From a virus, in IMG/VR virus record IMGVR_UViG_3300030012_004641, positions 1 through 57,321 of that record: a stretch of 57,321 nt of DNA, one strand, 5' to 3'. The notes below the pieces were generated by a model. That model saw only the letters and a list, made by a program, of their open reading frames with translations. It did no database searches and had not been told where the DNA came from. Shown here in pieces: positions 1-57,321 of the stretch; position 1 is the stretch's first letter; every line of letters begins with the position of its first letter. The translations under genes and the position numbers were made by a program.

Positions 1-7
1 AGGAAAC

Positions 8-29
8 GAGGGGGACATACGTCCCCCTC
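8..29 (-). terminator. Hairpin terminator after the DUF932 gene
   Basis: A perfect 9-bp stem (GAGGGGGAC pairing with GTCCCCCTC) closes a 4-nt loop 10 nt beyond the stop codon of the gene at 39-929. The sequence after the hairpin on the minus strand is only weakly T-rich (GTTTCCT), so it may be a bidirectional or imperfect intrinsic terminator. The stem itself is unambiguous. Confidence 0.75.
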
Positions 30-38
30 TCCTATATA

Positions 39-929
39 TTAGGCCGCTGCGGTCTCAGGCAAGTAACTGCTCGCAAGCTCCCACAACCCCTGATTGAGCT
101 TTACCTGCGACTTGAAACCCTTCACGGGACGGGCCTTACGCTCCTTTTTTCCTAATGCATAATTAAATTTACCATTCACAACTTTTTCCTGAATGCGGTT
201 AAATACTTCCCACAAACCATCACCATCGTCTTCCTTACGTGTTGATGCGAGGATATCCTCCATGTCAACAATCTTTTCAATCGCCTCTTCGGTTGTATTA
301 GTAAACCGAAGCATAGCTGCTTGACGAGCAAACTCAAGTTGTTGCTCACGCTCCAACGTTTGTTGCTTCATATCCTCTACCTGCTTGAGGTAATCAGGAA
401 TCTGCTCAACCAACTTGTTTACAGCACCCTTGATGGTTTCAAAGTCGTAACCGTAGTGGCGAACCTTCATTGAACCAAAGTCCTGCGACTTAACAACCAT
501 ACCATTTGAACAAACCAAACGGAAAATACCTACATCCAACTTGAATGCAGTAGTACCATCGTGACTGTTTGTCAACAACAACTCGGGGTATTCGGTTTTA
601 CCCTCTTGCATGAAATCATAGTTAACAAACTTAACCATGTGACGACCAACACCTTTACGCTTTTTACGTGAATTAACACGGTACGCATTAATAGGTGTCC
701 AACCCAACTTCATAACATCCTCAATTACCTTTTCAGTAGGTACATGAACATACTTATCAGTAATACCCAAGTGCTTACGCAATTCAGGGTTAATTTCAGG
801 GGTTGAAATCTCAGGACAAATCATCTTCAATTCATCCATAGTGAGTGAATCACGGTTTTCGATTTTCTGATTAACCGTGTTGATTAACTGCTGTGCAGTT
901 GAAAATTGTGTGTCTTGTACTTCAGACAT
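39..929 (-). CDS. DUF932 family protein
   Basis: The 296-residue protein resembles the DUF932 (phage/plasmid TIGR03299-like) family. The clearest part is the central block around residues 120-150, with HDGTTAFK followed by a VCSNGMVV motif, and a later NRIQEKVVNG segment. The C-terminal half is charged and helical (about residues 170-235). Family members are common in phages and plasmids and often sit near recombination genes, but their biochemical role is not established. The gene is monocistronic: a promoter-like element precedes it and a hairpin follows it. It starts at an ATG behind an A-rich leader with no Shine-Dalgarno sequence. Confidence 0.8.
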   Translation of the reverse strand: MSEVQDTQFSTAQQLINTVNQKIENRDSLTMDELKMICPEISTPEINPELRKHLGITDKYVHVPTEKVIEDVMKLGWTPINAYRVNSRKKRKGVGRHMVKFVNYDFMQEGKTEYPELLLTNSHDGTTAFKLDVGIFRLVCSNGMVVKSQDFGSMKVRHYGYDFETIKGAVNKLVEQIPDYLKQVEDMKQQTLEREQQLEFARQAAMLRFTNTTEEAIEKIVDMEDILASTRKEDDGDGLWEVFNRIQEKVVNGKFNYALGKKERKARPVKGFKSQVKLNQGLWELASSYLPETAAA

Positions 930-965
930 GATACTTTTTTTAGGTTTTTAACTAACTTTCTTTTT

Positions 966-997
966 TAAATATACGATAAATTGGCTGGTAAACCAAA
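966..997 (-). promoter_or_regulatory. Bacteroidetes-like promoter for the DUF932 gene
   Basis: On the minus strand TTTG (994-997) is followed by 20 nt and then TATATTTA (966-973). This fits the Bacteroidetes -33 TTTG / -7 TAnnTTTG pattern. It would leave a leader of roughly 30 nt before the ATG at 929. The same TTTG-N20-TATATTTA arrangement precedes the SSB gene at 49322. The -7 box is part of the CGTATATT motif seen before several other leader genes. Confidence 0.6.
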
Positions 998-1001
998 ACT
1001 C

Positions 1002-1289
1002 TCAAGCCCATTCGTTTGCCCAAGAAAACCTACTGTTTTTTCTTACTTTTCTAAGTGTCTTAATATCTTGTTCGTCTTTAAGGTGAACTATTTTTCCATT
1101 AAGGGGACCTTCATACAAATAGTTTGTATTATGATATAAAATAGGTCCATCATATGGTTCACCATTGACACGTCTACCACCAGCATACGATCTAAATGTG
1201 GTACAAGTTACTTGGTTCCATTCACCAGTGGACATTTCGACTTCAAGGTGTTTATATAAATCGAAATAGTATACTAAATTTTTACTCAA
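1002..1289 (-). CDS. Hypothetical protein, TTG start
   Basis: This 95-residue soluble protein of unknown function is rich in aromatic and basic residues (N-terminal YYFDLYKHLEVE, C-terminal RKVRKNSRFSWANEW). The start codon is TTG at 1289, whose bases overlap the TGA stop of the small gene upstream (TTGA). This implies translational coupling. No domain was recognised. Confidence 0.6.
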   Translation of the reverse strand: MSKNLVYYFDLYKHLEVEMSTGEWNQVTCTTFRSYAGGRRVNGEPYDGPILYHNTNYLYEGPLNGKIVHLKDEQDIKTLRKVRKNSRFSWANEWA

Positions 1290-1453
1290 AATATCTCTTC
1301 AATAGCGTTTTTAACTAAAAGGAAAAAAGCATAAAGCATAGTGAACCGTAACCCAATCTCAATTGTTTTAAGTGTAGGGGGAACAACGTGTTTAAATGCC
1401 CAATCCTCAAATTGTTGAGCTAATTCATTGTAAGTCTCAATTATTTGTCTCAT
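1286..1453 (-). CDS. Small single-span membrane protein (55 aa)
   Basis: This 55-residue ORF begins MRQIIETYNELAQQFEDW. It carries one hydrophobic stretch near the C terminus (FTMLYAFFLLV, about residues 37-47) followed by KNAIEEIF. Both ends are locked to neighbours: its ATG overlaps the upstream stop codon (ATGA at 1450-1453) and its TGA overlaps the downstream TTG start. Such paired 4-nt overlaps are strong evidence for a real gene. Function is unknown; an inner-membrane location is inferred. Confidence 0.65.
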   Translation of the reverse strand: MRQIIETYNELAQQFEDWAFKHVVPPTLKTIEIGLRFTMLYAFFLLVKNAIEEIF

Positions 1454-1680
1454 GGTTCAATATATTCTTTGTATAGTTTTTCATAACTAATACTTTGTAA
1501 TGTTTTAAATTGACGGTGATGGTATAATGGTTTAGCATCGTCATACGATTCGCTAAATATAGGCATACCACCTTTTAAACCGCTAAAAAACTGAGCGTCT
1601 TTATTTACTACTAGATATGCTCTATGTTTTACTTCAAATAAGTCATTTAACCTATCAATGTAGTATTTCGTTTTACCCAT
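1450..1680 (-). CDS. Hypothetical protein (76 aa)
   Basis: A short protein with no recognised family (N-terminal MGKTKYYIDRLNDLFEVK, ending KLYKEYIEP) and a basic, tyrosine-rich composition. Its start overlaps the stop of the gene at 1673-1903 by 8 nt and its own stop overlaps the next ATG by 4 nt. It therefore belongs to a coupled chain of small genes. No signal peptide or membrane segment is visible. Confidence 0.6.
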   Translation of the reverse strand: MGKTKYYIDRLNDLFEVKHRAYLVVNKDAQFFSGLKGGMPIFSESYDDAKPLYHHRQFKTLQSISYEKLYKEYIEP

Positions 1681-1903
1681 TCAGTTGTTGTTTGTATTCA
1701 TACTTATTTAATAATGTGATAATAGTATCAATGTGATCTCTAGCTTCACCTAACTTTTCAATTTGGGTTTTAAGCTCATCCATTATTCCTGGGTGTTCAC
1801 CAATACCAACAGCATCCTTAAGGTATAAATCTATTGTTACTTCAGCCTCAGCTGCTATTCCTTCGTAATGCTTTCTCGCTGCGTTTAATCTGTCTAAGTT
1901 CAT
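1673..1903 (-). CDS. Hypothetical helical protein (76 aa)
   Basis: Predicted to be almost entirely helical: N-terminal LDRLNAARKHYEGIAAEAE, then an IDELKTQIEKLG-like central segment and a C-terminal ITLLNKYEYKQQLNG. The spacing of hydrophobics would suit a short coiled coil. It overlaps the preceding small basic ORF by 55 nt and the following gene by 8 nt. The function is not recognised. Confidence 0.6.
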   Translation of the reverse strand: MNLDRLNAARKHYEGIAAEAEVTIDLYLKDAVGIGEHPGIMDELKTQIEKLGEARDHIDTIITLLNKYEYKQQLNG

Positions 1904-2036
1904 AATTTATTTTATTTAATTGTCTTGCTAGTTTAAATAATGGTTCTGAATTGTGATTAAACCACTGTTTAACTGCTCTTTTCCATATTAATTGAATATA
2001 CAATTTTCTTATCTGTAAGCCAAATTTCTTAACCAT
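1848..2036 (-). CDS. Small basic hypothetical protein (62 aa)
   Basis: A strongly basic 62-residue protein starting MVKKFGLQIRKLYIQLIWKR and ending EKALRRNSS. It begins within the last codons of the upstream YkuK-like gene (8-nt overlap), the junction type typical of this genome. Its 3' end overlaps the next gene by 55 nt, which is longer than usual and lowers confidence. Without it, 1904-2028 would be empty. Confidence 0.45.
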   Translation of the reverse strand: MVKKFGLQIRKLYIQLIWKRAVKQWFNHNSEPLFKLARQLNKINYELRQIKRSEKALRRNSS

Positions 2037-2499
2037 GAGCTCCCTTATTTGTTAAGTAATCAGCTGCTTTACTAGCTACTACTTCATCTGGTTTAGTAAA
2101 TACTTGAATACCAAGTGATGATCCCCAACCTGTAGCCAATGCTACTAGCTTATTTGAGTAGTATTTTTTGTCTTGATTCAAATCAAAATCAATTGCATGT
2201 AAACGTATGGGAGAATTTTCAGTAAACCAAGTAACAAACGACATAATTCGTTCTATTTCACCCATTAATCGCTCCCACTTAGTCAGTTTACGTGTTACTA
2301 CTTCTTTATGGTAAACATAATGTACACCTCTACTACCATAACGATATGCTACTACAGTGTAATAAACAATAGTACCATCACCTCTAAGTTTAGAGTCACC
2401 ACCAACATATATTTTAATGTCAGGATGTTTTGTAACTTGCTTTAAGGTATAAGACAAAATATCTATTGCTTTGCCGTTACTTTTTCGAAATATTTTCAC
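2029..2499 (-). CDS. YkuK-like predicted RNase H-fold nuclease (DUF458)
   Basis: The 156-residue protein matches the YkuK/DUF458 family of RNase H-like proteins. A first acidic strand reads IYVGGDSKLRGDG (residues 30-42, key D35). It is followed by a YTVVAYRYG strand, the helix LMGEIERIMSFV and a second acidic strand HAIDFDLN (key D104 and D106). These carboxylates would be the metal-binding residues. The substrate of this family is unknown. The start is a GTG at 2499, which overlaps the 3' end of a 43-residue ORF upstream. Confidence 0.7.
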   Translation of the reverse strand: MKIFRKSNGKAIDILSYTLKQVTKHPDIKIYVGGDSKLRGDGTIVYYTVVAYRYGSRGVHYVYHKEVVTRKLTKWERLMGEIERIMSFVTWFTENSPIRLHAIDFDLNQDKKYYSNKLVALATGWGSSLGIQVFTKPDEVVASKAADYLTNKGAHG

Positions 2500-2608
2500 A
2501 ATAAGTAAAACTTATATTAGCGGTACAAGTTGAGTACCAATAAGGTTTATTAGGTTCATCTTTGGGCGTGCGAAGAGCACGTCTCATCGCGTCATAGTAA
2601 CTATCCAT
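2477..2608 (-). CDS. Small hypothetical protein (43 aa)
   Basis: A 43-residue ORF beginning MDSYYDAMRRALRTPKDE and ending ENISKK. Its ATG sits inside the last codons of the upstream gene (8-nt overlap across ATGGATAG), the same junction used elsewhere in the window. It fills the otherwise empty 2500-2600 interval and overlaps the GTG-started YkuK-like gene by 23 nt in another frame. No function is visible. Confidence 0.5.
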   Translation of the reverse strand: MDSYYDAMRRALRTPKDEPNKPYWYSTCTANISFTYCENISKK

Positions 2609-3173
2609 CTGATTTAGCAAATTCGTCGTTAGCAACAATTTTATTTTTAATCTTTAAAAGCACAGCACAATCTTCATAACGTTCACCTGCTTCAAAGTAG
2701 TCAATTAGATATTCTAAATCTTTTACTTTTTCTTCAGGCTTCATAAACGCATTTAAAACGTAATCTGCTCTAAAATCATCATTTGTTTTAAGTAAATTGA
2801 GTGTTGTTTCATTCGCTTTGTGAATAAACTCATCAATGTCTACTTTTTCTTCTGGTACAAAACTAAACATAAATTGTGAAATGTCTTTTATAAAATCTTT
2901 GCTCTTAATTTTCTTGTAACTGTCCCAACGTTCATCTTCTTTAGACATAACTTCAAAACTATTGAACATGTCGTCCTTTTTTTCATTTAAATCCCAAAGT
3001 TCATCTGATGGGATTATAATTACAAACATACCAAAGTCCTGACTACCCTTACCAAATATTTGTTCTGATTTTACAGGGTAGCTTTGGCGCTTTAACCAAC
3101 CATGGCAGCGTAAATGCTGTATACCATCTTCAGTGGTTAAACATACTTCAATATAGCTTCTTTTAAATGTCAT
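2601..3173 (-). CDS. Hypothetical protein with C-terminal YExC helix motif
   Basis: An unrecognised 190-residue soluble protein. The N-terminal half is beta-rich and the C-terminal half is helical and acidic. Near its end it carries LIDYFEAGERYEDCAVLLKI, loosely similar to UVR-type helical hairpins. A related segment ends the unrelated gene at 8399-8698. It overlaps the 3' end of the AAA+ ATPase gene by 11 nt, so the two are probably translated together, and it could be the ATPase's partner. Confidence 0.6.
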   Translation of the reverse strand: MTFKRSYIEVCLTTEDGIQHLRCHGWLKRQSYPVKSEQIFGKGSQDFGMFVIIIPSDELWDLNEKKDDMFNSFEVMSKEDERWDSYKKIKSKDFIKDISQFMFSFVPEEKVDIDEFIHKANETTLNLLKTNDDFRADYVLNAFMKPEEKVKDLEYLIDYFEAGERYEDCAVLLKIKNKIVANDEFAKSDG

Positions 3174-4290
3174 AATCGTCTAACGCTCGGAAATCTTCAT
3201 CAGTGAATAAATCCTCTTTGTCTCCTTTTTGAATATATTTTTGAACTAACTGTCGAATATAAATACGCTCCGAATCAGTACCACCGTCATCTGGGTATTG
3301 GGGGAATATAATTAATTCTGCTATTTCCTCCAAATTAAAGTCGTCAAGCATCATTTCAGCTATTTCAAGTAACATTCTAGTTGATAATACACTAGATATT
3401 TTAGCGTTATCTCTACGTGCTTCATCACGTATTTTAGATGATATATCGCAAATCATTTCAGTTGATATAGCATTTAATTCAGGATACTTCATTGACAGCA
3501 ATTTCATTTCTTGATCCTTATCTAAAACATCCATTTCAACAACTGAAAAACGATCAACTAATGCTCTATCTAATGCTCTGGTACTACTATATTCATAACC
3601 TACATTTGCAGTTGCAATAAAACTAACACCATCTGCTACATCTATTACTGGTGAATTTGTACTTTCATCCAAACGTAACTTGCGTATATTCGCATCCAAT
3701 ACTGGCATCAATATGTTCCATGCTTCTGGGTTTGCTCGCGATAATTCGTCAAGTAGAATAACAGTATTCGGTGATTTAATTGCCTTAACAAATGCGGATT
3801 CTTCAAAATATGTTCCATCTTTAAAATACGTGTTTCCAATGAGCGCTGAGCGAACATCTTGCGTGCTACCCAAGTTAAAATAAAAGATTTGCTTATCAAG
3901 GGTCTCAGAAGCTTTAAATACAATTTGAGTTTTACCTGTACCTGCAGGCCCAACAAACATAAGGTTTTTACCCTTGCTTATACAGCGAGTTAAATATTTC
4001 CATTTCAAATCGCTGATAATAAAATCATCTGGTTTACTAGCCATTTTAGTTGATTTAGTTTGTGTAGGTGTTTGATCCCAAATCATATCGTTTTGTTCAA
4101 TAAAACTAAAACCATTACGAGTACCACGTTTATATATTGCAACGTACTGATTAAAATTAATAGCACGTTCAACCCGCTGTTTCATATCGGGTCTGTCTTC
4201 AATAAAATAGGGTGAATTAGAAAGCATATCAATTGCTTTAACTTTCTTATCTGTATCGTAATAGCCTTTCAGGATGTGAGTGTAGTTCAT
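3163..4290 (-). CDS. CobS/MoxR-like AAA+ ATPase
   Basis: A 375-residue AAA+ protein of the dynein-related/MoxR/CobS group. Walker A is GPAGTGKT (114-121) and Walker B is VILLDE (177-182). A sensor strand (SFIATANVGYEYS) and an arginine-finger candidate (RALDRALVDRF) follow. CobS-like ATPases are frequent in marine T4-like phages, although their role there is unproven. A remodelling or chaperone function is inferred. No von Willebrand A partner is present; the overlapping downstream gene of 190 residues is the only obvious partner candidate. A promoter-like element sits immediately upstream. Confidence 0.85.
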   Translation of the reverse strand: MNYTHILKGYYDTDKKVKAIDMLSNSPYFIEDRPDMKQRVERAINFNQYVAIYKRGTRNGFSFIEQNDMIWDQTPTQTKSTKMASKPDDFIISDLKWKYLTRCISKGKNLMFVGPAGTGKTQIVFKASETLDKQIFYFNLGSTQDVRSALIGNTYFKDGTYFEESAFVKAIKSPNTVILLDELSRANPEAWNILMPVLDANIRKLRLDESTNSPVIDVADGVSFIATANVGYEYSSTRALDRALVDRFSVVEMDVLDKDQEMKLLSMKYPELNAISTEMICDISSKIRDEARRDNAKISSVLSTRMLLEIAEMMLDDFNLEEIAELIIFPQYPDDGGTDSERIYIRQLVQKYIQKGDKEDLFTDEDFRALDDYDI

Positions 4291-4294
4291 ACTG

Positions 4295-4326
4295 TGAATA
4301 TACGAACAAAAATAAAGAGAGCCAAA
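4295..4326 (-). promoter_or_regulatory. Candidate promoter overlapping a terminator
   Basis: On the minus strand TTTG (4323-4326, within the terminator loop and stem) is followed by 20 nt and then TATATTCA (4295-4302), preceded by CG. Spacing and boxes match the candidate promoters before the DUF932 and SSB genes. The -7 box ends only 4 nt before the annotated ATG at 4290. A transcript from here would be nearly leaderless, or translation starts further in. Confidence 0.45.
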
Positions 4327-4336
4327 AGGCTCTCTT
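4306..4336 (-). terminator. Rho-independent terminator
   Basis: A 9-bp perfect stem (AAGAGAGCC/GGCTCTCTT) with an AAAA/TTTT loop lies at 4315-4336, directly at the stop codon of the gene at 4335-4562. On the minus strand it is followed by TTTATTTTTG. Stem plus T-tract make this the most convincing intrinsic terminator in the window. Confidence 0.9.
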
Positions 4337-4562
4337 AAAAATGTGGTTTGCCAACCGATCTTTTTCGTGTAAAGTGGGGCGGTAATTTATTTTGGGAACT
4401 ATCGTATGGATACCCTTTTAAGTCACCTGGATAACCAGGTTGTAGTGGGTGTTCTATATCGCTTGGGTGTTTCCACTGGAAGTCTTCTTCACCGTCTTCC
4501 ATTTTAGCTTTATAGAGAGCCATAACATACTCCCTAATATATCGTTTTAATTTATCCTTCAC
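4335..4562 (-). CDS. Hypothetical protein with N-terminal KLKRYIRE helix
   Basis: A 75-residue protein. Its N terminus (MKDKLKRYIREYVMALYKAK) forms a basic amphipathic helix like those opening the next gene upstream (MDKLRKLIREVI) and the gene at 49389 (MKLKKLLNEAI). The rest is proline- and charge-rich and probably unstructured. It ends at the terminator hairpin and directly abuts the ATG-led gene at 4563. The function is unknown; the shared N-terminal helix is discussed as a possible targeting tag. Confidence 0.6.
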   Translation of the reverse strand: MKDKLKRYIREYVMALYKAKMEDGEEDFQWKHPSDIEHPLQPGYPGDLKGYPYDSSQNKLPPHFTRKRSVGKPHF

Positions 4563-4781
4563 TTACCTCGCTAAGTTTTCTAAAGTATTTGCTGCTTTGA
4601 TAAGCGCATCTCTTTGTTGCATTTTCGCATTAAGAAGTCTTGTTCCTTCTACACCATCATGAGTTTTTACAAGATTACGTAAATCTTGAGCCACTTTTAA
4701 CATTTCTGCTTTATGCTCATCGGTTACTGTGACTTCTCTTTCGCTAATAACTTCTCTAATTAGTTTTCTTAATTTATCCAT
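4563..4781 (-). CDS. Hypothetical helical protein with KLRKLIRE N terminus
   Basis: A 72-residue, all-helical protein starting MDKLRKLIREVISERE. The body (DEHKAEMLKVAQDLRNLVK and IKAANTLENLAR) would form a helical hairpin. It lies between two similar small genes with 0- and 11-nt spacings. The N-terminal LIRE segment resembles the L/I-x-E sites cut by T4 gp21-type prohead protease, but this is suggestive only. Confidence 0.6.
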   Translation of the reverse strand: MDKLRKLIREVISEREVTVTDEHKAEMLKVAQDLRNLVKTHDGVEGTRLLNAKMQQRDALIKAANTLENLAR

Positions 4782-4792
4782 AGCACTGTTGA

Positions 4793-5167
4793 TTAAAATC
4801 TATCATCTTCGAGTTCTTCAGCATAAAAGCGAAATAACTCTGCTTTTGTTTGGGTAGGTAATTTATAAAAAGCTTCAATACCGCCTGGGGAGGCCATACT
4901 AGTCATAAAATCATTGATGGTTCTAAAATTAGCCATAGTGTACTCTTCGTTAAGATTAAAACCTGAGTCTTTGTATTCAATATCGGCTTTTGCATCCTTA
5001 AGATATAACATAAGTCTATCAATAGCATCAATAGCTTCTTCTGTGTTCATGTCTTTAAGAGTACGGGCAGCTATTCCTATAAGATTTGTTTGGGGCTCGA
5101 CTTCGTTTACTTCTTCTTCGCTAAGATAGCGCTTGCGGTTCCATTCGTGTACATTAAAATTACTCAT
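4793..5167 (-). CDS. Hypothetical acidic protein (124 aa)
   Basis: An acidic helical protein with no recognised domain. The N terminus is FNVHEWNRKRYLSEEEVNEV. The middle contains two predicted helices (AIDAIDRLMLYLKDAKADI and MANFRTINDFMTSM) and the end is ELFRFYAEELEDDRF. Its start overlaps the stop of a 34-residue membrane ORF by 4 nt (ATGA). It could be a virion or head-associated small protein by its N-terminal style, but this is not established. Confidence 0.55.
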   Translation of the reverse strand: MSNFNVHEWNRKRYLSEEEVNEVEPQTNLIGIAARTLKDMNTEEAIDAIDRLMLYLKDAKADIEYKDSGFNLNEEYTMANFRTINDFMTSMASPGGIEAFYKLPTQTKAELFRFYAEELEDDRF

Positions 5168-5268
5168 GTTGATAAAAAATATATTATTGTTACAGCTAAA
5201 CTAAGCAACATTAGTGAAAATACTACTGGCCCTGCTATTTCGTTTTCTTCTGGTTCTTGATGTTCCAT
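5164..5268 (-). CDS. Small membrane protein (34 aa)
   Basis: An ORF starting MEHQEPEENEIAGPVVFS, with one strongly hydrophobic segment (about residues 13-33, VVFSLMLLSLAVTIIYFL). It ends in an ATGA overlap with the gene at 4793-5167. It lies directly after the hairpin that follows hsp20, so it is the first gene of the next transcript. An acidic N terminus plus a single transmembrane helix suggest a small inner-membrane protein of unknown role. Confidence 0.6.
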   Translation of the reverse strand: MEHQEPEENEIAGPVVFSLMLLSLAVTIIYFLST

Positions 5269-5286
5269 TAGTTGTATATAAATATT

Positions 5287-5331
5287 GAGGGGGCCGAAGC
5301 CCCCTCATGACTGACTGATCGTTTTGTCAGT
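5287..5331 (-). terminator. Terminator region after hsp20 (UUCG-type hairpin)
   Basis: An 8-bp GC-rich stem (GAGGGGGC/GCCCCCTC, 5287-5306) closes a 4-nt loop that reads CTTCGG on the minus strand, a stable UUCG-type tetraloop. A second, weaker hairpin (ACTGAC/GTCAGT, 5310-5331) sits between it and the hsp20 stop codon. Following sequence on the minus strand is AATATTTATATA, moderately T-rich. Confidence 0.8.
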
Positions 5332-5769
5332 TTATTTTATTTTAAGTGTTTTTGGTTTGTTTTCGTTAGCATAAGGGACTGTAATAACAAGTAGTCCATT
5401 ATTCATCTCAGCAGTCGCTTTAGCTAACTCAAAACGACGAGCTACTTTCCAACCAAAATTAAAGCTTGATCGCTTAATTCCAGTGTGGTAAAAACGCTTT
5501 GATGAAGTTGATTTTTTAGGTTTATCACCCCTGTCATGGGCGAGTTTAAGGATATCACCTTCAATAGTGATATCTACATCTGATTTATCTAATCCAGTAC
5601 AGGCGACTTCAAACGTTAAGCCGTTTTCATCTTCAAATACATCTACTGGGTGGGATACTGATCGGTTATCTGGTTTATTAAATACCGATTCATTGTCAAA
5701 AAAGTTCTTTACTAGAACATCAAGTGGCGATACAAATCGCGGGTCAAATAGGTCAATTTCGTGTACCAT
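5332..5769 (-). CDS. Small heat-shock protein, Hsp20/alpha-crystallin family
   Basis: A 145-residue ATP-independent holdase. The alpha-crystallin domain runs from about residue 40 to 135, with PVDVFEDENGLTFEVACTGL opening it and NNGLLVITVPY as the conserved G-x-L strand. The C-terminal TLKIK supplies the short hydrophobic motif used in oligomerisation. Hsp20 genes are known in marine T4-like phages. Here it is flanked by a strong terminator downstream and 57 nt of non-coding sequence upstream, so it may be separately expressed. GroEL and GroES are encoded elsewhere in the window. Confidence 0.93.
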   Translation of the reverse strand: MVHEIDLFDPRFVSPLDVLVKNFFDNESVFNKPDNRSVSHPVDVFEDENGLTFEVACTGLDKSDVDITIEGDILKLAHDRGDKPKKSTSSKRFYHTGIKRSSFNFGWKVARRFELAKATAEMNNGLLVITVPYANENKPKTLKIK

Positions 5770-5826
5770 GTTTTATAAGTTTTATGGCCCCTAAGGTGCC
5801 GGGTTAATTTTTAGATTGTCTGTTGA

Positions 5827-6138
5827 TCAATCAGTCAGATATACATATAAATAAAATCCATATCCCACTAATAAGTTAGTATGTAATGCAACTAAATTCC
5901 ATTGCCTAGCTAACCATACTTGTGGGATTGAAAGTGTCCCACCAATAAGGTAGGTATATACTCCTATATTATTATAAGCTAATAAATAAGGTGACATCAT
6001 TAAAAAAGCAGTACCCATATAACCTAATCGATTACATAACCGTTCTAATGGGGTTAAAGTTTTATCAGCAACTAAGTTACTAAGGAACTTATTAAGTCTG
6101 GGATATCGCTTATATTTTACTTTTTTAGAATGTACCAT
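5827..6138 (-). CDS. Multi-pass membrane protein (103 aa)
   Basis: A basic N-terminal tail (MVHSKKVKYKRYPRLNKFL) is followed by about three hydrophobic spans (MGTAFLMMSPYLLAYN, VYTYLIGGTLSIPQVWL and NLLVGYGFYLYVYL). No family was recognised. Its start overlaps the next gene upstream by 22 nt, and it is the last gene of a run of membrane-associated small genes (5827-6652). Function is unknown. Confidence 0.6.
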   Translation of the reverse strand: MVHSKKVKYKRYPRLNKFLSNLVADKTLTPLERLCNRLGYMGTAFLMMSPYLLAYNNIGVYTYLIGGTLSIPQVWLARQWNLVALHTNLLVGYGFYLYVYLTD

Positions 6139-6311
6139 GGTGGAACATCTTTTTTATTTTTAGGTAATTTTCTAAATGTTTGTACAGAGGGGTAAATAAC
6201 ACCCCCGTGTGCAATTTGTAATGTTTTATCTTTATTTATTTCAGTTATAGTACCCTCTTCTAAAACACTAAACACATAAAACATTATCTTATCTCCTATT
6301 TTCATTTCCAA
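6117..6311 (-). CDS. Hypothetical SH3-like small protein (64 aa)
   Basis: A 64-residue, beta-rich protein: IGDKIMFYVFSVLEEGTI, then KTLQIAHGGVIYPSVQTFRK and a C-terminal DVPPWYILKK. Alternating short strands are reminiscent of small SH3/KOW-like barrels, but this is a shape impression only. It overlaps the flanking membrane-protein genes by 22 and 10 nt, suggesting coupled translation. Confidence 0.55.
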   Translation of the reverse strand: MEMKIGDKIMFYVFSVLEEGTITEINKDKTLQIAHGGVIYPSVQTFRKLPKNKKDVPPWYILKK

Positions 6312-6652
6312 AAAACTTGAATTAATACAATCGCAAAAGCTAACGCTAACGTAACAGCTGTTTTAGCAGTCAGTGCTTCATTCATGTGGAACCACGTCAA
6401 AAACGCAAACGCCATCATTCCCATTGCAAACCCAACTAATCGCTGGGGCCACAATTGACCCCCAAAGGCTATTACTAAGTGGTGAGTAGCATAAATATAT
6501 ACATAACTAATAGGTACGCCTAAAAACGAAACAACAATAGGGTGTTTTTTCATCCATTCACTTAAGAATTGTCCATTAATTTGATACCAAACTAACACCT
6601 GGCCTACTAAAAACAAAAATGCTCCTAGCATAAATCTAGCTATAAAACTCAT
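6302..6652 (-). CDS. Four-span membrane protein (116 aa)
   Basis: It has four hydrophobic segments, at about residues 3-24, 38-60, 72-88 and 95-114 (for example LGAFLFLVGQVLVWYQ and TAVTLALAFAIVLIQVF). They alternate with short basic or amphipathic loops. It resembles DMT-like small membrane proteins in layout, but no family assignment is possible by eye. The 4-nt overlap with the gene upstream and the 10-nt overlap downstream support it. Confidence 0.65.
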   Translation of the reverse strand: MSFIARFMLGAFLFLVGQVLVWYQINGQFLSEWMKKHPIVVSFLGVPISYVYIYATHHLVIAFGGQLWPQRLVGFAMGMMAFAFLTWFHMNEALTAKTAVTLALAFAIVLIQVFWK

Positions 6653-6969
6653 TCTTCTAACTTTTTATTGATTACTTTTTCATCGCTAAATCGTTTGGTG
6701 TTACTTTCGATTACCCGGTTAACGGTAACCATGCTTTCGGCTTGTAGCCAGGCGTCAAAGATAGTGTCGGTGTGTTTTACTTCTTTAATCAATTTAAGTT
6801 CTTCAAGGCTTGCTCCTCGCTTTACAGCCTTATATAATTCTTTATTACAGATATCTTTTCCATCTTGGGCAACGTAGAATTTACCCTTGCTGTCAACCAA
6901 CGTTATCGCCTTAGGGAAACGCCGCTTGACATTTTTCTTTGCTAGTTGAAACCTTTCTTTTTTATCCAT
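6649..6969 (-). CDS. Hypothetical basic protein (106 aa)
   Basis: A lysine-rich, probably helical soluble protein. The N terminus is MDKKERFQLAKKNVKRRFPK, a short beta segment (AITLVDSKGKFYVAQDG) follows, and the C-terminal half contains DAWLQAESMVTVNRVIE. It directly follows the 49-residue gene (stop TAA then ATG) and overlaps the next gene by 4 nt. No function was recognised. Confidence 0.6.
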   Translation of the reverse strand: MDKKERFQLAKKNVKRRFPKAITLVDSKGKFYVAQDGKDICNKELYKAVKRGASLEELKLIKEVKHTDTIFDAWLQAESMVTVNRVIESNTKRFSDEKVINKKLEE

Positions 6970-7119
6970 TTATTCTTCTTTTAACTCGTCAGCTCCGCCT
7001 TTGCGTTGCTTCTTTTTTTTCTTATTTAATTTGTAGTATTCATAATCGTCGTCTAGAAAGTCGTCTTCATAATCTTTGAAGGACTTATTGCCGAAATGGT
7101 ATTCTTTTAGTTTACCCAT
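6970..7119 (-). CDS. Small charged protein (49 aa)
   Basis: A 49-residue ORF starting MGKLKEYHFGNKSFKDYEDD. It has an acidic/tyrosine middle and a run of lysines, ending GGADELKEE. Its stop codon is followed immediately by the ATG of the next gene, and a CGTATATACA motif lies 15 nt upstream of its start. It is likely the first gene of the transcript that runs to 5827. Confidence 0.6.
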   Translation of the reverse strand: MGKLKEYHFGNKSFKDYEDDFLDDDYEYYKLNKKKKKQRKGGADELKEE

Positions 7120-7133
7120 GATTTCTATTGTTT

Positions 7134-7143
7134 TGTATATACG
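7134..7143 (-). promoter_or_regulatory. CGTATATA leader motif before 7119
   Basis: The minus-strand sequence CGTATATACA lies in the 59-nt gap between the HTH/zinc-finger gene and the 49-residue gene. It resembles the CGTATATT boxes before genes starting at 929, 4290 and 51612. No TTTG lies 19-21 nt upstream, so only the proximal box is supported. Confidence 0.35.
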
Positions 7144-7178
7144 GATTAAATGTAGGGGTGGGTGATAGTAAGTTTTTT

Positions 7179-7835
7179 TTAATTTTGAAAATCGATAAAT
7201 TCGTCACCATCGTCTCCATCCCATAGTCCTAGTTCTTTTAAATGTTGTATATGTGAGTCATCCATATCCCAGGTTGGCTCGTCGTCTTTGTTAAATGTAT
7301 TTTCATTTACTTGATAATCCTCCATTTGCTTAAGTTGATTATCACTCCATATATTACCTATGTTTAAGAAGTAACAATTGTAGCAAAGGAATTCTAAATT
7401 ATCTCGTTTCCAATTCTTTTTGTTTTTATCTAAAAAGTTAAGCACAAGTGGCACTTTGTAATCTACAACTCTCCTCTCTTCAAACCCACAACAATTACAT
7501 TTTTCTTGTAGAAACCCTTCTTGAATTAACCGTGATTTAAGTATGTCAACAGTATAGTGTGATACGTCTACTCTACCTTCAAGTACATCTTCAAGTGGTG
7601 CTTTAATATTTTTCTTTGGTTTACCATAACCTCCTAAATGTTTTTTAATACCCTTACCTTGACGGTTTAAGTGCTTATCAAATAGTGTTTTACCCGTTTC
7701 GTTATCGTTAAATGTGAGCGCATAACGCTTATAAACATTATACGATACACCCAGGTAACGAGCAGCTGCTCTATTACTTAATGTATGCTTTTGAGCTCTT
7801 AAAACGTCGTCCTTTGTAAGGATTATTTTATTCAT
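7179..7835 (-). CDS. HTH plus degenerate HNH zinc-finger protein
   Basis: A 218-residue protein. A helix-turn-helix (NRAAARYLGVSYNVYKRYA, about residues 21-39) is followed by a four-cysteine HNH-like module: CxxC at 113-116, LVLNFLDKN, then DNLEFLCYNCYF at 145-156. In active HNH enzymes the corresponding sites read LDH and CPNCH. Here the catalytic His is replaced by Asn133-Phe and the last His by Tyr. The zinc scaffold is kept but nuclease activity looks doubtful, so a DNA-binding regulator is the likelier role. The C terminus is very acidic. Confidence 0.6.
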   Translation of the reverse strand: MNKIILTKDDVLRAQKHTLSNRAAARYLGVSYNVYKRYALTFNDNETGKTLFDKHLNRQGKGIKKHLGGYGKPKKNIKAPLEDVLEGRVDVSHYTVDILKSRLIQEGFLQEKCNCCGFEERRVVDYKVPLVLNFLDKNKKNWKRDNLEFLCYNCYFLNIGNIWSDNQLKQMEDYQVNENTFNKDDEPTWDMDDSHIQHLKELGLWDGDDGDEFIDFQN

Positions 7836-8239
7836 TTTAATGATTGAACTAGGTCCCAGAGTTCTTCTGGTGTATCCGAGGGTAATTCCTCACCCGTTTC
7901 TGTATTATTTAGTTGTAAAACTGACTCGTCTCCTGTATTCCATTTTTCATATAACCACCACTGAATGATTTGGTTTTGATTTTTATTAAATGCTACTTCA
8001 AGCAATGCTTCAATTGCTTGGACAAATGTTTCTTCAAAATTAACTAAATCAATTGCAAAATCGCTTTTCATAATTAGCGTTCTGTCATTAGCATATTTAT
8101 AATTTTCTATAAACCTAATGAATGCTTCTTTCTTAATTAAACCTTTTACTGGACGTTGTCTAGTGACAGTGCCTTTAATTTTAAGGATATTTTTAAGGTC
8201 TTTTTTTAACTGATCATTTGCCATCTGTAGGTTGTTCAT
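7832..8239 (-). CDS. Hypothetical protein (135 aa)
   Basis: A predicted mostly helical, soluble protein with no recognised family. The N terminus is basic (QLKKDLKNILKIKGTVTRQR) and the C terminus acidic (TPEELWDLVQSLK). The middle contains the tryptophan-rich IIQWWLYEKWN. It overlaps the downstream HTH/zinc-finger gene by 4 nt and the upstream gene by 26 nt, so it is co-translated with both. Confidence 0.55.
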   Translation of the reverse strand: MNNLQMANDQLKKDLKNILKIKGTVTRQRPVKGLIKKEAFIRFIENYKYANDRTLIMKSDFAIDLVNFEETFVQAIEALLEVAFNKNQNQIIQWWLYEKWNTGDESVLQLNNTETGEELPSDTPEELWDLVQSLK

Positions 8240-8402
8240 AAACCGAAAATATTTCTACTAACTGATCTGGTCTCAATTGTTTAATAGCAGCAAATGTATT
8301 AATAGCTTCAGTAAGAGATTCTGCTACACACTTATTAATGCGTTCTCCTCTTACCCCTTCACCGCTGGTTTTTGTTTCTAAAACGTAAGTTGTCTTACTC
8401 AT
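8214..8402 (-). CDS. Hypothetical protein (62 aa)
   Basis: A short protein. A first strand (TTYVLETKTSGEG) is followed by an amphipathic helix (VAESLTEAINTFAAIKQL) and a second strand (QLVEIFSVYEQ), a compact alpha/beta layout. No family was recognised. It has a 4-nt overlap (ATGA) with the gene upstream and a 26-nt overlap with the gene downstream. Confidence 0.55.
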   Translation of the reverse strand: MSKTTYVLETKTSGEGVRGERINKCVAESLTEAINTFAAIKQLRPDQLVEIFSVYEQPTDGK

Positions 8403-8698
8403 TTGATTTGTTTTATTAAATTAACAGTACGAGAACATTGTTCATATTCCTCTACTTGTTCATAGAAATCTAAACATGTTTCTAAGTTGGTTTTAAATGA
8501 CTCTTTAAGTATAGAAATATCCTTTAGGTTTTTACCATCATTTACTCGTGCCATTACAAAACTAGGTTTACCATTTTGTAAAGTTTGTTCAACACCGTCT
8601 AATATACTTGAATAAAGCATTTTTTGGTATTTGACTTTATTAGCTGGGTCTTCAAAAAAGTCAGCTGGTACTGTAGGGATAATTCTTCTTTTTCTCAT
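8399..8698 (-). CDS. Hypothetical protein with YExC helix motif
   Basis: A 99-residue protein with a basic N terminus (MRKRRIIPTVPADFFEDP). Its helical C terminus ends CLDFYEQVEEYEQCSRTV then NLIKQIK. That ending parallels the end of the 190-residue protein at 2601-3173 (YFEAGERYEDC...IKNKI), although the rest of the two proteins differs. A promoter-like element precedes the gene. Function is unknown. Confidence 0.55.
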   Translation of the reverse strand: MRKRRIIPTVPADFFEDPANKVKYQKMLYSSILDGVEQTLQNGKPSFVMARVNDGKNLKDISILKESFKTNLETCLDFYEQVEEYEQCSRTVNLIKQIK

Positions 8699-8705
8699 AC
8701 GTTTG

Positions 8706-8736
8706 TAAATTTAAGAAGAAAGCTCCTAAAACCAAA
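8706..8736 (-). promoter_or_regulatory. Candidate promoter before 8698
   Basis: On the minus strand TTTG (8733-8736) is separated by 19 nt from TAAATTTA (8706-8713), which fits TAnnTTTA. The -7 box ends 7 nt before the ATG at 8698, so the leader would be extremely short. It lies in the only intergenic gap (46 nt) between the genes at 8399 and 8745. Confidence 0.4.
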
Positions 8737-8744
8737 ATTTTTTA

Positions 8745-9110
8745 TTATTCGCCTTTAAGAGCTTTCAAAATTAAGTTTTTGAACTGGTTCAAGGGAATGT
8801 AGTAACCTAACACGTTAGGATTATCCGTTGCCTGCTTTATATCCGGATCAATGTTAACTTGTAAGTCGTATTTACTAAGCTTATTATTCATAGCTTGTTG
8901 AACTTTTTGGTTAACATCAATTTTTTCGTCTGGATCAACTAATATGGTTCCACCCTTAGGAATTAATTGAATTTTAATACCTTTTTTAGTTGGGTTTCGG
9001 TTTACATCTACTTTAATAGTAAAGTCATTATCACCAGTTTTAAGTTCTGCTTCTCTAAGTAGTTCGTCTACTGTTTCGAAAACCATATCGTGTAATTCAG
9101 TTTTTTTCAT
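8745..9110 (-). CDS. Hypothetical protein (121 aa)
   Basis: A soluble alpha/beta protein beginning MKKTELHDMVFETVDELLRE. A central beta region (TIKVDVNRNPTKKGIKIQLI, GGTILVDPDEKIDV) is followed by a C-terminal GYYIPLNQFKNLILKALKGE. The N-terminal helix with LLREAE again resembles the L-x-E-A pattern of gp21-type prohead cleavage sites. It lies alone between the sugar island and the accessory genes, with short gaps on both sides. The function is not recognised. Confidence 0.55.
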   Translation of the reverse strand: MKKTELHDMVFETVDELLREAELKTGDNDFTIKVDVNRNPTKKGIKIQLIPKGGTILVDPDEKIDVNQKVQQAMNNKLSKYDLQVNIDPDIKQATDNPNVLGYYIPLNQFKNLILKALKGE

Positions 9111-9131
9111 TGTGACTGTTTATTATAAATA

Positions 9132-10427
9132 TTAAACGAATTTAAAAGTCCTATCGTTTAGTAATAAGTCTATATCAGAATAAGTTTTAAATGAATTAGA
9201 CATATCTGTTTTAGATTTAATTTCGATTTTAAATCCCTCATATTCAAAGATACCTATCTCATTTTGATTAATTATATCCTGTATATTTTCTATAAAGGGC
9301 CTAACTTTATTATAATCTATTAAATTAGAGTAATTAAAAGAAACTATAATATCTTCTTTAATACTGTCCGGGGTAGTTTGTATACGTTCTGTAAAATCTG
9401 TAGGGTTAAATAGATGATTAATACTTGCCCAGTGTTCACTAGTATAGTTCCATCTTAAGTTACTATAATAGTGGGCATCAAATTCTGTCTGTTGAATTAA
9501 TTGGGTAATAACATCTTTATTATTTAGATATAATTTTTTACAATAGGGCTCAATGTGTTTAAGTAGATTAAAATCTACGTACCTATCAATATTTATGTTA
9601 AAAGCTATGTTATATACAGGTTTAGGATGATGACCAAAATAACCCCACTTTCTAATAAATCGTTTTAGTTCTTGCATATCCGCCTGCTGTTGGAGTTGGT
9701 TTTTAATTTGGGCTGATTCACTTTCAGATTTAAACCATTCTGCTCCTCTACTAGATACACAAGTAAAATGATATACACAAGCATTCCAAGATATAATAGT
9801 ATCTAAACCATTTTGTTCCATCCTGATAATAGTATCTGAATCTTCTCTAGAACATCTAAATTGGGTATCAAATCCTCCTAAAATATTAATCCATGTAGAT
9901 TTAAATACAGCAAATGGAGCAAAATGACCTATCCTATTAGGACGGTTTTCTTTATGTAATTCATCTACAAATTTATTAAATTCATCATATTGAAATTCTT
10001 CGGGAGTAAGACCAAAATTTTTAATAATTTTTTCGGGAGAACCGGGGTGAAGGGGGGGTTCAATTCGGGCACATGATAAAACAGTATTTTGGTCTATATT
10101 GTTAATAATATGTTTATCAAAATCTTTTCCAACTACCATATCTGATTGTAAGTAACATACTATATCATGGGTAGCTTCATTAAACATAACAGATACATTT
10201 CTTTGACTACCTATAGGAAATCCTGTAGTGTTATTATGGATTTTCATGGTAGGTAAATCTGATTTCATATCAGATAAAGCCTCATAAGTATTTTGATTAT
10301 CAGAATCTATAAATATTAAAATTTCATGATTATTGATATCAGTATGATCTTTTAATGATTTTAAAAGTAATTTAGTGTACTCTTTTTCATTTTTAGCACT
10401 TGCTATACAAAAAGTTATTTTATTCAT
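9132..10427 (-). CDS. Family 2 glycosyltransferase
   Basis: A 431-residue protein with a GT-A/GT2 N-terminal domain. It opens ITFCIASAKNEKEY, has the acidic IFIDSDN strand (about 38-43) and the metal-site variant QSDM (94-97), then EDSD after the GGFD segment. About 180 C-terminal residues have no obvious family. It should transfer a sugar from a nucleotide donor to a glycan or protein acceptor in the cytoplasm. It is the last gene of the island and overlaps the SDR gene by 8 nt. Base composition is clearly AT-richer than in the replication genes. Confidence 0.8.
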   Translation of the reverse strand: MNKITFCIASAKNEKEYTKLLLKSLKDHTDINNHEILIFIDSDNQNTYEALSDMKSDLPTMKIHNNTTGFPIGSQRNVSVMFNEATHDIVCYLQSDMVVGKDFDKHIINNIDQNTVLSCARIEPPLHPGSPEKIIKNFGLTPEEFQYDEFNKFVDELHKENRPNRIGHFAPFAVFKSTWINILGGFDTQFRCSREDSDTIIRMEQNGLDTIISWNACVYHFTCVSSRGAEWFKSESESAQIKNQLQQQADMQELKRFIRKWGYFGHHPKPVYNIAFNINIDRYVDFNLLKHIEPYCKKLYLNNKDVITQLIQQTEFDAHYYSNLRWNYTSEHWASINHLFNPTDFTERIQTTPDSIKEDIIVSFNYSNLIDYNKVRPFIENIQDIINQNEIGIFEYEGFKIEIKSKTDMSNSFKTYSDIDLLLNDRTFKFV

Positions 10428-11211
10428 GTTTTAGGTCTAAATACATTTGTTTAATTCCCTCTTTTACTCCTATCAGGTTAATACTATTATCAGGGTATTT
10501 TTTACCTGTGTAAGGTAAACCTAATGAAGTATCAAATACTTCAACAGGTACTTTATAGTTACTTAACTTATTTATAATATCTGCTATTTCGATTAAAGTA
10601 TAATGGGTTTTATAAGAACATTCAGTTACTTTAGATAAAAGTGATATATTTTCTTCTATATATTTTTCAATTACAGATATTAAATCATCCATATAGAAAA
10701 AGTCCATAAGTTTATTTTGATGAACTATTAAAGGTTTTTTGTTTATATAATTTTTGATATTTGCTTTTATAAATCTCCTATCTAATTCATCCTTATTAAA
10801 TACCGCAAATATTCTTATATTAAATACACCTACTTCGGGTTTAGATAACTCGTGAATAATTTTTTTACTTAACCCATAAGGATCACTAGGATTACCTAAT
10901 TCTGCTCCTGACCCAAAATGTATTAAACGTCCATAACGGTGTCTATTATATAATAAATTATAATACATTTTTATATTTTGGTAGAAGATATCACTACCAT
11001 CATATTCTCGGGTTAATCTATTACCCCCCTTAACAGCTGTATGGATTACTACATCATAACTGTTTGTCTGAAACCATTTATCAGTGGCTTCGCGATTAGT
11101 TAAATCAAAGTCTTTTCTAGTGATTGAAGTAATATCATATTTACCAGATAAATTTTTTAATATACTTTGGGCAATGTATCCATTACCCCCTGTAATTAAT
11201 ATCTTTTTCAT
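10420..11211 (-). CDS. NAD(P)-dependent sugar epimerase/reductase (extended SDR)
   Basis: A 263-residue short extended SDR. The nucleotide-binding glycine motif is GGNGYIA (8-14) and the catalytic pair is Tyr112/Lys116 in YGLSK. The strand VVIHTAVKGG is followed by a segment resembling GDP-fucose synthase and ColC (C3/C5 epimerase-4-reductase). A reductase acting on a GDP-4-keto-deoxy sugar would fit with the Gmd and ColD-like genes in the same island, but this is an inference. It is shorter than typical members (about 300-320 residues). Confidence 0.7.
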   Translation of the reverse strand: MKKILITGGNGYIAQSILKNLSGKYDITSITRKDFDLTNREATDKWFQTNSYDVVIHTAVKGGNRLTREYDGSDIFYQNIKMYYNLLYNRHRYGRLIHFGSGAELGNPSDPYGLSKKIIHELSKPEVGVFNIRIFAVFNKDELDRRFIKANIKNYINKKPLIVHQNKLMDFFYMDDLISVIEKYIEENISLLSKVTECSYKTHYTLIEIADIINKLSNYKVPVEVFDTSLGLPYTGKKYPDNSINLIGVKEGIKQMYLDLKHE

Positions 11212-11597
11212 AATGAATTAACTTGATTAAGGGTTTGGTCCCAACTCTTAAAGCAGATTGCTTTATCATCTATATAAGCAACAGCATTAGGTTTAGTGTA
11301 AGTTATTTCTTCCACATACTGGTTTACTTCATATTTTTCAAGCCATTCCCATATTAATTCTATACCAGTTTTACCATTTATAAGGGGTCTATTAGGATTA
11401 GCCTTACAAGTGTAAATTATTATTCTATATGTTTTAGCTAAATGCTTTATAGAATCTAAAGCCCCTTTTAGGGGTTTACCATATATGGTTCCATCATGGA
11501 ATCCTAAATAGTGATCATGGATAACACCATCAAAATCAATACATAAAACATTTTTTATGTTTTCTTCTACTTCAGTTGTAAATTCTTTTATATTCAT
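11208..11597 (-). CDS. HAD-superfamily phosphatase
   Basis: A 129-residue HAD hydrolase. Motif I is CIDFDGVIHD (nucleophile D21, acid D23), motif II is the Thr of IIIYTCKA, and motif III/IV is the Lys region of YTKPNAVAYIDDKA. There is no large cap domain, so a small accessible substrate such as a sugar phosphate is likely. It overlaps the downstream SDR by 4 nt and the upstream PurF-like gene by 26 nt. It might dephosphorylate an intermediate of the island's sugar pathway, but the substrate is unknown. Confidence 0.75.
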   Translation of the reverse strand: MNIKEFTTEVEENIKNVLCIDFDGVIHDHYLGFHDGTIYGKPLKGALDSIKHLAKTYRIIIYTCKANPNRPLINGKTGIELIWEWLEKYEVNQYVEEITYTKPNAVAYIDDKAICFKSWDQTLNQVNSL

Positions 11598-12846
11598 TTT
11601 TTTCGTAAAAACAACAAGAGGGGTTAAATCCTGTAGGGGTTATAATATTACTAAAAGTATCTAAAGATTGAAAATATATCCCATCAATATCAAAATATGT
11701 AATTAAATCATCTATTAATTTATCTTCACATAACATTTTTCTGTTAGGTTGGAGATTATATATGCATCGTGATATACATGGGGGGCTAGGGATAAAAAAG
11801 TAAACCTTATTAACTTGGGTATGTTTTAATAGTTCACTTACTACTTTTAAAGTAGATCCTGTAAAGATGGCTTCATCTACTATACCTATGGTTTTACTAT
11901 TTACTAAATCTTCTATTAATCCTAATTTAGAAGTGATAAATTGTTTTCTTTTAGCTGAGTTATTTATATCAAAACTTCTCCCCATTTCAGATCGTTTATA
12001 AAAAGCCTCTATATACGGTTTATCTAGAGCAGAAGCTAATCCTTGTGCATAATATTTTCCGGTTTCTGGAATAGGTACAATAGCGTCTAAACTATTGATA
12101 ATATCAGTAGGAATAATAGATTTTAAAGAAGCCCCCAAATTATTCCTCCAGTAAGCAACACTATTATCTTTTACAATCTCGTTTGGCTTTTTCCTATAAA
12201 TTAAATTTAAAGAGCATTTTGATTGAGATAAGGCGTATTTTTTTATTTTATCAAAATTAGGGGTTTTTTTAAAATTATATGTTAGTTTTCCTAATTTGTT
12301 AAAAGATTTAATTATATCTTTAATTACATCATCCGCTAAATGGACTTCATTATTAGGTGAAAAATTTTCATCTAAGTTAAATAAAGGATTTTCTTGGATA
12401 TTAGAATCAACATAAGTGATAAATGAACTAAATTCATAATAAAGATCTTTATCATAATTAAGAGTATCTTTTACAATTTTAATTCTATTAGAAAAGCTTT
12501 TAATATTATACTTAGATATAGATAAATCTTTAGGTATAGACACAAATATAAATTTAGTGCTAGATAGATTTTTTATGATATCTAATAACTTATAAAAGCC
12601 TGTGTCATCTATTTTTAATAATATTTCACTGGTTAAAATAAGAGTATCTGAGTTATAATAGTTTAGCAGGCCTTTGATTCTTTCTAAGTCGGGTACTTCG
12701 TTTATAAAGTCTGTTCTTTTTATTGAGTGATTTCGTTTCACGATTTCGTATAACCTCTTAGAAAATAAAAAGTTTCCCCCAAATAATAAAAATTTATAGT
12801 GTTTAGGTACAAATAACCTAATATCTCTATCTATATTTACACGCAT
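11572..12846 (-). CDS. PurF-like phosphoribosyltransferase without glutaminase domain
   Basis: A 424-residue protein. Residues about 210-420 match the C-terminal half of amidophosphoribosyltransferase PurF: AIVPIPETG (255-263), YKRSEMGRSF (283-292), the PRPP loop VDEAIFTGST (323-332), PSPPCISRC, DIDGIYFQSLD and a final CCF. The N-terminal Ntn-hydrolase glutaminase is absent. In its place are about 200 residues with a Rossmann- or SGNH-like rhythm (LLFGGNFLFS near the start, NNEVHLADDV at 165-174). A purine role seems unlikely in this setting; it may attach a group to phosphoribose within the sugar pathway. Confidence 0.75.
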   Translation of the reverse strand: MRVNIDRDIRLFVPKHYKFLLFGGNFLFSKRLYEIVKRNHSIKRTDFINEVPDLERIKGLLNYYNSDTLILTSEILLKIDDTGFYKLLDIIKNLSSTKFIFVSIPKDLSISKYNIKSFSNRIKIVKDTLNYDKDLYYEFSSFITYVDSNIQENPLFNLDENFSPNNEVHLADDVIKDIIKSFNKLGKLTYNFKKTPNFDKIKKYALSQSKCSLNLIYRKKPNEIVKDNSVAYWRNNLGASLKSIIPTDIINSLDAIVPIPETGKYYAQGLASALDKPYIEAFYKRSEMGRSFDINNSAKRKQFITSKLGLIEDLVNSKTIGIVDEAIFTGSTLKVVSELLKHTQVNKVYFFIPSPPCISRCIYNLQPNRKMLCEDKLIDDLITYFDIDGIYFQSLDTFSNIITPTGFNPSCCFYEKNEYKRIYN

Positions 12847-12849
12847 ATT

Positions 12850-14652
12850 TTATGGTTTAAATTTATTATTTTCCATTTCATCCTTAGGGAGGAAAGGATA
12901 CATATCCTCAAGAGGTGGAGTGTAAAATTTTCCCCCCTCTAAAAGTTTAGATCTAAGTTTAGGTTCAAAATTTTCATCAGGGTTTGTAATTACTTCACAT
13001 ATAACAGGTCCTTCAGTAGAACAAACTTTTGGTAAAATATTTGGTAATTCGTCTGTAGAAGAAATTTTGAAAAACTTAAACCCATAAGCATTAGCTATTT
13101 TTTCAGCTGAAGGGAAGCTAATACCACTAGATTTGTCAGCCCCATAATATCCTTTTTCACCTGCATTGAACATAGATGTTTGGGTTTGTTTTATTGAATG
13201 ATATCCATCATTATTAACCCAAAATAACTTAATATTTAAATCGTTGTGAATAATAGTCTGTAATTCTTGTAGGTTCATTTGTATAGATCCATCTCCCTCA
13301 ATGCATATGGTGTTTTCATTTTTAGGTTTAGCACAAGCTGCTCCTATAGCTGCTGTAATTCCATAACCCATACTAGAAGCACCCGCGTTTGTAAATACTC
13401 TTTGGTTCTCTTTAATTTGAAGGGCTTGTAGTCCAACTACACAAGCCGCTCCATTAGCTAATACTACACTATCAGTGCTGTTTAAATTGTCAGATAAATG
13501 TTTAACAAAAGCATATACACTAGTTGGTGAAGTGTTTTGTAAATGGTGTGGTAACACTACAGGGTATTTATTGTTAATATTTTTGCACCACTTATACCAT
13601 TTAGTAGTATTATTATGAATACTAGATTTAGGGGAATTATTAATTTTAATTAAAAAATCTTTTATGTCTGTACATATAGGATAATTAATATTAATAGTAG
13701 GTTTACTTAACTCTGCAGGATCTATATCTACTGCTATTTTATAAGCATTTTTAGCAAAGTTACCCCAAGCATAGCTGATCTGCCTAATAGATAGTTGGCA
13801 TCCTAAAAATAATACTAGATCGGCGTTTTGGAGTACAAAATTACCTCCCCTATTTCCTATAGTACCTGGGTGGCCAGCATAATATTCATGGTCATCCCAA
13901 ATTAAATCGTTAGAATTCCATTCAGTTACTACGGGGATTTTTAATTTAGAAACGGTTGATAAAAATTCATTATAACTATCACTCATTCTTACTCCATAAC
14001 CGGCTAATATTACAGGTTGTTTAGCTTGGTTAATTTTATCTAAAACATTATTTATTACCTGAGAAGTTGTTTCAGGAGTAAATGAATTTGGAGTAAAATG
14101 GATTAAATCATCCGTATCAACTATCGTAGATTGAATATTAAGGGGAATATCTAACCATACAGGCCCTTTTCTACCACTTGTAGCTAAATAAAATGCTTTT
14201 TCTAAATGATATGCTATATATTTAGGATTAGTGATCATATGAGAATATTTAGTCATATGTTTTACACTATCTATAATATTATATTCTTGAAAACCTAATT
14301 GCCTAAGGGGAAGAGGAGTAGAATCTATAGTAGTATCATGATTCATTTGTCCTGAAATTATAATCATGGGTACTGAATCTAACCAAGCACCTAATACTCC
14401 CGTAATTGCATTAGTAGTTCCCGGACCTGATGTTACACACACTAATCCCGGTTTATCTGATATACGTGTGTATCCCTCTGAGGCCATTGAACATGCTTGT
14501 TCATGATGAGTGTATATGCAATCTATATCAGGATGATTTCCGAAGCTGTCATTTAAATGCATAGCACCTCCTCCAGTGACAGTAAAACATTTATTTACTT
14601 CTTTTTGAGATAAAAAGTTTGCTATGTAATCAGAAATTTTTACTTGACTCAT
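12850..14652 (-). CDS. Acetolactate-synthase-like thiamine-diphosphate enzyme
   Basis: A 600-residue full-length ThDP enzyme of the IlvB/ALS fold. The catalytic Glu is E51 in THHEQACSMASEGY, a TSGPGTTNAITG segment follows, and the C-terminal ThDP/Mg site reads GDGSIQMNLQEL with a later asparagine (WVNNDGYHSIKQ). ALS-like enzymes in surface-sugar clusters can be carboligases: YerE of yersiniose synthesis adds a two-carbon unit to a 4-keto-3,6-dideoxysugar. A similar role fits the ColD-like gene nearby but is inferred. It is coupled to the aldolase gene by a 4-nt overlap. Confidence 0.88.
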   Translation of the reverse strand: MSQVKISDYIANFLSQKEVNKCFTVTGGGAMHLNDSFGNHPDIDCIYTHHEQACSMASEGYTRISDKPGLVCVTSGPGTTNAITGVLGAWLDSVPMIIISGQMNHDTTIDSTPLPLRQLGFQEYNIIDSVKHMTKYSHMITNPKYIAYHLEKAFYLATSGRKGPVWLDIPLNIQSTIVDTDDLIHFTPNSFTPETTSQVINNVLDKINQAKQPVILAGYGVRMSDSYNEFLSTVSKLKIPVVTEWNSNDLIWDDHEYYAGHPGTIGNRGGNFVLQNADLVLFLGCQLSIRQISYAWGNFAKNAYKIAVDIDPAELSKPTININYPICTDIKDFLIKINNSPKSSIHNNTTKWYKWCKNINNKYPVVLPHHLQNTSPTSVYAFVKHLSDNLNSTDSVVLANGAACVVGLQALQIKENQRVFTNAGASSMGYGITAAIGAACAKPKNENTICIEGDGSIQMNLQELQTIIHNDLNIKLFWVNNDGYHSIKQTQTSMFNAGEKGYYGADKSSGISFPSAEKIANAYGFKFFKISSTDELPNILPKVCSTEGPVICEVITNPDENFEPKLRSKLLEGGKFYTPPLEDMYPFLPKDEMENNKFKP

Positions 14653-15653
14653 TTTTTAGATACTTCATATAATTCAGATGCAAATGTTTCGTTAAAGGTA
14701 ACATGTTTGTCTGCGGCTTTAACTTGCATTAAGAGTTTATCTATCTCAGGAAGTGATAAATTTGGTTTATTTAAAAAATACTCAGCATATGATCTGTGTA
14801 TTTGGTTAAATCCTGTAATAGCATATGCGGGCATATATCCCCAAGGGTTAGTTGATTTAATTTGTGATATGGGGTTATCTATAATTTTATAAATACTGTT
14901 TAAATCAAAATTACTATTTTGGGTAATATTCATAAAATTCATAATTAATTCAGTGCATAGATTACCAGGTATTCTGCCCATTCCCAATACTGAAGAATCT
15001 ATATAGGCTTTTCTAGTGCCTATCTTTTCTATAAAACTAGCTGCTAGTGATAAAGAAAGGGATAGATTTTCATGTAAATGTAAACCTATAGCAATATCAG
15101 AACTTACCCAAGAATTAAATAGAGAGAATAATTTATCTAAATCAGAAGGAAATATAGAGCCAAAAGTATCTACAATATAAATCCCTTCCGGTTTGAATTC
15201 ATTAAGTGAAGTAAGTATATTTATTAATTCATCTTCAGTGTAACTTAAGACATTAACCGGATTAAAATAAACTTTATAACCTGCTTCTCTTACTATAGAG
15301 GCTTGTTTTAAGGTTAATTCTAAGTCTTTTTGATGAAAAGCAAAACGTATATTTTTAATATTATTTCCCCCTTCCCCAAATTGAGTTATATCATACCAAT
15401 CGGGTCTAATCATTAAACAATATTCCTGGTTAGGATTTTGAGCGTATTGTTCAGCTTCTAAAGGATTATTAAATAATGTTTGGCTAGATTTATGATTTCC
15501 ATCTTTTAAAAACCCTAATTCTATGAGGTCTACATTTGAAGATTCTAAATTTTTGACTATAGAGTGAATATTTTTTTCACCAAAATCAAAATTATTTACA
15601 TACCCCCCATCTCTTAGAGTACAATCTAAAACTTTAATGTTAGAATTTACCAT
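14649..15653 (-). CDS. HMG-CoA-lyase-like (DRE-TIM) aldolase
   Basis: A 334-residue TIM-barrel aldolase/lyase. It opens with DCTLRDGG (10-17), the divalent-metal and catalytic motif of the HMGL family, and has the metal-binding HLHEN further along. It resembles 4-hydroxy-2-oxovalerate aldolases, but the acylating aldehyde dehydrogenase that partners those is absent. Aldolases of this type occur beside ThDP enzymes in some polysaccharide clusters. It could split or build a pyruvate-derived side group. It overlaps the ThDP-enzyme gene by 4 nt and the dehydratase gene by 7 nt. Confidence 0.85.
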   Translation of the reverse strand: MVNSNIKVLDCTLRDGGYVNNFDFGEKNIHSIVKNLESSNVDLIELGFLKDGNHKSSQTLFNNPLEAEQYAQNPNQEYCLMIRPDWYDITQFGEGGNNIKNIRFAFHQKDLELTLKQASIVREAGYKVYFNPVNVLSYTEDELINILTSLNEFKPEGIYIVDTFGSIFPSDLDKLFSLFNSWVSSDIAIGLHLHENLSLSLSLAASFIEKIGTRKAYIDSSVLGMGRIPGNLCTELIMNFMNITQNSNFDLNSIYKIIDNPISQIKSTNPWGYMPAYAITGFNQIHRSYAEYFLNKPNLSLPEIDKLLMQVKAADKHVTFNETFASELYEVSKK

Positions 15654-16597
15654 ATAAATTTATTTTTATAGTATTTAATTATACTTTGTAATTCATTGTC
15701 AAAATTTGCTTCAGGTTTCCAACCTAATTTCCTTAGCTTAGAATCATCTAAAGCATATCTTACATCTTGCCCTTTTCTGTCAAAGGATGTATCAATATAC
15801 GAACTATAATCAACATCTCCAAAATATTCTTTAATTATCTTCTTTACAGTTGTAATATTAGGTTGTTCAAATCCTCCTGCTATATTATAAATTTCATTGG
15901 TAGTGTTTGATTCTATTATAGTGATAATAGCATTTGCTGTATCTTGAGCATGGAGCCAATTTCTAACAGGGGTTCCATTATTATGTAAAGGGATTTTTCT
16001 ACCAAGTTTAAGATATTTACATGATTTAGGAATCAGTTTTTCAACATATTGTCCTATACCATAATTGTTAGTAGGTCTAACTATTATATATGGTAACTTA
16101 TATGTACGAGCCCAAGCTAATACTAATTGATCAGCAGCTGCTTTAGTAGCTGAATATGGATTACTAGGATGAAGAAGATCAGTTTCTGTATGAGCTCCTG
16201 ATTCTATATCCCCATAAACTTCATCTGTACTGAAGTGAATTAGGGTAGGGATTTGGCTGTTTTCCTGTCTATAGTTTCTGATTAATTCTAATATATTATG
16301 TACACCATTTACATTGGAATGCACAAAATCGTCACTATTAGCAATACTATTACCCACATGAGTTTCAGCAGCCGTATTAATGATATAATCACAATCGTAT
16401 AAAAATTCTAAATCATTTATATCACAATGTACAAATGAAAAATTTGGGTATTGGTTAAACTCATCTAATAAATGTTTATTAGCGGCATAAGTTGTTTTAT
16501 CAACTCCTTTAACATACCATCCTTTTTCAAGGCAAGTTTTAGTGATGTAAGATCCTATAAATCCTAAACATCCAGTTACGTATACTACTTTTGTCAT
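15647..16597 (-). CDS. NDP-glucose 4,6-dehydratase-like protein
   Basis: A 316-residue extended SDR of the RmlB type. The glycine motif is TGCLGFIG (8-15), the dehydratase acid pair lies in STDEVYGD (D125-E126), and the catalytic motif is Y148-x3-K152. ARTYKLPYIIVRPTNNYGIG follows, and the C-terminal WKPE is also typical. The expected reaction is NDP-hexose to NDP-4-keto-6-deoxyhexose with NAD+. The nucleotide (dTDP or another) cannot be read from the sequence. It overlaps the GT11 gene by 4 nt. Confidence 0.87.
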   Translation of the reverse strand: MTKVVYVTGCLGFIGSYITKTCLEKGWYVKGVDKTTYAANKHLLDEFNQYPNFSFVHCDINDLEFLYDCDYIINTAAETHVGNSIANSDDFVHSNVNGVHNILELIRNYRQENSQIPTLIHFSTDEVYGDIESGAHTETDLLHPSNPYSATKAAADQLVLAWARTYKLPYIIVRPTNNYGIGQYVEKLIPKSCKYLKLGRKIPLHNNGTPVRNWLHAQDTANAIITIIESNTTNEIYNIAGGFEQPNITTVKKIIKEYFGDVDYSSYIDTSFDRKGQDVRYALDDSKLRKLGWKPEANFDNELQSIIKYYKNKFIW

Positions 16598-17475
16598 ATT
16601 TTATTATCTATATTATTCCAGTTAGAGGGATAGTAATTTCCATTAATCCATGAAGATTCATGTTGGGGATGGAGGAAATAAGTGGGGCATACTATTTTTT
16701 TATCAGGATTTTTACCTAAATAAGCACCCCACCACGAATAAGAACTATTAGCAATAATGTGGTGATCACATAAATTAAGGAGGGCTAAATCTTCTTTTTC
16801 AGAGTCAGTACATATCTTTTCACCACCTATAGGTTCAACAAAAAATATATTATCTCCACTAAACATACGTTTAGTATAATTTATATCATTAGAAAAAACT
16901 ATAAAATTATAATCTTCTATAGGACTAAAATATTCAGTAATTGCTTTAATATAATAGTCAAAATCCCTATCAAGAGGACAAAAAGCATATTGGGGTAATA
17001 AATAATCTCCTCTTCTTACATGAATGCTTACAGTGGGTTTATCTCCTAATTGGGATTTAATTTGATTCATCCTTTCAATTGCTTGGGTTTTTAAGTAATT
17101 TTTAAATTCCCACTTAGCAATTTTATCTCCAATGGTATTGTACCAGTAAGTATATAGGTCAAATCTTCCTACTAAATTATAATTTCCTTTAGGGTTTAAA
17201 GGGAATAGAGTAGTATCATAAGTAGTAGTATGGAAATTAATATCTTTATCTATAAAACCATTAAAAAATTCTTCTTCTTTAATAGAAAAAGTATTATCTA
17301 ATTCAAGTAAATCAAATATTCTAATACCTACACCGTTTTCTTCTATCATTTTTTTAGAAAAAACAACATCCATATTATTATGTTCGGCTACTGCTAATAA
17401 ACTAGCATATATTTGTAGTTGGGAGCATAATCCCCCTGAACCACCCATATTACTAAGAGTTAAGTAGTTTTTCAT
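16594..17475 (-). CDS. Alpha-1,2-fucosyltransferase-like (GT11)
   Basis: It carries the GT11 signature H-x-R-R-G-D-Y (HVRRGDY) in its centre and the later ISNSSYSWWGAYLG-like segment (here IANSSYSWWGAYLG), with an N-terminal GGLCSQLQIYASLLA. These enzymes use GDP-fucose or a related GDP-6-deoxyhexose, consistent with Gmd directly upstream. I take the ATG at 17475, which overlaps the Gmd stop in ATGA (293 residues), rather than an upstream in-frame start at 17496. An intracellular enzyme is inferred. Confidence 0.88.
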   Translation of the reverse strand: MKNYLTLSNMGGSGGLCSQLQIYASLLAVAEHNNMDVVFSKKMIEENGVGIRIFDLLELDNTFSIKEEEFFNGFIDKDINFHTTTYDTTLFPLNPKGNYNLVGRFDLYTYWYNTIGDKIAKWEFKNYLKTQAIERMNQIKSQLGDKPTVSIHVRRGDYLLPQYAFCPLDRDFDYYIKAITEYFSPIEDYNFIVFSNDINYTKRMFSGDNIFFVEPIGGEKICTDSEKEDLALLNLCDHHIIANSSYSWWGAYLGKNPDKKIVCPTYFLHPQHESSWINGNYYPSNWNNIDNKI

Positions 17476-18449
17476 TTTTGGTAGTAATTTAACCAATATT
17501 CAGCCATTTCTTCCATCATTTCTTTAAAACTATATTGTGGTTTCCACCCAAGTTCTGTTCTGATTTTAGTTGAATCCCCTCTAAGGTAAGGGAGTTCTTC
17601 GGGTCTAAGGTATTTAGGGTTTTGAACTACATAATCTTTATAATCTAAACCTAGGTAACTAAATACTAGTTCACACATTTCTCTAACTGAATGGGTTTCC
17701 ATAGTTGATACTATCCAATCTCCAGGCTGATCATGTTGTAACATTAAATGCATTGCCCTAACATAATCATATGAATGGCCCCAATCTCTATATGAATCCA
17801 TATTACCTAATTCGAGTTTGTCTTGTAGACCTAATTTAATTCTTGCTGCTGCTTTAACTACCTTATTGGTTACAAAATTAGATCCGCGGCGTGGTGATTC
17901 ATGGTTAAATAGAATCCCATTAGTAGTGTGTAAACCATAAGCGCGTCTATAGTTTCTTACTATATTATACCCAAATACTTTAGAGCACCCATAGGGGGAT
18001 ACAGGATTCATTGGGGTAGTTTCACGTTGGAAGTTATCTTCTTCTACAGATAATCCAAACATTTCAGAACTACTCGCTTGGTAAAATTTTGCATTAGGGC
18101 AAGATCTACGATATGCTTCTAATATATTTAAAACCCCAATAGCGTTAGTTTGTACTGTAAATTGGGGGATATCGAAGCTAATTCTAACATGGGATTGGGC
18201 TGCTAGATTATAAATCTCATCTGGTTGGATTTGGTCTAACAATTTTTCTAATCCCCCCTGATCTAATAGATCCCCGTAATGAGTATGGATTTTTGAATGA
18301 ATTTCTGATATTCTTATATCCTGGTTTTCAGGGGTGGAATTTCTTCTAACAGTACCATGTACTTCATATCCTAAATCAAGTAAGTGTTCTGCTAAATAAG
18401 AACCATCTTGACCATTTATACCTGTAATAAAAGCGGTTTTTTGTTTCAT
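17472..18449 (-). CDS. gmd: GDP-mannose 4,6-dehydratase
   Basis: A 325-residue Gmd. The start reads KTAFITGINGQDGSYLAEHL, then SSSEMFG, the catalytic YGCSK, NHESPRRG and DWGHSYDYVRAMHLMLQ, all highly characteristic. It converts GDP-mannose to GDP-4-keto-6-deoxymannose, the branch-point for GDP-fucose, perosamine, rhamnose and colitose. No GDP-perosamine or canonical fucose-synthase gene is obvious. The ColD-like enzyme and the SDR at 10420 are the likely downstream steps. It overlaps both neighbours by 4 nt. Confidence 0.95.
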   Translation of the reverse strand: MKQKTAFITGINGQDGSYLAEHLLDLGYEVHGTVRRNSTPENQDIRISEIHSKIHTHYGDLLDQGGLEKLLDQIQPDEIYNLAAQSHVRISFDIPQFTVQTNAIGVLNILEAYRRSCPNAKFYQASSSEMFGLSVEEDNFQRETTPMNPVSPYGCSKVFGYNIVRNYRRAYGLHTTNGILFNHESPRRGSNFVTNKVVKAAARIKLGLQDKLELGNMDSYRDWGHSYDYVRAMHLMLQHDQPGDWIVSTMETHSVREMCELVFSYLGLDYKDYVVQNPKYLRPEELPYLRGDSTKIRTELGWKPQYSFKEMMEEMAEYWLNYYQK

Positions 18450-19165
18450 CTAGTTTGCAAATAAGGATCTATATTATTTATGCGGTGAAGTTGTGTGTTT
18501 TCATAATCACCTACTTTTCTTTTTTTAACTATATTAGGATCAGAAGTTGATTCAAATATATAACCTGTATGATAGGTGTTTTTAAAAATATCCATTTGAG
18601 TTAAATCGGGCCAATCTTCTAATTTCCACTGGTGTGGTTTGGTTTTAATAGCATTAGGTAATTTATCTAAACCTAACTGTGCTGTTTCGGGTGTCATATA
18701 ATAGTGGTAGCCTATAGTATCTATATTTTGGCTTCTCCATGGTATATCTGGTAATCTGCCATCATAGGACATTTTTTTAAGTTGTAAAGCAGCTTCTTTA
18801 TTATCTGTTAGTATAATACCTCCCCTACCAAGAGCCAAATGTTTTCTATATTGGAAACTAATATTCATAAAGGTTCCTTTAATATAGCTATTGGGTTCCC
18901 ATAAAACAGCAGCATCAATTATATTAGGAGTCAGATAGTAATAATTTTTCCAGTTTTCATCTTTCCAATTTAACCTTAGATTTAATTTTTTAGCTAAAAA
19001 TGGAATAGATAAATAGGTTCTTTTAGGTACATTTATAGAATACACAGGATCATATCTAAGACATAATTCTACACCATGTGTACATGAATCTACAGCTATA
19101 GCAAAAGGGGCACCAAAAAATTCTGCTATTTTATTTTCGAATATTTTTACTGTTTCAAAGCTCAT
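18446..19165 (-). CDS. Compact DegT/DnrJ/EryC1-type PLP protein
   Basis: At 239 residues this is far shorter than the usual 370-400 of sugar aminotransferases. Core landmarks remain: an N-terminal glycine/hydroxyl region (AVDSCTHGVELCLR), D84 in the NIIDAA strand for the pyridine ring, and Lys108 in SFQYRKHLALGRGG as the PLP Schiff-base residue. The C-terminal small domain is reduced, and the final 60 residues look unrelated. It could be a minimal sugar aminotransferase or a non-catalytic binding protein. Confidence 0.7.
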   Translation of the reverse strand: MSFETVKIFENKIAEFFGAPFAIAVDSCTHGVELCLRYDPVYSINVPKRTYLSIPFLAKKLNLRLNWKDENWKNYYYLTPNIIDAAVLWEPNSYIKGTFMNISFQYRKHLALGRGGIILTDNKEAALQLKKMSYDGRLPDIPWRSQNIDTIGYHYYMTPETAQLGLDKLPNAIKTKPHQWKLEDWPDLTQMDIFKNTYHTGYIFESTSDPNIVKKRKVGDYENTQLHRINNIDPYLQTR

Positions 19166-19584
19166 AAGTATTTTTTCATTGCAATGTTATTTGATATAAA
19201 GCCATTTTTATTATAAAATTTAGATAAAGATTTATTACATAATAAAGTTATTCTATAGCAGTTTTTAGATTTGCCTATGTCTACTAATTTTTCAATAAGT
19301 TCTGCTCCTATATTTTTGCCTCTATATTCTTTAGCAACAACAATATCTTCAATGTGTCCAGCAACTTCTCCTCTTATTTTATTTTCTATTATAATACTCC
19401 CATACGCAATAGGTTTATCTTTATAAACACCTACAATTGCATTAGAAGAATTATTATTTTTAAATAAATTCCAACATACATTTTTATTGCGAGATGAGTA
19501 ATCTATTTCTGTTAATTGTTGTAGAAGTAAAAAAACATCATCTAAATCGGATTTTCTTATTGATCTAAAAGTGATTTCTTCCAT
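19162..19584 (-). CDS. GNAT-family N-acetyltransferase
   Basis: A 140-residue GNAT fold protein. The acetyl-CoA loop is seen in VVAKEYRGKNIGAELIEKL (R/Q-x-x-G-x-A/I type), with the preceding GEVAGHIEDIVV strand and a C-terminal NCYRITLLCNKSLSKFYNKN. It probably acylates an amino sugar made by one of the neighbouring PLP enzymes, or a protein target. It overlaps the compact PLP gene by 4 nt, which favours the amino-sugar reading. Confidence 0.85.
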   Translation of the reverse strand: MEEITFRSIRKSDLDDVFLLLQQLTEIDYSSRNKNVCWNLFKNNNSSNAIVGVYKDKPIAYGSIIIENKIRGEVAGHIEDIVVAKEYRGKNIGAELIEKLVDIGKSKNCYRITLLCNKSLSKFYNKNGFISNNIAMKKYL

Positions 19585-19587
19585 AAA

Positions 19588-19998
19588 TTAATTAATAAAT
19601 TCTTTATCTAATTTTTGTCCTTCATAAGGTCCAGTTTTATACTCATATACTAAAGTATCATCTTCTAAAATTTCGTAAGTGTGGCCTCCATATAAAGTAA
19701 AACTAGCATCTCCGGGTTTTAATATAGGTTCAGCAATTATAATGTCATTTAAATCATAAAGTTTACATTTAACACTACCCCTAATTACTACCCAAGATTC
19801 TTGGGCTATTTGTTCAGGGTAATGTCTATCTTTTACGATGTGTTTATGGGGTGGAAAGGTTTTTCCTTTTTCCATTCTCAATGTTGCACATTGTAAAAAA
19901 TTATTTTCAGGTATTACTTCTTTCCTCCCATGAAACTCATGGATTCTATTTACCACATGTAATAATCTACCATCAACTTTTGAATATATTTTTTCCAT
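19588..19998 (-). CDS. Cupin-fold protein
   Basis: A single-domain cupin of about 136 residues. The first motif region is FPPHKHIVKDRHYPEQIAQE, with metal-site His candidates and Glu, and the second motif is DASFTLYGGHTYEIL. Cupins in sugar clusters are often epimerases, isomerases or dTDP-sugar binding proteins. I chose the ATG at 19998, one nucleotide after the upstream stop, over an in-frame GTG at 20016. A role in the island's pathway is inferred. Confidence 0.75.
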   Translation of the reverse strand: MEKIYSKVDGRLLHVVNRIHEFHGRKEVIPENNFLQCATLRMEKGKTFPPHKHIVKDRHYPEQIAQESWVVIRGSVKCKLYDLNDIIIAEPILKPGDASFTLYGGHTYEILEDDTLVYEYKTGPYEGQKLDKEFIN

Positions 19999-19999
19999 A

Positions 20000-21163
20000 T
20001 CAAACCCTTTCTGCACTATTTCTCATACTAATATATTCTTTAATCTTATCACAAACATGATCTACATCTTCAAGAGTCATGCCGTGGTGGGCTCCTAACA
20101 AGAATCCGTTTTTCATTATTAAATCAGAATTTTTAAAATCCTGTAAGTATTCTCTATAAACTGGGTGACGTGTTACGTTACCAGCAAATGTGACTCTAGT
20201 TTGGATATTCTGTTCTTCTAAGTATGTTAATAAGTCTAATCTGTGTTCATATTGGAGGGGGACTGCTAACCAATTAGGTTTAATACTATCATCAGGGAGA
20301 ATTAGTTCTTTTACTTCTTTAAGGTTTTTAATATAACGTTCAATATTAGCTCTCCTAATATGTTCAAACTTTTTAAAACGTTCTAATTGTACTAAACCAA
20401 ATGCAGCTTGCATTTCAGTTGATTTCATATTGTAACCTAAAACACCATATAAAAACTTATAATCATAGGGAATGCCATCAACATCGTGGTTAAAACGATC
20501 AGACATATCTTCTGAGTTATCCCCTATTCTACCCCAATCTCTAAATTGGAGGCAAACATTGCGAAGTTTTTCATCATTAAACATTACCATACCCCCAGCT
20601 CCGCCAGCAGTAATAACGTGTGATGCATAGAAACTAGTAGTAGCGATATCTGTTTCTTCAGTATATGTTACTGTGTCAGCTGAGTCTTCAATTAACACTA
20701 TGTCTTCTCTACCCATAGCTTTTAAACCGTCTTTTAAAGCTTTCCAATCCGGTTTATTTCCAATAAGATTAGGAATCATAAGTGCTTTTACGTCATCATC
20801 AATAGCATCTAATACTTCTTGAATATTAGCGCAATATGATGTGAGATCTACATCCACAAATACAGGAATAAGTCCTAATTGGATAATAGGGGCTAATGTA
20901 GTTGAAAACGTACATGCCGGAGTAACTATTTTAGTACCTTTAGGAAGTTGTAAACTAGCTAAAGCAAGTAAACATGCAGCAGATCCCGAATTAACGAATA
21001 CTCCATATTTTTTACCAAAATACTTTGCTATTTTTTCTTCAAATTCAACTGTACGGGGGCCAAATCCTGCTAACCAGCCATCTCTAAGGCAAGCTTCTAC
21101 GGCTTTAATTTCTTCTTCCCCATATGCTTCAAATTTATTAGGGGCATACCATATCTTTTTCAT
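20000..21163 (-). CDS. ColD/RfbH-like sugar 3-dehydratase (PLP/PMP type)
   Basis: A 387-residue DegT-superfamily enzyme. Its C-terminal half resembles RfbH/E1 and ColD (LGYNMKSTEMQAAFGLVQLE, then TRVTFAGNVTRHP). The PLP ring Asp is D160 in IEDSAD. At the usual Schiff-base lysine it has His182 (SFYASHVITAGG), the hallmark of 3-dehydratases such as ColD and E1. E1's Fe-S cysteines are absent, which favours the ColD type acting on GDP-4-keto-6-deoxymannose. It would yield a 3,6-dideoxy-4-keto sugar from Gmd's product. Confidence 0.83.
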   Translation of the reverse strand: MKKIWYAPNKFEAYGEEEIKAVEACLRDGWLAGFGPRTVEFEEKIAKYFGKKYGVFVNSGSAACLLALASLQLPKGTKIVTPACTFSTTLAPIIQLGLIPVFVDVDLTSYCANIQEVLDAIDDDVKALMIPNLIGNKPDWKALKDGLKAMGREDIVLIEDSADTVTYTEETDIATTSFYASHVITAGGAGGMVMFNDEKLRNVCLQFRDWGRIGDNSEDMSDRFNHDVDGIPYDYKFLYGVLGYNMKSTEMQAAFGLVQLERFKKFEHIRRANIERYIKNLKEVKELILPDDSIKPNWLAVPLQYEHRLDLLTYLEEQNIQTRVTFAGNVTRHPVYREYLQDFKNSDLIMKNGFLLGAHHGMTLEDVDHVCDKIKEYISMRNSAERV

Positions 21164-21777
21164 ATTGTGCTATATAACTTATTTTGGGTTTCTTGTCGTT
21201 CTATATCTTTTGGGTGGTAGATACAAAATTCTTTATTTGCGGGTAATTGTGATTCAGTTTTATGTCCTGTAAGTATTTCATGGACTTTATTTTTCCATTT
21301 AATACGTTTTACATTTTTAAGGATCCTACATTGATAATCAGGAAAATTAACTCTACCATCTTCATCAACTCTCCACCCCCATTTATCAATGTGTTCTTGG
21401 GTTAATCCCTTTACTGTGTTAATTCGGGGAACCCAAAATATATCAGTTCCAGGATTATTTTTTATCAACCATTCAATAGTGTTCATAAGATATTCTTCAG
21501 GATACTCATCGGCATCAATCTGAAATATATAATCCCCCGAGCAATTATCTTTTAAATTATTTTTAAATGATGCAAAATCTTTATTTAAGGGAAACTCAAT
21601 TATTTGAATCTTATCCTTATATTCATCTAACACTTGATATACGCTAGGTGTAGTGTTTCCTTTATCACATTGAACTACTATTTCATCTTGTTCACGTTTG
21701 TGTTTAAATAGGTAATTCAAAAGATATTCTAATTGTACCCATTCATTACATACTGGTATAGCATAACTTATTTTCAT
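21160..21777 (-). CDS. Small family 2 glycosyltransferase
   Basis: A 205-residue minimal GT-A enzyme: ISYAIPVCNEWVQLEYLL at the start, the metal-binding IDADEYPEEYL motif (DAD/E) in the middle, and later VHEILTGHK. This is the WaaE/KdtX-like GT2 layout. It overlaps the ColD-like gene by 4 nt and the zinc-finger gene upstream by 4 nt, so the donor may be a sugar made by this island. The acceptor is unknown. Confidence 0.82.
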   Translation of the reverse strand: MKISYAIPVCNEWVQLEYLLNYLFKHKREQDEIVVQCDKGNTTPSVYQVLDEYKDKIQIIEFPLNKDFASFKNNLKDNCSGDYIFQIDADEYPEEYLMNTIEWLIKNNPGTDIFWVPRINTVKGLTQEHIDKWGWRVDEDGRVNFPDYQCRILKNVKRIKWKNKVHEILTGHKTESQLPANKEFCIYHPKDIERQETQNKLYSTI

Positions 21778-22232
21778 GATTCAAACATTCCTATTTCTTC
21801 AGCGGCATCCATAAAACATAGTTTATCATATCGCTTTATATTTTTAATATCCATTCTAAATTTATAAAACTCACCTGGATTGTGTGGGTCCGGATACTTA
21901 TCTTGTTCTTCTTCGGTTACAGGGATAGCTTTAACGGCCGCCCAGTACCAATCTTTAACTCTTTTATTCCATTCAGGAAATACCATTCCGTTTTCGTGTA
22001 AGTTAATAATTTTAGGGTACCAAGCCAAATTATCATGAACTTGTTTTAAATCCTTAATAATTTCAGCTGTTTGTTCGTAGTTATCTTTTTCAAAATCACT
22101 TCCATCCTCCATCAGGCTATTCGTAGTCATACCACAAGTCCAACACAAGTATATATCACTACCATCTTTAGCAGTAGTTTTAGAGCAAGCATCTGATCCA
22201 CAACAAGGACATTCTATTAAATCTGTGTTCAT
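21774..22232 (-). CDS. Zinc-ribbon protein
   Basis: A 152-residue protein. The N terminus carries a zinc ribbon of the pattern C-x-C-C-G (8-12) followed about 18 residues later by C-x-x-C-G (CWTCGM). The rest is helical and tryptophan-rich (DNLAWYPKIINL, VKDWYWAAVKAIPV). No enzymatic motif is seen. It sits between two glycosyltransferases with 4-nt overlaps and may be a regulatory or scaffold protein. Such proteins are common in marine T4-like phages. Confidence 0.6.
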   Translation of the reverse strand: MNTDLIECPCCGSDACSKTTAKDGSDIYLCWTCGMTTNSLMEDGSDFEKDNYEQTAEIIKDLKQVHDNLAWYPKIINLHENGMVFPEWNKRVKDWYWAAVKAIPVTEEEQDKYPDPHNPGEFYKFRMDIKNIKRYDKLCFMDAAEEIGMFES

Positions 22233-23482
22233 GCTTCTACTTTTTTAAGGGTAGGTAATTGTATGGGAACATTTACTGCTACTTTAATTTCATCCATGTA
22301 TCCTTTTAATACTTCTGTCATTTTATCCTGACTAAAGTTTTCTTTAAGGAATTTAGTTTGTTTACGGCTGTTTTCGATATATTTTTTATATTTTTTATAG
22401 ACATCTTTCATAGCCTTAGAGGCAACTTCAGTGTTTATATTAAACCAACTAGCTTCTTTAAGTAACCATTGATTAGCGGCTGATTCATGAATAGGCTTAA
22501 GTTCACCACCGATTAATAGATTATATTCAGGGCGAATAAAATCAACATGCCCACTCCAATTAGTTGTAATTACAGGTTTACCTGTAATGGCTTGTTCAAG
22601 TAATGGACGTCCAAAACCTTCACCTTTAGTGAATGAGACGAATGCTTTGATTTTAGGGTCATTGTTAATTTTATTAAGTTCTTCATTTGTAAATTCACCA
22701 TGAAGAATATATACATTGGGGAGATCATCTTTATAGTCAAATTGATTTCTGAGATCACGGATATGTCTTAAGATTTCTTCTTTATCCAATAAGCTATAAT
22801 CTACTTTATTAGTTTTTAAAAGTAATGCTGGTTTAGATCCTCTACCTTTAAAAGTTTCTAAAAAGGTTTTAATCATAGTTGCGACATTTTTTCTATCTTC
22901 ACCAAAAGCTCCTGGTAACCAGTGACCCGTAAATAGAAAGCAAAAACTTTCATCTATATTATCAAGTAATCCCGATTTTCCTGGTTCTTTAAAATATACT
23001 CCTGTATCTAACCCCTCAAATAAAACCTCAATAGGTTTTTCTAATTTAATTACTCCAGCAGGATTACCTTGTTTATCTTTATGCTCAAATTGGACTTGTT
23101 TAAATGTATCTTTAGTAAATTTTGATGATACAAGATTTAAATCCATACGGTTCATTCCTTGAATAAAGTCGGGTGGAGGTACTGTGGATTCAATACCCGC
23201 TGTAACGCCTACATTATATTTGCCTATTTTTTGGAATTCATTAGGGATAGTGATTTGCATCCAAACTTCAGGTTGTTCTTGAAGATTACTTATAAAACGT
23301 GATCTTAGGGGATCATTTTTATCTAAGAACCCATGTGGGGTACTCCCCCATTTTTGTGGGAGTATTTTAATATCCCAGTCTTTATCTTTAGCTTCTATAA
23401 GCGAGCGAACAAAATCGCGTGAACGGTGTCCATATCCGCTAAATGTATCTACTGGACAACTAACTACACAAACTGGTTTCAT
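22229..23482 (-). CDS. GT-B glycosyltransferase (GT4-like)
   Basis: A 417-residue GT-B enzyme. The N-terminal domain opens VCVVSCPVDTFSGYGHRSRD. The C-terminal domain shows FVSFTKGEGFGRPLLEQAITG followed by KPVITTNWSGHVDFI, the retaining GT4 E-x7-E region. It is expected to use a nucleotide sugar and add to a growing glycan. It overlaps the next GT gene by 4 nt. Codon and base composition here are less AT-extreme than at 9-19 kb. Confidence 0.85.
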   Translation of the reverse strand: MKPVCVVSCPVDTFSGYGHRSRDFVRSLIEAKDKDWDIKILPQKWGSTPHGFLDKNDPLRSRFISNLQEQPEVWMQITIPNEFQKIGKYNVGVTAGIESTVPPPDFIQGMNRMDLNLVSSKFTKDTFKQVQFEHKDKQGNPAGVIKLEKPIEVLFEGLDTGVYFKEPGKSGLLDNIDESFCFLFTGHWLPGAFGEDRKNVATMIKTFLETFKGRGSKPALLLKTNKVDYSLLDKEEILRHIRDLRNQFDYKDDLPNVYILHGEFTNEELNKINNDPKIKAFVSFTKGEGFGRPLLEQAITGKPVITTNWSGHVDFIRPEYNLLIGGELKPIHESAANQWLLKEASWFNINTEVASKAMKDVYKKYKKYIENSRKQTKFLKENFSQDKMTEVLKGYMDEIKVAVNVPIQLPTLKKVEA

Positions 23483-24948
23483 GATAAAACTTCTTTTACT
23501 TTTTGTTTAAATTCAGGGGTATATTGAACTGGATTAGGATTATAAGTAGTATACCCATCTTCTACTTTCTCTATAGTATATTTTTCCACGGGTTCCCAAT
23601 TTTTAAGTAGGGTGTTAATGTGGTCTATAAAGTTTTGACCCATACCTTTAGAGGTCATTCTGGCTTCATCTGAGAGTAACCACTCTCTACCTTTAAGGCC
23701 TCTACGGGCAATTTCTTCCCTACCTAAGTTATAACACTTTAAAAGGGCTAAACCAGCATCTTCAATATCTACTTGACTAGCGTAAATGTAAGGTGTAGGA
23801 GGAGAACCTTTTAATGAACGTGTTTTGGGCCACATTGGAATAGCCCATTCACCATGTTTTTTATACTGACCATTGCTATTAGTAGGGAACTTAGTTGTAA
23901 AATTAATCCAATCACCATTTTCGTCTTCAAAACGCATTTGGTCCTGCATACCACCTTGGACAGGCGCAATCGCCATATTACCAGCCATAATTCCTTCTGT
24001 AAGTGATAATCCCCAGCCTTCATTATCTGTCATCATAAACTGAGCATCCGCCATGTTATAGTAGTAATTTAGTTGTTTTTCATGACATTTACCTCCGGTA
24101 AATTTAATTTTAGCCCTTGATGGGTCGCACATGTGTTCAATTACAGCAGGAATATCTGTTCCATTACCATCTACAGGATCAGTATGCATTATAAGTAAAC
24201 AACGTTCTGCTTGTTCTTGGGTAAGTTGATCAGTAAATATTCTCCAAGCTGTTACGACGTCACCTGGGTTTTTGCGTCGGATATTTCTATTATTCCAGAA
24301 TAAAACAAAATCATATTCTTTACCTTCAAAGAAGTTTTCTTTAAAAGTTTCAAATTCTAAATCATTAATAATAGGATAAAACTTCTTTTCATCTATCCCG
24401 TGAGGGACATATTGTGTCTGCCAATCTTCTTTTGGGAAATCTCTAAGTACATTTTCAACTAAATTTTTAGTTTGTTTTGAAATACAAAGAAGAAGATCAT
24501 CTGAACGGTAAAAATCTCTATTCCACATTGGGTAAGGCAAATCATCCCAAATTGTATAGAAAATCATAGGGATTTTAGTTCTAATTTCTTTTTCCATTCG
24601 GTAGAGCCAAGTCCAGTAACGTGGGTCTGTAAAATGGAGAATAGCATCTGGTTTTTCTTGTTCAAGTAATTGACGAATAATTTGATCATTACCATAACCA
24701 TCCCATGGAATAACTTTAACATCAGAATCGGGGATTCCTAATATTCCGTTTATTTGTTCACTAAGATCAAATGCTTTACCCTGTTCTGGGTGTTTAATTG
24801 CTGCTCCTAAGTTAACCCAGTTAAAATGGTGAGCTGTGTTAAGAACTATTTCTTTACCCATAGTACCAATACCACTATGGAGTCTAATGTCGTCACAAAG
24901 GAATAGGATTTTTTTCCTTTCCTCTTTAGGAATATAACCTTCTTTCAT
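23479..24948 (-). CDS. GT-B glycosyltransferase (GT4-like), 489 aa
   Basis: The second, larger GT-B enzyme of the pair. The N-terminal Rossmann part contains KKILFLCDDIRLHSGIGTMG. The C-terminal donor-binding part has QFMMTDNEGWGLSLTEGIMA followed by an APVQGGMQDQMRFED loop. It resembles GT4 enzymes of large phages. It opens the island transcript, 22 nt after the ribbon-helix-helix gene. Both partners may act sequentially on one glycan. Confidence 0.85.
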   Translation of the reverse strand: MKEGYIPKEERKKILFLCDDIRLHSGIGTMGKEIVLNTAHHFNWVNLGAAIKHPEQGKAFDLSEQINGILGIPDSDVKVIPWDGYGNDQIIRQLLEQEKPDAILHFTDPRYWTWLYRMEKEIRTKIPMIFYTIWDDLPYPMWNRDFYRSDDLLLCISKQTKNLVENVLRDFPKEDWQTQYVPHGIDEKKFYPIINDLEFETFKENFFEGKEYDFVLFWNNRNIRRKNPGDVVTAWRIFTDQLTQEQAERCLLIMHTDPVDGNGTDIPAVIEHMCDPSRAKIKFTGGKCHEKQLNYYYNMADAQFMMTDNEGWGLSLTEGIMAGNMAIAPVQGGMQDQMRFEDENGDWINFTTKFPTNSNGQYKKHGEWAIPMWPKTRSLKGSPPTPYIYASQVDIEDAGLALLKCYNLGREEIARRGLKGREWLLSDEARMTSKGMGQNFIDHINTLLKNWEPVEKYTIEKVEDGYTTYNPNPVQYTPEFKQKVKEVLS

Positions 24949-24970
24949 TAAATAAAACCTTTTTTATTGT

Positions 24971-25162
24971 TTATAATCCACTACCGCTGATAGTCAGATC
25001 AGTATGTGTATGAAGTCTTTTTGCGAACTCCTCATCAGATAAATAGAGATGTATACTTCTATTTACTAATTTTTGGAGATTGAATTTATGTCTAATTGAA
25101 GCGACTTTAAAATCTTCAAATAGCATTTCTTCTAATTTTACGGAAGTTAATTTAAGTGGCAT
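24971..25162 (-). CDS. Ribbon-helix-helix-like small regulator
   Basis: A 63-residue protein. A short beta strand with KLTSVKLEEMLFEDFKVASI is followed by two helices (HKFNLQKLVNRSIHLYLSDE), matching the CopG/Arc ribbon-helix-helix layout. It lies directly between the membrane-protein gene and the sugar island. An inverted repeat (25166-25183) sits immediately upstream of its start, so it could autoregulate and control island transcription. The identification rests on fold pattern, not on a catalytic motif. Confidence 0.55.
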   Translation of the reverse strand: MPLKLTSVKLEEMLFEDFKVASIRHKFNLQKLVNRSIHLYLSDEEFAKRLHTHTDLTISGSGL

Positions 25163-25165
25163 GTT

Positions 25166-25183
25166 GTATATGTTTACATATAC
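25166..25183. promoter_or_regulatory. Inverted repeat, candidate operator
   Basis: GTATATGT and ACATATAC form a perfect 8-bp inverted repeat with a 2-nt TT spacer, ending 3 nt before the start of the ribbon-helix-helix gene. An additional ATATAC copy and a CGTATATG box follow at 25184-25190. Position and symmetry suit a repressor site over the promoter/ribosome region. Confidence 0.55.
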
Positions 25184-25192
25184 ATATACGCA

Positions 25193-26245
25193 TTATTCAA
25201 AAAACCTATCTATTTCTCCGGGAGAGGGCACATCTTCTCCCCTTCTACGAGCATGTTTAATAGTTTCCATTAAAGGGCCTTTTAAACTCATAGGTAATTT
25301 AATATATTCTTTAATTACCTGGGGTTCTTCAAACAAATCATCGCCTACTTGTTCTACCATATCGTTTAAAACCATATCCATAGCGTGTTCCTCGTCCCAT
25401 TCTTCTTTTTTTTGTTCTACTTGTTCACCATATACATTTTCTTTAGTTTTTTTCTTTAACTGCTCAAATGCAAAGTTTGCTGCAATTACAAGTGCGATAG
25501 CAAGAGGATCAAATACAAATATAATAATTAATAGTAACCAATTAATAATTTGGTCCATAGGCTTGCCCGTTAAACCAGATAAATATTTAAGTGGCCCAAG
25601 TTCACCTGCTATATTGGCATTACTAGTTACTTCAACAATTTCTGTTTCATAATCGAATAGTTGTTGGTTTAAGTTATCTATTCGAGTATTAATTTCAGTT
25701 TGTCGTTCAATTGCCTGATCAAGTTGTTTTTCTAGAGCTCTCCTAGTAGAAGATGAGGTTGTTGTTAATACATTACCTAATGTGTCAGTATACTGGATTA
25801 CATTGTTAGATAAGCCAAACCTCAGATCTTTCACCGCCTCGTTAATACTTTTCTTTTCATCGCTGTAAACCGCAAGTTGTTCCTTAATGTTATCTCGTTT
25901 AGTTTCTATTAAAGTGATTTGAGCGTCTACATTTTCTGCTAATGCTGCTGTTTCTTGATATGCCGCAGATAGGAAACCGTAAATGCCCATACTTGTAATT
26001 AGAATTAATATTAAGCATGCTACTGATAAATAATATTTAAGTAGTCGGGGTAATTTTTCTCTATATTGGTAAAGTAAAGAAGCAATTACTAATTTAGCTA
26101 CTTCAAGTGAAGCAGCCATTATAATGACAGCAAAAGCTGCTCCTGCAAAAAGCTTACTTAACCCACTAACAGAGTAAAAAGCAGCTGATGCAGAAACAGA
26201 TAATGCGGATAATGCTATTATAAAAGGAAATAGTTTTTGTCTCAT
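25193..26245 (-). CDS. Membrane protein with central coiled coil
   Basis: A 350-residue protein. Three N-terminal hydrophobic spans (about residues 5-24, 32-56 and 68-92) are followed by a long coiled coil (about 100-200, including TRRALEKQLDQAIERQTEIN). A further membrane span follows (WLLLIIIFVFDPLAIALVIA, about 232-251), then an acidic cytoplasmic tail. Proteins of this layout recur in marine T4-like phages without a known function. It may organise a membrane-associated process such as replication or lysis timing. Confidence 0.7.
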   Translation of the reverse strand: MRQKLFPFIIALSALSVSASAAFYSVSGLSKLFAGAAFAVIIMAASLEVAKLVIASLLYQYREKLPRLLKYYLSVACLILILITSMGIYGFLSAAYQETAALAENVDAQITLIETKRDNIKEQLAVYSDEKKSINEAVKDLRFGLSNNVIQYTDTLGNVLTTTSSSTRRALEKQLDQAIERQTEINTRIDNLNQQLFDYETEIVEVTSNANIAGELGPLKYLSGLTGKPMDQIINWLLLIIIFVFDPLAIALVIAANFAFEQLKKKTKENVYGEQVEQKKEEWDEEHAMDMVLNDMVEQVGDDLFEEPQVIKEYIKLPMSLKGPLMETIKHARRRGEDVPSPGEIDRFFE

Positions 26246-26249
26246 GGGA

Positions 26250-27164
26250 TTAGCTATTACAAGCTACACACCATTTAGAAGAACATTTTTTTGTGGTAGC
26301 TAGCGTCTGTTCTATTTTGTCTATATCATACGTATTAGTTCCCTCTATAAATACGCTTTCAATAAATTCATGAAGCTGACGAGTTACTCTGTTTAAAGAT
26401 ACTTTACCAGAAGAGGGTTCAAATGTTTGTATTCTTGAAGCCATTGCTGGGTACTTAGGGTTTTTAGGTATTTTGCGTTTTACAATAAAGTACTTGCAAT
26501 CAATCGATTCAACCGGCACATTATATTGTTCTGCGAAATAACGTTTATATAACACCATTTGTGCTGTTTTGATTTTATTTTCCTTTTCATATTTAGTCCA
26601 CCCTCTAGTAGAAGTTTTAATATCCCAAATACTTACTTTTTGTAAATCTTCATCATAGAATACTAAATCTAATTTTCCAAATAACATAACATCAGGAAAT
26701 TTTTCATGGGGTGGTGTTAATATGGGCATTTCAACCCCAAGTAATTTAGTACCACGTTTTGAAAAATGCATTTGACGGCGTTGTAAGAAAAATTCAATTA
26801 TATTAAGTCCATCATTTACAAACTCAACTAAGTCTTTTTTAGTTGCAAAATTATTTCCAATTTGCTCTTTATACTCACCATACATTTTCATAAAACGTTC
26901 TTGAAAATCTTCATAAATAGGAAATTCATCTGCAGCCTTAATAGATTTATTATACATTAAATCAAGATACTCTTGAAGGGTTTCATGCATAGCAGACCCA
27001 AAAGCTAAATGGATATTTGGGGGTTGTTTCTGTTTATCAATGTACATTAATTTCCAGTTATGGGGGCATTCACTCCAAGCTGAAAATTGGGTATAAGAAA
27101 CCATCTTATACTTTTCCCAATCCATTTTTGGGACAACTGTATTTTGTACGTTTTCTAAAATCAT
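26250..27164 (-). CDS. Cas4-like PD-(D/E)XK nuclease with probable Fe-S cluster
   Basis: A 304-residue nuclease. YTQFSAWSECPHNWKLMYID supplies the first Cys. The active site is made of the FGKLDLVFYD and VSIWDIKTS strands (D...DxK) and the following QMVLYKRYF helix. The C terminus ends KKCSSKWCVACNS, giving three more cysteines. One N-terminal plus three C-terminal Cys matches the Fe-S staple of Cas4/AddB-type RecB nucleases. It lies beside clamp-loader genes, so DNA end processing in replication or recombination is likely. Confidence 0.82.
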   Translation of the reverse strand: MILENVQNTVVPKMDWEKYKMVSYTQFSAWSECPHNWKLMYIDKQKQPPNIHLAFGSAMHETLQEYLDLMYNKSIKAADEFPIYEDFQERFMKMYGEYKEQIGNNFATKKDLVEFVNDGLNIIEFFLQRRQMHFSKRGTKLLGVEMPILTPPHEKFPDVMLFGKLDLVFYDEDLQKVSIWDIKTSTRGWTKYEKENKIKTAQMVLYKRYFAEQYNVPVESIDCKYFIVKRKIPKNPKYPAMASRIQTFEPSSGKVSLNRVTRQLHEFIESVFIEGTNTYDIDKIEQTLATTKKCSSKWCVACNS

Positions 27165-27517
27165 TTAAACTTACCTTGTTGTATAATTTGACCTATAATT
27201 CCATATACACTAAGGTCTTTAAGTGTATCTTCTATAGGTTCACCTACTGTATCAGGCTCTCCTTGTACAACCAAGTTTTTTAATCGTTGTATTTTATCGT
27301 TTAATCTAAACCATAAACCAGTAAGTGCTAGTTTAATGTCTGCTTCAGTTTCTAAATTAGTACCTACATTAATATTTGATGGACCATAATTTCTATGTTT
27401 TTTACAAAATAAAACATATTGTTCCATCATAATTTTTTTATATTCCTGGGTTAATTCAGGATATTTTTCTTCACACCATTTTACTGCGGCATCGTCTTCA
27501 GGAGTAAAATCTATCAT
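27161..27517 (-). CDS. DUF1599-like protein (nucleotide-modification associated)
   Basis: A 118-residue protein resembling DUF1599, later named a nucleotide-modification-associated domain. Landmarks are HRNYGPSNINVG (about residues 41-52), the helix LWFRLNDKIQRLKNLV (68-83) and VGEPIEDTLKDLSVYGI (91-107). The spaced acidic and Asp/Tyr residues are the conserved part. The family's reaction is not settled, but it associates with phages carrying modified bases. That fits the 7-deazaguanine genes at 35-41 kb. Confidence 0.65.
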   Translation of the reverse strand: MIDFTPEDDAAVKWCEEKYPELTQEYKKIMMEQYVLFCKKHRNYGPSNINVGTNLETEADIKLALTGLWFRLNDKIQRLKNLVVQGEPDTVGEPIEDTLKDLSVYGIIGQIIQQGKFK

Positions 27518-27936
27518 TTTTTCATTAATTTTTTAATTTGGTCATCTTGGATTCCTATATGCTTTAGAAGACTTTTAATTTCTTTTTTATCAAGAATCTT
27601 TAAGTAGTCTTCTGCCTGTTTGCGGGAACATTCGAGGTAACTGCTTATTAATTCTATCATATCAGGGTTGTAAGATTTAGTTTTGTTACCTTTAATCCAT
27701 TTCTGAAATCTAAAATTAGACGGCAACATAGATTGATAATATTTAAATATCTCCGCTGGAGTTAATTGCCCACCTGTATAAGGTTGGATTTTATTAACTA
27801 TATCTAAATAATCAGAAGTAAAACTTAGAGCACGATTAATGATAAATGTATTCCAAGCTTTTTGTTGATCTTCAGTTAGTTCGTTCCAATTAGTTTTTTT
27901 ATTATGAACTAATTTTAGAAAATCAAAGGGCGTCAT
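27514..27936 (-). CDS. Clamp-loader small subunit, gp62-like
   Basis: A 140-residue helical protein recognised as a relative of T4 gp62. The segment FRFQKWIKGNKT then MIELISSYLECSRKQAEDYL and LKILDKKEIKSLLKHIG parallels the C-terminal part of gp62 (KWAKL...LLAKRYQV...YKSIL...). It is shorter than T4 gp62 (187 residues), mainly at the N terminus. It would complete the clamp loader with the gp44-like ATPase encoded just upstream. Confidence 0.7.
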   Translation of the reverse strand: MTPFDFLKLVHNKKTNWNELTEDQQKAWNTFIINRALSFTSDYLDIVNKIQPYTGGQLTPAEIFKYYQSMLPSNFRFQKWIKGNKTKSYNPDMIELISSYLECSRKQAEDYLKILDKKEIKSLLKHIGIQDDQIKKLMKK

Positions 27937-28141
27937 CCTTAGGTAAGAATTCTTTATTTACATGACCACACTTAGCACAAGCGTATACGGGAATGGGAAT
28001 TAATGCTGGTTGTCCAGTAGGTGAAAGCATAGGGGATAATTTACGCATTAACGATACCTCTGTAAAGTGTTCGTGTCCACATTCTTCGCAGACTATAGAT
28101 GTAGTTTGACTAAAGTCAATATTAAAATTTTGTTGTTGCAT
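27923..28141 (-). CDS. Zinc-ribbon protein (72 aa)
   Basis: A short protein with two C-x-x-C knuckles: CEECGHEHF (about 18-26) and CAKCGHVN near residue 54. Between them is a basic and proline-containing linker. The knuckle spacing defines a zinc ribbon, a common nucleic-acid or protein-binding module. It lies among clamp-loader genes, overlapping gp62 by 14 nt, and may be a replication or transcription cofactor. No specific function was recognised. Confidence 0.6.
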   Translation of the reverse strand: MQQQNFNIDFSQTTSIVCEECGHEHFTEVSLMRKLSPMLSPTGQPALIPIPVYACAKCGHVNKEFLPKDDAL

Positions 28142-28269
28142 TATTTATAAAAATTCTTCTTTATTGGCTTTTTAAATCGAAGCTTAGAATAACGATCATA
28201 TTTTTTATTGAACCACTTATACCATTCTTGGAATTGCTCGTAATTCTGTCTTTGTGAATTTACACTCAT
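28141..28269 (-). CDS. Small basic protein (42 aa)
   Basis: A 42-residue ORF beginning MSVNSQRQNYEQFQEWYKWF and ending PIKKNFYK, basic and aromatic-rich. Its ATG overlaps the stop of the clamp-loader ATPase gene (ATGA, 28266-28269), and its TAA overlaps the next ATG by one base (TAATG). These exact junctions make it very likely to be translated. Function is unknown. Confidence 0.65.
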   Translation of the reverse strand: MSVNSQRQNYEQFQEWYKWFNKKYDRYSKLRFKKPIKKNFYK

Positions 28270-29155
28270 AACTTTAATAATTTATTTAACATTGCAGCGA
28301 TACAGATTTCTTTATCTACTACAAACGAATACTCATATTGGTATTGAGCTATAATAACAATCGCATCGCCTATGTTTATAGTATATTCTTCTACATTATC
28401 GTAGAGGCACCTAAATAGGGATTCAAACTGTGTAGCACCACTGTCAGCGATGGTTTGTCTGATTTCTTTTAGGTTAATTTTATTTTTTAGACCTTGAACA
28501 ACTTTATTTTCAAACTCTGTATTTACAAGAGATTTCGAATCAAGTATAATTTCCTTATTTTTGAGACTACCCTGAACAGTATTTAATATTTTTCGAATAT
28601 CAGGATAGTGAGTAAGGATAATTTGTCCTAGGTCTTCTTTTGTGTATTTAATCCCCTCTTGATCACAAATTTGAAGAATGTGTTGACCAACTTCTTTTTT
28701 AGACGGGGGAATAATCCCAAAAGCCATACAACGAGACTGAAGGGGAGAAATAATACGATCAAGGTAATTACAAGTAAGAATGAACCTGCAGGATGCGCTG
28801 AAACTTTCCATAACGTTTCGTAGAGTTGCCTGAGCTTGCGCTGTAAGATAATCTGACTCATCTAATATAACTACTTTTAATCCATTAAATCCAATACTGG
28901 AAGCAAATGGGATGATTTTTTCTCTAATTGTATCAATCCCCCTTTCGTCAGAAGCATTGATATAAAGATGGTCAGCCTCTAGTTGCTTTACTATTAGTTT
29001 GGCCAGCGAGGTTTTTCCTGTCCCCGCTGGACCAAACAATAGTAAATTTTGTAGAGTGCCTTCTTTAAGGTACTCTTGGACTTTTTCACGAACAGTATTG
29101 TCGCCAATAAATCCTTCGAGTGATTGTGGTCTATATTTCTCTACAAATAAATCCA

Positions 29156-29156
<1 letters not shown>
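28266..29156 (-). CDS. Clamp-loader ATPase subunit (gp44/RFC-like)
   Basis: A 296-residue AAA+ clamp loader: EKYRPQSLEGFIG at the N terminus (RFC box), Walker A GPAGTGKT (42-49), Walker B VVILDESD, sensor 1 in FILTCNY and the arginine-finger SRC in SPLQSRCMAFG. It opens the sliding clamp encoded at 31075-31803 on DNA in an ATP-dependent way, with the gp62-like subunit. Start and stop overlap neighbours by 1 and 4 nt. Confidence 0.95.
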
Positions 29157-30772
<1,616 letters not shown>

Positions 30773-31072
30773 TTATTGATTTACAACTCCTAAAATTTCT
30801 GATTCTGAGGCGAGTACATATTCTTCACCTTCTATTTCTACGGTATTTGCCCCGTATTTAGGCATAATAACTTTCTGTCCTACTTCTACTCGCACCGGAA
30901 CCAGATTGCCATTGTTGTCATAACGGCCTGGGCCTACAGCAAGTATGTTGCCAAAGTCAGGACGATCCTTACCCATATCAGGAACAACAATGTTCCCGTA
31001 GGTTGATTCTTCGGCTTCAATCGGTTGGATCAACACGCGATCAGCCAACGGTGTAATTGGGATATTCTCCAT
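30773..31072 (-). CDS. groES: Co-chaperonin GroES
   Basis: A 99-residue GroES: TPLADRVLIQPIEAEE at the N terminus, a mobile loop (STYGNIVVPDMGKDRP, about residues 23-38), then GNILAVGPGRYD, and GQKVIMPKYGANTVEIEGEEY with the final ASESEILGV. The mobile loop reads GNIVV rather than GGIVL. Its neighbours are the sliding clamp gene (2-nt gap) and groEL. The pair is probably co-expressed with the replication machinery. Confidence 0.96.
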   Translation of the reverse strand: MENIPITPLADRVLIQPIEAEESTYGNIVVPDMGKDRPDFGNILAVGPGRYDNNGNLVPVRVEVGQKVIMPKYGANTVEIEGEEYVLASESEILGVVNQ

Positions 31073-31074
31073 TT

Positions 31075-31803
31075 TTATTGATTTTGATTTCTTACAAGAT
31101 AATAATTACTTTCTAGGTCTCCAAATTTAAATATAAAAGACATTAATCCTTTTGGATTTATATCCATCCAACCTAATTCAAAGCGTTTATTATGTTTAAA
31201 TATTTCTTTAACTAAATCTGCATTAAAAGGTATATTGTCTAATTTTACTTCAGCACTACCATCCTCTATATGAGCAGCAAATGATACTGAATTAGACGTA
31301 CTATTTCCTATGGTGAATTTTACTTCAGGTGAAGTAAACCCATCTTGGGTAGAAACATAAAACACTTCTTCGCCCACTGCGTCTTTAGATTTAATAAAAC
31401 GTGTAGTAAATTCTTCAGTTAATTCCACATGAATATTACCTTCTGTTTTATTAATGGAAGGAACATTAGGAATAACTTGTGGATCAGCAAGATTAAATGA
31501 TAAATCCATTGCTGTGTCACCTACTTTAAATCTAGCAGGTGTACCACCTTCTTTTTGTACTTCAAACATAACTTCATTCTCAAGGATTCCTAACATTTTA
31601 CTTAAAGTAGATGTGCTATAAATTCCAAATTCGCCTATAGGGAATTGGAAATTTTTAGATACTACACTACCTACTAGGTTTTGAGAATCATTTATAAAGT
31701 CTGCTTTAAGGGATTCCTTATCAGAAACCCACTTAACTCTTTCAATAGTACCACCTAAGTGATATTTTAAAATAAATTGGTCTATAACTCTTTTATCTGT
31801 CAT
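31075..31803 (-). CDS. Sliding clamp (gp45-like)
   Basis: A 242-residue protein of gp45 size and layout: an N-terminal KYHLGGTIERVKWVSDKESL, then LMG-type alternating strands, a central hinge (PQVIPNVPSINKTEGNIHVE) and a C-terminal ELGWMDINPKGLMSFIFKFG. It should form a homotrimeric ring that tethers the family B polymerase. Its position beside polymerase, clamp loader and chaperonin supports this. It overlaps the polymerase C-terminal gene by 1 nt. Confidence 0.85.
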   Translation of the reverse strand: MTDKRVIDQFILKYHLGGTIERVKWVSDKESLKADFINDSQNLVGSVVSKNFQFPIGEFGIYSTSTLSKMLGILENEVMFEVQKEGGTPARFKVGDTAMDLSFNLADPQVIPNVPSINKTEGNIHVELTEEFTTRFIKSKDAVGEEVFYVSTQDGFTSPEVKFTIGNSTSNSVSFAAHIEDGSAEVKLDNIPFNADLVKEIFKHNKRFELGWMDINPKGLMSFIFKFGDLESNYYLVRNQNQ

Positions 31804-32729
31804 TAGAATGAAAAAAATGTGTTAACATGTGTATTGAGTGTCAAATTACCCCAATCAAGGTCTTTGTAAAATGACTCTAGTTTATTTTTAAGGATTGAAT
31901 CAAAGGCTTTTTCTCTGTCAATATACATTTTTATGAATTTACGGATTTCTTCTGGAAAATCAAAATCCAAAAACGCCATTGTGTCAATCTTATAAGGATT
32001 ATCTTTTAGATAAACCCATTTAATTTTATCGCCCTGAACGATTTGTGAGTGTTTCTTATCTAGGCCCTTAAATTTAAGGAAATCATTATAACGAACAGCT
32101 GCTTTAACGTTTACGGGGGCTCCTGTTTTAAGTGTAGTAAATATGTTTCCCGCGCCTGGGGGACGCTCAATATACTTTTTTATGTCTTTTACTCCTGTTG
32201 GTTTACCAAGCATTTCGAGTGGTAGGGTATCTAGACTATTTTTAAATTCTAGAATTTCCTGATCGATTTCATTTCTTGTAGCGCCAAATAGGATTTTATT
32301 AAGTATTTCGTTAAAAAACTTTTTAAACAATGGTGGAAAATTTGATTTCATAAAATCAAGTCCCTTAACGTCAATATCTTCTACTTTAATACCTTCTTTT
32401 TTTGTGATATACTGAGCGTATCTTCTTTTACCAGAAAAAAAACCTGAACGGATAGTACATTCTGTTTTCATTTCAAGTCTGTGTTCTTGAATGTTGAATG
32501 CATCTCTAGCCAATGTATCGTAATATTCTGTGATTAAATCCTGGTATTTAAGGGCCATTTTTTCAAGCAGATTGTCTTTTTTACCCTCATCCATTTCGTT
32601 AAAATCAGGATATAAATGTCTGAGTAGTGGCTCAGCGTGGAAATAGTTTGAATCAGTATCTACATAAGTGCAGAAGTTTTTATCCTCTGATTTACAGATC
32701 CACCATGGTACTTCTTCTTGATTACTCAT
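31803..32729 (-). CDS. Family B DNA polymerase, C-terminal part (split gp43)
   Basis: A 308-residue ORF. It carries motif C, YVDTDSNYF (residues 22-30, catalytic D24 and D26), then the thumb region and the C-terminal clamp-binding tail ending VNTFFSF. It lacks motifs A and B, which are in the upstream ORF, and the two overlap in ATGA. The split falls between the motif B helix and the motif C hairpin. Both pieces must associate to give an active polymerase. Confidence 0.9.
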   Translation of the reverse strand: MSNQEEVPWWICKSEDKNFCTYVDTDSNYFHAEPLLRHLYPDFNEMDEGKKDNLLEKMALKYQDLITEYYDTLARDAFNIQEHRLEMKTECTIRSGFFSGKRRYAQYITKKEGIKVEDIDVKGLDFMKSNFPPLFKKFFNEILNKILFGATRNEIDQEILEFKNSLDTLPLEMLGKPTGVKDIKKYIERPPGAGNIFTTLKTGAPVNVKAAVRYNDFLKFKGLDKKHSQIVQGDKIKWVYLKDNPYKIDTMAFLDFDFPEEIRKFIKMYIDREKAFDSILKNKLESFYKDLDWGNLTLNTHVNTFFSF

Positions 32730-34441
32730 AATTCTAATTTTAATTCGCCTCGTAATACTTTATTCATGTGTGTATTTGCAAATAAAGCTGATTCTTGAAT
32801 AATTCGCTGACCCGTAAGTGTAATACCTTCGGATAAAATAACACTACCATATCTAAAACTTGGTAGAGCGGTTGCACCATAAAGTGAGTTAAGCAAGATT
32901 TTCATAGTGTATTGTTTTAAATGATTTAATTCACCTTCTTTTTTATTACCACTTTTATAAGCCGTTTTCATTGCTTTTTTATATCTAACTCGTTCATCAA
33001 ACCAAGTATCAAGTATAACAGATAGTGCTGATTTTTTATCAGTTCTAAACATAACACCATTTGCTGTAACAGCAAGGTTATGGGTTTTGATTTTATCTAC
33101 TATGTCCTTAACGGGCACATATTGTTGTTTACGTTGTAGATTTTCAACAGGTACTGTTTTTTCGGGGTCCTCGGCGACCATAGCTTCTAAATCGTTTAAA
33201 CCCAATCTATTATTTCTATCATCAAATAAATCTAACACTCTACCAACATATGTTTCTTTACCAATGTTAAGAGACATAATGATCGAAGGATATAGTGATG
33301 TAAGATCTTCATCAAACATATAGTTGTAAATACCTGTTTTAGGGCAGAATAGATAACCGCCAGCATAATTTTTCTTTGTTAGTGGGTTTAAATCCTTATT
33401 AGGTGGAATAATATTTTGGGATAATAACCAACCAGAAATAGCTCCATCTTGAATTTTAGAAGATAAATATACTTCTTCATATAATACTTTTCCTTTATGA
33501 GCAAGATTTTTAGTTAAGTCAATATACTGGAATTTTTCATCTAGCTTTTTAAGAATTAAAACATCAACAAAGTTATATTCAATAAATTTTTCTTTATCCT
33601 CGGTAAATAATCTATCAAGTGACCCTTCATATTCAATTTTCTTCTGATCTACATATTTTTCACCTAATGCATCTAACTTAAATGATGGTTCGTCTTTAAA
33701 ACTATACTTTTTATGCAAACGCATATAATCAAGAGAACTAACCCCTGCAATTTTAATAGGTACATCTTCATTCCATGTTTGTTCCTCTATAATATTAATA
33801 GGTGAAAGACGTTTTGCTGTACGGTCACCCATAGTATTTTTAATTCTGTAGTAGAGATATGGAATATCGAAATAATCACTATTATAACCCACAAGGATAT
33901 CAGGTTGTATTTCTTCCATCATCCTAATGAATAGATCTAATAAATCTGTTTCTCGTTTTACAGGGATTACTTCTCGTCCTTGTTTATCAACTGTTTGTTC
34001 AAGTTTTCCTTCTTTATCTACAATGATGATTTTCCAATCGTCTAATTGACGATCCCACCATGCGATTGAGGTAACTGGTTTAGGTGCTTGTTTAATATAG
34101 TCTGGAGTCAAGGCACCCCCCATTTCAATCTCAATATCGAAAAATACTTCCCTGTGGGTAACAGAAGGAGTATCATCATCACCATACTTATCAAGTAAGA
34201 ATTTAGTATGGATGTTTCCTTTAGTATGGTCAGAGTAGTGCATATGGGGATTTTCTCTATCCCAGTTAAATACTTTTTTAAGATTTTCTCCCTTTAGACC
34301 TTTATGGGTCGCTTGGGATTCAGGACACTCTTGATAACCATAATTTTGGAACTCTTCTTGAAGATACCCTTCGTCAGTCCATAGGTGTATCCGGTAATGA
34401 TTCCACTCATCACCTCTTTGAACATAACAATTTTTATACAT
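32726..34441 (-). CDS. Family B DNA polymerase, N-terminal part (split gp43)
   Basis: A 571-residue ORF with the 3'-5' exonuclease and the first half of the palm. Exo I is FFDIEIE (D102, E104), Exo II VGYNSDYFDIPYL, Exo III YNFVDVLIL, motif A DLTSLYPSI (D380-D384 region) and motif B KILLNSLYGA (514-523). It stops after GELKLEL, followed by an overlapping ATG for the C-terminal gene. Together the two parts give 879 residues, close to T4 gp43 (898). No homing nuclease lies at the junction. Confidence 0.93.
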   Translation of the reverse strand: MYKNCYVQRGDEWNHYRIHLWTDEGYLQEEFQNYGYQECPESQATHKGLKGENLKKVFNWDRENPHMHYSDHTKGNIHTKFLLDKYGDDDTPSVTHREVFFDIEIEMGGALTPDYIKQAPKPVTSIAWWDRQLDDWKIIIVDKEGKLEQTVDKQGREVIPVKRETDLLDLFIRMMEEIQPDILVGYNSDYFDIPYLYYRIKNTMGDRTAKRLSPINIIEEQTWNEDVPIKIAGVSSLDYMRLHKKYSFKDEPSFKLDALGEKYVDQKKIEYEGSLDRLFTEDKEKFIEYNFVDVLILKKLDEKFQYIDLTKNLAHKGKVLYEEVYLSSKIQDGAISGWLLSQNIIPPNKDLNPLTKKNYAGGYLFCPKTGIYNYMFDEDLTSLYPSIIMSLNIGKETYVGRVLDLFDDRNNRLGLNDLEAMVAEDPEKTVPVENLQRKQQYVPVKDIVDKIKTHNLAVTANGVMFRTDKKSALSVILDTWFDERVRYKKAMKTAYKSGNKKEGELNHLKQYTMKILLNSLYGATALPSFRYGSVILSEGITLTGQRIIQESALFANTHMNKVLRGELKLEL

Positions 34442-34692
34442 TAACCTTGATTATATAGGTCAATATATGCATTCTTTGGGTTAAGGCCAAGTTTCCTTCC
34501 CCTTTCTACATTATCTACTTGTAAAACAACAGTTGGAACATTTCTAACATTAAATGATTGACAGATCTCTGGATTAGAGTCTACATCGATTTTTTGGACT
34601 GTGTATCCTTCTGCTTTAAGTTCATCCATAATAGGACTTAACTGCTTACATGGCCCACACCAAGGGGCACTAAAATATAAAAACTTTTTCAT
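34441..34692 (-). CDS. Thioredoxin-like protein
   Basis: An 83-residue minimal thioredoxin: FLYFSAPWCGPCKQLSPIM with the C-G-P-C redox pair (about 12-15), the VRNVPTVVLQ cis-proline segment and a C-terminal LGLNPKNAYI. It is shorter than bacterial thioredoxins (about 105 residues), closer to T4 NrdC. It likely reduces the phage ribonucleotide reductase. It overlaps the polymerase gene by 1 nt and a small membrane ORF by 4 nt. Confidence 0.9.
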   Translation of the reverse strand: MKKFLYFSAPWCGPCKQLSPIMDELKAEGYTVQKIDVDSNPEICQSFNVRNVPTVVLQVDNVERGRKLGLNPKNAYIDLYNQG

Positions 34693-34856
34693 ACTAATTC
34701 TTCCATTATACCTACTACCTCACTAATAACAAGTAGAGCAGCAGCCCCGATTAAACTATATGGCAGGAAACAATAACCTACAATTCTAATTCCAGATTTA
34801 ATAAATGAGAGTCGTTGGTGTTGTTCCGGATCAGGAATTCTTTCTAACTTTTGCAT
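34689..34856 (-). CDS. Small membrane protein (55 aa)
   Basis: A 55-residue ORF beginning MQKLERIPDPEQHQRLSFIK. Its hydrophobic C-terminal segment (LPYSLIGAAALLVISEVVG, about residues 31-49) would span the membrane. The TGA overlaps the thioredoxin ATG (ATGA, 34689-34692), which strongly supports a real gene. It fills most of an otherwise empty gap between 34693 and 34934. Confidence 0.6.
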   Translation of the reverse strand: MQKLERIPDPEQHQRLSFIKSGIRIVGYCFLPYSLIGAAALLVISEVVGIMEELV

Positions 34857-34935
34857 TTTTTATAACTTTTTTAATCCATCCCCAGCTACTAGTTATAGCA
34901 GCTATTAATAATAATAAATAACAATGAGGACACAT
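34831..34935 (-). CDS. Small hydrophobic protein (34 aa)
   Basis: An ORF beginning MCPHCYLLLLIAAITSSWGW and ending VRKNS. A C-x-x-C pair lies at the very start, followed by a hydrophobic helix and a basic tail. Its ATG overlaps the upstream MazG-like stop (TAATG), the genome's usual junction. It overlaps the next small gene by 26 nt. A membrane location is likely and the cysteines could bind metal or a disulfide partner. Confidence 0.5.
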   Translation of the reverse strand: MCPHCYLLLLIAAITSSWGWIKKVIKNAKVRKNS

Positions 34936-35468
34936 TATTGGTTTAATTCTTTTTTAGTAAAAAATTGTTTAAGATCAGGACGGAAATAATTAATATTTTT
35001 CATAACCTTCTTATCACGTGATCTGTATACAATATATTTATCACCACACTTTTCATAGTGGCACGGTTCTTTTTGTTCGACTGATCTGATGGCAACTGTT
35101 TCTTTAGCTTCTTCCTCAGTTGAACAAGCCTTTGATAGGTTTGATGCTTGGACCTCTTGATAGGCTGGCCAAATTTTATCTTTAAGACCATGTAGCATAG
35201 TTCCGTTCCCCAAGGAAACGTAAGCAATGTCGCACAGAGCGTCCAAAATTTCGACGATGTCTCCGCGTTCACACGCTTCTCGATATTCCTCAAGCTCTTC
35301 CAATACGAAGTTGTAGACAAACTCCCATTCTTTTTTTTCGGGTATTGTGGGTTCATAGTTATTAGGTTTATTCATTAATCTATTAAACTCCTCTACCTCA
35401 TCCACGAAGGGTACGTCTGTTTTTTTACCTTCTAGGTCGGTATATACCTGTCCATGTTTACTCATCAT
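34935..35468 (-). CDS. MazG-like nucleotide pyrophosphohydrolase
   Basis: A 177-residue all-alpha NTP pyrophosphatase. VEEFNRLMNKP (26-36), the first acidic helix with ExxEE (FVLEELEEYREAC, about 54-66) and the second with ILDALCDIAYVSLGNG (74-89) supply the Mg-binding E/D residues. A C-terminal extension of about 60 residues includes a small strand pair. MazG-type proteins in marine phages are thought to hydrolyse nucleotides, possibly dGTP/dCTP or alarmones; the substrate here is not known. Confidence 0.83.
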   Translation of the reverse strand: MMSKHGQVYTDLEGKKTDVPFVDEVEEFNRLMNKPNNYEPTIPEKKEWEFVYNFVLEELEEYREACERGDIVEILDALCDIAYVSLGNGTMLHGLKDKIWPAYQEVQASNLSKACSTEEEAKETVAIRSVEQKEPCHYEKCGDKYIVYRSRDKKVMKNINYFRPDLKQFFTKKELNQ

Positions 35469-35665
35469 TCTATAACTTTTACAATTTTAATTTGCTTTAA
35501 CTGATCAACATGCCAATCATAGGGGTACGATGAATATTCTTCAGTTAATTTTACTTCTGCGTCAGTTGCGTTTTCAGCGTTGACAATAAACTGTTCGTTG
35601 GTCCATCTAATAGCACCACGATTTGTTTCTTCTTCAATTTTTACTTTTGCTAGCCAATATGCCAT
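35465..35665 (-). CDS. DUF4494-like small protein
   Basis: A 66-residue protein. The pattern YWLAKVKIEEETNRG, FIVNAENATDAEVKLTEE and VDQLKQIKIVKVIE matches the short beta-alpha-beta DUF4494 family found in Bacteroidetes. The family function is unknown. It supports a Bacteroidetes host. It overlaps the MazG-like gene by 4 nt. Confidence 0.65.
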   Translation of the reverse strand: MAYWLAKVKIEEETNRGAIRWTNEQFIVNAENATDAEVKLTEEYSSYPYDWHVDQLKQIKIVKVIE

Positions 35666-35792
35666 AACGATTATTTATTTTGATGATTGTGTATACCCCA
35701 GCTGCTAAAAAGCCAAGGTTAATTAAATGGGGGTGGGTGTATTCTCCACAAATCCCCAATATATGATATAAAAATTCTGTAAGTTCTTTCAT
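35634..35792 (-). CDS. Small membrane protein (52 aa)
   Basis: A 52-residue ORF beginning MKELTEFLYHILGICGEYTH, with one predicted membrane span (LINLGFLAAGVYTIIKI, about residues 23-39) and a basic C terminus. It starts 4 nt after the FolE2 stop and overlaps the DUF4494 gene by 32 nt. It fills the 131-nt gap between them. Expression is plausible but unproven. Confidence 0.5.
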   Translation of the reverse strand: MKELTEFLYHILGICGEYTHPHLINLGFLAAGVYTIIKINNRYGILASKSKN

Positions 35793-35796
35793 GTTA

Positions 35797-36756
35797 TTAG
35801 TAGATTAAAGATTTCATGTCTGCAATAGAAACATGTTTATTAAAACCATGTTCTACCCCCTTAGTAATTACTGCGATTGCATCGTGTGAGTGGAGGCTTT
35901 CATTATGTGAAGCAATGATTTTAAAGTCTAAAACTCGTTCTTCAGCATCAAATTGTTCAAATAACAATCTAACAGCATCTTCTACAAACTTAGTATTTGC
36001 GGCATTCAATTCAGCAAATGCTTGTTCATCTTCTCTTTTAACAAATACTTGTGTTTCTGTTTTAAGTGCTTTAAGGCACATTTCTTGGATATCTTCAATC
36101 CAGATAAAGTCTTTTAATTTAAGTGAAATACGAGCAACTGAACGTTGTGAGTGAGGGGTTGCATATTGATTTCTTTCTTCAAGTGCATGTAAAGCAAGTT
36201 CAGTAGAACAAGGACATGTTGAAGAATATACATAATCAAAATGGATATATTTATTAAATTTACCGCTTTCTTTTAGTAACGATTCAAGTGTAACCTTGTA
36301 ATATTGCCAACCACCATTTTTATTACCTTCAGCATCTACAGAACGCATTGACTCTTGCCATAGTCTATAGTTGAAACTAATTTGGATATGAGCTCCGTAT
36401 GAGCCGAGGCGTTCTCTATATCCTAAAAGTACTTTTTCAAGTGTATCAAGTGAGAATGTTTCATCTTTGTACTCATAAAATGTTCTGATAATACGAGACA
36501 TATTAATACCTTTATTTACACCTTCAAGAGATACAGTGCCAATTACAGAAGCTTCAACTTCCATAATACCACCATTTTTCATTTGGATTTTAAGTGGTAA
36601 TCTAAAATTAGATATACCTACTCGTTCAATACCAACTTTAGATCCCTTAATAGTATCCCCATTTTGGAGGTCAGGCATTGATTTTAAATACTCCTTAGTA
36701 GGAGTAAATTCATAATCATACGTGTGATTAAATTTTTGTGTATCTATTACTTTCAT
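35797..36756 (-). CDS. folE2: GTP cyclohydrolase IB (FolE2 type)
   Basis: A 319-residue type IB GTP cyclohydrolase, which makes 7,8-dihydroneopterin triphosphate from GTP, the first step to 7-deazaguanines. The metal-site Cys is in SSTCPCSTELALHAL (C181/C183), followed by HSQRSVARISLKL (H202), with E186 nearby. The C-terminal VLDFKIIASHNESLHSHDAI is also conserved. It overlaps the HPRT gene by 4 nt and lies with QueE, QueC and QueD, indicating a complete pathway in the phage. Confidence 0.9.
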   Translation of the reverse strand: MKVIDTQKFNHTYDYEFTPTKEYLKSMPDLQNGDTIKGSKVGIERVGISNFRLPLKIQMKNGGIMEVEASVIGTVSLEGVNKGINMSRIIRTFYEYKDETFSLDTLEKVLLGYRERLGSYGAHIQISFNYRLWQESMRSVDAEGNKNGGWQYYKVTLESLLKESGKFNKYIHFDYVYSSTCPCSTELALHALEERNQYATPHSQRSVARISLKLKDFIWIEDIQEMCLKALKTETQVFVKREDEQAFAELNAANTKFVEDAVRLLFEQFDAEERVLDFKIIASHNESLHSHDAIAVITKGVEHGFNKHVSIADMKSLIY

Positions 36757-37265
36757 ATTGTATAAATAGTGCTTAAATTTCTGTTGTGTCCTTTGTCATC
36801 GTCCATACCATAACCAATATACCAAGGATCAAATATAGTATCGACATCTTGGTATAATATATGAAGGACCTTATCAAAATCCACACTTTCTTTGTAAATT
36901 GCCGCTACTGGAGTCATAGATTTAGGATCTTTAACTGAAAGGAATTTCATAACTGCTTTCATAGTATTTCCAGAATCAACAATATCATCTACAAGATAAA
37001 CGTGTTTGTTTTTGATTTTAGTTTCTAGGTCTTTAGATACAACCATATCACCTTGTTTTCTGCCATAATATGATTTACAGCGAATAAAATCAAGTTCAAC
37101 AGGTATAGTGATTTGTTTTACTAAATCGCTAAAAAACATAAATCCTCCATTTAGGATACATACCATTACTACCGGGGTAGGATCACCTCTGTGAGCATCG
37201 TTTATCTGTTTAGCTAAGATTTTAATCTTAATATCTAAGTCTTTTTCACTTATTGCCTTTTCCAT
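36753..37265 (-). CDS. hpt: Hypoxanthine/guanine phosphoribosyltransferase
   Basis: A 170-residue type I PRTase: VVMVCILNGGFMFFSDLVKQ, then LDFIRCKSYYG and the PRPP loop VYLVDDIVDSGNTMKAV. All are typical of hypoxanthine PRTase. It could recycle guanine or hypoxanthine, including guanine released by base exchange in DNA, to GMP/GTP for the deazaguanine pathway. That coupling to DpdA-like base exchange is an inference from gene order. It overlaps FolE2 by 4 nt. Confidence 0.93.
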   Translation of the reverse strand: MEKAISEKDLDIKIKILAKQINDAHRGDPTPVVMVCILNGGFMFFSDLVKQITIPVELDFIRCKSYYGRKQGDMVVSKDLETKIKNKHVYLVDDIVDSGNTMKAVMKFLSVKDPKSMTPVAAIYKESVDFDKVLHILYQDVDTIFDPWYIGYGMDDDKGHNRNLSTIYTI

Positions 37266-37393
37266 CCTTCTTCTATAGTTGTTTTTAATTTATCTATTAA
37301 TTCTTCTACTTCATCCGGTTCCATAGTTACAGCACAACATATACAAACATTTTCTCTTATTTCTTCTAATATTTCAAGTGCTTGTTCTTTCAT
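37250..37393 (-). CDS. Small acidic protein with Cys cluster (47 aa)
   Basis: A 47-residue ORF beginning MKEQALEILEEIRENVCICC, with three cysteines in CICC and an acidic helix (MEPDEVEELIDKLK). Its start overlaps the QueE stop (TAATG at 37391-37395), and it overlaps hpt by 16 nt. It lies inside the deazaguanine operon, so a metal- or Fe-S-related accessory role is conceivable. No homolog was recognised. Confidence 0.55.
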   Translation of the reverse strand: MKEQALEILEEIRENVCICCAVTMEPDEVEELIDKLKTTIEEGWKRQ

Positions 37394-38166
37394 TATACTC
37401 CCCTTTCTGTACCATATGCTATAATATGATCACGTCCTGTCATATTGTAACCACGTTCCGCTACCATTTCAAATACTTTAGGATACATTTCGATTAATGT
37501 TGGTCTATCATCCCCCGCGGGCATAACAAATGTTTTATGTTTAGGGATATTCATTTTAATTCTGAATTCTTCTATTTCCTTTAGATTTTCATCTGTACCA
37601 TCCCATACAGGTTTAAAATGGTAATCTTTATGGTAATCTAAAGTTTTCCTAATGTTTTCATAATGTAATCTATGCCTATTATGAATTTTGACAAACCTTT
37701 CATCAACAATTTTACCACCGGGAGTAGTAATACCCACCCTAGGCACAGAATTAGAAAACTTAGGGCTAAGAGAAATGAGATCAATGGGATTATCAGTCTC
37801 AAGGAAATGGGATCCTTCGGTTTCAATTGTAACGAGGATTCCTCTTTCTTTGGCAAAATATGTAATTTCATTTACTAAGGCGGCGTGCATTGTAGGAGAC
37901 CCACCTGTAAGCATCATTTCTTTAACCTGTGGATTCTCGTCATAAATAGCGATTATATCATTAAAAGTAAAAGTACCTTTTTCAGGGTGAATACTTGTAT
38001 ACCAACTATCACACCAGCCGCCTTCTCCAAACCAACAACGGTGAGTGCACCCTGTAGTTCTAACTGCAATAGTGGGGCGCCCAAAACGGGAGCCCTCACT
38101 TTGTACACAACGATATACTTCTACTATTGGTAATACTTTATTATAATCTTCTATTCTTTTAAGCAT
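37393..38166 (-). CDS. queE: 7-carboxy-7-deazaguanine synthase (QueE)
   Basis: A 257-residue radical-SAM enzyme that converts 6-carboxytetrahydropterin to 7-carboxy-7-deazaguanine. The N terminus has VEVYRCVQSEGSRFGRPT and the Fe-S loop VRTTGCTHRCWFGEGGWCDS. The cysteines are spaced C-x3-C-x7-C rather than C-x3-C-x2-C. MMLTGGSPTMH supplies the SAM-binding GG. It overlaps QueC by 8 nt. The unusual loop does not argue against function, since QueE families vary here. Confidence 0.9.
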   Translation of the reverse strand: MLKRIEDYNKVLPIVEVYRCVQSEGSRFGRPTIAVRTTGCTHRCWFGEGGWCDSWYTSIHPEKGTFTFNDIIAIYDENPQVKEMMLTGGSPTMHAALVNEITYFAKERGILVTIETEGSHFLETDNPIDLISLSPKFSNSVPRVGITTPGGKIVDERFVKIHNRHRLHYENIRKTLDYHKDYHFKPVWDGTDENLKEIEEFRIKMNIPKHKTFVMPAGDDRPTLIEMYPKVFEMVAERGYNMTGRDHIIAYGTERGV

Positions 38167-38995
38167 TTTCTAATACTTTTTCAACATGCTTTCGTACAAC
38201 GTCCCAACTGACAGGTCCAGATTCATCAGCGTATGATACTGGATCTGGGACTCCCACCTTAAGAAAAGCTTCAACCCTTTCAACCGATGAAGCTGATTTA
38301 TAATCGCTGTACCAAGTACCATCAAGATTAATGGGCTTATAAGAAGTATTTGTATTTCCATAAACTTCGTTAAATCCAAGACCCAACTTTTCGCAGCAAT
38401 CGAGTCCATCCTTGAGGATATCAAACTTATCACCATCAAGGTAAGGGGTAATATAGCGAACCCGCTCAGCGTCCCAATTACCTTCGGTGAAGGCTGTATA
38501 GTCAGCGTCCCTAAATTCTTGTCTACAGTCAGGGTAAATAGCATGATCACCCGCGTGAATACCCATAGCGATATCAACTTCTGTATCTTTTTCATTTGCA
38601 ATAGATAAGGCAACAGCCTGAATTAATGATGAGAAGATTTTATTACGATTAGGAACAACTGTTTCCTTCATATTTTCTTGTTCATAGTGACCTTCAGGTA
38701 CTTCATCTCCACCTTCTACAAGGGCACTGTTAAGCATAGGAGCTAAACCATCAAGTTTAATTACTCCATATTTTACTTTAGAGTACTTCTTGAATAAATT
38801 CCCATCTAAATTAGGTTGGATAGCATTTTCATTGATATAATCAACTAATGCTTGGGCTCTATCGAGTTCTACTCTATGTTTTTGCCCATAATCAAAAGAC
38901 AGTGCTGTCACTTCATAGCCTTTGGCGAGTAGATGAAGTAACACTGTGGAGCTGTCCATACCTCCACTTAGTGACAATACTGCTTGTTTATTCAT
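38159..38995 (-). CDS. queC: 7-cyano-7-deazaguanine synthase-like (QueC), zinc site lost
   Basis: I start at the ATG at 38995 (278 residues), which overlaps the upstream stop by 8 nt. An upstream in-frame ATG at 39052 would add 19 unsupported residues. The PP-loop is SLSGGMDSSTVL (8-19). VPNRNKIF (115-122) and YPDCRQEF (154-161) are conserved. The C-terminal region where other QueC proteins bind zinc with four cysteines (SCY and CGxCxxC) has none here (TSYKPINLDGTWYSDYKSAS, 217-236). The expected ATP-dependent conversion of CDG to preQ0 may be altered. Confidence 0.87.
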   Translation of the reverse strand: MNKQAVLSLSGGMDSSTVLLHLLAKGYEVTALSFDYGQKHRVELDRAQALVDYINENAIQPNLDGNLFKKYSKVKYGVIKLDGLAPMLNSALVEGGDEVPEGHYEQENMKETVVPNRNKIFSSLIQAVALSIANEKDTEVDIAMGIHAGDHAIYPDCRQEFRDADYTAFTEGNWDAERVRYITPYLDGDKFDILKDGLDCCEKLGLGFNEVYGNTNTSYKPINLDGTWYSDYKSASSVERVEAFLKVGVPDPVSYADESGPVSWDVVRKHVEKVLENA

Positions 38996-39245
38996 ATTCT
39001 CCGTATAAATTATAAGTTTTAGGTTGAGGCGGCTCAGGTGGTGCAATTTCATTTTCTGTGTAAATATACACTTTACCTTCGCCTGCTTTAACTACGTAAT
39101 CGCGTTCTTTTGTATTTTGAAATACCCATTCTATACCTTCAGTTAAAGATGATAATAATGGTTGTTCAGCGTCAACTGGTGTCCAACGATCACCAGGAGG
39201 AAATCGCTTAAGTACTGGTTTTAATATAACGTCTTTTTCAGCCAT
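38988..39245 (-). CDS. Hypothetical protein (85 aa)
   Basis: A small protein of unknown function inside the deazaguanine operon: N-terminal MAEKDVILKPVLKRFPPGDR, a hydrophobic centre (SLTEGIEWVFQNTKERDYVV) and a proline-rich C terminus (APPEPPQPKTYNLYGEYE). It overlaps QueC by 8 nt and the Holliday-resolvase-like gene by 8 nt. It might be an accessory protein, but no motif supports that. Confidence 0.55.
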   Translation of the reverse strand: MAEKDVILKPVLKRFPPGDRWTPVDAEQPLLSSLTEGIEWVFQNTKERDYVVKAGEGKVYIYTENEIAPPEPPQPKTYNLYGEYE

Positions 39246-39711
39246 CGTTTTCTGTATTTAAATGTTGGTCTTTTGTTTCATGTTCCCAAATACCTTTAGC
39301 GTTATACTCATGCCAATATACTCTACCTTTTTGTATAGCGTCTTTAATATTTCGTTGCCTACCATTTAATTGACTTTCTCCACTTTTAACTTCTAAAAAA
39401 TGTACAGCACATTTTTTCTTTGAACCCATATCTGTAAAAGCTATATAATCAATTGGGTTACCAAAAAATCTTATGTCATTAGGATTGATTGGAAAATTTT
39501 CCATAAAAGGAACATAATGTTCTATTGTTTTTCCAAAACTAACTGCTCTAGAGCGTTGGTAAGCGTCTTCTCTAATTGCTTTTTCTTCTTTAAGTTTCCA
39601 TTTTGCTAATTGGGCTTCTGCCTTTCGTTCAGCTAATTGATCATGAAAACGCCAAACATAATAAGTAAACGCTAAAGCGCAGATTGTAATTGTAATTAAT
39701 ACTAAATTCAT
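39238..39711 (-). CDS. Membrane-anchored Holliday-resolvase-like nuclease
   Basis: A 157-residue protein. An N-terminal transmembrane helix (LVLITITICALAFTYYVW, 3-20) and a charged coiled linker lead into a PD-(D/E)XK domain of the type annotated as archaeal Holliday-junction-resolvase-related. Its features are SFGKTIEHYVPF, FGNPIDYIAFTD (Asp), then VHFLEVKSGES (E-x-K), QRNIKDAIQKGRVYW and HEY. The nuclease would be attached to the inner membrane. It overlaps the DpdA-like gene by 4 nt. Confidence 0.78.
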   Translation of the reverse strand: MNLVLITITICALAFTYYVWRFHDQLAERKAEAQLAKWKLKEEKAIREDAYQRSRAVSFGKTIEHYVPFMENFPINPNDIRFFGNPIDYIAFTDMGSKKKCAVHFLEVKSGESQLNGRQRNIKDAIQKGRVYWHEYNAKGIWEHETKDQHLNTENDG

Positions 39712-40499
39712 AGTTGATTCATTTTTCTAAACATTTTTACATTGTGTAAAACGTTTTCTTTTTGTTTTGGGGATATTGGTTGGATGAAATTTTCATCAAT
39801 TTTTTCTTTATCTTTATGTAATAAACCTCCCTCTGAATACCTCATTCCTTTTAAACCATGTATAACAGGATTTGAAGTATCTATAGATTCTATAAATTTA
39901 AAATCTTTATAATAAAGAAATTCTTGGGGCAAATTACATCCTAAAAGGTGTACTCTATCAAAATCGCTTATAACATTGTGTTTGTAAAGGTTATTTATTG
40001 TTTTTAAGCGGCCCATCATTTTAGCTACGTATTGGTTTGGGTGTTGAAAACACTCGGCAAACCAAGAGGCACCATAACTAAATGCTATTTTTCTATATCC
40101 CAGCCACTTATAACGCTGATAACCAGTAGCAAAATCTGTATATGATTTACCCTGTACAACTGCTACTTTTTCCACTCCTTCAGGTAATTCGATTGAGGCC
40201 CATGTTTTAGCATTTCTAACACTAGCATTTGCGTTCTCCCAAACATCAGGAACAATGAATTCATTAGGTTTAAGTTCGTTTACCCAATGTAATAAACGCT
40301 TAGTATCATATGCTTCTCCTAGTTCATGGAGGGAATTATCCATGATTATATATCTACCTTCTGCTTTAGCTTGTCTAAAGTATTCTTCATATAAAGAATG
40401 CTGATCTAGTAAATGGGGAAGACAATAATCATAATCATTAAATTTTTTACTTGTCTCAAGTAATGCAATAGGAACTTCGTGTGAAATTTTAACCTTCAT
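39708..40499 (-). CDS. dpdA: DpdA-like DNA 7-deazaguanine transglycosylase
   Basis: A 263-residue protein of the tRNA-guanine transglycosylase fold. IIMDNSLHELG (D54, matching the DSGGFQ substrate Asp), VVQGKSYTDF (115-124, matching IVQGG), VHLLGCNLPQEF and IESIDTSNPVIHG (candidate nucleophile D207) follow in order. The zinc-binding cysteines of tRNA TGTs are absent, as in phage DpdA. With FolE2, QueD, QueE and QueC it should exchange guanine for a 7-deazaguanine in DNA. That protects phage DNA from restriction. It overlaps QueD by 11 nt. Confidence 0.85.
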   Translation of the reverse strand: MKVKISHEVPIALLETSKKFNDYDYCLPHLLDQHSLYEEYFRQAKAEGRYIIMDNSLHELGEAYDTKRLLHWVNELKPNEFIVPDVWENANASVRNAKTWASIELPEGVEKVAVVQGKSYTDFATGYQRYKWLGYRKIAFSYGASWFAECFQHPNQYVAKMMGRLKTINNLYKHNVISDFDRVHLLGCNLPQEFLYYKDFKFIESIDTSNPVIHGLKGMRYSEGGLLHKDKEKIDENFIQPISPKQKENVLHNVKMFRKMNQL

Positions 40500-40953
40500 A
40501 TATAGCAGTATTTTTACCGTGTTCCATAAATTCTACTTTTGCTACTCTAACTCTACCATCTGTTTCTGTTTGTACAAATGTGTTTAGTTTACCAAAAATA
40601 AATTCAGCAAATTTTTCTGCTCCTGTAGCTTCTACTACTCTAACTTGGGCTATTTTATTATGCTCTAGTTCATTGATTAAATTAAGCATTGGATCATCTT
40701 TAGCAACTAAGATAGTATGATCAAACATATAATCCATCCATGCTTTAGGACTCATACCATCAATTTTAGTTTGGGCACGTTTCATGCCGCCAAAATCCCA
40801 AACCCAATTTCGATCATCTAACCCACCCTCAAACCATACTCTAAAACTAACTCCATAGCCATGCATAAATCTGCAATGTGTGTTTTCTGCTTTCCATTGA
40901 CGGAACACACAACTAAATCCGTCAAATAATTTTGTTGATTGAAATTTTCCCAT
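40489..40953 (-). CDS. queD: QueD-like 6-carboxytetrahydropterin synthase, altered zinc site
   Basis: A 154-residue T-fold enzyme. Conserved features are FRQWKAENTHCRFMHGYG (C27 retained, H31 retained), NWVWDFGGMK, DHTILVAKDDP, ATGAEKFAEF and the C-terminal Glu in VEFMEHGKN. The first zinc His (AAH in E. coli QueD) is Phe17 and the third (HGH) is Tyr33, so two of three metal ligands are missing. Related forms with RQW and HGY occur in marine phages and some bacteria. Activity would need another metal arrangement. Confidence 0.85.
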   Translation of the reverse strand: MGKFQSTKLFDGFSCVFRQWKAENTHCRFMHGYGVSFRVWFEGGLDDRNWVWDFGGMKRAQTKIDGMSPKAWMDYMFDHTILVAKDDPMLNLINELEHNKIAQVRVVEATGAEKFAEFIFGKLNTFVQTETDGRVRVAKVEFMEHGKNTAIYEG

Positions 40954-40956
40954 ATT

Positions 40957-41484
40957 TTATTGTATAAAAGGGTTTTTACGGGGCCTACCTCGCCCACGTC
41001 GTTTTACGGGCATAGTTGAAAGTAAACTAATATTTTTAATACCCTTAAGTTCGGCATAGTAATAATACATTTCCTCAAGAGTACCATCAAACTTTTCCAT
41101 AACAGCAACTACATCCTCTTTTGATCCACCAAATGTAATAGAAAACTGCTTTACGATTTCCTTAAGGCGCTTTTCTTCGGTCTCATAGCCATCTTTAATA
41201 AGCAAATTTTGGCGCTTGCGGTAACGACGCTCAATAGAACGACTCTCCTCTAGGAAACTTTGGGCATCATTAAATAAATGCCTTTTTGAATTGACTTCTT
41301 CTTGGCACCAGTGAGCTTCCCACTCTGCTTGCTCAAAGTATTCTGGATAGTCAAAATCCCCATTTTGAATTCGCTCAAGCAAAGGTTTATAATGATGGAG
41401 GGGCTTATGTGTAGGAAAGCGCCTCCACCAATAAAATGGACTACGCTTCCGGTGAGTCGGTTTCGGTGGAATCTGTTTCTTCAT
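40957..41484 (-). CDS. Hypothetical protein with C-terminal AT-hook
   Basis: A 175-residue, basic and aromatic-rich protein. The C terminus reads VKRRGRGRPRKNPF, a good AT-hook (GRPRK core) that would bind the minor groove of AT-rich DNA. Its N terminus is tryptophan-rich (SPFYWWRRFPTHKPLHHYK). A central segment is helical (SRSIERRYRKRQNLLIKDG). It follows the QueD gene by 3 nt, so it could be linked to DNA modification. No enzymatic motif was recognised. Confidence 0.6.
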   Translation of the reverse strand: MKKQIPPKPTHRKRSPFYWWRRFPTHKPLHHYKPLLERIQNGDFDYPEYFEQAEWEAHWCQEEVNSKRHLFNDAQSFLEESRSIERRYRKRQNLLIKDGYETEEKRLKEIVKQFSITFGGSKEDVVAVMEKFDGTLEEMYYYYAELKGIKNISLLSTMPVKRRGRGRPRKNPFIQ

Positions 41485-41641
41485 AACGGTCTCTTAATTC
41501 TTTTTGTAGTAAGGTACTTTCTTTTTTTAGGGAATCCACGTCTTCTATAGAAGCTCTTTCCATTTTAGAAAAGAGTTCTATAATTCGATCAAAGTCAGTT
41601 ACTAATTGATCAAAATCTACATTTTCAGGTTTTTTAGCCAT
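41441..41641 (-). CDS. Small helical protein (66 aa)
   Basis: The ATG at 41641 is preferred over an in-frame GTG one codon upstream, since it overlaps the NrdA stop by 8 nt in the usual ATGGCTAA junction. The 66-residue protein is acidic and helical (VDFDQLVTDFDRIIELFSKM, then SLKKESTLLQKELRDRYEE). It resembles a short coiled coil like exonuclease VII small subunits. It overlaps the AT-hook gene by 44 nt. No function can be given. Confidence 0.55.
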   Translation of the reverse strand: MAKKPENVDFDQLVTDFDRIIELFSKMERASIEDVDSLKKESTLLQKELRDRYEETDSTETDSPEA

Positions 41642-43343
41642 CACAACTTATACATTCGGCGGTTCGCGAACCGAGATCGCCTTTAATCACTGAATCGGTT
41701 CTTAGGTAATATAATGTTTTTACTCCCAATTTCCAAGCTTCCATATGACATTGATTAATCCATCTTGGAGAATCTGTAGGGTCAAATGAAAGATTAAGTG
41801 ATTGGGTTTGATCTATATATTTTTGTCTAATTGCTGCTTGACGAACAAGTTCAAGTTGGTTTACTTCACTAAATGTGAGGAAAATTTCTTTTTCATCTTC
41901 AGCTAATACATCGTGAGGTAAGTTTTGAACTGAACCGTTATCCGCAAGGATTTGATCCCAAACAGCATCTGTGTTTTTACCTTTTTCTTCTAAAATCGCT
42001 TCAAGGGTTTTATTTTTAACAATAAATGTTCCTTTAGCACCGTTAAAAGTGTAAATGTTAGCAGGAATAGGTTCAATACCAGCTGAACAGCTATTTAAAC
42101 GTGAATTTGAAACTGTAGGAGCGATTGCGAGTAAATGAGTATTTCTCATGCCTGTACCTTTACACCACATAGGTTCACCATATTCTTTAGCTAATTCTCT
42201 AGATGTTGCTTCGGCTTTATTTCTTAAATCACTAAAAATAGTGTGTGTCCAAGCTGTTGAAGCGATTGAGTTAAATGGCAAGTTTTTCTTTTGTAAGAAT
42301 GTGTGCCAACCCATTACACCTAAACCAAGTGCTCTACCTTTTTTAGCGTGTCTATGGGTGCGGATAAGTGAATCTTTACCGTTACTCTTATCTATGAATT
42401 CTTGCATAACGCCGTCGAGGAATCGGATCGCGGTTTCCACAACGTCAGTGTCTTTCCATTCGTCGTATTTTGCCAAATTAAGTGAGGAGAGACAACATAT
42501 AAAGGAATGTTCTTCATCTGTATGTAATGTTATTTCTGTACAAATATTAGTCATACTTACATCTAAGTTGTTCATAGCATATGCTAACGGATTATCCTTG
42601 TTAACATTGTCTTTAAACATGATGTAAGGTTCACCAGTTTCAACTCTAGTTTTTAGGATTTCAAGCCACAATTCCATCGCTTCAGAATCCCTGTCTTGTA
42701 AACGACGCATAAATGAATCATCTACAACTACACATTGGTGAAGGTTAAGACATTGTCTATTTGGGTCACCTTTAGGTCTGCGAATTTGCATAAACTCATT
42801 TATATCAATGTGATTAATATCTAAGTTTACAGATGCAGCCCCACGGCGAACCGAACCTTGGTTTGTAGCAATAATGGCTGAATCATAGATTTTACACCAA
42901 GGTACTACACCTTCAGATTTACCATTACCCGAAATTGCTGCTCCTCTAGGTCTGATTCTTGAAACACTGATTCCAACTCCACCACCTAAAGCGGTAAGTT
43001 TCATAAGTTCAGCATTTGTTAATCCAATTCCCCTGACGCTATCAGGTGTATCAATACCAAAACAAGAAATGGGAAGACCCCTATCGGTCCCAGTATTAGA
43101 CAAAACGGGAGAAGCGAGACCAATCCAACCATTCCAAATATATTTGAAGAACTTAGCTTCCAAATCTGGTCTATCAATCCTAAGGGAGATTGCTTTTGCG
43201 ACTCGTCTATATGCTTTTCTTGGCGTTTCATCGGGTAATAAATACCCTTTTGAAATAGTTGCTACGCCAACTTCATCCATCCATTCAGGGTAATCCTTCC
43301 CCGCAACCCAGTGGGTTGTATCTGCTATTAAATTTCCGTCCAT
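41634..43343 (-). CDS. nrdA: Class I ribonucleotide reductase large subunit
   Basis: A 569-residue alpha subunit. Catalytic residues are seen: the substrate-site Cys in PISCFGID, N-x-C-x-E in TNICTEI, the radical-path tyrosine pair in TLYYLRTDS and the C-terminal redox cysteines in ECISCDG. The protein is far shorter than bacterial NrdA (about 760), and the N-terminal ATP-cone is missing. It therefore should not be shut off by dATP, as expected for a phage needing much dNTP. The kinase-like gene overlaps its start by 1 nt. Confidence 0.95.
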   Translation of the reverse strand: MDGNLIADTTHWVAGKDYPEWMDEVGVATISKGYLLPDETPRKAYRRVAKAISLRIDRPDLEAKFFKYIWNGWIGLASPVLSNTGTDRGLPISCFGIDTPDSVRGIGLTNAELMKLTALGGGVGISVSRIRPRGAAISGNGKSEGVVPWCKIYDSAIIATNQGSVRRGAASVNLDINHIDINEFMQIRRPKGDPNRQCLNLHQCVVVDDSFMRRLQDRDSEAMELWLEILKTRVETGEPYIMFKDNVNKDNPLAYAMNNLDVSMTNICTEITLHTDEEHSFICCLSSLNLAKYDEWKDTDVVETAIRFLDGVMQEFIDKSNGKDSLIRTHRHAKKGRALGLGVMGWHTFLQKKNLPFNSIASTAWTHTIFSDLRNKAEATSRELAKEYGEPMWCKGTGMRNTHLLAIAPTVSNSRLNSCSAGIEPIPANIYTFNGAKGTFIVKNKTLEAILEEKGKNTDAVWDQILADNGSVQNLPHDVLAEDEKEIFLTFSEVNQLELVRQAAIRQKYIDQTQSLNLSFDPTDSPRWINQCHMEAWKLGVKTLYYLRTDSVIKGDLGSRTAECISCDG

Positions 43344-44038
43344 TATAAATCTAAGATTTTTAAATTATCGTTTTTATCATATCCCACATTCCCCTCATGA
43401 AATTCTCCAAATAATTTAGTCACCTTAAATAAGGGGTGTAATTTTTGCACTAAAGGAATATCTTTCCCTATTATAGAAAATGCAGTGTTTGGTTCAAGAG
43501 GGGCTAAAAGGGATTCATAACTGTTATATACACTATCATTACTTATTTTTAAGTTTGAAAGTGCAGAATCCCAATTATCAGACATATAAAGACCATATCC
43601 ATACGCATTCAAACTTGTATCTCCGGATTCAAAACCGCCCTCCTTAGAACCATTAAAGTTTAGTTTACCCTTACCAGCACCTTCAGTACCACTAAAATTA
43701 ACATAAGCTTCTTTAGGGGTTTTATATTTTTTAGATAAAAATTCAAGTAATCTATTATGTATATTGACTATAACTTTAGTTATGTCATCCATAAATCTTT
43801 CATTATCTATCACTTCCTGAAGGTAATATCCTTTAAATTCTCCTTTAGGTTTAACTACTTTAGCCACATATTTGGGGAATTTTTTCTGAATATTAATATA
43901 GTTATCTAAATTACGTTCTGATAAGTATGATTGCTTTTTTATAACAAAATTAGGGTCTTTTTCATATGGGTATACAGTATGTTCATCCCCATATCCTAAT
44001 AAGGTCTTTTGTCGGGTTTTAATTTCTTTAATCCCCAT
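43343..44038 (-). CDS. Kinase-fold-like protein, truncated after the metal-binding Asp
   Basis: A 231-residue protein with protein-kinase-like landmarks. An N-lobe-like start reads GYGDEHTVYPYEKDPNFVIK. Near the C terminus GEFHEGNVGYDKNDNLKILD (about 211-230) matches the H-x-x-N and D of a catalytic loop plus metal-binding Asp, but the protein ends one residue later. A central insertion (GGFESGDTSLNAYGYGLYMS) faintly resembles ADP-ribosyltransferase cores. The loop's catalytic Asp is missing (FHEGN), so enzymatic activity is doubtful. It lies between nrdB and nrdA. Confidence 0.45.
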   Translation of the reverse strand: MGIKEIKTRQKTLLGYGDEHTVYPYEKDPNFVIKKQSYLSERNLDNYINIQKKFPKYVAKVVKPKGEFKGYYLQEVIDNERFMDDITKVIVNIHNRLLEFLSKKYKTPKEAYVNFSGTEGAGKGKLNFNGSKEGGFESGDTSLNAYGYGLYMSDNWDSALSNLKISNDSVYNSYESLLAPLEPNTAFSIIGKDIPLVQKLHPLFKVTKLFGEFHEGNVGYDKNDNLKILDL

Positions 44039-44041
44039 AAC

Positions 44042-45025
44042 TTAAAATATTGATTCGTCCCACTGCAAGTGACCCTTGCTGTAGTTTGTTACTCTGTTTG
44101 CAAAGAAATCAGTGTGTTGTTTTCCGGCTGAAAGGCTGTCAAACCACTTCATTCTTTTAAGGGCGTTTGGATCAATTCCGTTTACAATAGGATCATAACC
44201 TAAATCGCCTAATTTTGTGTTAACTCTATTTTTAATGAAGCTAATTAAGTCTTCTTTAGCACATCCTTCAAGATCACCTAACTCATAAACTTTATCTATA
44301 AATTCAAGTTCAAGTTGAAGTGATAAAAGCGCAGCTTCAGTTATTGCTGTTTTGAGCTCCGGAGTGTCGAGCTCAGGGTTTTCCTTGATAAGTGTTCTAA
44401 ATAACCAACATCCGGCATCGGAGTGCATGCTTTCGTCTCTAATACTCCACTCAACAATTTGTCCCACGCCCTTAAGTTTGTTTCGCATCTTGAAAGAGAG
44501 TAGTACGGCGAAGGAAGAAAAGAGGTTGACACCTTCGGTGAACGCAGAGAAGATGGCAAGAGATTTTGCGATTTCATGCCAATCTTTTTCGCCATTAAAA
44601 CTGTCCCTAACTGACATAAGATTCTCAATCTTAGCCATTGTAGTCTCATCTTCGAGGAATTCGCTAAAGTCGTCAAGTCCAAGTGTTTCATTTAGTAAAG
44701 AATATGCTTCGGCATGGATTGTTTCCATAGCTCCGAAAGTGGTTGCCATCATAACTATTTCTGGCTTACGGAACCATTTTGTTACAAGACCACTCCAATA
44801 ATCATTTACTACAGTTTCAGTTTGTGCAAAACCCTTTAAGATAGAACCTATTATGTTTTTTTCTGTGTCTGTTAGATTTTGTTTCCAATCATTTAAGTCA
44901 GACATCATTGGTACTTCTGTGTGTAACCAGTGAGCTTGTTGTTGTTTAAGCCAGTAATCAAAAGCCTCTTGATATTCAAAGGGCTTGTATACAATTCTTT
45001 CCTCTTTAAGGTCTTTTTTCGCCAT
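44042..45025 (-). CDS. nrdB: Class I ribonucleotide reductase small subunit
   Basis: A 327-residue beta subunit. Metal ligands and radical tyrosine lie in ETIHAEAYS (E-x2-H-x3-Y as in E115/H118/Y122 of E. coli) and RDESMHSDAG (E-x2-H). The C terminus is YSKGHLQWDESIF, which binds the large subunit. A palindrome lies 37-50 nt upstream, and the 50-nt gap before the helicase gene is one of the few in this stretch. With nrdA and thioredoxin it completes the dNTP supply system. Confidence 0.95.
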   Translation of the reverse strand: MAKKDLKEERIVYKPFEYQEAFDYWLKQQQAHWLHTEVPMMSDLNDWKQNLTDTEKNIIGSILKGFAQTETVVNDYWSGLVTKWFRKPEIVMMATTFGAMETIHAEAYSLLNETLGLDDFSEFLEDETTMAKIENLMSVRDSFNGEKDWHEIAKSLAIFSAFTEGVNLFSSFAVLLSFKMRNKLKGVGQIVEWSIRDESMHSDAGCWLFRTLIKENPELDTPELKTAITEAALLSLQLELEFIDKVYELGDLEGCAKEDLISFIKNRVNTKLGDLGYDPIVNGIDPNALKRMKWFDSLSAGKQHTDFFANRVTNYSKGHLQWDESIF

Positions 45026-45061
45026 TTTACTTGGGGATTTTTAGTTAGTGTAGCAATAAAT

Positions 45062-45075
45062 ACAGTATATACTGT
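45062..45075. promoter_or_regulatory. 14-bp palindrome upstream of nrdB
   Basis: ACAGTATATACTGT is a perfect 14-bp palindrome in the gap between the helicase stop and nrdB start, 37 nt upstream of the nrdB ATG. It could be a dimeric regulator's operator or, in the transcript, part of a weak hairpin at the helicase end. No T-tract follows. Confidence 0.45.
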
Positions 45076-46418
45076 TAAAAGTTAAAAATATTTTCAGCAG
45101 CCCTTTGGAGGTTTCTTCTTTCGTTTCCTGTGAATCCTGCTCCGTCAGGGTTTGTGTTTTCTTCGTTGTTTACTCGATTGGTAAAATCGATTTTTCCGGT
45201 AGATGTGTCCATAAGCGCGTTAAATGTTAAACCATCAGCGCCGTATCTGTTTTTCATAATGTGGAATCTACCAGTACCATTTTCTTTATCTTCAGTTTTG
45301 CGCGAAAGGGATATAGCAAAATCAGAAATCATAATTTTAGAGTAGCTTTCTGCGATCTGATCTCCTTGGATTATGTTGTCTCTAGCGGCGGATCTGTTAC
45401 TCTGAGATGCGGTCCAAATTGGGATTTTTAACTCAGTAGCCAAACCTCTTAGCGAAGTATAAATGTCATCTAGTTTATCTCTTTTTTCTTTTCCGTTTCT
45501 AGTGTATAAAAGATCCGCGTAATCTAACACAATAAGATCAGGTTCAATGCCCTGGCCGCGACACTTATCTACGTGCGCTAATATCGTATTTACGTTGGCT
45601 TTACCCGCCGGATATTGCTTAATATACAACTTCCCTCTCATGTTTCCTAATTCTTCTTTAACAGTAGATTTATGAATTTTTATTTCATTTACTGGTATTT
45701 CCGTAAAGAAAGCGTCATATCTCTGTCCTACATACATGTCAGAAAGTTCGAGGGTATAATGCAAAACTGTGTAACCTAATTTGACAGCATGTCCACCTAA
45801 TGCAACAAGCGCCCACGATTTACCACCACCAGGATTACCAACAAGCAAACCTAAATCGCCTGTACCTAATCCTCCGCTTAATAGTTGATTGATTTCATTC
45901 CAAGGGGTTTCAATAGTGTTTCTGGCTTCTTCCTGGTAACGGGCTTCGATTTCATCCATGTAATCGTGGCCAAGATTTTTTTCTACACCTGCTTTAAGTG
46001 CATTGTCAATAAGTCTACGGATGTCTTCATAATTTCCTATTTCAAGTAGGTCAACTGAAGAAAGTAGGGCAGATTTAAGTGTTTGGTTTCTGCAAAAATC
46101 AAGGAATGTTTGTTTTACAAAATCAAGATCCTGTGACTTAGTAGATTTAAATGTTTCCTTAAGTTGTTCTTTTACAGCAACTTGTTGGATTTCATTTTTA
46201 ATTTTTTCTACTTCAACCTTAAACACCTCCATTGTAGGGGTAGTTCTAAACTCATTAAAATATTCTAGAGTCTTACCTACAATCCACTTATTTGCTTCGT
46301 TATCAAAAAAGTCAGGCGATACAATATCCGCTACTTGTTGCAAAAACTCTCTGTCTTTAACAAGTGTAGATAGTACCTTGACCTGAAAATTGTGGCCGTA
46401 CTGTTCTAACTTACTCAT
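45075..46418 (-). CDS. Replicative DNA helicase (DnaB/gp41-like)
   Basis: A 447-residue RecA-fold helicase. Walker A is GNPGGGKS (194-201), followed by a Walker B Asp in LIVLDYADLL and the glutamine-rich WTASQSNRSAARD sensor. The N-terminal domain (1-150) is helical as in DnaB. The C-terminal FHIMKNRYGADGL matches the arginine-finger/loop region. It should form a hexamer travelling with the lagging strand. A gp61-like primase is not present in this window. Confidence 0.92.
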   Translation of the reverse strand: MSKLEQYGHNFQVKVLSTLVKDREFLQQVADIVSPDFFDNEANKWIVGKTLEYFNEFRTTPTMEVFKVEVEKIKNEIQQVAVKEQLKETFKSTKSQDLDFVKQTFLDFCRNQTLKSALLSSVDLLEIGNYEDIRRLIDNALKAGVEKNLGHDYMDEIEARYQEEARNTIETPWNEINQLLSGGLGTGDLGLLVGNPGGGKSWALVALGGHAVKLGYTVLHYTLELSDMYVGQRYDAFFTEIPVNEIKIHKSTVKEELGNMRGKLYIKQYPAGKANVNTILAHVDKCRGQGIEPDLIVLDYADLLYTRNGKEKRDKLDDIYTSLRGLATELKIPIWTASQSNRSAARDNIIQGDQIAESYSKIMISDFAISLSRKTEDKENGTGRFHIMKNRYGADGLTFNALMDTSTGKIDFTNRVNNEENTNPDGAGFTGNERRNLQRAAENIFNF

Positions 46419-47430
46419 GTGTTAATTTTGCAAGATTATTTAATTTGAGGAAATGTTCCTTTAACCAGATATCTGGATTTTGTAAATTAGTCCCCATATA
46501 ATCTTCGTTATATAACATAATAAAATCATTTCGGTGGAGCAAATTTGTTGGGCGAGAAGCTAAATCACTTATTTGAACTTTTAATTGTCCAGACATAATT
46601 GGATCTTTAAGTGACATCATCTTTTCGTTTATTTCCAACGTTTCTCTATTTTCAACGATTCGCTTATGCATTAAACTATCTTGTGTTGACGCATAGTGTA
46701 TAAGATAATCTAGATTCATTTCCATTCCTGTGATTTCAGGGATTACCTTAGTCATCTTTTTTGGGCCTAAACCTTTAATACCTTCAAGGTTATCTGATTT
46801 ATCTCCCATTAAACACTTATACATCAAAAAATTGTGAGCTGGTATTCCATATTCGGTGAATATTTGCTCTTTTGTATAGTATTTTTTCTTATTTGGTGAC
46901 CAAACTACAATTCGATCGTTTACTAATTGTAAAAAATCTTGGTCAGCAGACATGATAATTACTTCGTTTTCTAGTACATTTTGTGCGATATAAGCGATTA
47001 CATCGTCTGCTTCAACATTGTCTACACTGTAAACATCAATTGGAAGTAACTCAAGGTAACTGAGTAGTCTTCTGAATTGTATTTTCATTGCTTCCTTTTC
47101 GTCTTCAAGCGAATTAAAAGCATCAAACTTAGTTACACGTTTAGGAATACGTTGTGATTTATAGTTTGGGTTAATTTTTCTTCGTCTTTTACTACCTCCG
47201 GCTCCATCATAAACAACAACTACCCGGGTCGGTTCCATTTGCCTAATAGCAAGTGCAAGGGATTTCATAAAACCCATAATACCACCTACAGGAACACCTT
47301 TTTCATTTAATGCACCATTTACGGCAAATGCTCTTAGGAATATATTTAGTCCGTCAATGAGAAGCACCCTGTCATTAGGGTGCTTCTCTTCCTGGGATAT
47401 GTTATTTAAGATATCTTCGAAATTACTCAT
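46411..47430 (-). CDS. RNase H / 5'-3' exonuclease (T4 Rnh-like)
   Basis: A 339-residue FEN/5'-nuclease-family enzyme. Acidic metal ligands are in VLLIDGLNIFL (D26), VVVVYDGAGG, VEADDVIAY and IIMSADQDFLQL. The helix-hairpin-helix GDKSDNLEGIKGLGPKKM is diagnostic of Rnh/PolA exonuclease. It removes lagging-strand RNA primers. The position between helicase and UvsX fits T4-like replication modules. It overlaps both neighbours by 8 nt. Confidence 0.92.
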   Translation of the reverse strand: MSNFEDILNNISQEEKHPNDRVLLIDGLNIFLRAFAVNGALNEKGVPVGGIMGFMKSLALAIRQMEPTRVVVVYDGAGGSKRRRKINPNYKSQRIPKRVTKFDAFNSLEDEKEAMKIQFRRLLSYLELLPIDVYSVDNVEADDVIAYIAQNVLENEVIIMSADQDFLQLVNDRIVVWSPNKKKYYTKEQIFTEYGIPAHNFLMYKCLMGDKSDNLEGIKGLGPKKMTKVIPEITGMEMNLDYLIHYASTQDSLMHKRIVENRETLEINEKMMSLKDPIMSGQLKVQISDLASRPTNLLHRNDFIMLYNEDYMGTNLQNPDIWLKEHFLKLNNLAKLTHE

Positions 47431-48568
47431 TTTCAGTTATGGTTTCTTCGGGGTCACGATCTAGACCATCCTCTTTTTCGTGACGATACTTCATAATGTA
47501 CTTATCACAAAGGGCTTTATACAATTCTTCTTTAGCCGTAGGGTGACTGTCAAGAAGATCTCCAAATTCTTTAGCTAAGAACTGATGGGTCTCTCCATCG
47601 GCAGTGGTGTACTTGTACCAAGCACCCCCTTGGGTTACGATCTTGTATTCTTTAAGCAATTTTAAGGTACCATAAATGTCGTCAATCCCGGAATCGTAAA
47701 AGACGTTATAGCGAACTTTTCGGTTAGGTGGGCCTAGGCGGTTTTTAACAACTACGCATTCAACTTCCTGCCCAACTATTTCATCCACACCATTAACTTT
47801 CTCTTTAATCTTGCCTACTCCTTTGAGTCGCAAGCGAACTGAGGCGTGGAACTGAAGCGCTTTACCTCCTGACGTTGTATATTGGTCTCCAAACGGCATC
47901 GCGTTTAGTTTTTGACGTAACTGATTAGTGAATACACACAGGATTTTTTGCTTACCAATTAAATTAGTAATTTTGCGCATCGATTTAGACATGATGATTG
48001 CTTTCGCAGTAGCATAACCATCTTTTTCATAGTCGGCTGCAGACTCAATTTTTGTGGTTGCGGCGGCTACAGAGTCTACTACAATAGTCACTAGCTTATC
48101 TTTATTCTTTTCGCGAATCTTTACGATGATGTCTTCCATTGCTTCAAAAACATCCTCAATTGTATCAAGAGGGATGTAAAGCATCTTATCAACATCAACT
48201 CCTATGGCGGTTAAGAACTGTGCGTCTAGTGCTGATTCAGTATCAATGTATATTGCCACACCGTCTTGCTTTTGTGTAGAAGCAATTACGTGAGCTGCTA
48301 GGAGGGATTTACCGCTTTGCTCTAGGCCCGTAATCTCAACAATTTTACTAACAGGCAAACCCCCATTTGGTCTGTTAGAGATCGCCAAGTCGAGTGGTGT
48401 ACATCCAGTAGATACCCAAGATGTGACATCTGTTGGTGATTCTTCCCCACCGTTAAGAAAGTAGGCAACTTGGTTGTATTCTTTACTGAACTTTTTATTT
48501 AGCGAGGTTGCTAGTTCGTCAGTAAGACTTCCCCCGTCTAGGGCCTTATTGTTGGATTTTCTTGCCAT
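47423..48568 (-). CDS. uvsX: Recombinase UvsX (RecA-like)
   Basis: A 381-residue RecA-fold protein. Walker A is GLEQSGKS (81-88), Walker B lies in LVTIVVDSVAA, and the DNA-binding loop region contains TNQLRQKLNAMPFGDQYTTS. The C-terminal part is acidic (HEKEDGLDRDPEETITENE), typical of UvsX. It promotes strand exchange for recombination-dependent replication together with gp32. The SSB gene ends 1 nt from its start. Confidence 0.92.
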   Translation of the reverse strand: MARKSNNKALDGGSLTDELATSLNKKFSKEYNQVAYFLNGGEESPTDVTSWVSTGCTPLDLAISNRPNGGLPVSKIVEITGLEQSGKSLLAAHVIASTQKQDGVAIYIDTESALDAQFLTAIGVDVDKMLYIPLDTIEDVFEAMEDIIVKIREKNKDKLVTIVVDSVAAATTKIESAADYEKDGYATAKAIIMSKSMRKITNLIGKQKILCVFTNQLRQKLNAMPFGDQYTTSGGKALQFHASVRLRLKGVGKIKEKVNGVDEIVGQEVECVVVKNRLGPPNRKVRYNVFYDSGIDDIYGTLKLLKEYKIVTQGGAWYKYTTADGETHQFLAKEFGDLLDSHPTAKEELYKALCDKYIMKYRHEKEDGLDRDPEETITENE

Positions 48569-48569
48569 A

Positions 48570-49322
48570 TTAACCGAATAAATCGTCTATTTTAGAATCG
48601 AGGTCAACCTTTTCTTTTGCAGGCGTTGTTGCCTCTACTGTTTCCTGCTCTTCACTTGGTGCCAAATATTTCTGAAGTGATTCCTTCATTTCGTCGAATG
48701 AGTACTTGTTAAACAACTCAGTAACATTCTTTTGATTTTCAAGGAATGATTCAACTGTTTCCGCACTGTCTGCAAGTGGGGTCTGAACTGGCTTAACACG
48801 AACGGTAGTTGTGTCATACATTTTACCAGTTTCAGCTGCGGGAATGACTTCAACAGTAACATCTCGTCCCTGAGCAATGTCAGTAATATCACCATAATCT
48901 TCATCCATCATAACTCCAAGGAGTTCTTGGTAAACCATCTTACCAAATTCCCAGAAACGTACACCTTTATCTTCTTCACCTCTAACAATTACAGGTGCAA
49001 ACGTACGCATTTTGGGATAAAGCTTTTTCGCCAATGCCATATTGTCTGGATCATTGGACTTACGTAGTTGTGATGCAAACTCCAAGATTGGGTCAGACTC
49101 ATCAAAGTTTGAGAGTGACATCATTCTGGGTTTGTCAATACCGAAGTAGAAATACAATTCAGTAAATGGTATTTCCTTGTTGTGCTTATAGGGCACAATA
49201 CGAATAACTGATTTCTCACCGCTAGGTGGTTTCCAAAAGTTGGCTTTGTAGTCTGATTTTGACTTGCCGTTGGACTTGTTTTGCAAGCGGTCCATGCGCT
49301 TTCTAATTTCGTCTAGATTCAT
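48570..49322 (-). CDS. Single-stranded DNA-binding protein (gp32-like), no zinc knuckle
   Basis: A 250-residue SSB: N-terminal MNLDEIRKRMDRLQNK (self-association), an OB-fold core with FWKPPSGEKSVIRIVPYK and RFWEFGKMVYQELLG, and an acidic C terminus (KVDLDSKIDDLFG) for protein contacts. The zinc site of T4 gp32 (one His plus three Cys) has no counterpart: the region YFYFGIDKPRMMSLS has no Cys at all. Its start follows a promoter-like element. It is probably the first gene of its transcript. Confidence 0.88.
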   Translation of the reverse strand: MNLDEIRKRMDRLQNKSNGKSKSDYKANFWKPPSGEKSVIRIVPYKHNKEIPFTELYFYFGIDKPRMMSLSNFDESDPILEFASQLRKSNDPDNMALAKKLYPKMRTFAPVIVRGEEDKGVRFWEFGKMVYQELLGVMMDEDYGDITDIAQGRDVTVEVIPAAETGKMYDTTTVRVKPVQTPLADSAETVESFLENQKNVTELFNKYSFDEMKESLQKYLAPSEEQETVEATTPAKEKVDLDSKIDDLFG

Positions 49323-49339
49323 GACCTTTTAATTTTGGG

Positions 49340-49371
49340 TAAATATAATAACCCAGGTCAACGAATCCAAA
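49340..49371 (-). promoter_or_regulatory. Bacteroidetes-like promoter before the SSB gene
   Basis: On the minus strand TTTG (49368-49371) is followed by exactly 20 nt and then TATATTTA (49340-49347), 17 nt before the ATG. This is the same layout as before the DUF932 gene. An AAAAGGTC just before the ATG is the closest approach to a Shine-Dalgarno sequence seen in the window. Confidence 0.6.
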
Positions 49372-49388
49372 TTTTACCAGAAGGCTTT

Positions 49389-49868
49389 TTATTCTTTTTC
49401 GGGTTCTATTGGTTCAGGATCTAGGGCGGCTTTTAAATTACGTTTTTGCCACTCATAGGACATTTCATCTTCATTTATAGGTCCCCCTGCGGCCCAAGTA
49501 TTACAAGCCCTAGCTGAATGGCATTTAAAGTGATGCATCCAGCAATACCCTAATATGCCATCTTTATCGGCAACAGGTTCTGATGTTTTACCTGGTATAC
49601 ACTCTAACATTCTAGGTGAAATATCAAACGCAACACAGTTAGCACATACGGATTTTTTAGCTGCTTCTACTGAAGTGCGCCATTTTTTAGCTATATTTTC
49701 CCAATAATCACCAGGTTTTTCAACATTTAAAGGACCATACATAATAAAGGGTGCTTTAATAGCCCTATCACGATTAAGTGTGTTTACACGTAAATCTTGG
49801 GTTGCTGTAGGGCATTCTTTTGCACCTGCATCCTCTATAGCTTCGTTGAGTAATTTTTTTAGTTTCAT
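49389..49868 (-). CDS. Cysteine-rich protein, candidate Fe-S or zinc protein
   Basis: A 159-residue protein. The N terminus, MKLKKLLNEAIEDAGA, is a basic amphipathic helix ending L-x-E-A. The middle contains seven Cys in a domain: CANCVAFD, then MLECIPG, GYCWMHHFKCHSARACNTW. It may bind an Fe-S cluster or zinc, and histidines (WMHHFKCH) may also take part. Similar Cys-rich proteins occur in marine T4-like phages with no known function. It overlaps the next gene by 4 nt. Confidence 0.6.
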   Translation of the reverse strand: MKLKKLLNEAIEDAGAKECPTATQDLRVNTLNRDRAIKAPFIMYGPLNVEKPGDYWENIAKKWRTSVEAAKKSVCANCVAFDISPRMLECIPGKTSEPVADKDGILGYCWMHHFKCHSARACNTWAAGGPINEDEMSYEWQKRNLKAALDPEPIEPEKE

Positions 49869-50254
49869 TCTACTTCAATTATGGTTTTTAATCGTGTTCT
49901 AACCTTTTTAAATCCACCAGGGCGAGTTAAAAGAAGACTATTACGGAATTTACTCCAGTCCACCTGATACGTAGTATCTAAAATGCCTTCATTTAAATAC
50001 TTTATTACCTCATTTAGGGCATTTATTGTATATAGTGTGTTGGTCTGTTTTTTTCTATGGACCAATATTGTATTTTCTAATTGCAGATTATAGACAGGTC
50101 CGTCTATATTATAAGTTAACATAACTTTATCGTCGTCTAGTGACGCTAAAACAAAAATTTTGTTAAACAATATGTCGTGCTCCTCTAAAATTCTATCTAC
50201 AACTTCATCCACCCTTTCATCTTGAAGAAAGGTGCAGTAAAGTTTATTGTTCAT
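49865..50254 (-). CDS. Hypothetical protein (129 aa)
   Basis: The ATG at 50254 follows a hairpin (50258-50279). An alternative TTG at 50290 would overlap the upstream stop in TTGA and add 12 residues. The protein is alpha/beta: LYCTFLQDERVDEVVDRIL, then LFNKIFVLASLDDDKVML and a basic C-terminal FKKVRTRLKTIIEVE. No family was recognised. The start choice affects whether the hairpin is coding or lies over the ribosome-binding region. Confidence 0.6.
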   Translation of the reverse strand: MNNKLYCTFLQDERVDEVVDRILEEHDILFNKIFVLASLDDDKVMLTYNIDGPVYNLQLENTILVHRKKQTNTLYTINALNEVIKYLNEGILDTTYQVDWSKFRNSLLLTRPGGFKKVRTRLKTIIEVE

Positions 50255-50257
50255 TTG

Positions 50258-50279
50258 TCGGGAATTGTGTTGTTCCCGA
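50258..50279 (-). promoter_or_regulatory. RNA hairpin at the ribosome-binding site of 50254
   Basis: TCGGGAA (50258-50264) and TTCCCGA (50273-50279) form a 7-bp stem with an 8-nt loop. On the transcript it would lie 3 nt before the ATG at 50254, in the gap after the PolA-like gene. It could mask the start region, in the manner of T4 translational operators bound by replication proteins. This is only a structural suggestion. Confidence 0.45.
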
Positions 50280-50286
50280 ATAAATA

Positions 50287-51612
50287 TCAAAGGGCCTCTA
50301 AAGAAGAGTATGTATTACCTCGCTTTATTTTAATAGGAAAATCAGACGAAACTACTGATTTAATCGCCTGAAGGGTTTCTTTACCGTCTTCGATTGCAAA
50401 ATCTACTAGTATAGAGTCATACACATATAAGATAATTTTACTTTTTTTACCCTCAAGTATCTGATACAGCCTTGATAACATTGTAAAATTGTATTCCGTT
50501 TCAAACGCTTGGATGTAGTAATTAAATAACTTTTGTGGGGTCATGTTTTTGTAGTTGTCTTTTAAAAGCTTGCGCCTCGCAATTACAGTTTTAACATAAC
50601 CTTTAGTATTAAATTCACCCCATAATTCGTTTATAAATTGTTGTGCTCTATTAAAATATGTATGTTTAAGATATTTTTTATTTATACCTCCATACATTTG
50701 TTGGAAAGTAAGCTCCTTACTTCGCTTATACATTTCAGAGTCTATTTCCTCAGTGTCAAAATACATTTTTGCCATTTGTGTGTGAACAGATTCGCTTTTA
50801 TCTAGTTCACCACCTGACAAACGTGCTATTATTCGTGGGTGATAACCCTCGAAATCCATTTCAATAAGCATGTCGTTATCTGCTTCAAAACCGTCTCGCT
50901 CACCTGTATCGTGCTTTAAAGCTGAGAAATTAACGCTATTAAAGTTGTTTGTAGGACGTCCTGTTGTAGTGCAAAAATTATACCATCCGTATATCTTGGA
51001 GTCGTGTATACTAAATTTTTCATTTATATCGAAGTGTTTATTAAACGTATCGTTAATTTTAAAACCTTCACTTACCATCCTTGCTAACGTAGGTGTAAGT
51101 ATTTCGTTGTACCACTTGTTTGATTCTTCACCTTTATAGTTACGAATATATGGGTAAATCGCCTCAAATTCGTTAGTCATCGCCTCATAGTGCTTTGCAA
51201 GAGGAATTATTTTATTCACGTTACTTGCGCCAAATTTGCGCTCATAGAACGTGTGTGTTCCCGTTTTAGGTAACGCAGATAATGGTTCGTTTTTTAATAA
51301 GTAGTATATGCTTTGTATATCCGTATAAGGAAGTGTAGGGATATATAGTAAAGCTTTTGTTTTTTCTTTAACGAATATGTTCGTATAAGATTGCAAATAA
51401 TTTAGTGGTAACTCTAACTCAAACCCCTCTGGGTGATCTATATTAATCATAAAACCTTTTTCCCTACTAAATGAATAGAGATATAAAGCACAAATCGATT
51501 GTAGTTTAGGGTGGGTTTCATCGTTGTTTGTAACAAATTGAAGGTAACACTCGTCACCCTCACCTTCGAAGAACCGTTCTAATTGTTCTTGTGTTTCTAT
51601 GAGGTAGTACAT
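50287..51612 (-). CDS. PolA-like DNA polymerase with altered catalytic motifs
   Basis: A 441-residue protein of family A layout. An N-terminal degenerate exonuclease-like region (YYLIETQEQLERF) has no DEDD set. The palm has GRPTNNFNSVNFSAL, motif A as LIEMDFEGYHPRII, motif B as RSKELTFQQMYGG, and motif C as LYVYDSILVDF. In motif A the usual Glu is His, and motif C reads YDS rather than HDE, though both Asp are kept. It may be a specialised or repair polymerase beside the family B replicase. Confidence 0.78.
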   Translation of the reverse strand: MYYLIETQEQLERFFEGEGDECYLQFVTNNDETHPKLQSICALYLYSFSREKGFMINIDHPEGFELELPLNYLQSYTNIFVKEKTKALLYIPTLPYTDIQSIYYLLKNEPLSALPKTGTHTFYERKFGASNVNKIIPLAKHYEAMTNEFEAIYPYIRNYKGEESNKWYNEILTPTLARMVSEGFKINDTFNKHFDINEKFSIHDSKIYGWYNFCTTTGRPTNNFNSVNFSALKHDTGERDGFEADNDMLIEMDFEGYHPRIIARLSGGELDKSESVHTQMAKMYFDTEEIDSEMYKRSKELTFQQMYGGINKKYLKHTYFNRAQQFINELWGEFNTKGYVKTVIARRKLLKDNYKNMTPQKLFNYYIQAFETEYNFTMLSRLYQILEGKKSKIILYVYDSILVDFAIEDGKETLQAIKSVVSSDFPIKIKRGNTYSSLEAL

Positions 51613-51616
51613 ACCT

Positions 51617-51626
51617 CAAATATACG
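51617..51626 (-). promoter_or_regulatory. CGTATATTTG promoter-like box before the PolA-like gene
   Basis: The minus strand reads CGTATATTTG, a perfect TAnnTTTG box, 4 nt before the ATG at 51612. A TTTG at the expected distance upstream is not present. It fits the CGTATATT family seen at 966-975 and 4295-4304. The very short distance to the ATG is the main objection. Confidence 0.4.
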
Positions 51627-51633
51627 AAAAAAC

Positions 51634-52434
51634 TTAGTAACCTCCACTACCTCCACTATAAGAAGGTGGAGGGGGTGAAGTAAATGAAGGAGTATATTGC
51701 ATTGGTTCATTATCTTGTATTTGAACCTGGGGGCGGTCAAAAGTTAATAATGAGTGAGGTCCACTAATATGGAATGCCCCTTCCATAGGGCCCTTATCGG
51801 GATGAATATGGTACATAGCTCCTTCAGGGTATGGAGAACCATCAGGGTAAAATAATTCATTTAACCCCGCAGTTAAGTTTTCATTGGGGTTGCTTACAAA
51901 TTCTCTTGGGTTACTAAAAAGGAATTGAATATTAGGATATTGTCTTATCATTTTTAAAACATTATCGTTATTAATCTGGGATTCCCTTAGTGACCATTTT
52001 ATTTCTCCCGAACGATACAATACATCGTCATACTCTCCTTGTTTAAATTTTTTATATCCTTCAGTATTTAATTCAAATATATTTTCGTGACGGTTTACTT
52101 GTTGGCAAAAATATCTAGTCCATATTCCTTTTTCATAATCTTTTTCAGTTGGTCGTGCTTTTGAAGCTACTGGTCTAAATCTTTTTTTAACTTTTTTATA
52201 ATGACCTGGATTTAATTGGTTATAAAGAAAATTACGAGTATTTTTTAATACTAAGTTTTCTTCAGTGTCAATTTTTTCAAGTTTAACTTTAAGGTTTGTA
52301 ATAGTATTTCCTGCAAAATATTTTTGGCCATATTGGATATAATCTCCTTTATATTCTTCTCCCGTACGAGGATTATATAATTCCTGTCCGTTAGTATATT
52401 TTACATCATATTGCGATTTAGGAATATAGGGCAT
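51634..52434 (-). CDS. Probable tail/virion protein with proline-rich C terminus
   Basis: A 266-residue protein. The N terminus has QYDVKYTNGQELYNPRTGEE. A basic region (KKVKKRFRPVASKARPTEK) follows, then a late segment GAMYHIHPDKGPMEGAFHIS and a low-complexity proline/glycine tail (PPPPSYSGGSGGY). No catalytic motif is seen. Location next to the lysozyme-bearing baseplate gene (1-nt gap) points to a structural role; a fibre or accessory protein is possible. Confidence 0.55.
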   Translation of the reverse strand: MPYIPKSQYDVKYTNGQELYNPRTGEEYKGDYIQYGQKYFAGNTITNLKVKLEKIDTEENLVLKNTRNFLYNQLNPGHYKKVKKRFRPVASKARPTEKDYEKGIWTRYFCQQVNRHENIFELNTEGYKKFKQGEYDDVLYRSGEIKWSLRESQINNDNVLKMIRQYPNIQFLFSNPREFVSNPNENLTAGLNELFYPDGSPYPEGAMYHIHPDKGPMEGAFHISGPHSLLTFDRPQVQIQDNEPMQYTPSFTSPPPPSYSGGSGGY

Positions 52435-52435
52435 A

Positions 52436-55400
52436 TTAAGCTAAGTTTCCGGGGTTATCTGTTAAATATAAGTTGCGTTCAGCTACTCTTCGTTTAGTTA
52501 AACCTGCTAATACTTTTCCTGCTGCTTTATTCCATCGAGGGAATTCTTCGGCTGCTCCTTCATAGTCTTGGGCATTTAGTTTTTGGAGGAGAGTTGAATT
52601 TTGTAAATTACCAGAGCCAACGTTATAAACCCAACTTGATAAAGAATCAAATTCATATTGAGTTAACTTAACACTAACATAATTTCTAATTGCCTTTTCA
52701 GCTACTCTAAGTACATGATCTTCCAATTCCCTAGTTGCTTGTTCTTCAGTAATTACATCTCCCATTTTTACTTTTACACCATTAGCATATCTAGTAGTAC
52801 CATATCCAATAGTAATAGGTTCACCGCCAGTACCTGGGTCAACATAAGCATTGGCTCTAAATCCTTCAAATTCTTTAATTAGATTTATTCCTGCTTCACT
52901 TGTTGTAAGTAAAGAAGGTATAATTCTTTCAGCAGTACCTAAAGGTGGGGGAGGTGGAGCAACAAATGTATTATCTGGAACAGCGATTTCATTTTCAATA
53001 ACTAATGGTGGTGGTAAGTCATCAGGCACAGGTGATGGTTTTTTACCTGGATTAGTAACACTAGGGCCAATAGGTTTACCTTGGTTTTCTGTTGGGAGTA
53101 TAATCATTTTACCTCCTATCTTAGTAGTCCAATCTTGTCCACTAGTTATACTTTGTTCTTCTTTAAATACAATAAATGCTACCTTATCTCTATAAGCTTT
53201 AGGCAAACGGTCACCTCTGATTTTGAATACAGAGCCTATTATGATGTTTGATATACCATCTAAGGTCATTGTAAATTCTAAAGGAATAACAGCACTTGCT
53301 CCTAAGTTTTTGTTTTTAGATTTTTCTAATTGTAAAGTTGAAGTCTGTAGTTCTTTTAAAGACGATTTTAAGTCGGCTACTTTATCGTCAGAATCATCCA
53401 CAGAACTATTTTCATCTGCGTTTACAATTTCAAAATATAAAGGAGTTAGTTTATTAAATTTTTCAGCAGCTAATAAATAACGTTTTTTGATTTTACCTTC
53501 AGCAGTTCTAGAATCAACTCCTAATCTTCTATCTTCTTTAGCAGTTTCAGATTGTTGATATCTTTCTTCTGCTTGTCTTTCTTCTTCCTTTTCCTTGTCT
53601 GTTTTTACTGGTTCTTCTTCAGGTGGGATAAAGATACGATTTTTAATATTCCTATTAAATGCTTGGAAAGTTAAATCATCTAAATCTTCTGTAGTGTCAG
53701 GGTTTTGAGCATGGACAGCTACTGTAGATTTTAATGCGTCCGGAATTGTTGCTTGTAGATCGTATTCTCTAACTACACTGTTACTTGATTGGACTTCAAC
53801 TGTAAATAATTTGTCTTTAATTTCTTTAAGTTGATTATTATCAACCGGTAGATCCATAACATATGCTGTGTTAGGGAATTCATTATCGATTTTGAAAATA
53901 AAGTTATGTAAGGGACATGCTGTGTTTACTTCATCCCATACGGCTTTAAAGAAGTCTCCTAAATCTACATCAGCTAAATCTTTACCTTTAAAACTTGAAT
54001 CATATGCTTTTAAAAGCATTTCGGTGTTCAAATAGATACCACCAATATAGTACATAAATTCTTCTTGAAGATCTAAATTATTCTTTTGAGAGCTTAACAC
54101 AAAATCAACATCTTCATCAACTAATGCTACAACAGCATTTGATGCTCGTTTCCAAATAAATTCAAAAAAATCACCTACAGCTTCAACGGCTTTACCTAAA
54201 GTTCCCTGATCAGGGTCAATTGTTTCTTTTAATCTGGGGTCAAATAAAGAGTGAGGCAATATACAAACCCCAGGATCACAACTTAAATCTATAAGGTCTT
54301 TATTATTACCTCCTGTAAATTTGAGATATTTAAGGAGTTCTACAGTTTTTTTATCATTATTGTTAGGATCGTTTCTAAAAAATTCTTGTACTATCTGTAA
54401 TTGAGGGGTTTCATCACCACTAGGACGGGGCATAACTAATTCGTTTATAAGAAACGCTAATAAATCCCACCTAACATATCCTGTATTTAGTGGGGCAGAG
54501 AATTCACCTGCGGAAGTACGTTGGTTTTTTCTTAAAATATATTGTCCTAATGCTGTTATTTTATCATCTTTAGTAAGTCCCTCGGCTTGTAAAGGGCCAA
54601 ATTTTTCTAAAATAACATCAACTATAACGTCTGCTAGTTCCCCAGATTCATTGTTAATCCAATTTTCAATAATCTGAGGGGTCCATGGTATTTCACCACC
54701 TGCTGTATCTACAGTGCCTGTAAATTTAGCTAAACCTAAAAGTATAGCTCTTAAAATATCTGGGTTTTTAATTTCTTCATCTTCTTCTTCTTTGTGAAGT
54801 TTAAAAGTAAATTCTTTTCCTGGATATAATCTTCCTAATACTGTGGAGCTGTTGCCTACTTTAAGTGAATCTATAGCTTCACCCATAGATACTATTTCTG
54901 AGTAGCAATCAAAACCGCCATCGGGGCGAGCTTGGAAGCCAAAGTTAGTTACAAAACCAAGAAAACCGTCATAATTACCTTCAGATTCTTTTTTAAGGTT
55001 TATTATTTCAGTATAAAGATCTTGTTGAATGACTTTTTCGGCAAATACTATATCAGAGCTAACTTTATGATCTCTATGGATTATACCATCAGTGCTGTGT
55101 ATGTAGGGTGACCATTGCCATTCTACTAAAACAGGATAACCAGGTCGCATATATAACATCTCCATAATAGCTAATTGCTTTAAATTATGGACTACAAAAC
55201 TTAATTTAGCTTGGCGCAATGAACCATAAGCACTTTTAGTTGCAATATCTAAACTGGTAATACCAGGCATAGGAACGTGACCAAAACCATCAGAACCACC
55301 TCTAGATGCTAATAAGGGATCACCATAAGCCGATCCTGCTTGTCCAAAAGCAGCGCTTCGGGTTTGGCCATTATTTAGTATACCACCTTGAAGTATAAAT

Positions 55401-55654
55401 CGTTTTGCTAATTGGCTACCTTTTAACTGGCTAAATTCTATCTCATTATTACCATCAGTAATTCCTAAACCGTCATCCATGCTTATAACATAGTCAACTA
55501 AAGAAGTTGCTCTAATGATACATTGCTTAGTCTGATTCCATACTAGAGCTTCGTTAGTTTTAAATCCACCATTTAAACCAGTGGCTTGAAGATCTTGTCG
55601 TTTTTGGAGTTGATTTTGTATCCATTTAGGAAATGACTGTTTAAAAATACTCAT
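52436..55654 (-). CDS. Tail/baseplate protein with C-terminal GH24 lysozyme domain
   Basis: A 1072-residue structural protein. The N-terminal about 870 residues are unrecognised but contain a charged coiled region (about 670-720) and a proline-rich linker (VAPPPPPLG). The C-terminal 150 residues are a T4-lysozyme-type GH24 domain with catalytic residues near E930 (KEFEGFR), D939 (YVDPG) and T948 (ITIGYG). Such tail-associated lysozymes (gp5-like) cut peptidoglycan at infection. The gene overlaps the gp53-like gene by 4 nt. Confidence 0.85.
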   Translation of the reverse strand: MSIFKQSFPKWIQNQLQKRQDLQATGLNGGFKTNEALVWNQTKQCIIRATSLVDYVISMDDGLGITDGNNEIEFSQLKGSQLAKRFILQGGILNNGQTRSAAFGQAGSAYGDPLLASRGGSDGFGHVPMPGITSLDIATKSAYGSLRQAKLSFVVHNLKQLAIMEMLYMRPGYPVLVEWQWSPYIHSTDGIIHRDHKVSSDIVFAEKVIQQDLYTEIINLKKESEGNYDGFLGFVTNFGFQARPDGGFDCYSEIVSMGEAIDSLKVGNSSTVLGRLYPGKEFTFKLHKEEEDEEIKNPDILRAILLGLAKFTGTVDTAGGEIPWTPQIIENWINNESGELADVIVDVILEKFGPLQAEGLTKDDKITALGQYILRKNQRTSAGEFSAPLNTGYVRWDLLAFLINELVMPRPSGDETPQLQIVQEFFRNDPNNNDKKTVELLKYLKFTGGNNKDLIDLSCDPGVCILPHSLFDPRLKETIDPDQGTLGKAVEAVGDFFEFIWKRASNAVVALVDEDVDFVLSSQKNNLDLQEEFMYYIGGIYLNTEMLLKAYDSSFKGKDLADVDLGDFFKAVWDEVNTACPLHNFIFKIDNEFPNTAYVMDLPVDNNQLKEIKDKLFTVEVQSSNSVVREYDLQATIPDALKSTVAVHAQNPDTTEDLDDLTFQAFNRNIKNRIFIPPEEEPVKTDKEKEEERQAEERYQQSETAKEDRRLGVDSRTAEGKIKKRYLLAAEKFNKLTPLYFEIVNADENSSVDDSDDKVADLKSSLKELQTSTLQLEKSKNKNLGASAVIPLEFTMTLDGISNIIIGSVFKIRGDRLPKAYRDKVAFIVFKEEQSITSGQDWTTKIGGKMIILPTENQGKPIGPSVTNPGKKPSPVPDDLPPPLVIENEIAVPDNTFVAPPPPPLGTAERIIPSLLTTSEAGINLIKEFEGFRANAYVDPGTGGEPITIGYGTTRYANGVKVKMGDVITEEQATRELEDHVLRVAEKAIRNYVSVKLTQYEFDSLSSWVYNVGSGNLQNSTLLQKLNAQDYEGAAEEFPRWNKAAGKVLAGLTKRRVAERNLYLTDNPGNLA

Positions 55655-55959
55655 CTAACTCTATTTATTCTTTCAAATTCGTCTATAATGGGGTTAGGGT
55701 CTAAGGGGATTCTAATTTGTAATCCTGGGGGACAAACATAAGTATCGCGCCTTAATTTTCCAGGATTAGCAGTTGTAATAACCCACCATAAAGAAGAGTC
55801 ATTGTAAAACTGATATGCTAGAATATCTACACGGTCTCCATATTCTGTTTCTACATAGATATCGTCTAAGGTTTCAGGGATTAAAGGGTATATGACATTT
55901 TGTGTATACCTTTTGCCTGCAAAATCTTTTCTTATTTTAGCTTTTTGGTACCTATTCAT
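55651..55959 (-). CDS. Baseplate wedge gp53/LysM-like protein
   Basis: A 102-residue protein: DIYVETEYGDRVDILAYQFY (about 32-51) followed by NDSSLWWVITTANPG and PPGLQIRIP. This is the LysM-like repeat of T4 gp53 and gpX-like proteins, which bind cell-wall glycans or other baseplate subunits. It is much shorter than T4 gp53 (196), suggesting a reduced form. It follows a structural gene at 55963 by 3 nt. Confidence 0.75.
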   Translation of the reverse strand: MNRYQKAKIRKDFAGKRYTQNVIYPLIPETLDDIYVETEYGDRVDILAYQFYNDSSLWWVITTANPGKLRRDTYVCPPGLQIRIPLDPNPIIDEFERINRVR

Positions 55960-55962
55960 ATC

Positions 55963-56805
55963 TTATCGATTAGCGGGGTCATCGTTTCTAAGCCAGTTTT
56001 GACTTTCAGGAATACCACCTCTATGTGGTAAAATAAATGGTGAATATCTACTATTTTCAGGAGCAAAATCATGGATAGGTTTAAATTTACAACTTACATC
56101 TAGCTGGTGGGGTAATTGATTCATCCTAATTCCATCTACAGTACCTTCTCTTTCTTCAGAATCTACTTCAAAGGAGTATTTTCCTGACCAACTTAAATCT
56201 ATACTTTCAAAAAAACCTGGTAACTCATTACACCAATCACCAATAGTTAGTCTATTAAACTTAGCACGCATTCTACCATTTTTATAGCTAGGTGCCGTTT
56301 GAGCTACTAAATAATTTAGTTTTTGGTATAGTGGTTTCATTTCTTGTCTTGATTGAGCATGTATTCTAAATTTAAAAGAAACACTACGATCAAATTCATT
56401 ATATGTATAAAATTTTTCTGCCCTACCATTATACTTGTAATTATTGTATCCTGCTGTAAAATTATCGTCTACATTATCTAAATATGCTCTAAATACTAGT
56501 AATTCAGCATTAAGTGGTTTTTCAGGGTCAATAACTTGGATATTAAATCTAACTAAATCACGAGGTATTCCCCCATTTTCATCTCCATAATTAATACGTC
56601 CAGTAGCATCTATGTCAGTAATGGGGGTTAGGTTCCTTTTATCTTGGTAAGCTGTGTAAAACCCCCCGTTATCACCTGTAGTTCCGGGGGATATAGTGTA
56701 GTCAGGGTTACCTGTATCATCTAAACGGGGGAAATTTTTTCCTTTTCCTGCTCCTGGATTTCCGCGACCCATCATTCCTTCTATGTCTGGTCTCTGTGTT
56801 GGCAT
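55963..56805 (-). CDS. Probable tail tube/baseplate structural protein
   Basis: A 280-residue protein. The N terminus has a flexible glycine-rich part (MMGRGNPGAGKGKNFPR), then beta-rich segments (FNIQVIDPEKPLNAELLVFR, FDRSVSFKFRIHAQSRQEMK). Later come WCNELPGFFESIDLSWSGKY and LDVSCKFKPIHDFAPENSR. It resembles baseplate tube or tail-end proteins of the gp48/gp54 kind in layout, but no family can be named surely. It overlaps the putative tape-measure end by 1 nt. Confidence 0.6.
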   Translation of the reverse strand: MPTQRPDIEGMMGRGNPGAGKGKNFPRLDDTGNPDYTISPGTTGDNGGFYTAYQDKRNLTPITDIDATGRINYGDENGGIPRDLVRFNIQVIDPEKPLNAELLVFRAYLDNVDDNFTAGYNNYKYNGRAEKFYTYNEFDRSVSFKFRIHAQSRQEMKPLYQKLNYLVAQTAPSYKNGRMRAKFNRLTIGDWCNELPGFFESIDLSWSGKYSFEVDSEEREGTVDGIRMNQLPHQLDVSCKFKPIHDFAPENSRYSPFILPHRGGIPESQNWLRNDDPANR

Positions 56806-57321
56806 TATGCAAAGTTATTATTTACAATATTTCTATTACGAGAAGGTCCTTCACTTTGTCTTGAGTTATTAAAGTTATCATTAGTAACTTTAATTTTACC
56901 TTGACCTTCTTTCAATGCTGCTACCATTTCGGGGACAAGAGCATTAATAGTTGCTGTAACTGTTTCTTCAACAATTGCTCTAATTTCTTCTCCTGAAGCG
57001 CTCCCTGCTTGTGCCGTGGTAATACCTGCTCCTCTACCTCCGGGTGATTGAGCTCCTCCCCCACCTCCAATAACCCCTAAAGCGGCAGCTGCTGTCCCTA
57101 ATCCAGCTAATAAAGTTAATACAGGTAACGCTGGCATAAGTGCCATTGCACCTACACCCATTATCGTAAATGCACCACCTAGTGCTGCTACAGCACCAGC
57201 TAACATAGCAATATCAGTTGCCATAGGGGCTAAAGCAGATAAAGTTGGGGCTAATATTGCAAATCCCTTACCTATTCCTTGAATAGCTACACCTAGTACA
57301 GCTAGTGCACTCGCCATTATA
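56805..57321 (-). CDS. C-terminal part of a tail protein (partial, cut by window edge)
   Basis: The reading frame is open at the window edge, so the start is probably outside; the first Met inside lies at 57317. The visible about 170 residues are hydrophobic and alanine/glycine-rich (LSALAPMATDIAMLAGAVAA, GLGTAAAALGVIGGGGG), with a polar asparagine-rich end. This composition is typical of the end of tape-measure proteins. The identification is tentative. Confidence 0.55.
   Translation of the reverse strand, partial: IMASALAVLGVAIQGIGKGFAILAPTLSALAPMATDIAMLAGAVAALGGAFTIMGVGAMALMPALPVLTLLAGLGTAAAALGVIGGGGGAQSPGGRGAGITTAQAGSASGEEIRAIVEETVTATINALVPEMVAALKEGQGKIKVTNDNFNNSRQSEGPSRNRNIVNNNFA

Follow-up and report, generated by a model that had tools for sequence, protein, structure and literature searches.

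A candidate phage pathway to C4-branched 3,6-dideoxyhexoses that includes a cysteine-less, E1-like 3-dehydratase

Genes at the locus and their phage context

The window, by which we mean the whole 57,321-nt stretch of viral DNA that was analyzed, carries at 20000-21163 a reading frame for a 387-aa protein of the DegT/DnrJ fold. It belongs to a run of genes on the minus strand, which contains the following features:

9132..10427, minus: GT2 glycosyltransferase that follows the SDR gene; may be the transferase of the pathway product
10420..11211, minus: SDR, orthologous to the reductase that follows every type of ThDP enzyme; proposed ketoreductase of the new branch
11208..12846, minus: small HAD-like protein and PurF-like phosphoribosyltransferase, encoded between the genes for the ThDP enzyme and the SDR; HAD homologue in 4 of 80 related loci
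12850..14652, minus: ThDP-dependent carboligase, YerE/JanthE-like (8rph, 381 bits; next best, 220)
14649..15653, minus: HMGL-type aldolase (closest solved structure, at 90 bits: 3dxi, a 'putative aldolase'); proposed source of the alpha-keto-acid donor
15647..16597, minus: NDP-glucose 4,6-dehydratase, RmlB-like (TIGR01181, 307 bits); commonest partner of the 3-dehydratase
16594..17496, minus: GT11 (fucosyltransferase family); travels with Gmd
17472..18449, minus: Gmd, GDP-mannose 4,6-dehydratase (397 bits; curated cut-off 415)
18446..19165, minus: short DegT/DnrJ-fold protein, 239 aa, Lys present
19588..20016, minus: 142-aa protein overlapping the end of the 3-dehydratase gene; cupin-like by eye, with a homologue nearby in 6 loci
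20000..21163, minus: candidate 3-dehydratase, ATG to stop, 387 aa
21160..24948, minus: GT2, a 152-aa protein and two glycosyltransferases of GT1-like type; part of the phage core, located upstream of the slot and shared in synteny with Flavobacterium phage immuto

No nucleotidyltransferase gene was found in the window. The PurF-like protein (11572-12846, 424 aa) lies inside the sugar cluster, and none was seen in the 80 related loci.

These loci come from a scan of IMG/VR that returned 148 relatives of the dehydratase, and neighborhoods were read in the best 80 of the 148. They are metagenomic contigs with mechanically called ORFs, some of them truncated and some redundant, and because of the near-duplicates, p-values for co-occurrence are inflated. 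The relatives share a phage core that includes a clamp loader, GroEL, PDDEXK, two GT1 and GT2. The isolated Flavobacterium phage immuto (Immutovirus) presents GroEL, o350, PDDEXK, GT1, GT1, a small protein and GT2, followed by a DegT-fold gene in the slot; however, its slot protein is only 23% identical, and within the stretch of immuto that was read there was no close RmlB-like relative and no ThDP gene. Since this isolated phage matches the core order, the host of the 57,321-nt virus is likely a member of the Bacteroidota.

A His-type protein without iron-sulfur cysteines

The 387-aa protein contains the motif SFYASHVITAGG, and its His182 occupies the position of the PLP lysine of DegT/DnrJ aminotransferases. 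By alignment, His182 corresponds to His220 of E1 (3bcx) and His188 of ColD, and the Lys-type sugar aminotransferases recovered in the same search carry Lys at the equivalent site. This histidine is unchanged in 81 of 81 viral homologues, none of which has lysine at the Schiff-base position, as are Asp160 (the aspartate facing the pyridine nitrogen) and the SGS phosphate loop, and 181 positions are invariant across the 81 sequences. Where E1 has its cysteine loop, DCYCAPGCDNTCKKRF, the viral protein has DWGRIGDNSEDMSDRF, in which there is no cysteine. These results agree with the original prediction, which had described a sugar dehydratase with His182 in place of the PLP lysine and without the Fe-S cysteines of E1. 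As a His-type protein that lacks these cysteines and, by His182 and the tree described below, is no aminotransferase, the product is best read as a PMP-dependent NDP-4-keto-6-deoxyhexose 3-dehydratase of a Cys-less, E1-like clade, which would act in a 3,6-dideoxysugar step. A further cysteine, Cys64, lies beside the SGS loop and is invariant in the 81 viral sequences.

The viral clade lacks a 'GxxYxGxxxGxxG' stretch (approximately residues 164-172) that is kept in E1, ColD and the bacterial Cys-less relatives, and the missing segment is near the active site. Together with the DegT-fold fragments in these phages (18446-19165) and the finding that SpnQ, when its reductase is absent, can act as a transaminase (PMC8987622), this deletion could mean that the His protein does something else, e.g., that it is an aminotransferase-like or regulatory PMP/PLP protein whose viral clade has lost a conserved stretch. 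We consider this very unlikely, given the invariance of His182, Asp160, the SGS loop and the 181 positions. Furthermore, among viral loci the 3-dehydratase (73-87% identical) is accompanied by a linked 4,6-dehydratase that is equally conserved (67-86%), whereas the core genes are nearer 50%. The short DegT/DnrJ-fold proteins themselves (18446-19165 and locus L124, 15113-15757) have kept the Lys and lost much of the fold, and a homologue is present in phage immuto.

The protein scored 250 bits against Pfam DegT_DnrJ_EryC1, far above chance, and its best NCBIfam model was RfbH (NF011936), at 270.8 bits and below the cut-off of 423. Among solved structures, E1 was the best match by sequence (212 bits, 36% identity), ahead of ColD (2gms; 137 bits, 28% identity). 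An AF2 model (pLDDT 83) was weak around the cofactor loops, with values below 50 at residues 180-183 and over most of 211-244. A Foldseek search with this model placed E1 top by E-value, on a fold that by itself cannot separate Lys-type aminotransferases. The E1 and ColD active sites were compared through the alignment and the fold score, the model being poor at exactly those loops.

In a tree of 32 proteins, the His-type enzymes fell into three groups, set apart from the Lys aminotransferases, which formed a separate clade (100/100). The first group contains ColD and a protein of cyanophage ACG-2014f; the second contains the Fe-S enzymes E1/RfbH and two cyanophage-type proteins that have kept three cysteines; the third is Cys-less (100/99) and contains the viral proteins along with bacterial and archaeal relatives. 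In the best tree, the Cys-less clade joined E1/RfbH (94/87, not starred), with ColD and ACG-2014f outside, and a joint clade of Cys-less proteins with ColD had an AU p of 0.22. A search for ColD orthologues in Bacteroidota, which might break the long ColD branch, returned RfbH types alone. The ColD type that had been favored originally thus gives way, on the higher E1 scores by sequence and fold and on the tree (subject to the same AU value), to a predicted third, Cys-less clade of His-type 3-dehydratases that is neither ColD nor Fe-S E1.

The two cyanophage-type proteins of the second group, from Synechococcus phage S-H68 (L114, 8854-10149) and AG-345-D19 (L115), carry these cysteines within an extended loop, GCYCVGQQNLLSNGVCGRRF, and are possibly Fe-S enzymes in cyanophages.

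The non-viral members of the Cys-less clade are found mostly beside CDP-glucose-type genes. Those of Palleronia and Leisingera adjoin annotated rfbF and rfbG; on S. meliloti pSymB and in a DPANN archaeon, the adjoining ORFs are nucleotidyltransferase-like and dehydratase-like. These neighbors point to 4-keto-6-deoxyglucose as the substrate. A Bacteroidetes relative (L085/L117) did not inform on function because its surroundings contain no sugar genes. A scan of genome contigs, using patterns whose reach is limited to close relatives, found two of these, one in a Pacearchaeota MAG and one in a Bacteroidetes MAG. In the Pacearchaeota contig (L082, 8865-10966), which has secD/secF-like genes, a virus-type 3-dehydratase (75-76% identical) is paired with an RmlB-like gene; this pair may reflect either transfer between virus and archaeon or a binning error.

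Partner genes across the viral relatives

Two 4,6-dehydratases in the window could supply the 3-dehydratase. The product of 15647-16597 missed the RmlB cut-off (307 against 365 bits), and scored 74 and 58 bits with the CDP (TIGR02622) and GDP (TIGR01472) models, respectively. Five genes separate it from the 3-dehydratase here. Across the viral loci, a gene of this type (at least 60% identity) was present in 44 of 80; in 27 it was the next gene downstream, and most of these pairs overlap by 4 bp. Gmd, as originally stated, does lie in the same gene run (17472-18449), and it was near the 3-dehydratase in only 7 of the 80 loci. All five loci with a close GT11 gene had Gmd, which probably serves GT11 rather than the 3-dehydratase; on co-occurrence across the 80 loci, it was rejected as the partner of this enzyme.

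These counts bear on a GDP-colitose-type route, in which Gmd would make GDP-4-keto-6-deoxymannose, the His protein would carry out a ColD-type removal of O3, and the sugar would be completed by the SDR at 10420-11211. This is the route that the original prediction had Gmd feeding. His without Fe-S cysteines is indeed the ColD arrangement, Gmd is close by, the AU test allows a clade with ColD (p 0.22), and the SDR has a weak N-terminal likeness to GDP-fucose synthase (37.6 bits). We nevertheless regard the route as improbable, since E1 outranks ColD by sequence (212 versus 137 bits) and fold E-value, the bacterial Cys-less relatives adjoin CDP-glucose genes, Gmd tracks GT11 (7 of 80 loci, versus 44 of 80 for the RmlB-like gene), and the SDR comes after ThDP enzymes wherever it was found. 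These linkages of Gmd and the SDR do not support a colitose pathway in the window.

The SDR, which the original prediction suggested could be ColC-like, has an orthologue in 46 of the 80 loci. Each of the 46 has exactly one type of ThDP enzyme: YerE/JanthE-like in 26, split transketolase (TK) in 17 and PDH-E1 alpha/beta-like in 3, as typed with Pfam and NCBIfam and, for the split TK, by structure match. Because it keeps this company in 46 of 46 loci, the SDR is probably not ColC. TPP and TK genes occurred together in 0 of 80 loci; one truncated locus without the SDR (L050) has a PDH-like pair plus a YerE-like gene. At least 12 changes of ThDP type were placed on the dehydratase tree, and the pattern is therefore not a single ancestral arrangement. 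Ketone acceptors are known for no ThDP superfamilies other than these three (YerE/JanthE-like, TK and PDH-E1-like), and the TKs that are candidates for such chemistry are encoded by split genes (PMC12247030).

In the window, the ThDP slot holds a 600-aa TPP protein that matches JanthE (8rph; PMC12188165) over its full length (residues 3-595). JanthE outscored 5ahk for this protein and all 32 of its viral relatives (33 of 33). A host-type acetolactate synthase was rejected as its identity because the JanthE score is much higher. From gene linkage, the enzyme would join an acyl group to the keto-deoxysugar. Tblastn against deposited phages recovered mostly host-like AHAS and nothing close among YerE-like enzymes, and our search of the open-access literature found no report of YerE-like, split-TK or PDH-like carboligases in phage sugar clusters.

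At its start the HMGL aldolase gene overlaps the stop of the 4,6-dehydratase gene, and at its other end it runs into the beginning of the ThDP gene. The protein scored 65 bits with the 4-hydroxy-2-oxovalerate aldolase model (cut-off 286), as a diverged relative would. Donor-type genes, tallied as genes that make alpha-keto acids and, in some loci, a 3-dehydroquinate-synthase-like gene, were present in 21 of 32 YerE-like loci versus 0 of 21 TK or PDH loci. Those found beside YerE-like genes included acetaldehyde dehydrogenase (DmpF), 4-hydroxy-2-oxovalerate aldolase (DmpG) and ketopantoate hydroxymethyltransferase (PanB), all above NCBIfam cut-offs, as well as an HpcH-like aldolase and a NeuB-like synthase (Pfam).

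Could the 3-dehydratase here make an unbranched 3,6-dideoxyhexose, with the ThDP, aldolase and SDR genes serving another sugar of the same glycan? The window does have another sugar module (Gmd-GT11). In addition, 27 of the 80 loci, many of them truncated, have no ThDP gene in the stretch covered, and some of these pair the dehydratase with another reductase (c107 or SDR34), so that the dehydratase also appears to serve unbranched routes. For the window we consider such a product unlikely, because the dehydratase is paired with a ThDP enzyme in all 46 SDR loci through at least 12 switches of type, and because the 3-dehydratase step would yield the very compound published as the acceptor of YerE.

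The proposed pathway and related systems

We propose as the probable function of these genes a phage-encoded, modular pathway to a C4-branched 3,6-dideoxyhexose of the yersiniose/erwiniose type. From the residues, families, tree, gene linkage and TPP/TK exclusivity that were observed, we infer the substrates, the order of steps, cofactor recycling and the destination of the sugar, as follows. The RmlB-like enzyme would convert NDP-glucose, probably the dTDP-glucose of the host, to NDP-4-keto-6-deoxyglucose. On the 3-dehydratase, PMP would form a Schiff base at the 4-keto group, His182 would deprotonate PMP at C4', and the hydroxyl at C3 would be eliminated. Most likely, hydrolytic release of the product and recovery of PMP from glutamate, as in ColD (PMC8987622), would then give NDP-4-keto-3,6-dideoxyglucose. 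Next, the YerE-like enzyme would decarboxylate an alpha-keto acid, perhaps supplied by the HMGL aldolase, and attach the resulting acyl group at the C4 ketone to form a tertiary alcohol. Finally, the SDR would reduce the branch ketone, and a glycosyltransferase would attach the sugar to a glycan, either on the host surface or on the virion. YerE adds acetaldehyde to CDP-3,6-dideoxy-4-keto-D-glucose (PMC12247030), and in other branched octoses an acyl branch at C4 is known to be reduced (PMC4753412).

A ColD-like release and recycling is the simplest assumption, because the protein has no Fe-S cysteines and no plant-type [2Fe-2S] ferredoxin motif, as expected of an E3-type partner, was found in the 80 loci; this was a motif search, which a different reductase would escape. 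An E3-type ferredoxin partner was rejected on that result. On Fe-S-free RfbH, the literature yielded one general review and nothing specific.

Compared with the Yersinia CDP-4-keto-6-deoxyglucose 3-dehydratase E1/RfbH, the viral enzyme is alike in sequence, fold and the histidine at the Lys site, and its substrate is probably also a 4-keto-6-deoxyglucose; it differs in having no Fe-S cysteines, no 164-172 stretch and no E3 reductase that we could find, and its partner 4,6-dehydratase is RmlB-like instead of RfbG. With ColD it has in common the histidine, the lack of an Fe-S cluster and, likely, the glutamate and hydrolysis chemistry, but it is only 28% identical, forms its own clade in the best tree (AU p 0.22 for a joint one) and is not linked to Gmd. 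With this enzyme one could examine whether 3-deoxygenation of the E1 type can proceed without an Fe-S cluster.

The order of enzyme classes (4,6-dehydratase, 3-dehydratase, YerE-like ThDP enzyme, reductase) is that of the yersiniose/erwiniose pathways of YerE, ErwE and JanthE. Since the donors of ErwE are 4-hydroxy-2-oxo acids (PMC12247030), the viral genes for such donors fit ErwE. In contrast to those pathways, the proposed one is phage-encoded, an RmlB-like enzyme replaces CDP-glucose dehydratase, and the ThDP slot may instead be occupied by a split transketolase or a PDH-E1-like pair.

That phages carry sugar genes is well established, and branched-chain nucleotide sugars occur in O-antigens and antibiotics. 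Published marine viral AMGs include genes of the rfbH/ascC/ddhC type (PMC10653327), and a 2025 review named viruses only as a possible source of such ThDP enzymes. A colitose-type pathway in a phage had been thought new, but at the gene level deposited cyanophages already carry a colitose-like set: Synechococcus phage ACG-2014f (KJ019105; L116, 3966-7083) has consecutive genes for Gmd, a GDP-fucose-synthase/ColC-type SDR, a His-type, Cys-less, ColD-like protein and GT11. Like the window, this row is a phage-borne instance of a His-type 3-dehydratase; unlike it, the set is colitose-like, with a protein that groups with ColD and adjoins Gmd and the fucose-synthase-type SDR. We found no open-access paper that names the row colitose-like.

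We give about an even chance to a broader proposal, namely that widespread immuto-related phages run a combinatorial branched-sugar pathway, with an Fe-S-free E1-type dehydratase, a slot for three unrelated ThDP carboligases and swappable donor genes, making a different branched nucleotide sugar in each phage. If so, a constant maker of the keto sugar with exchanged carboligase and donor genes would amount to a natural library of carbon-branching enzymes, which would include split transketolases as candidate ketone users, and would suggest strong pressure to diversify the sugar of the host surface or virion.

Elsewhere in the window, 35797-39052 encodes FolE2 (GTP cyclohydrolase), a phosphoribosyltransferase, a radical SAM protein and QueC in series, which probably form a 7-deazaguanine (preQ0-type) route; phages use such routes for DNA modification. 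At 31803-34441, the signal of a family B DNA polymerase is divided between two neighboring ORFs (571 and 308 aa).
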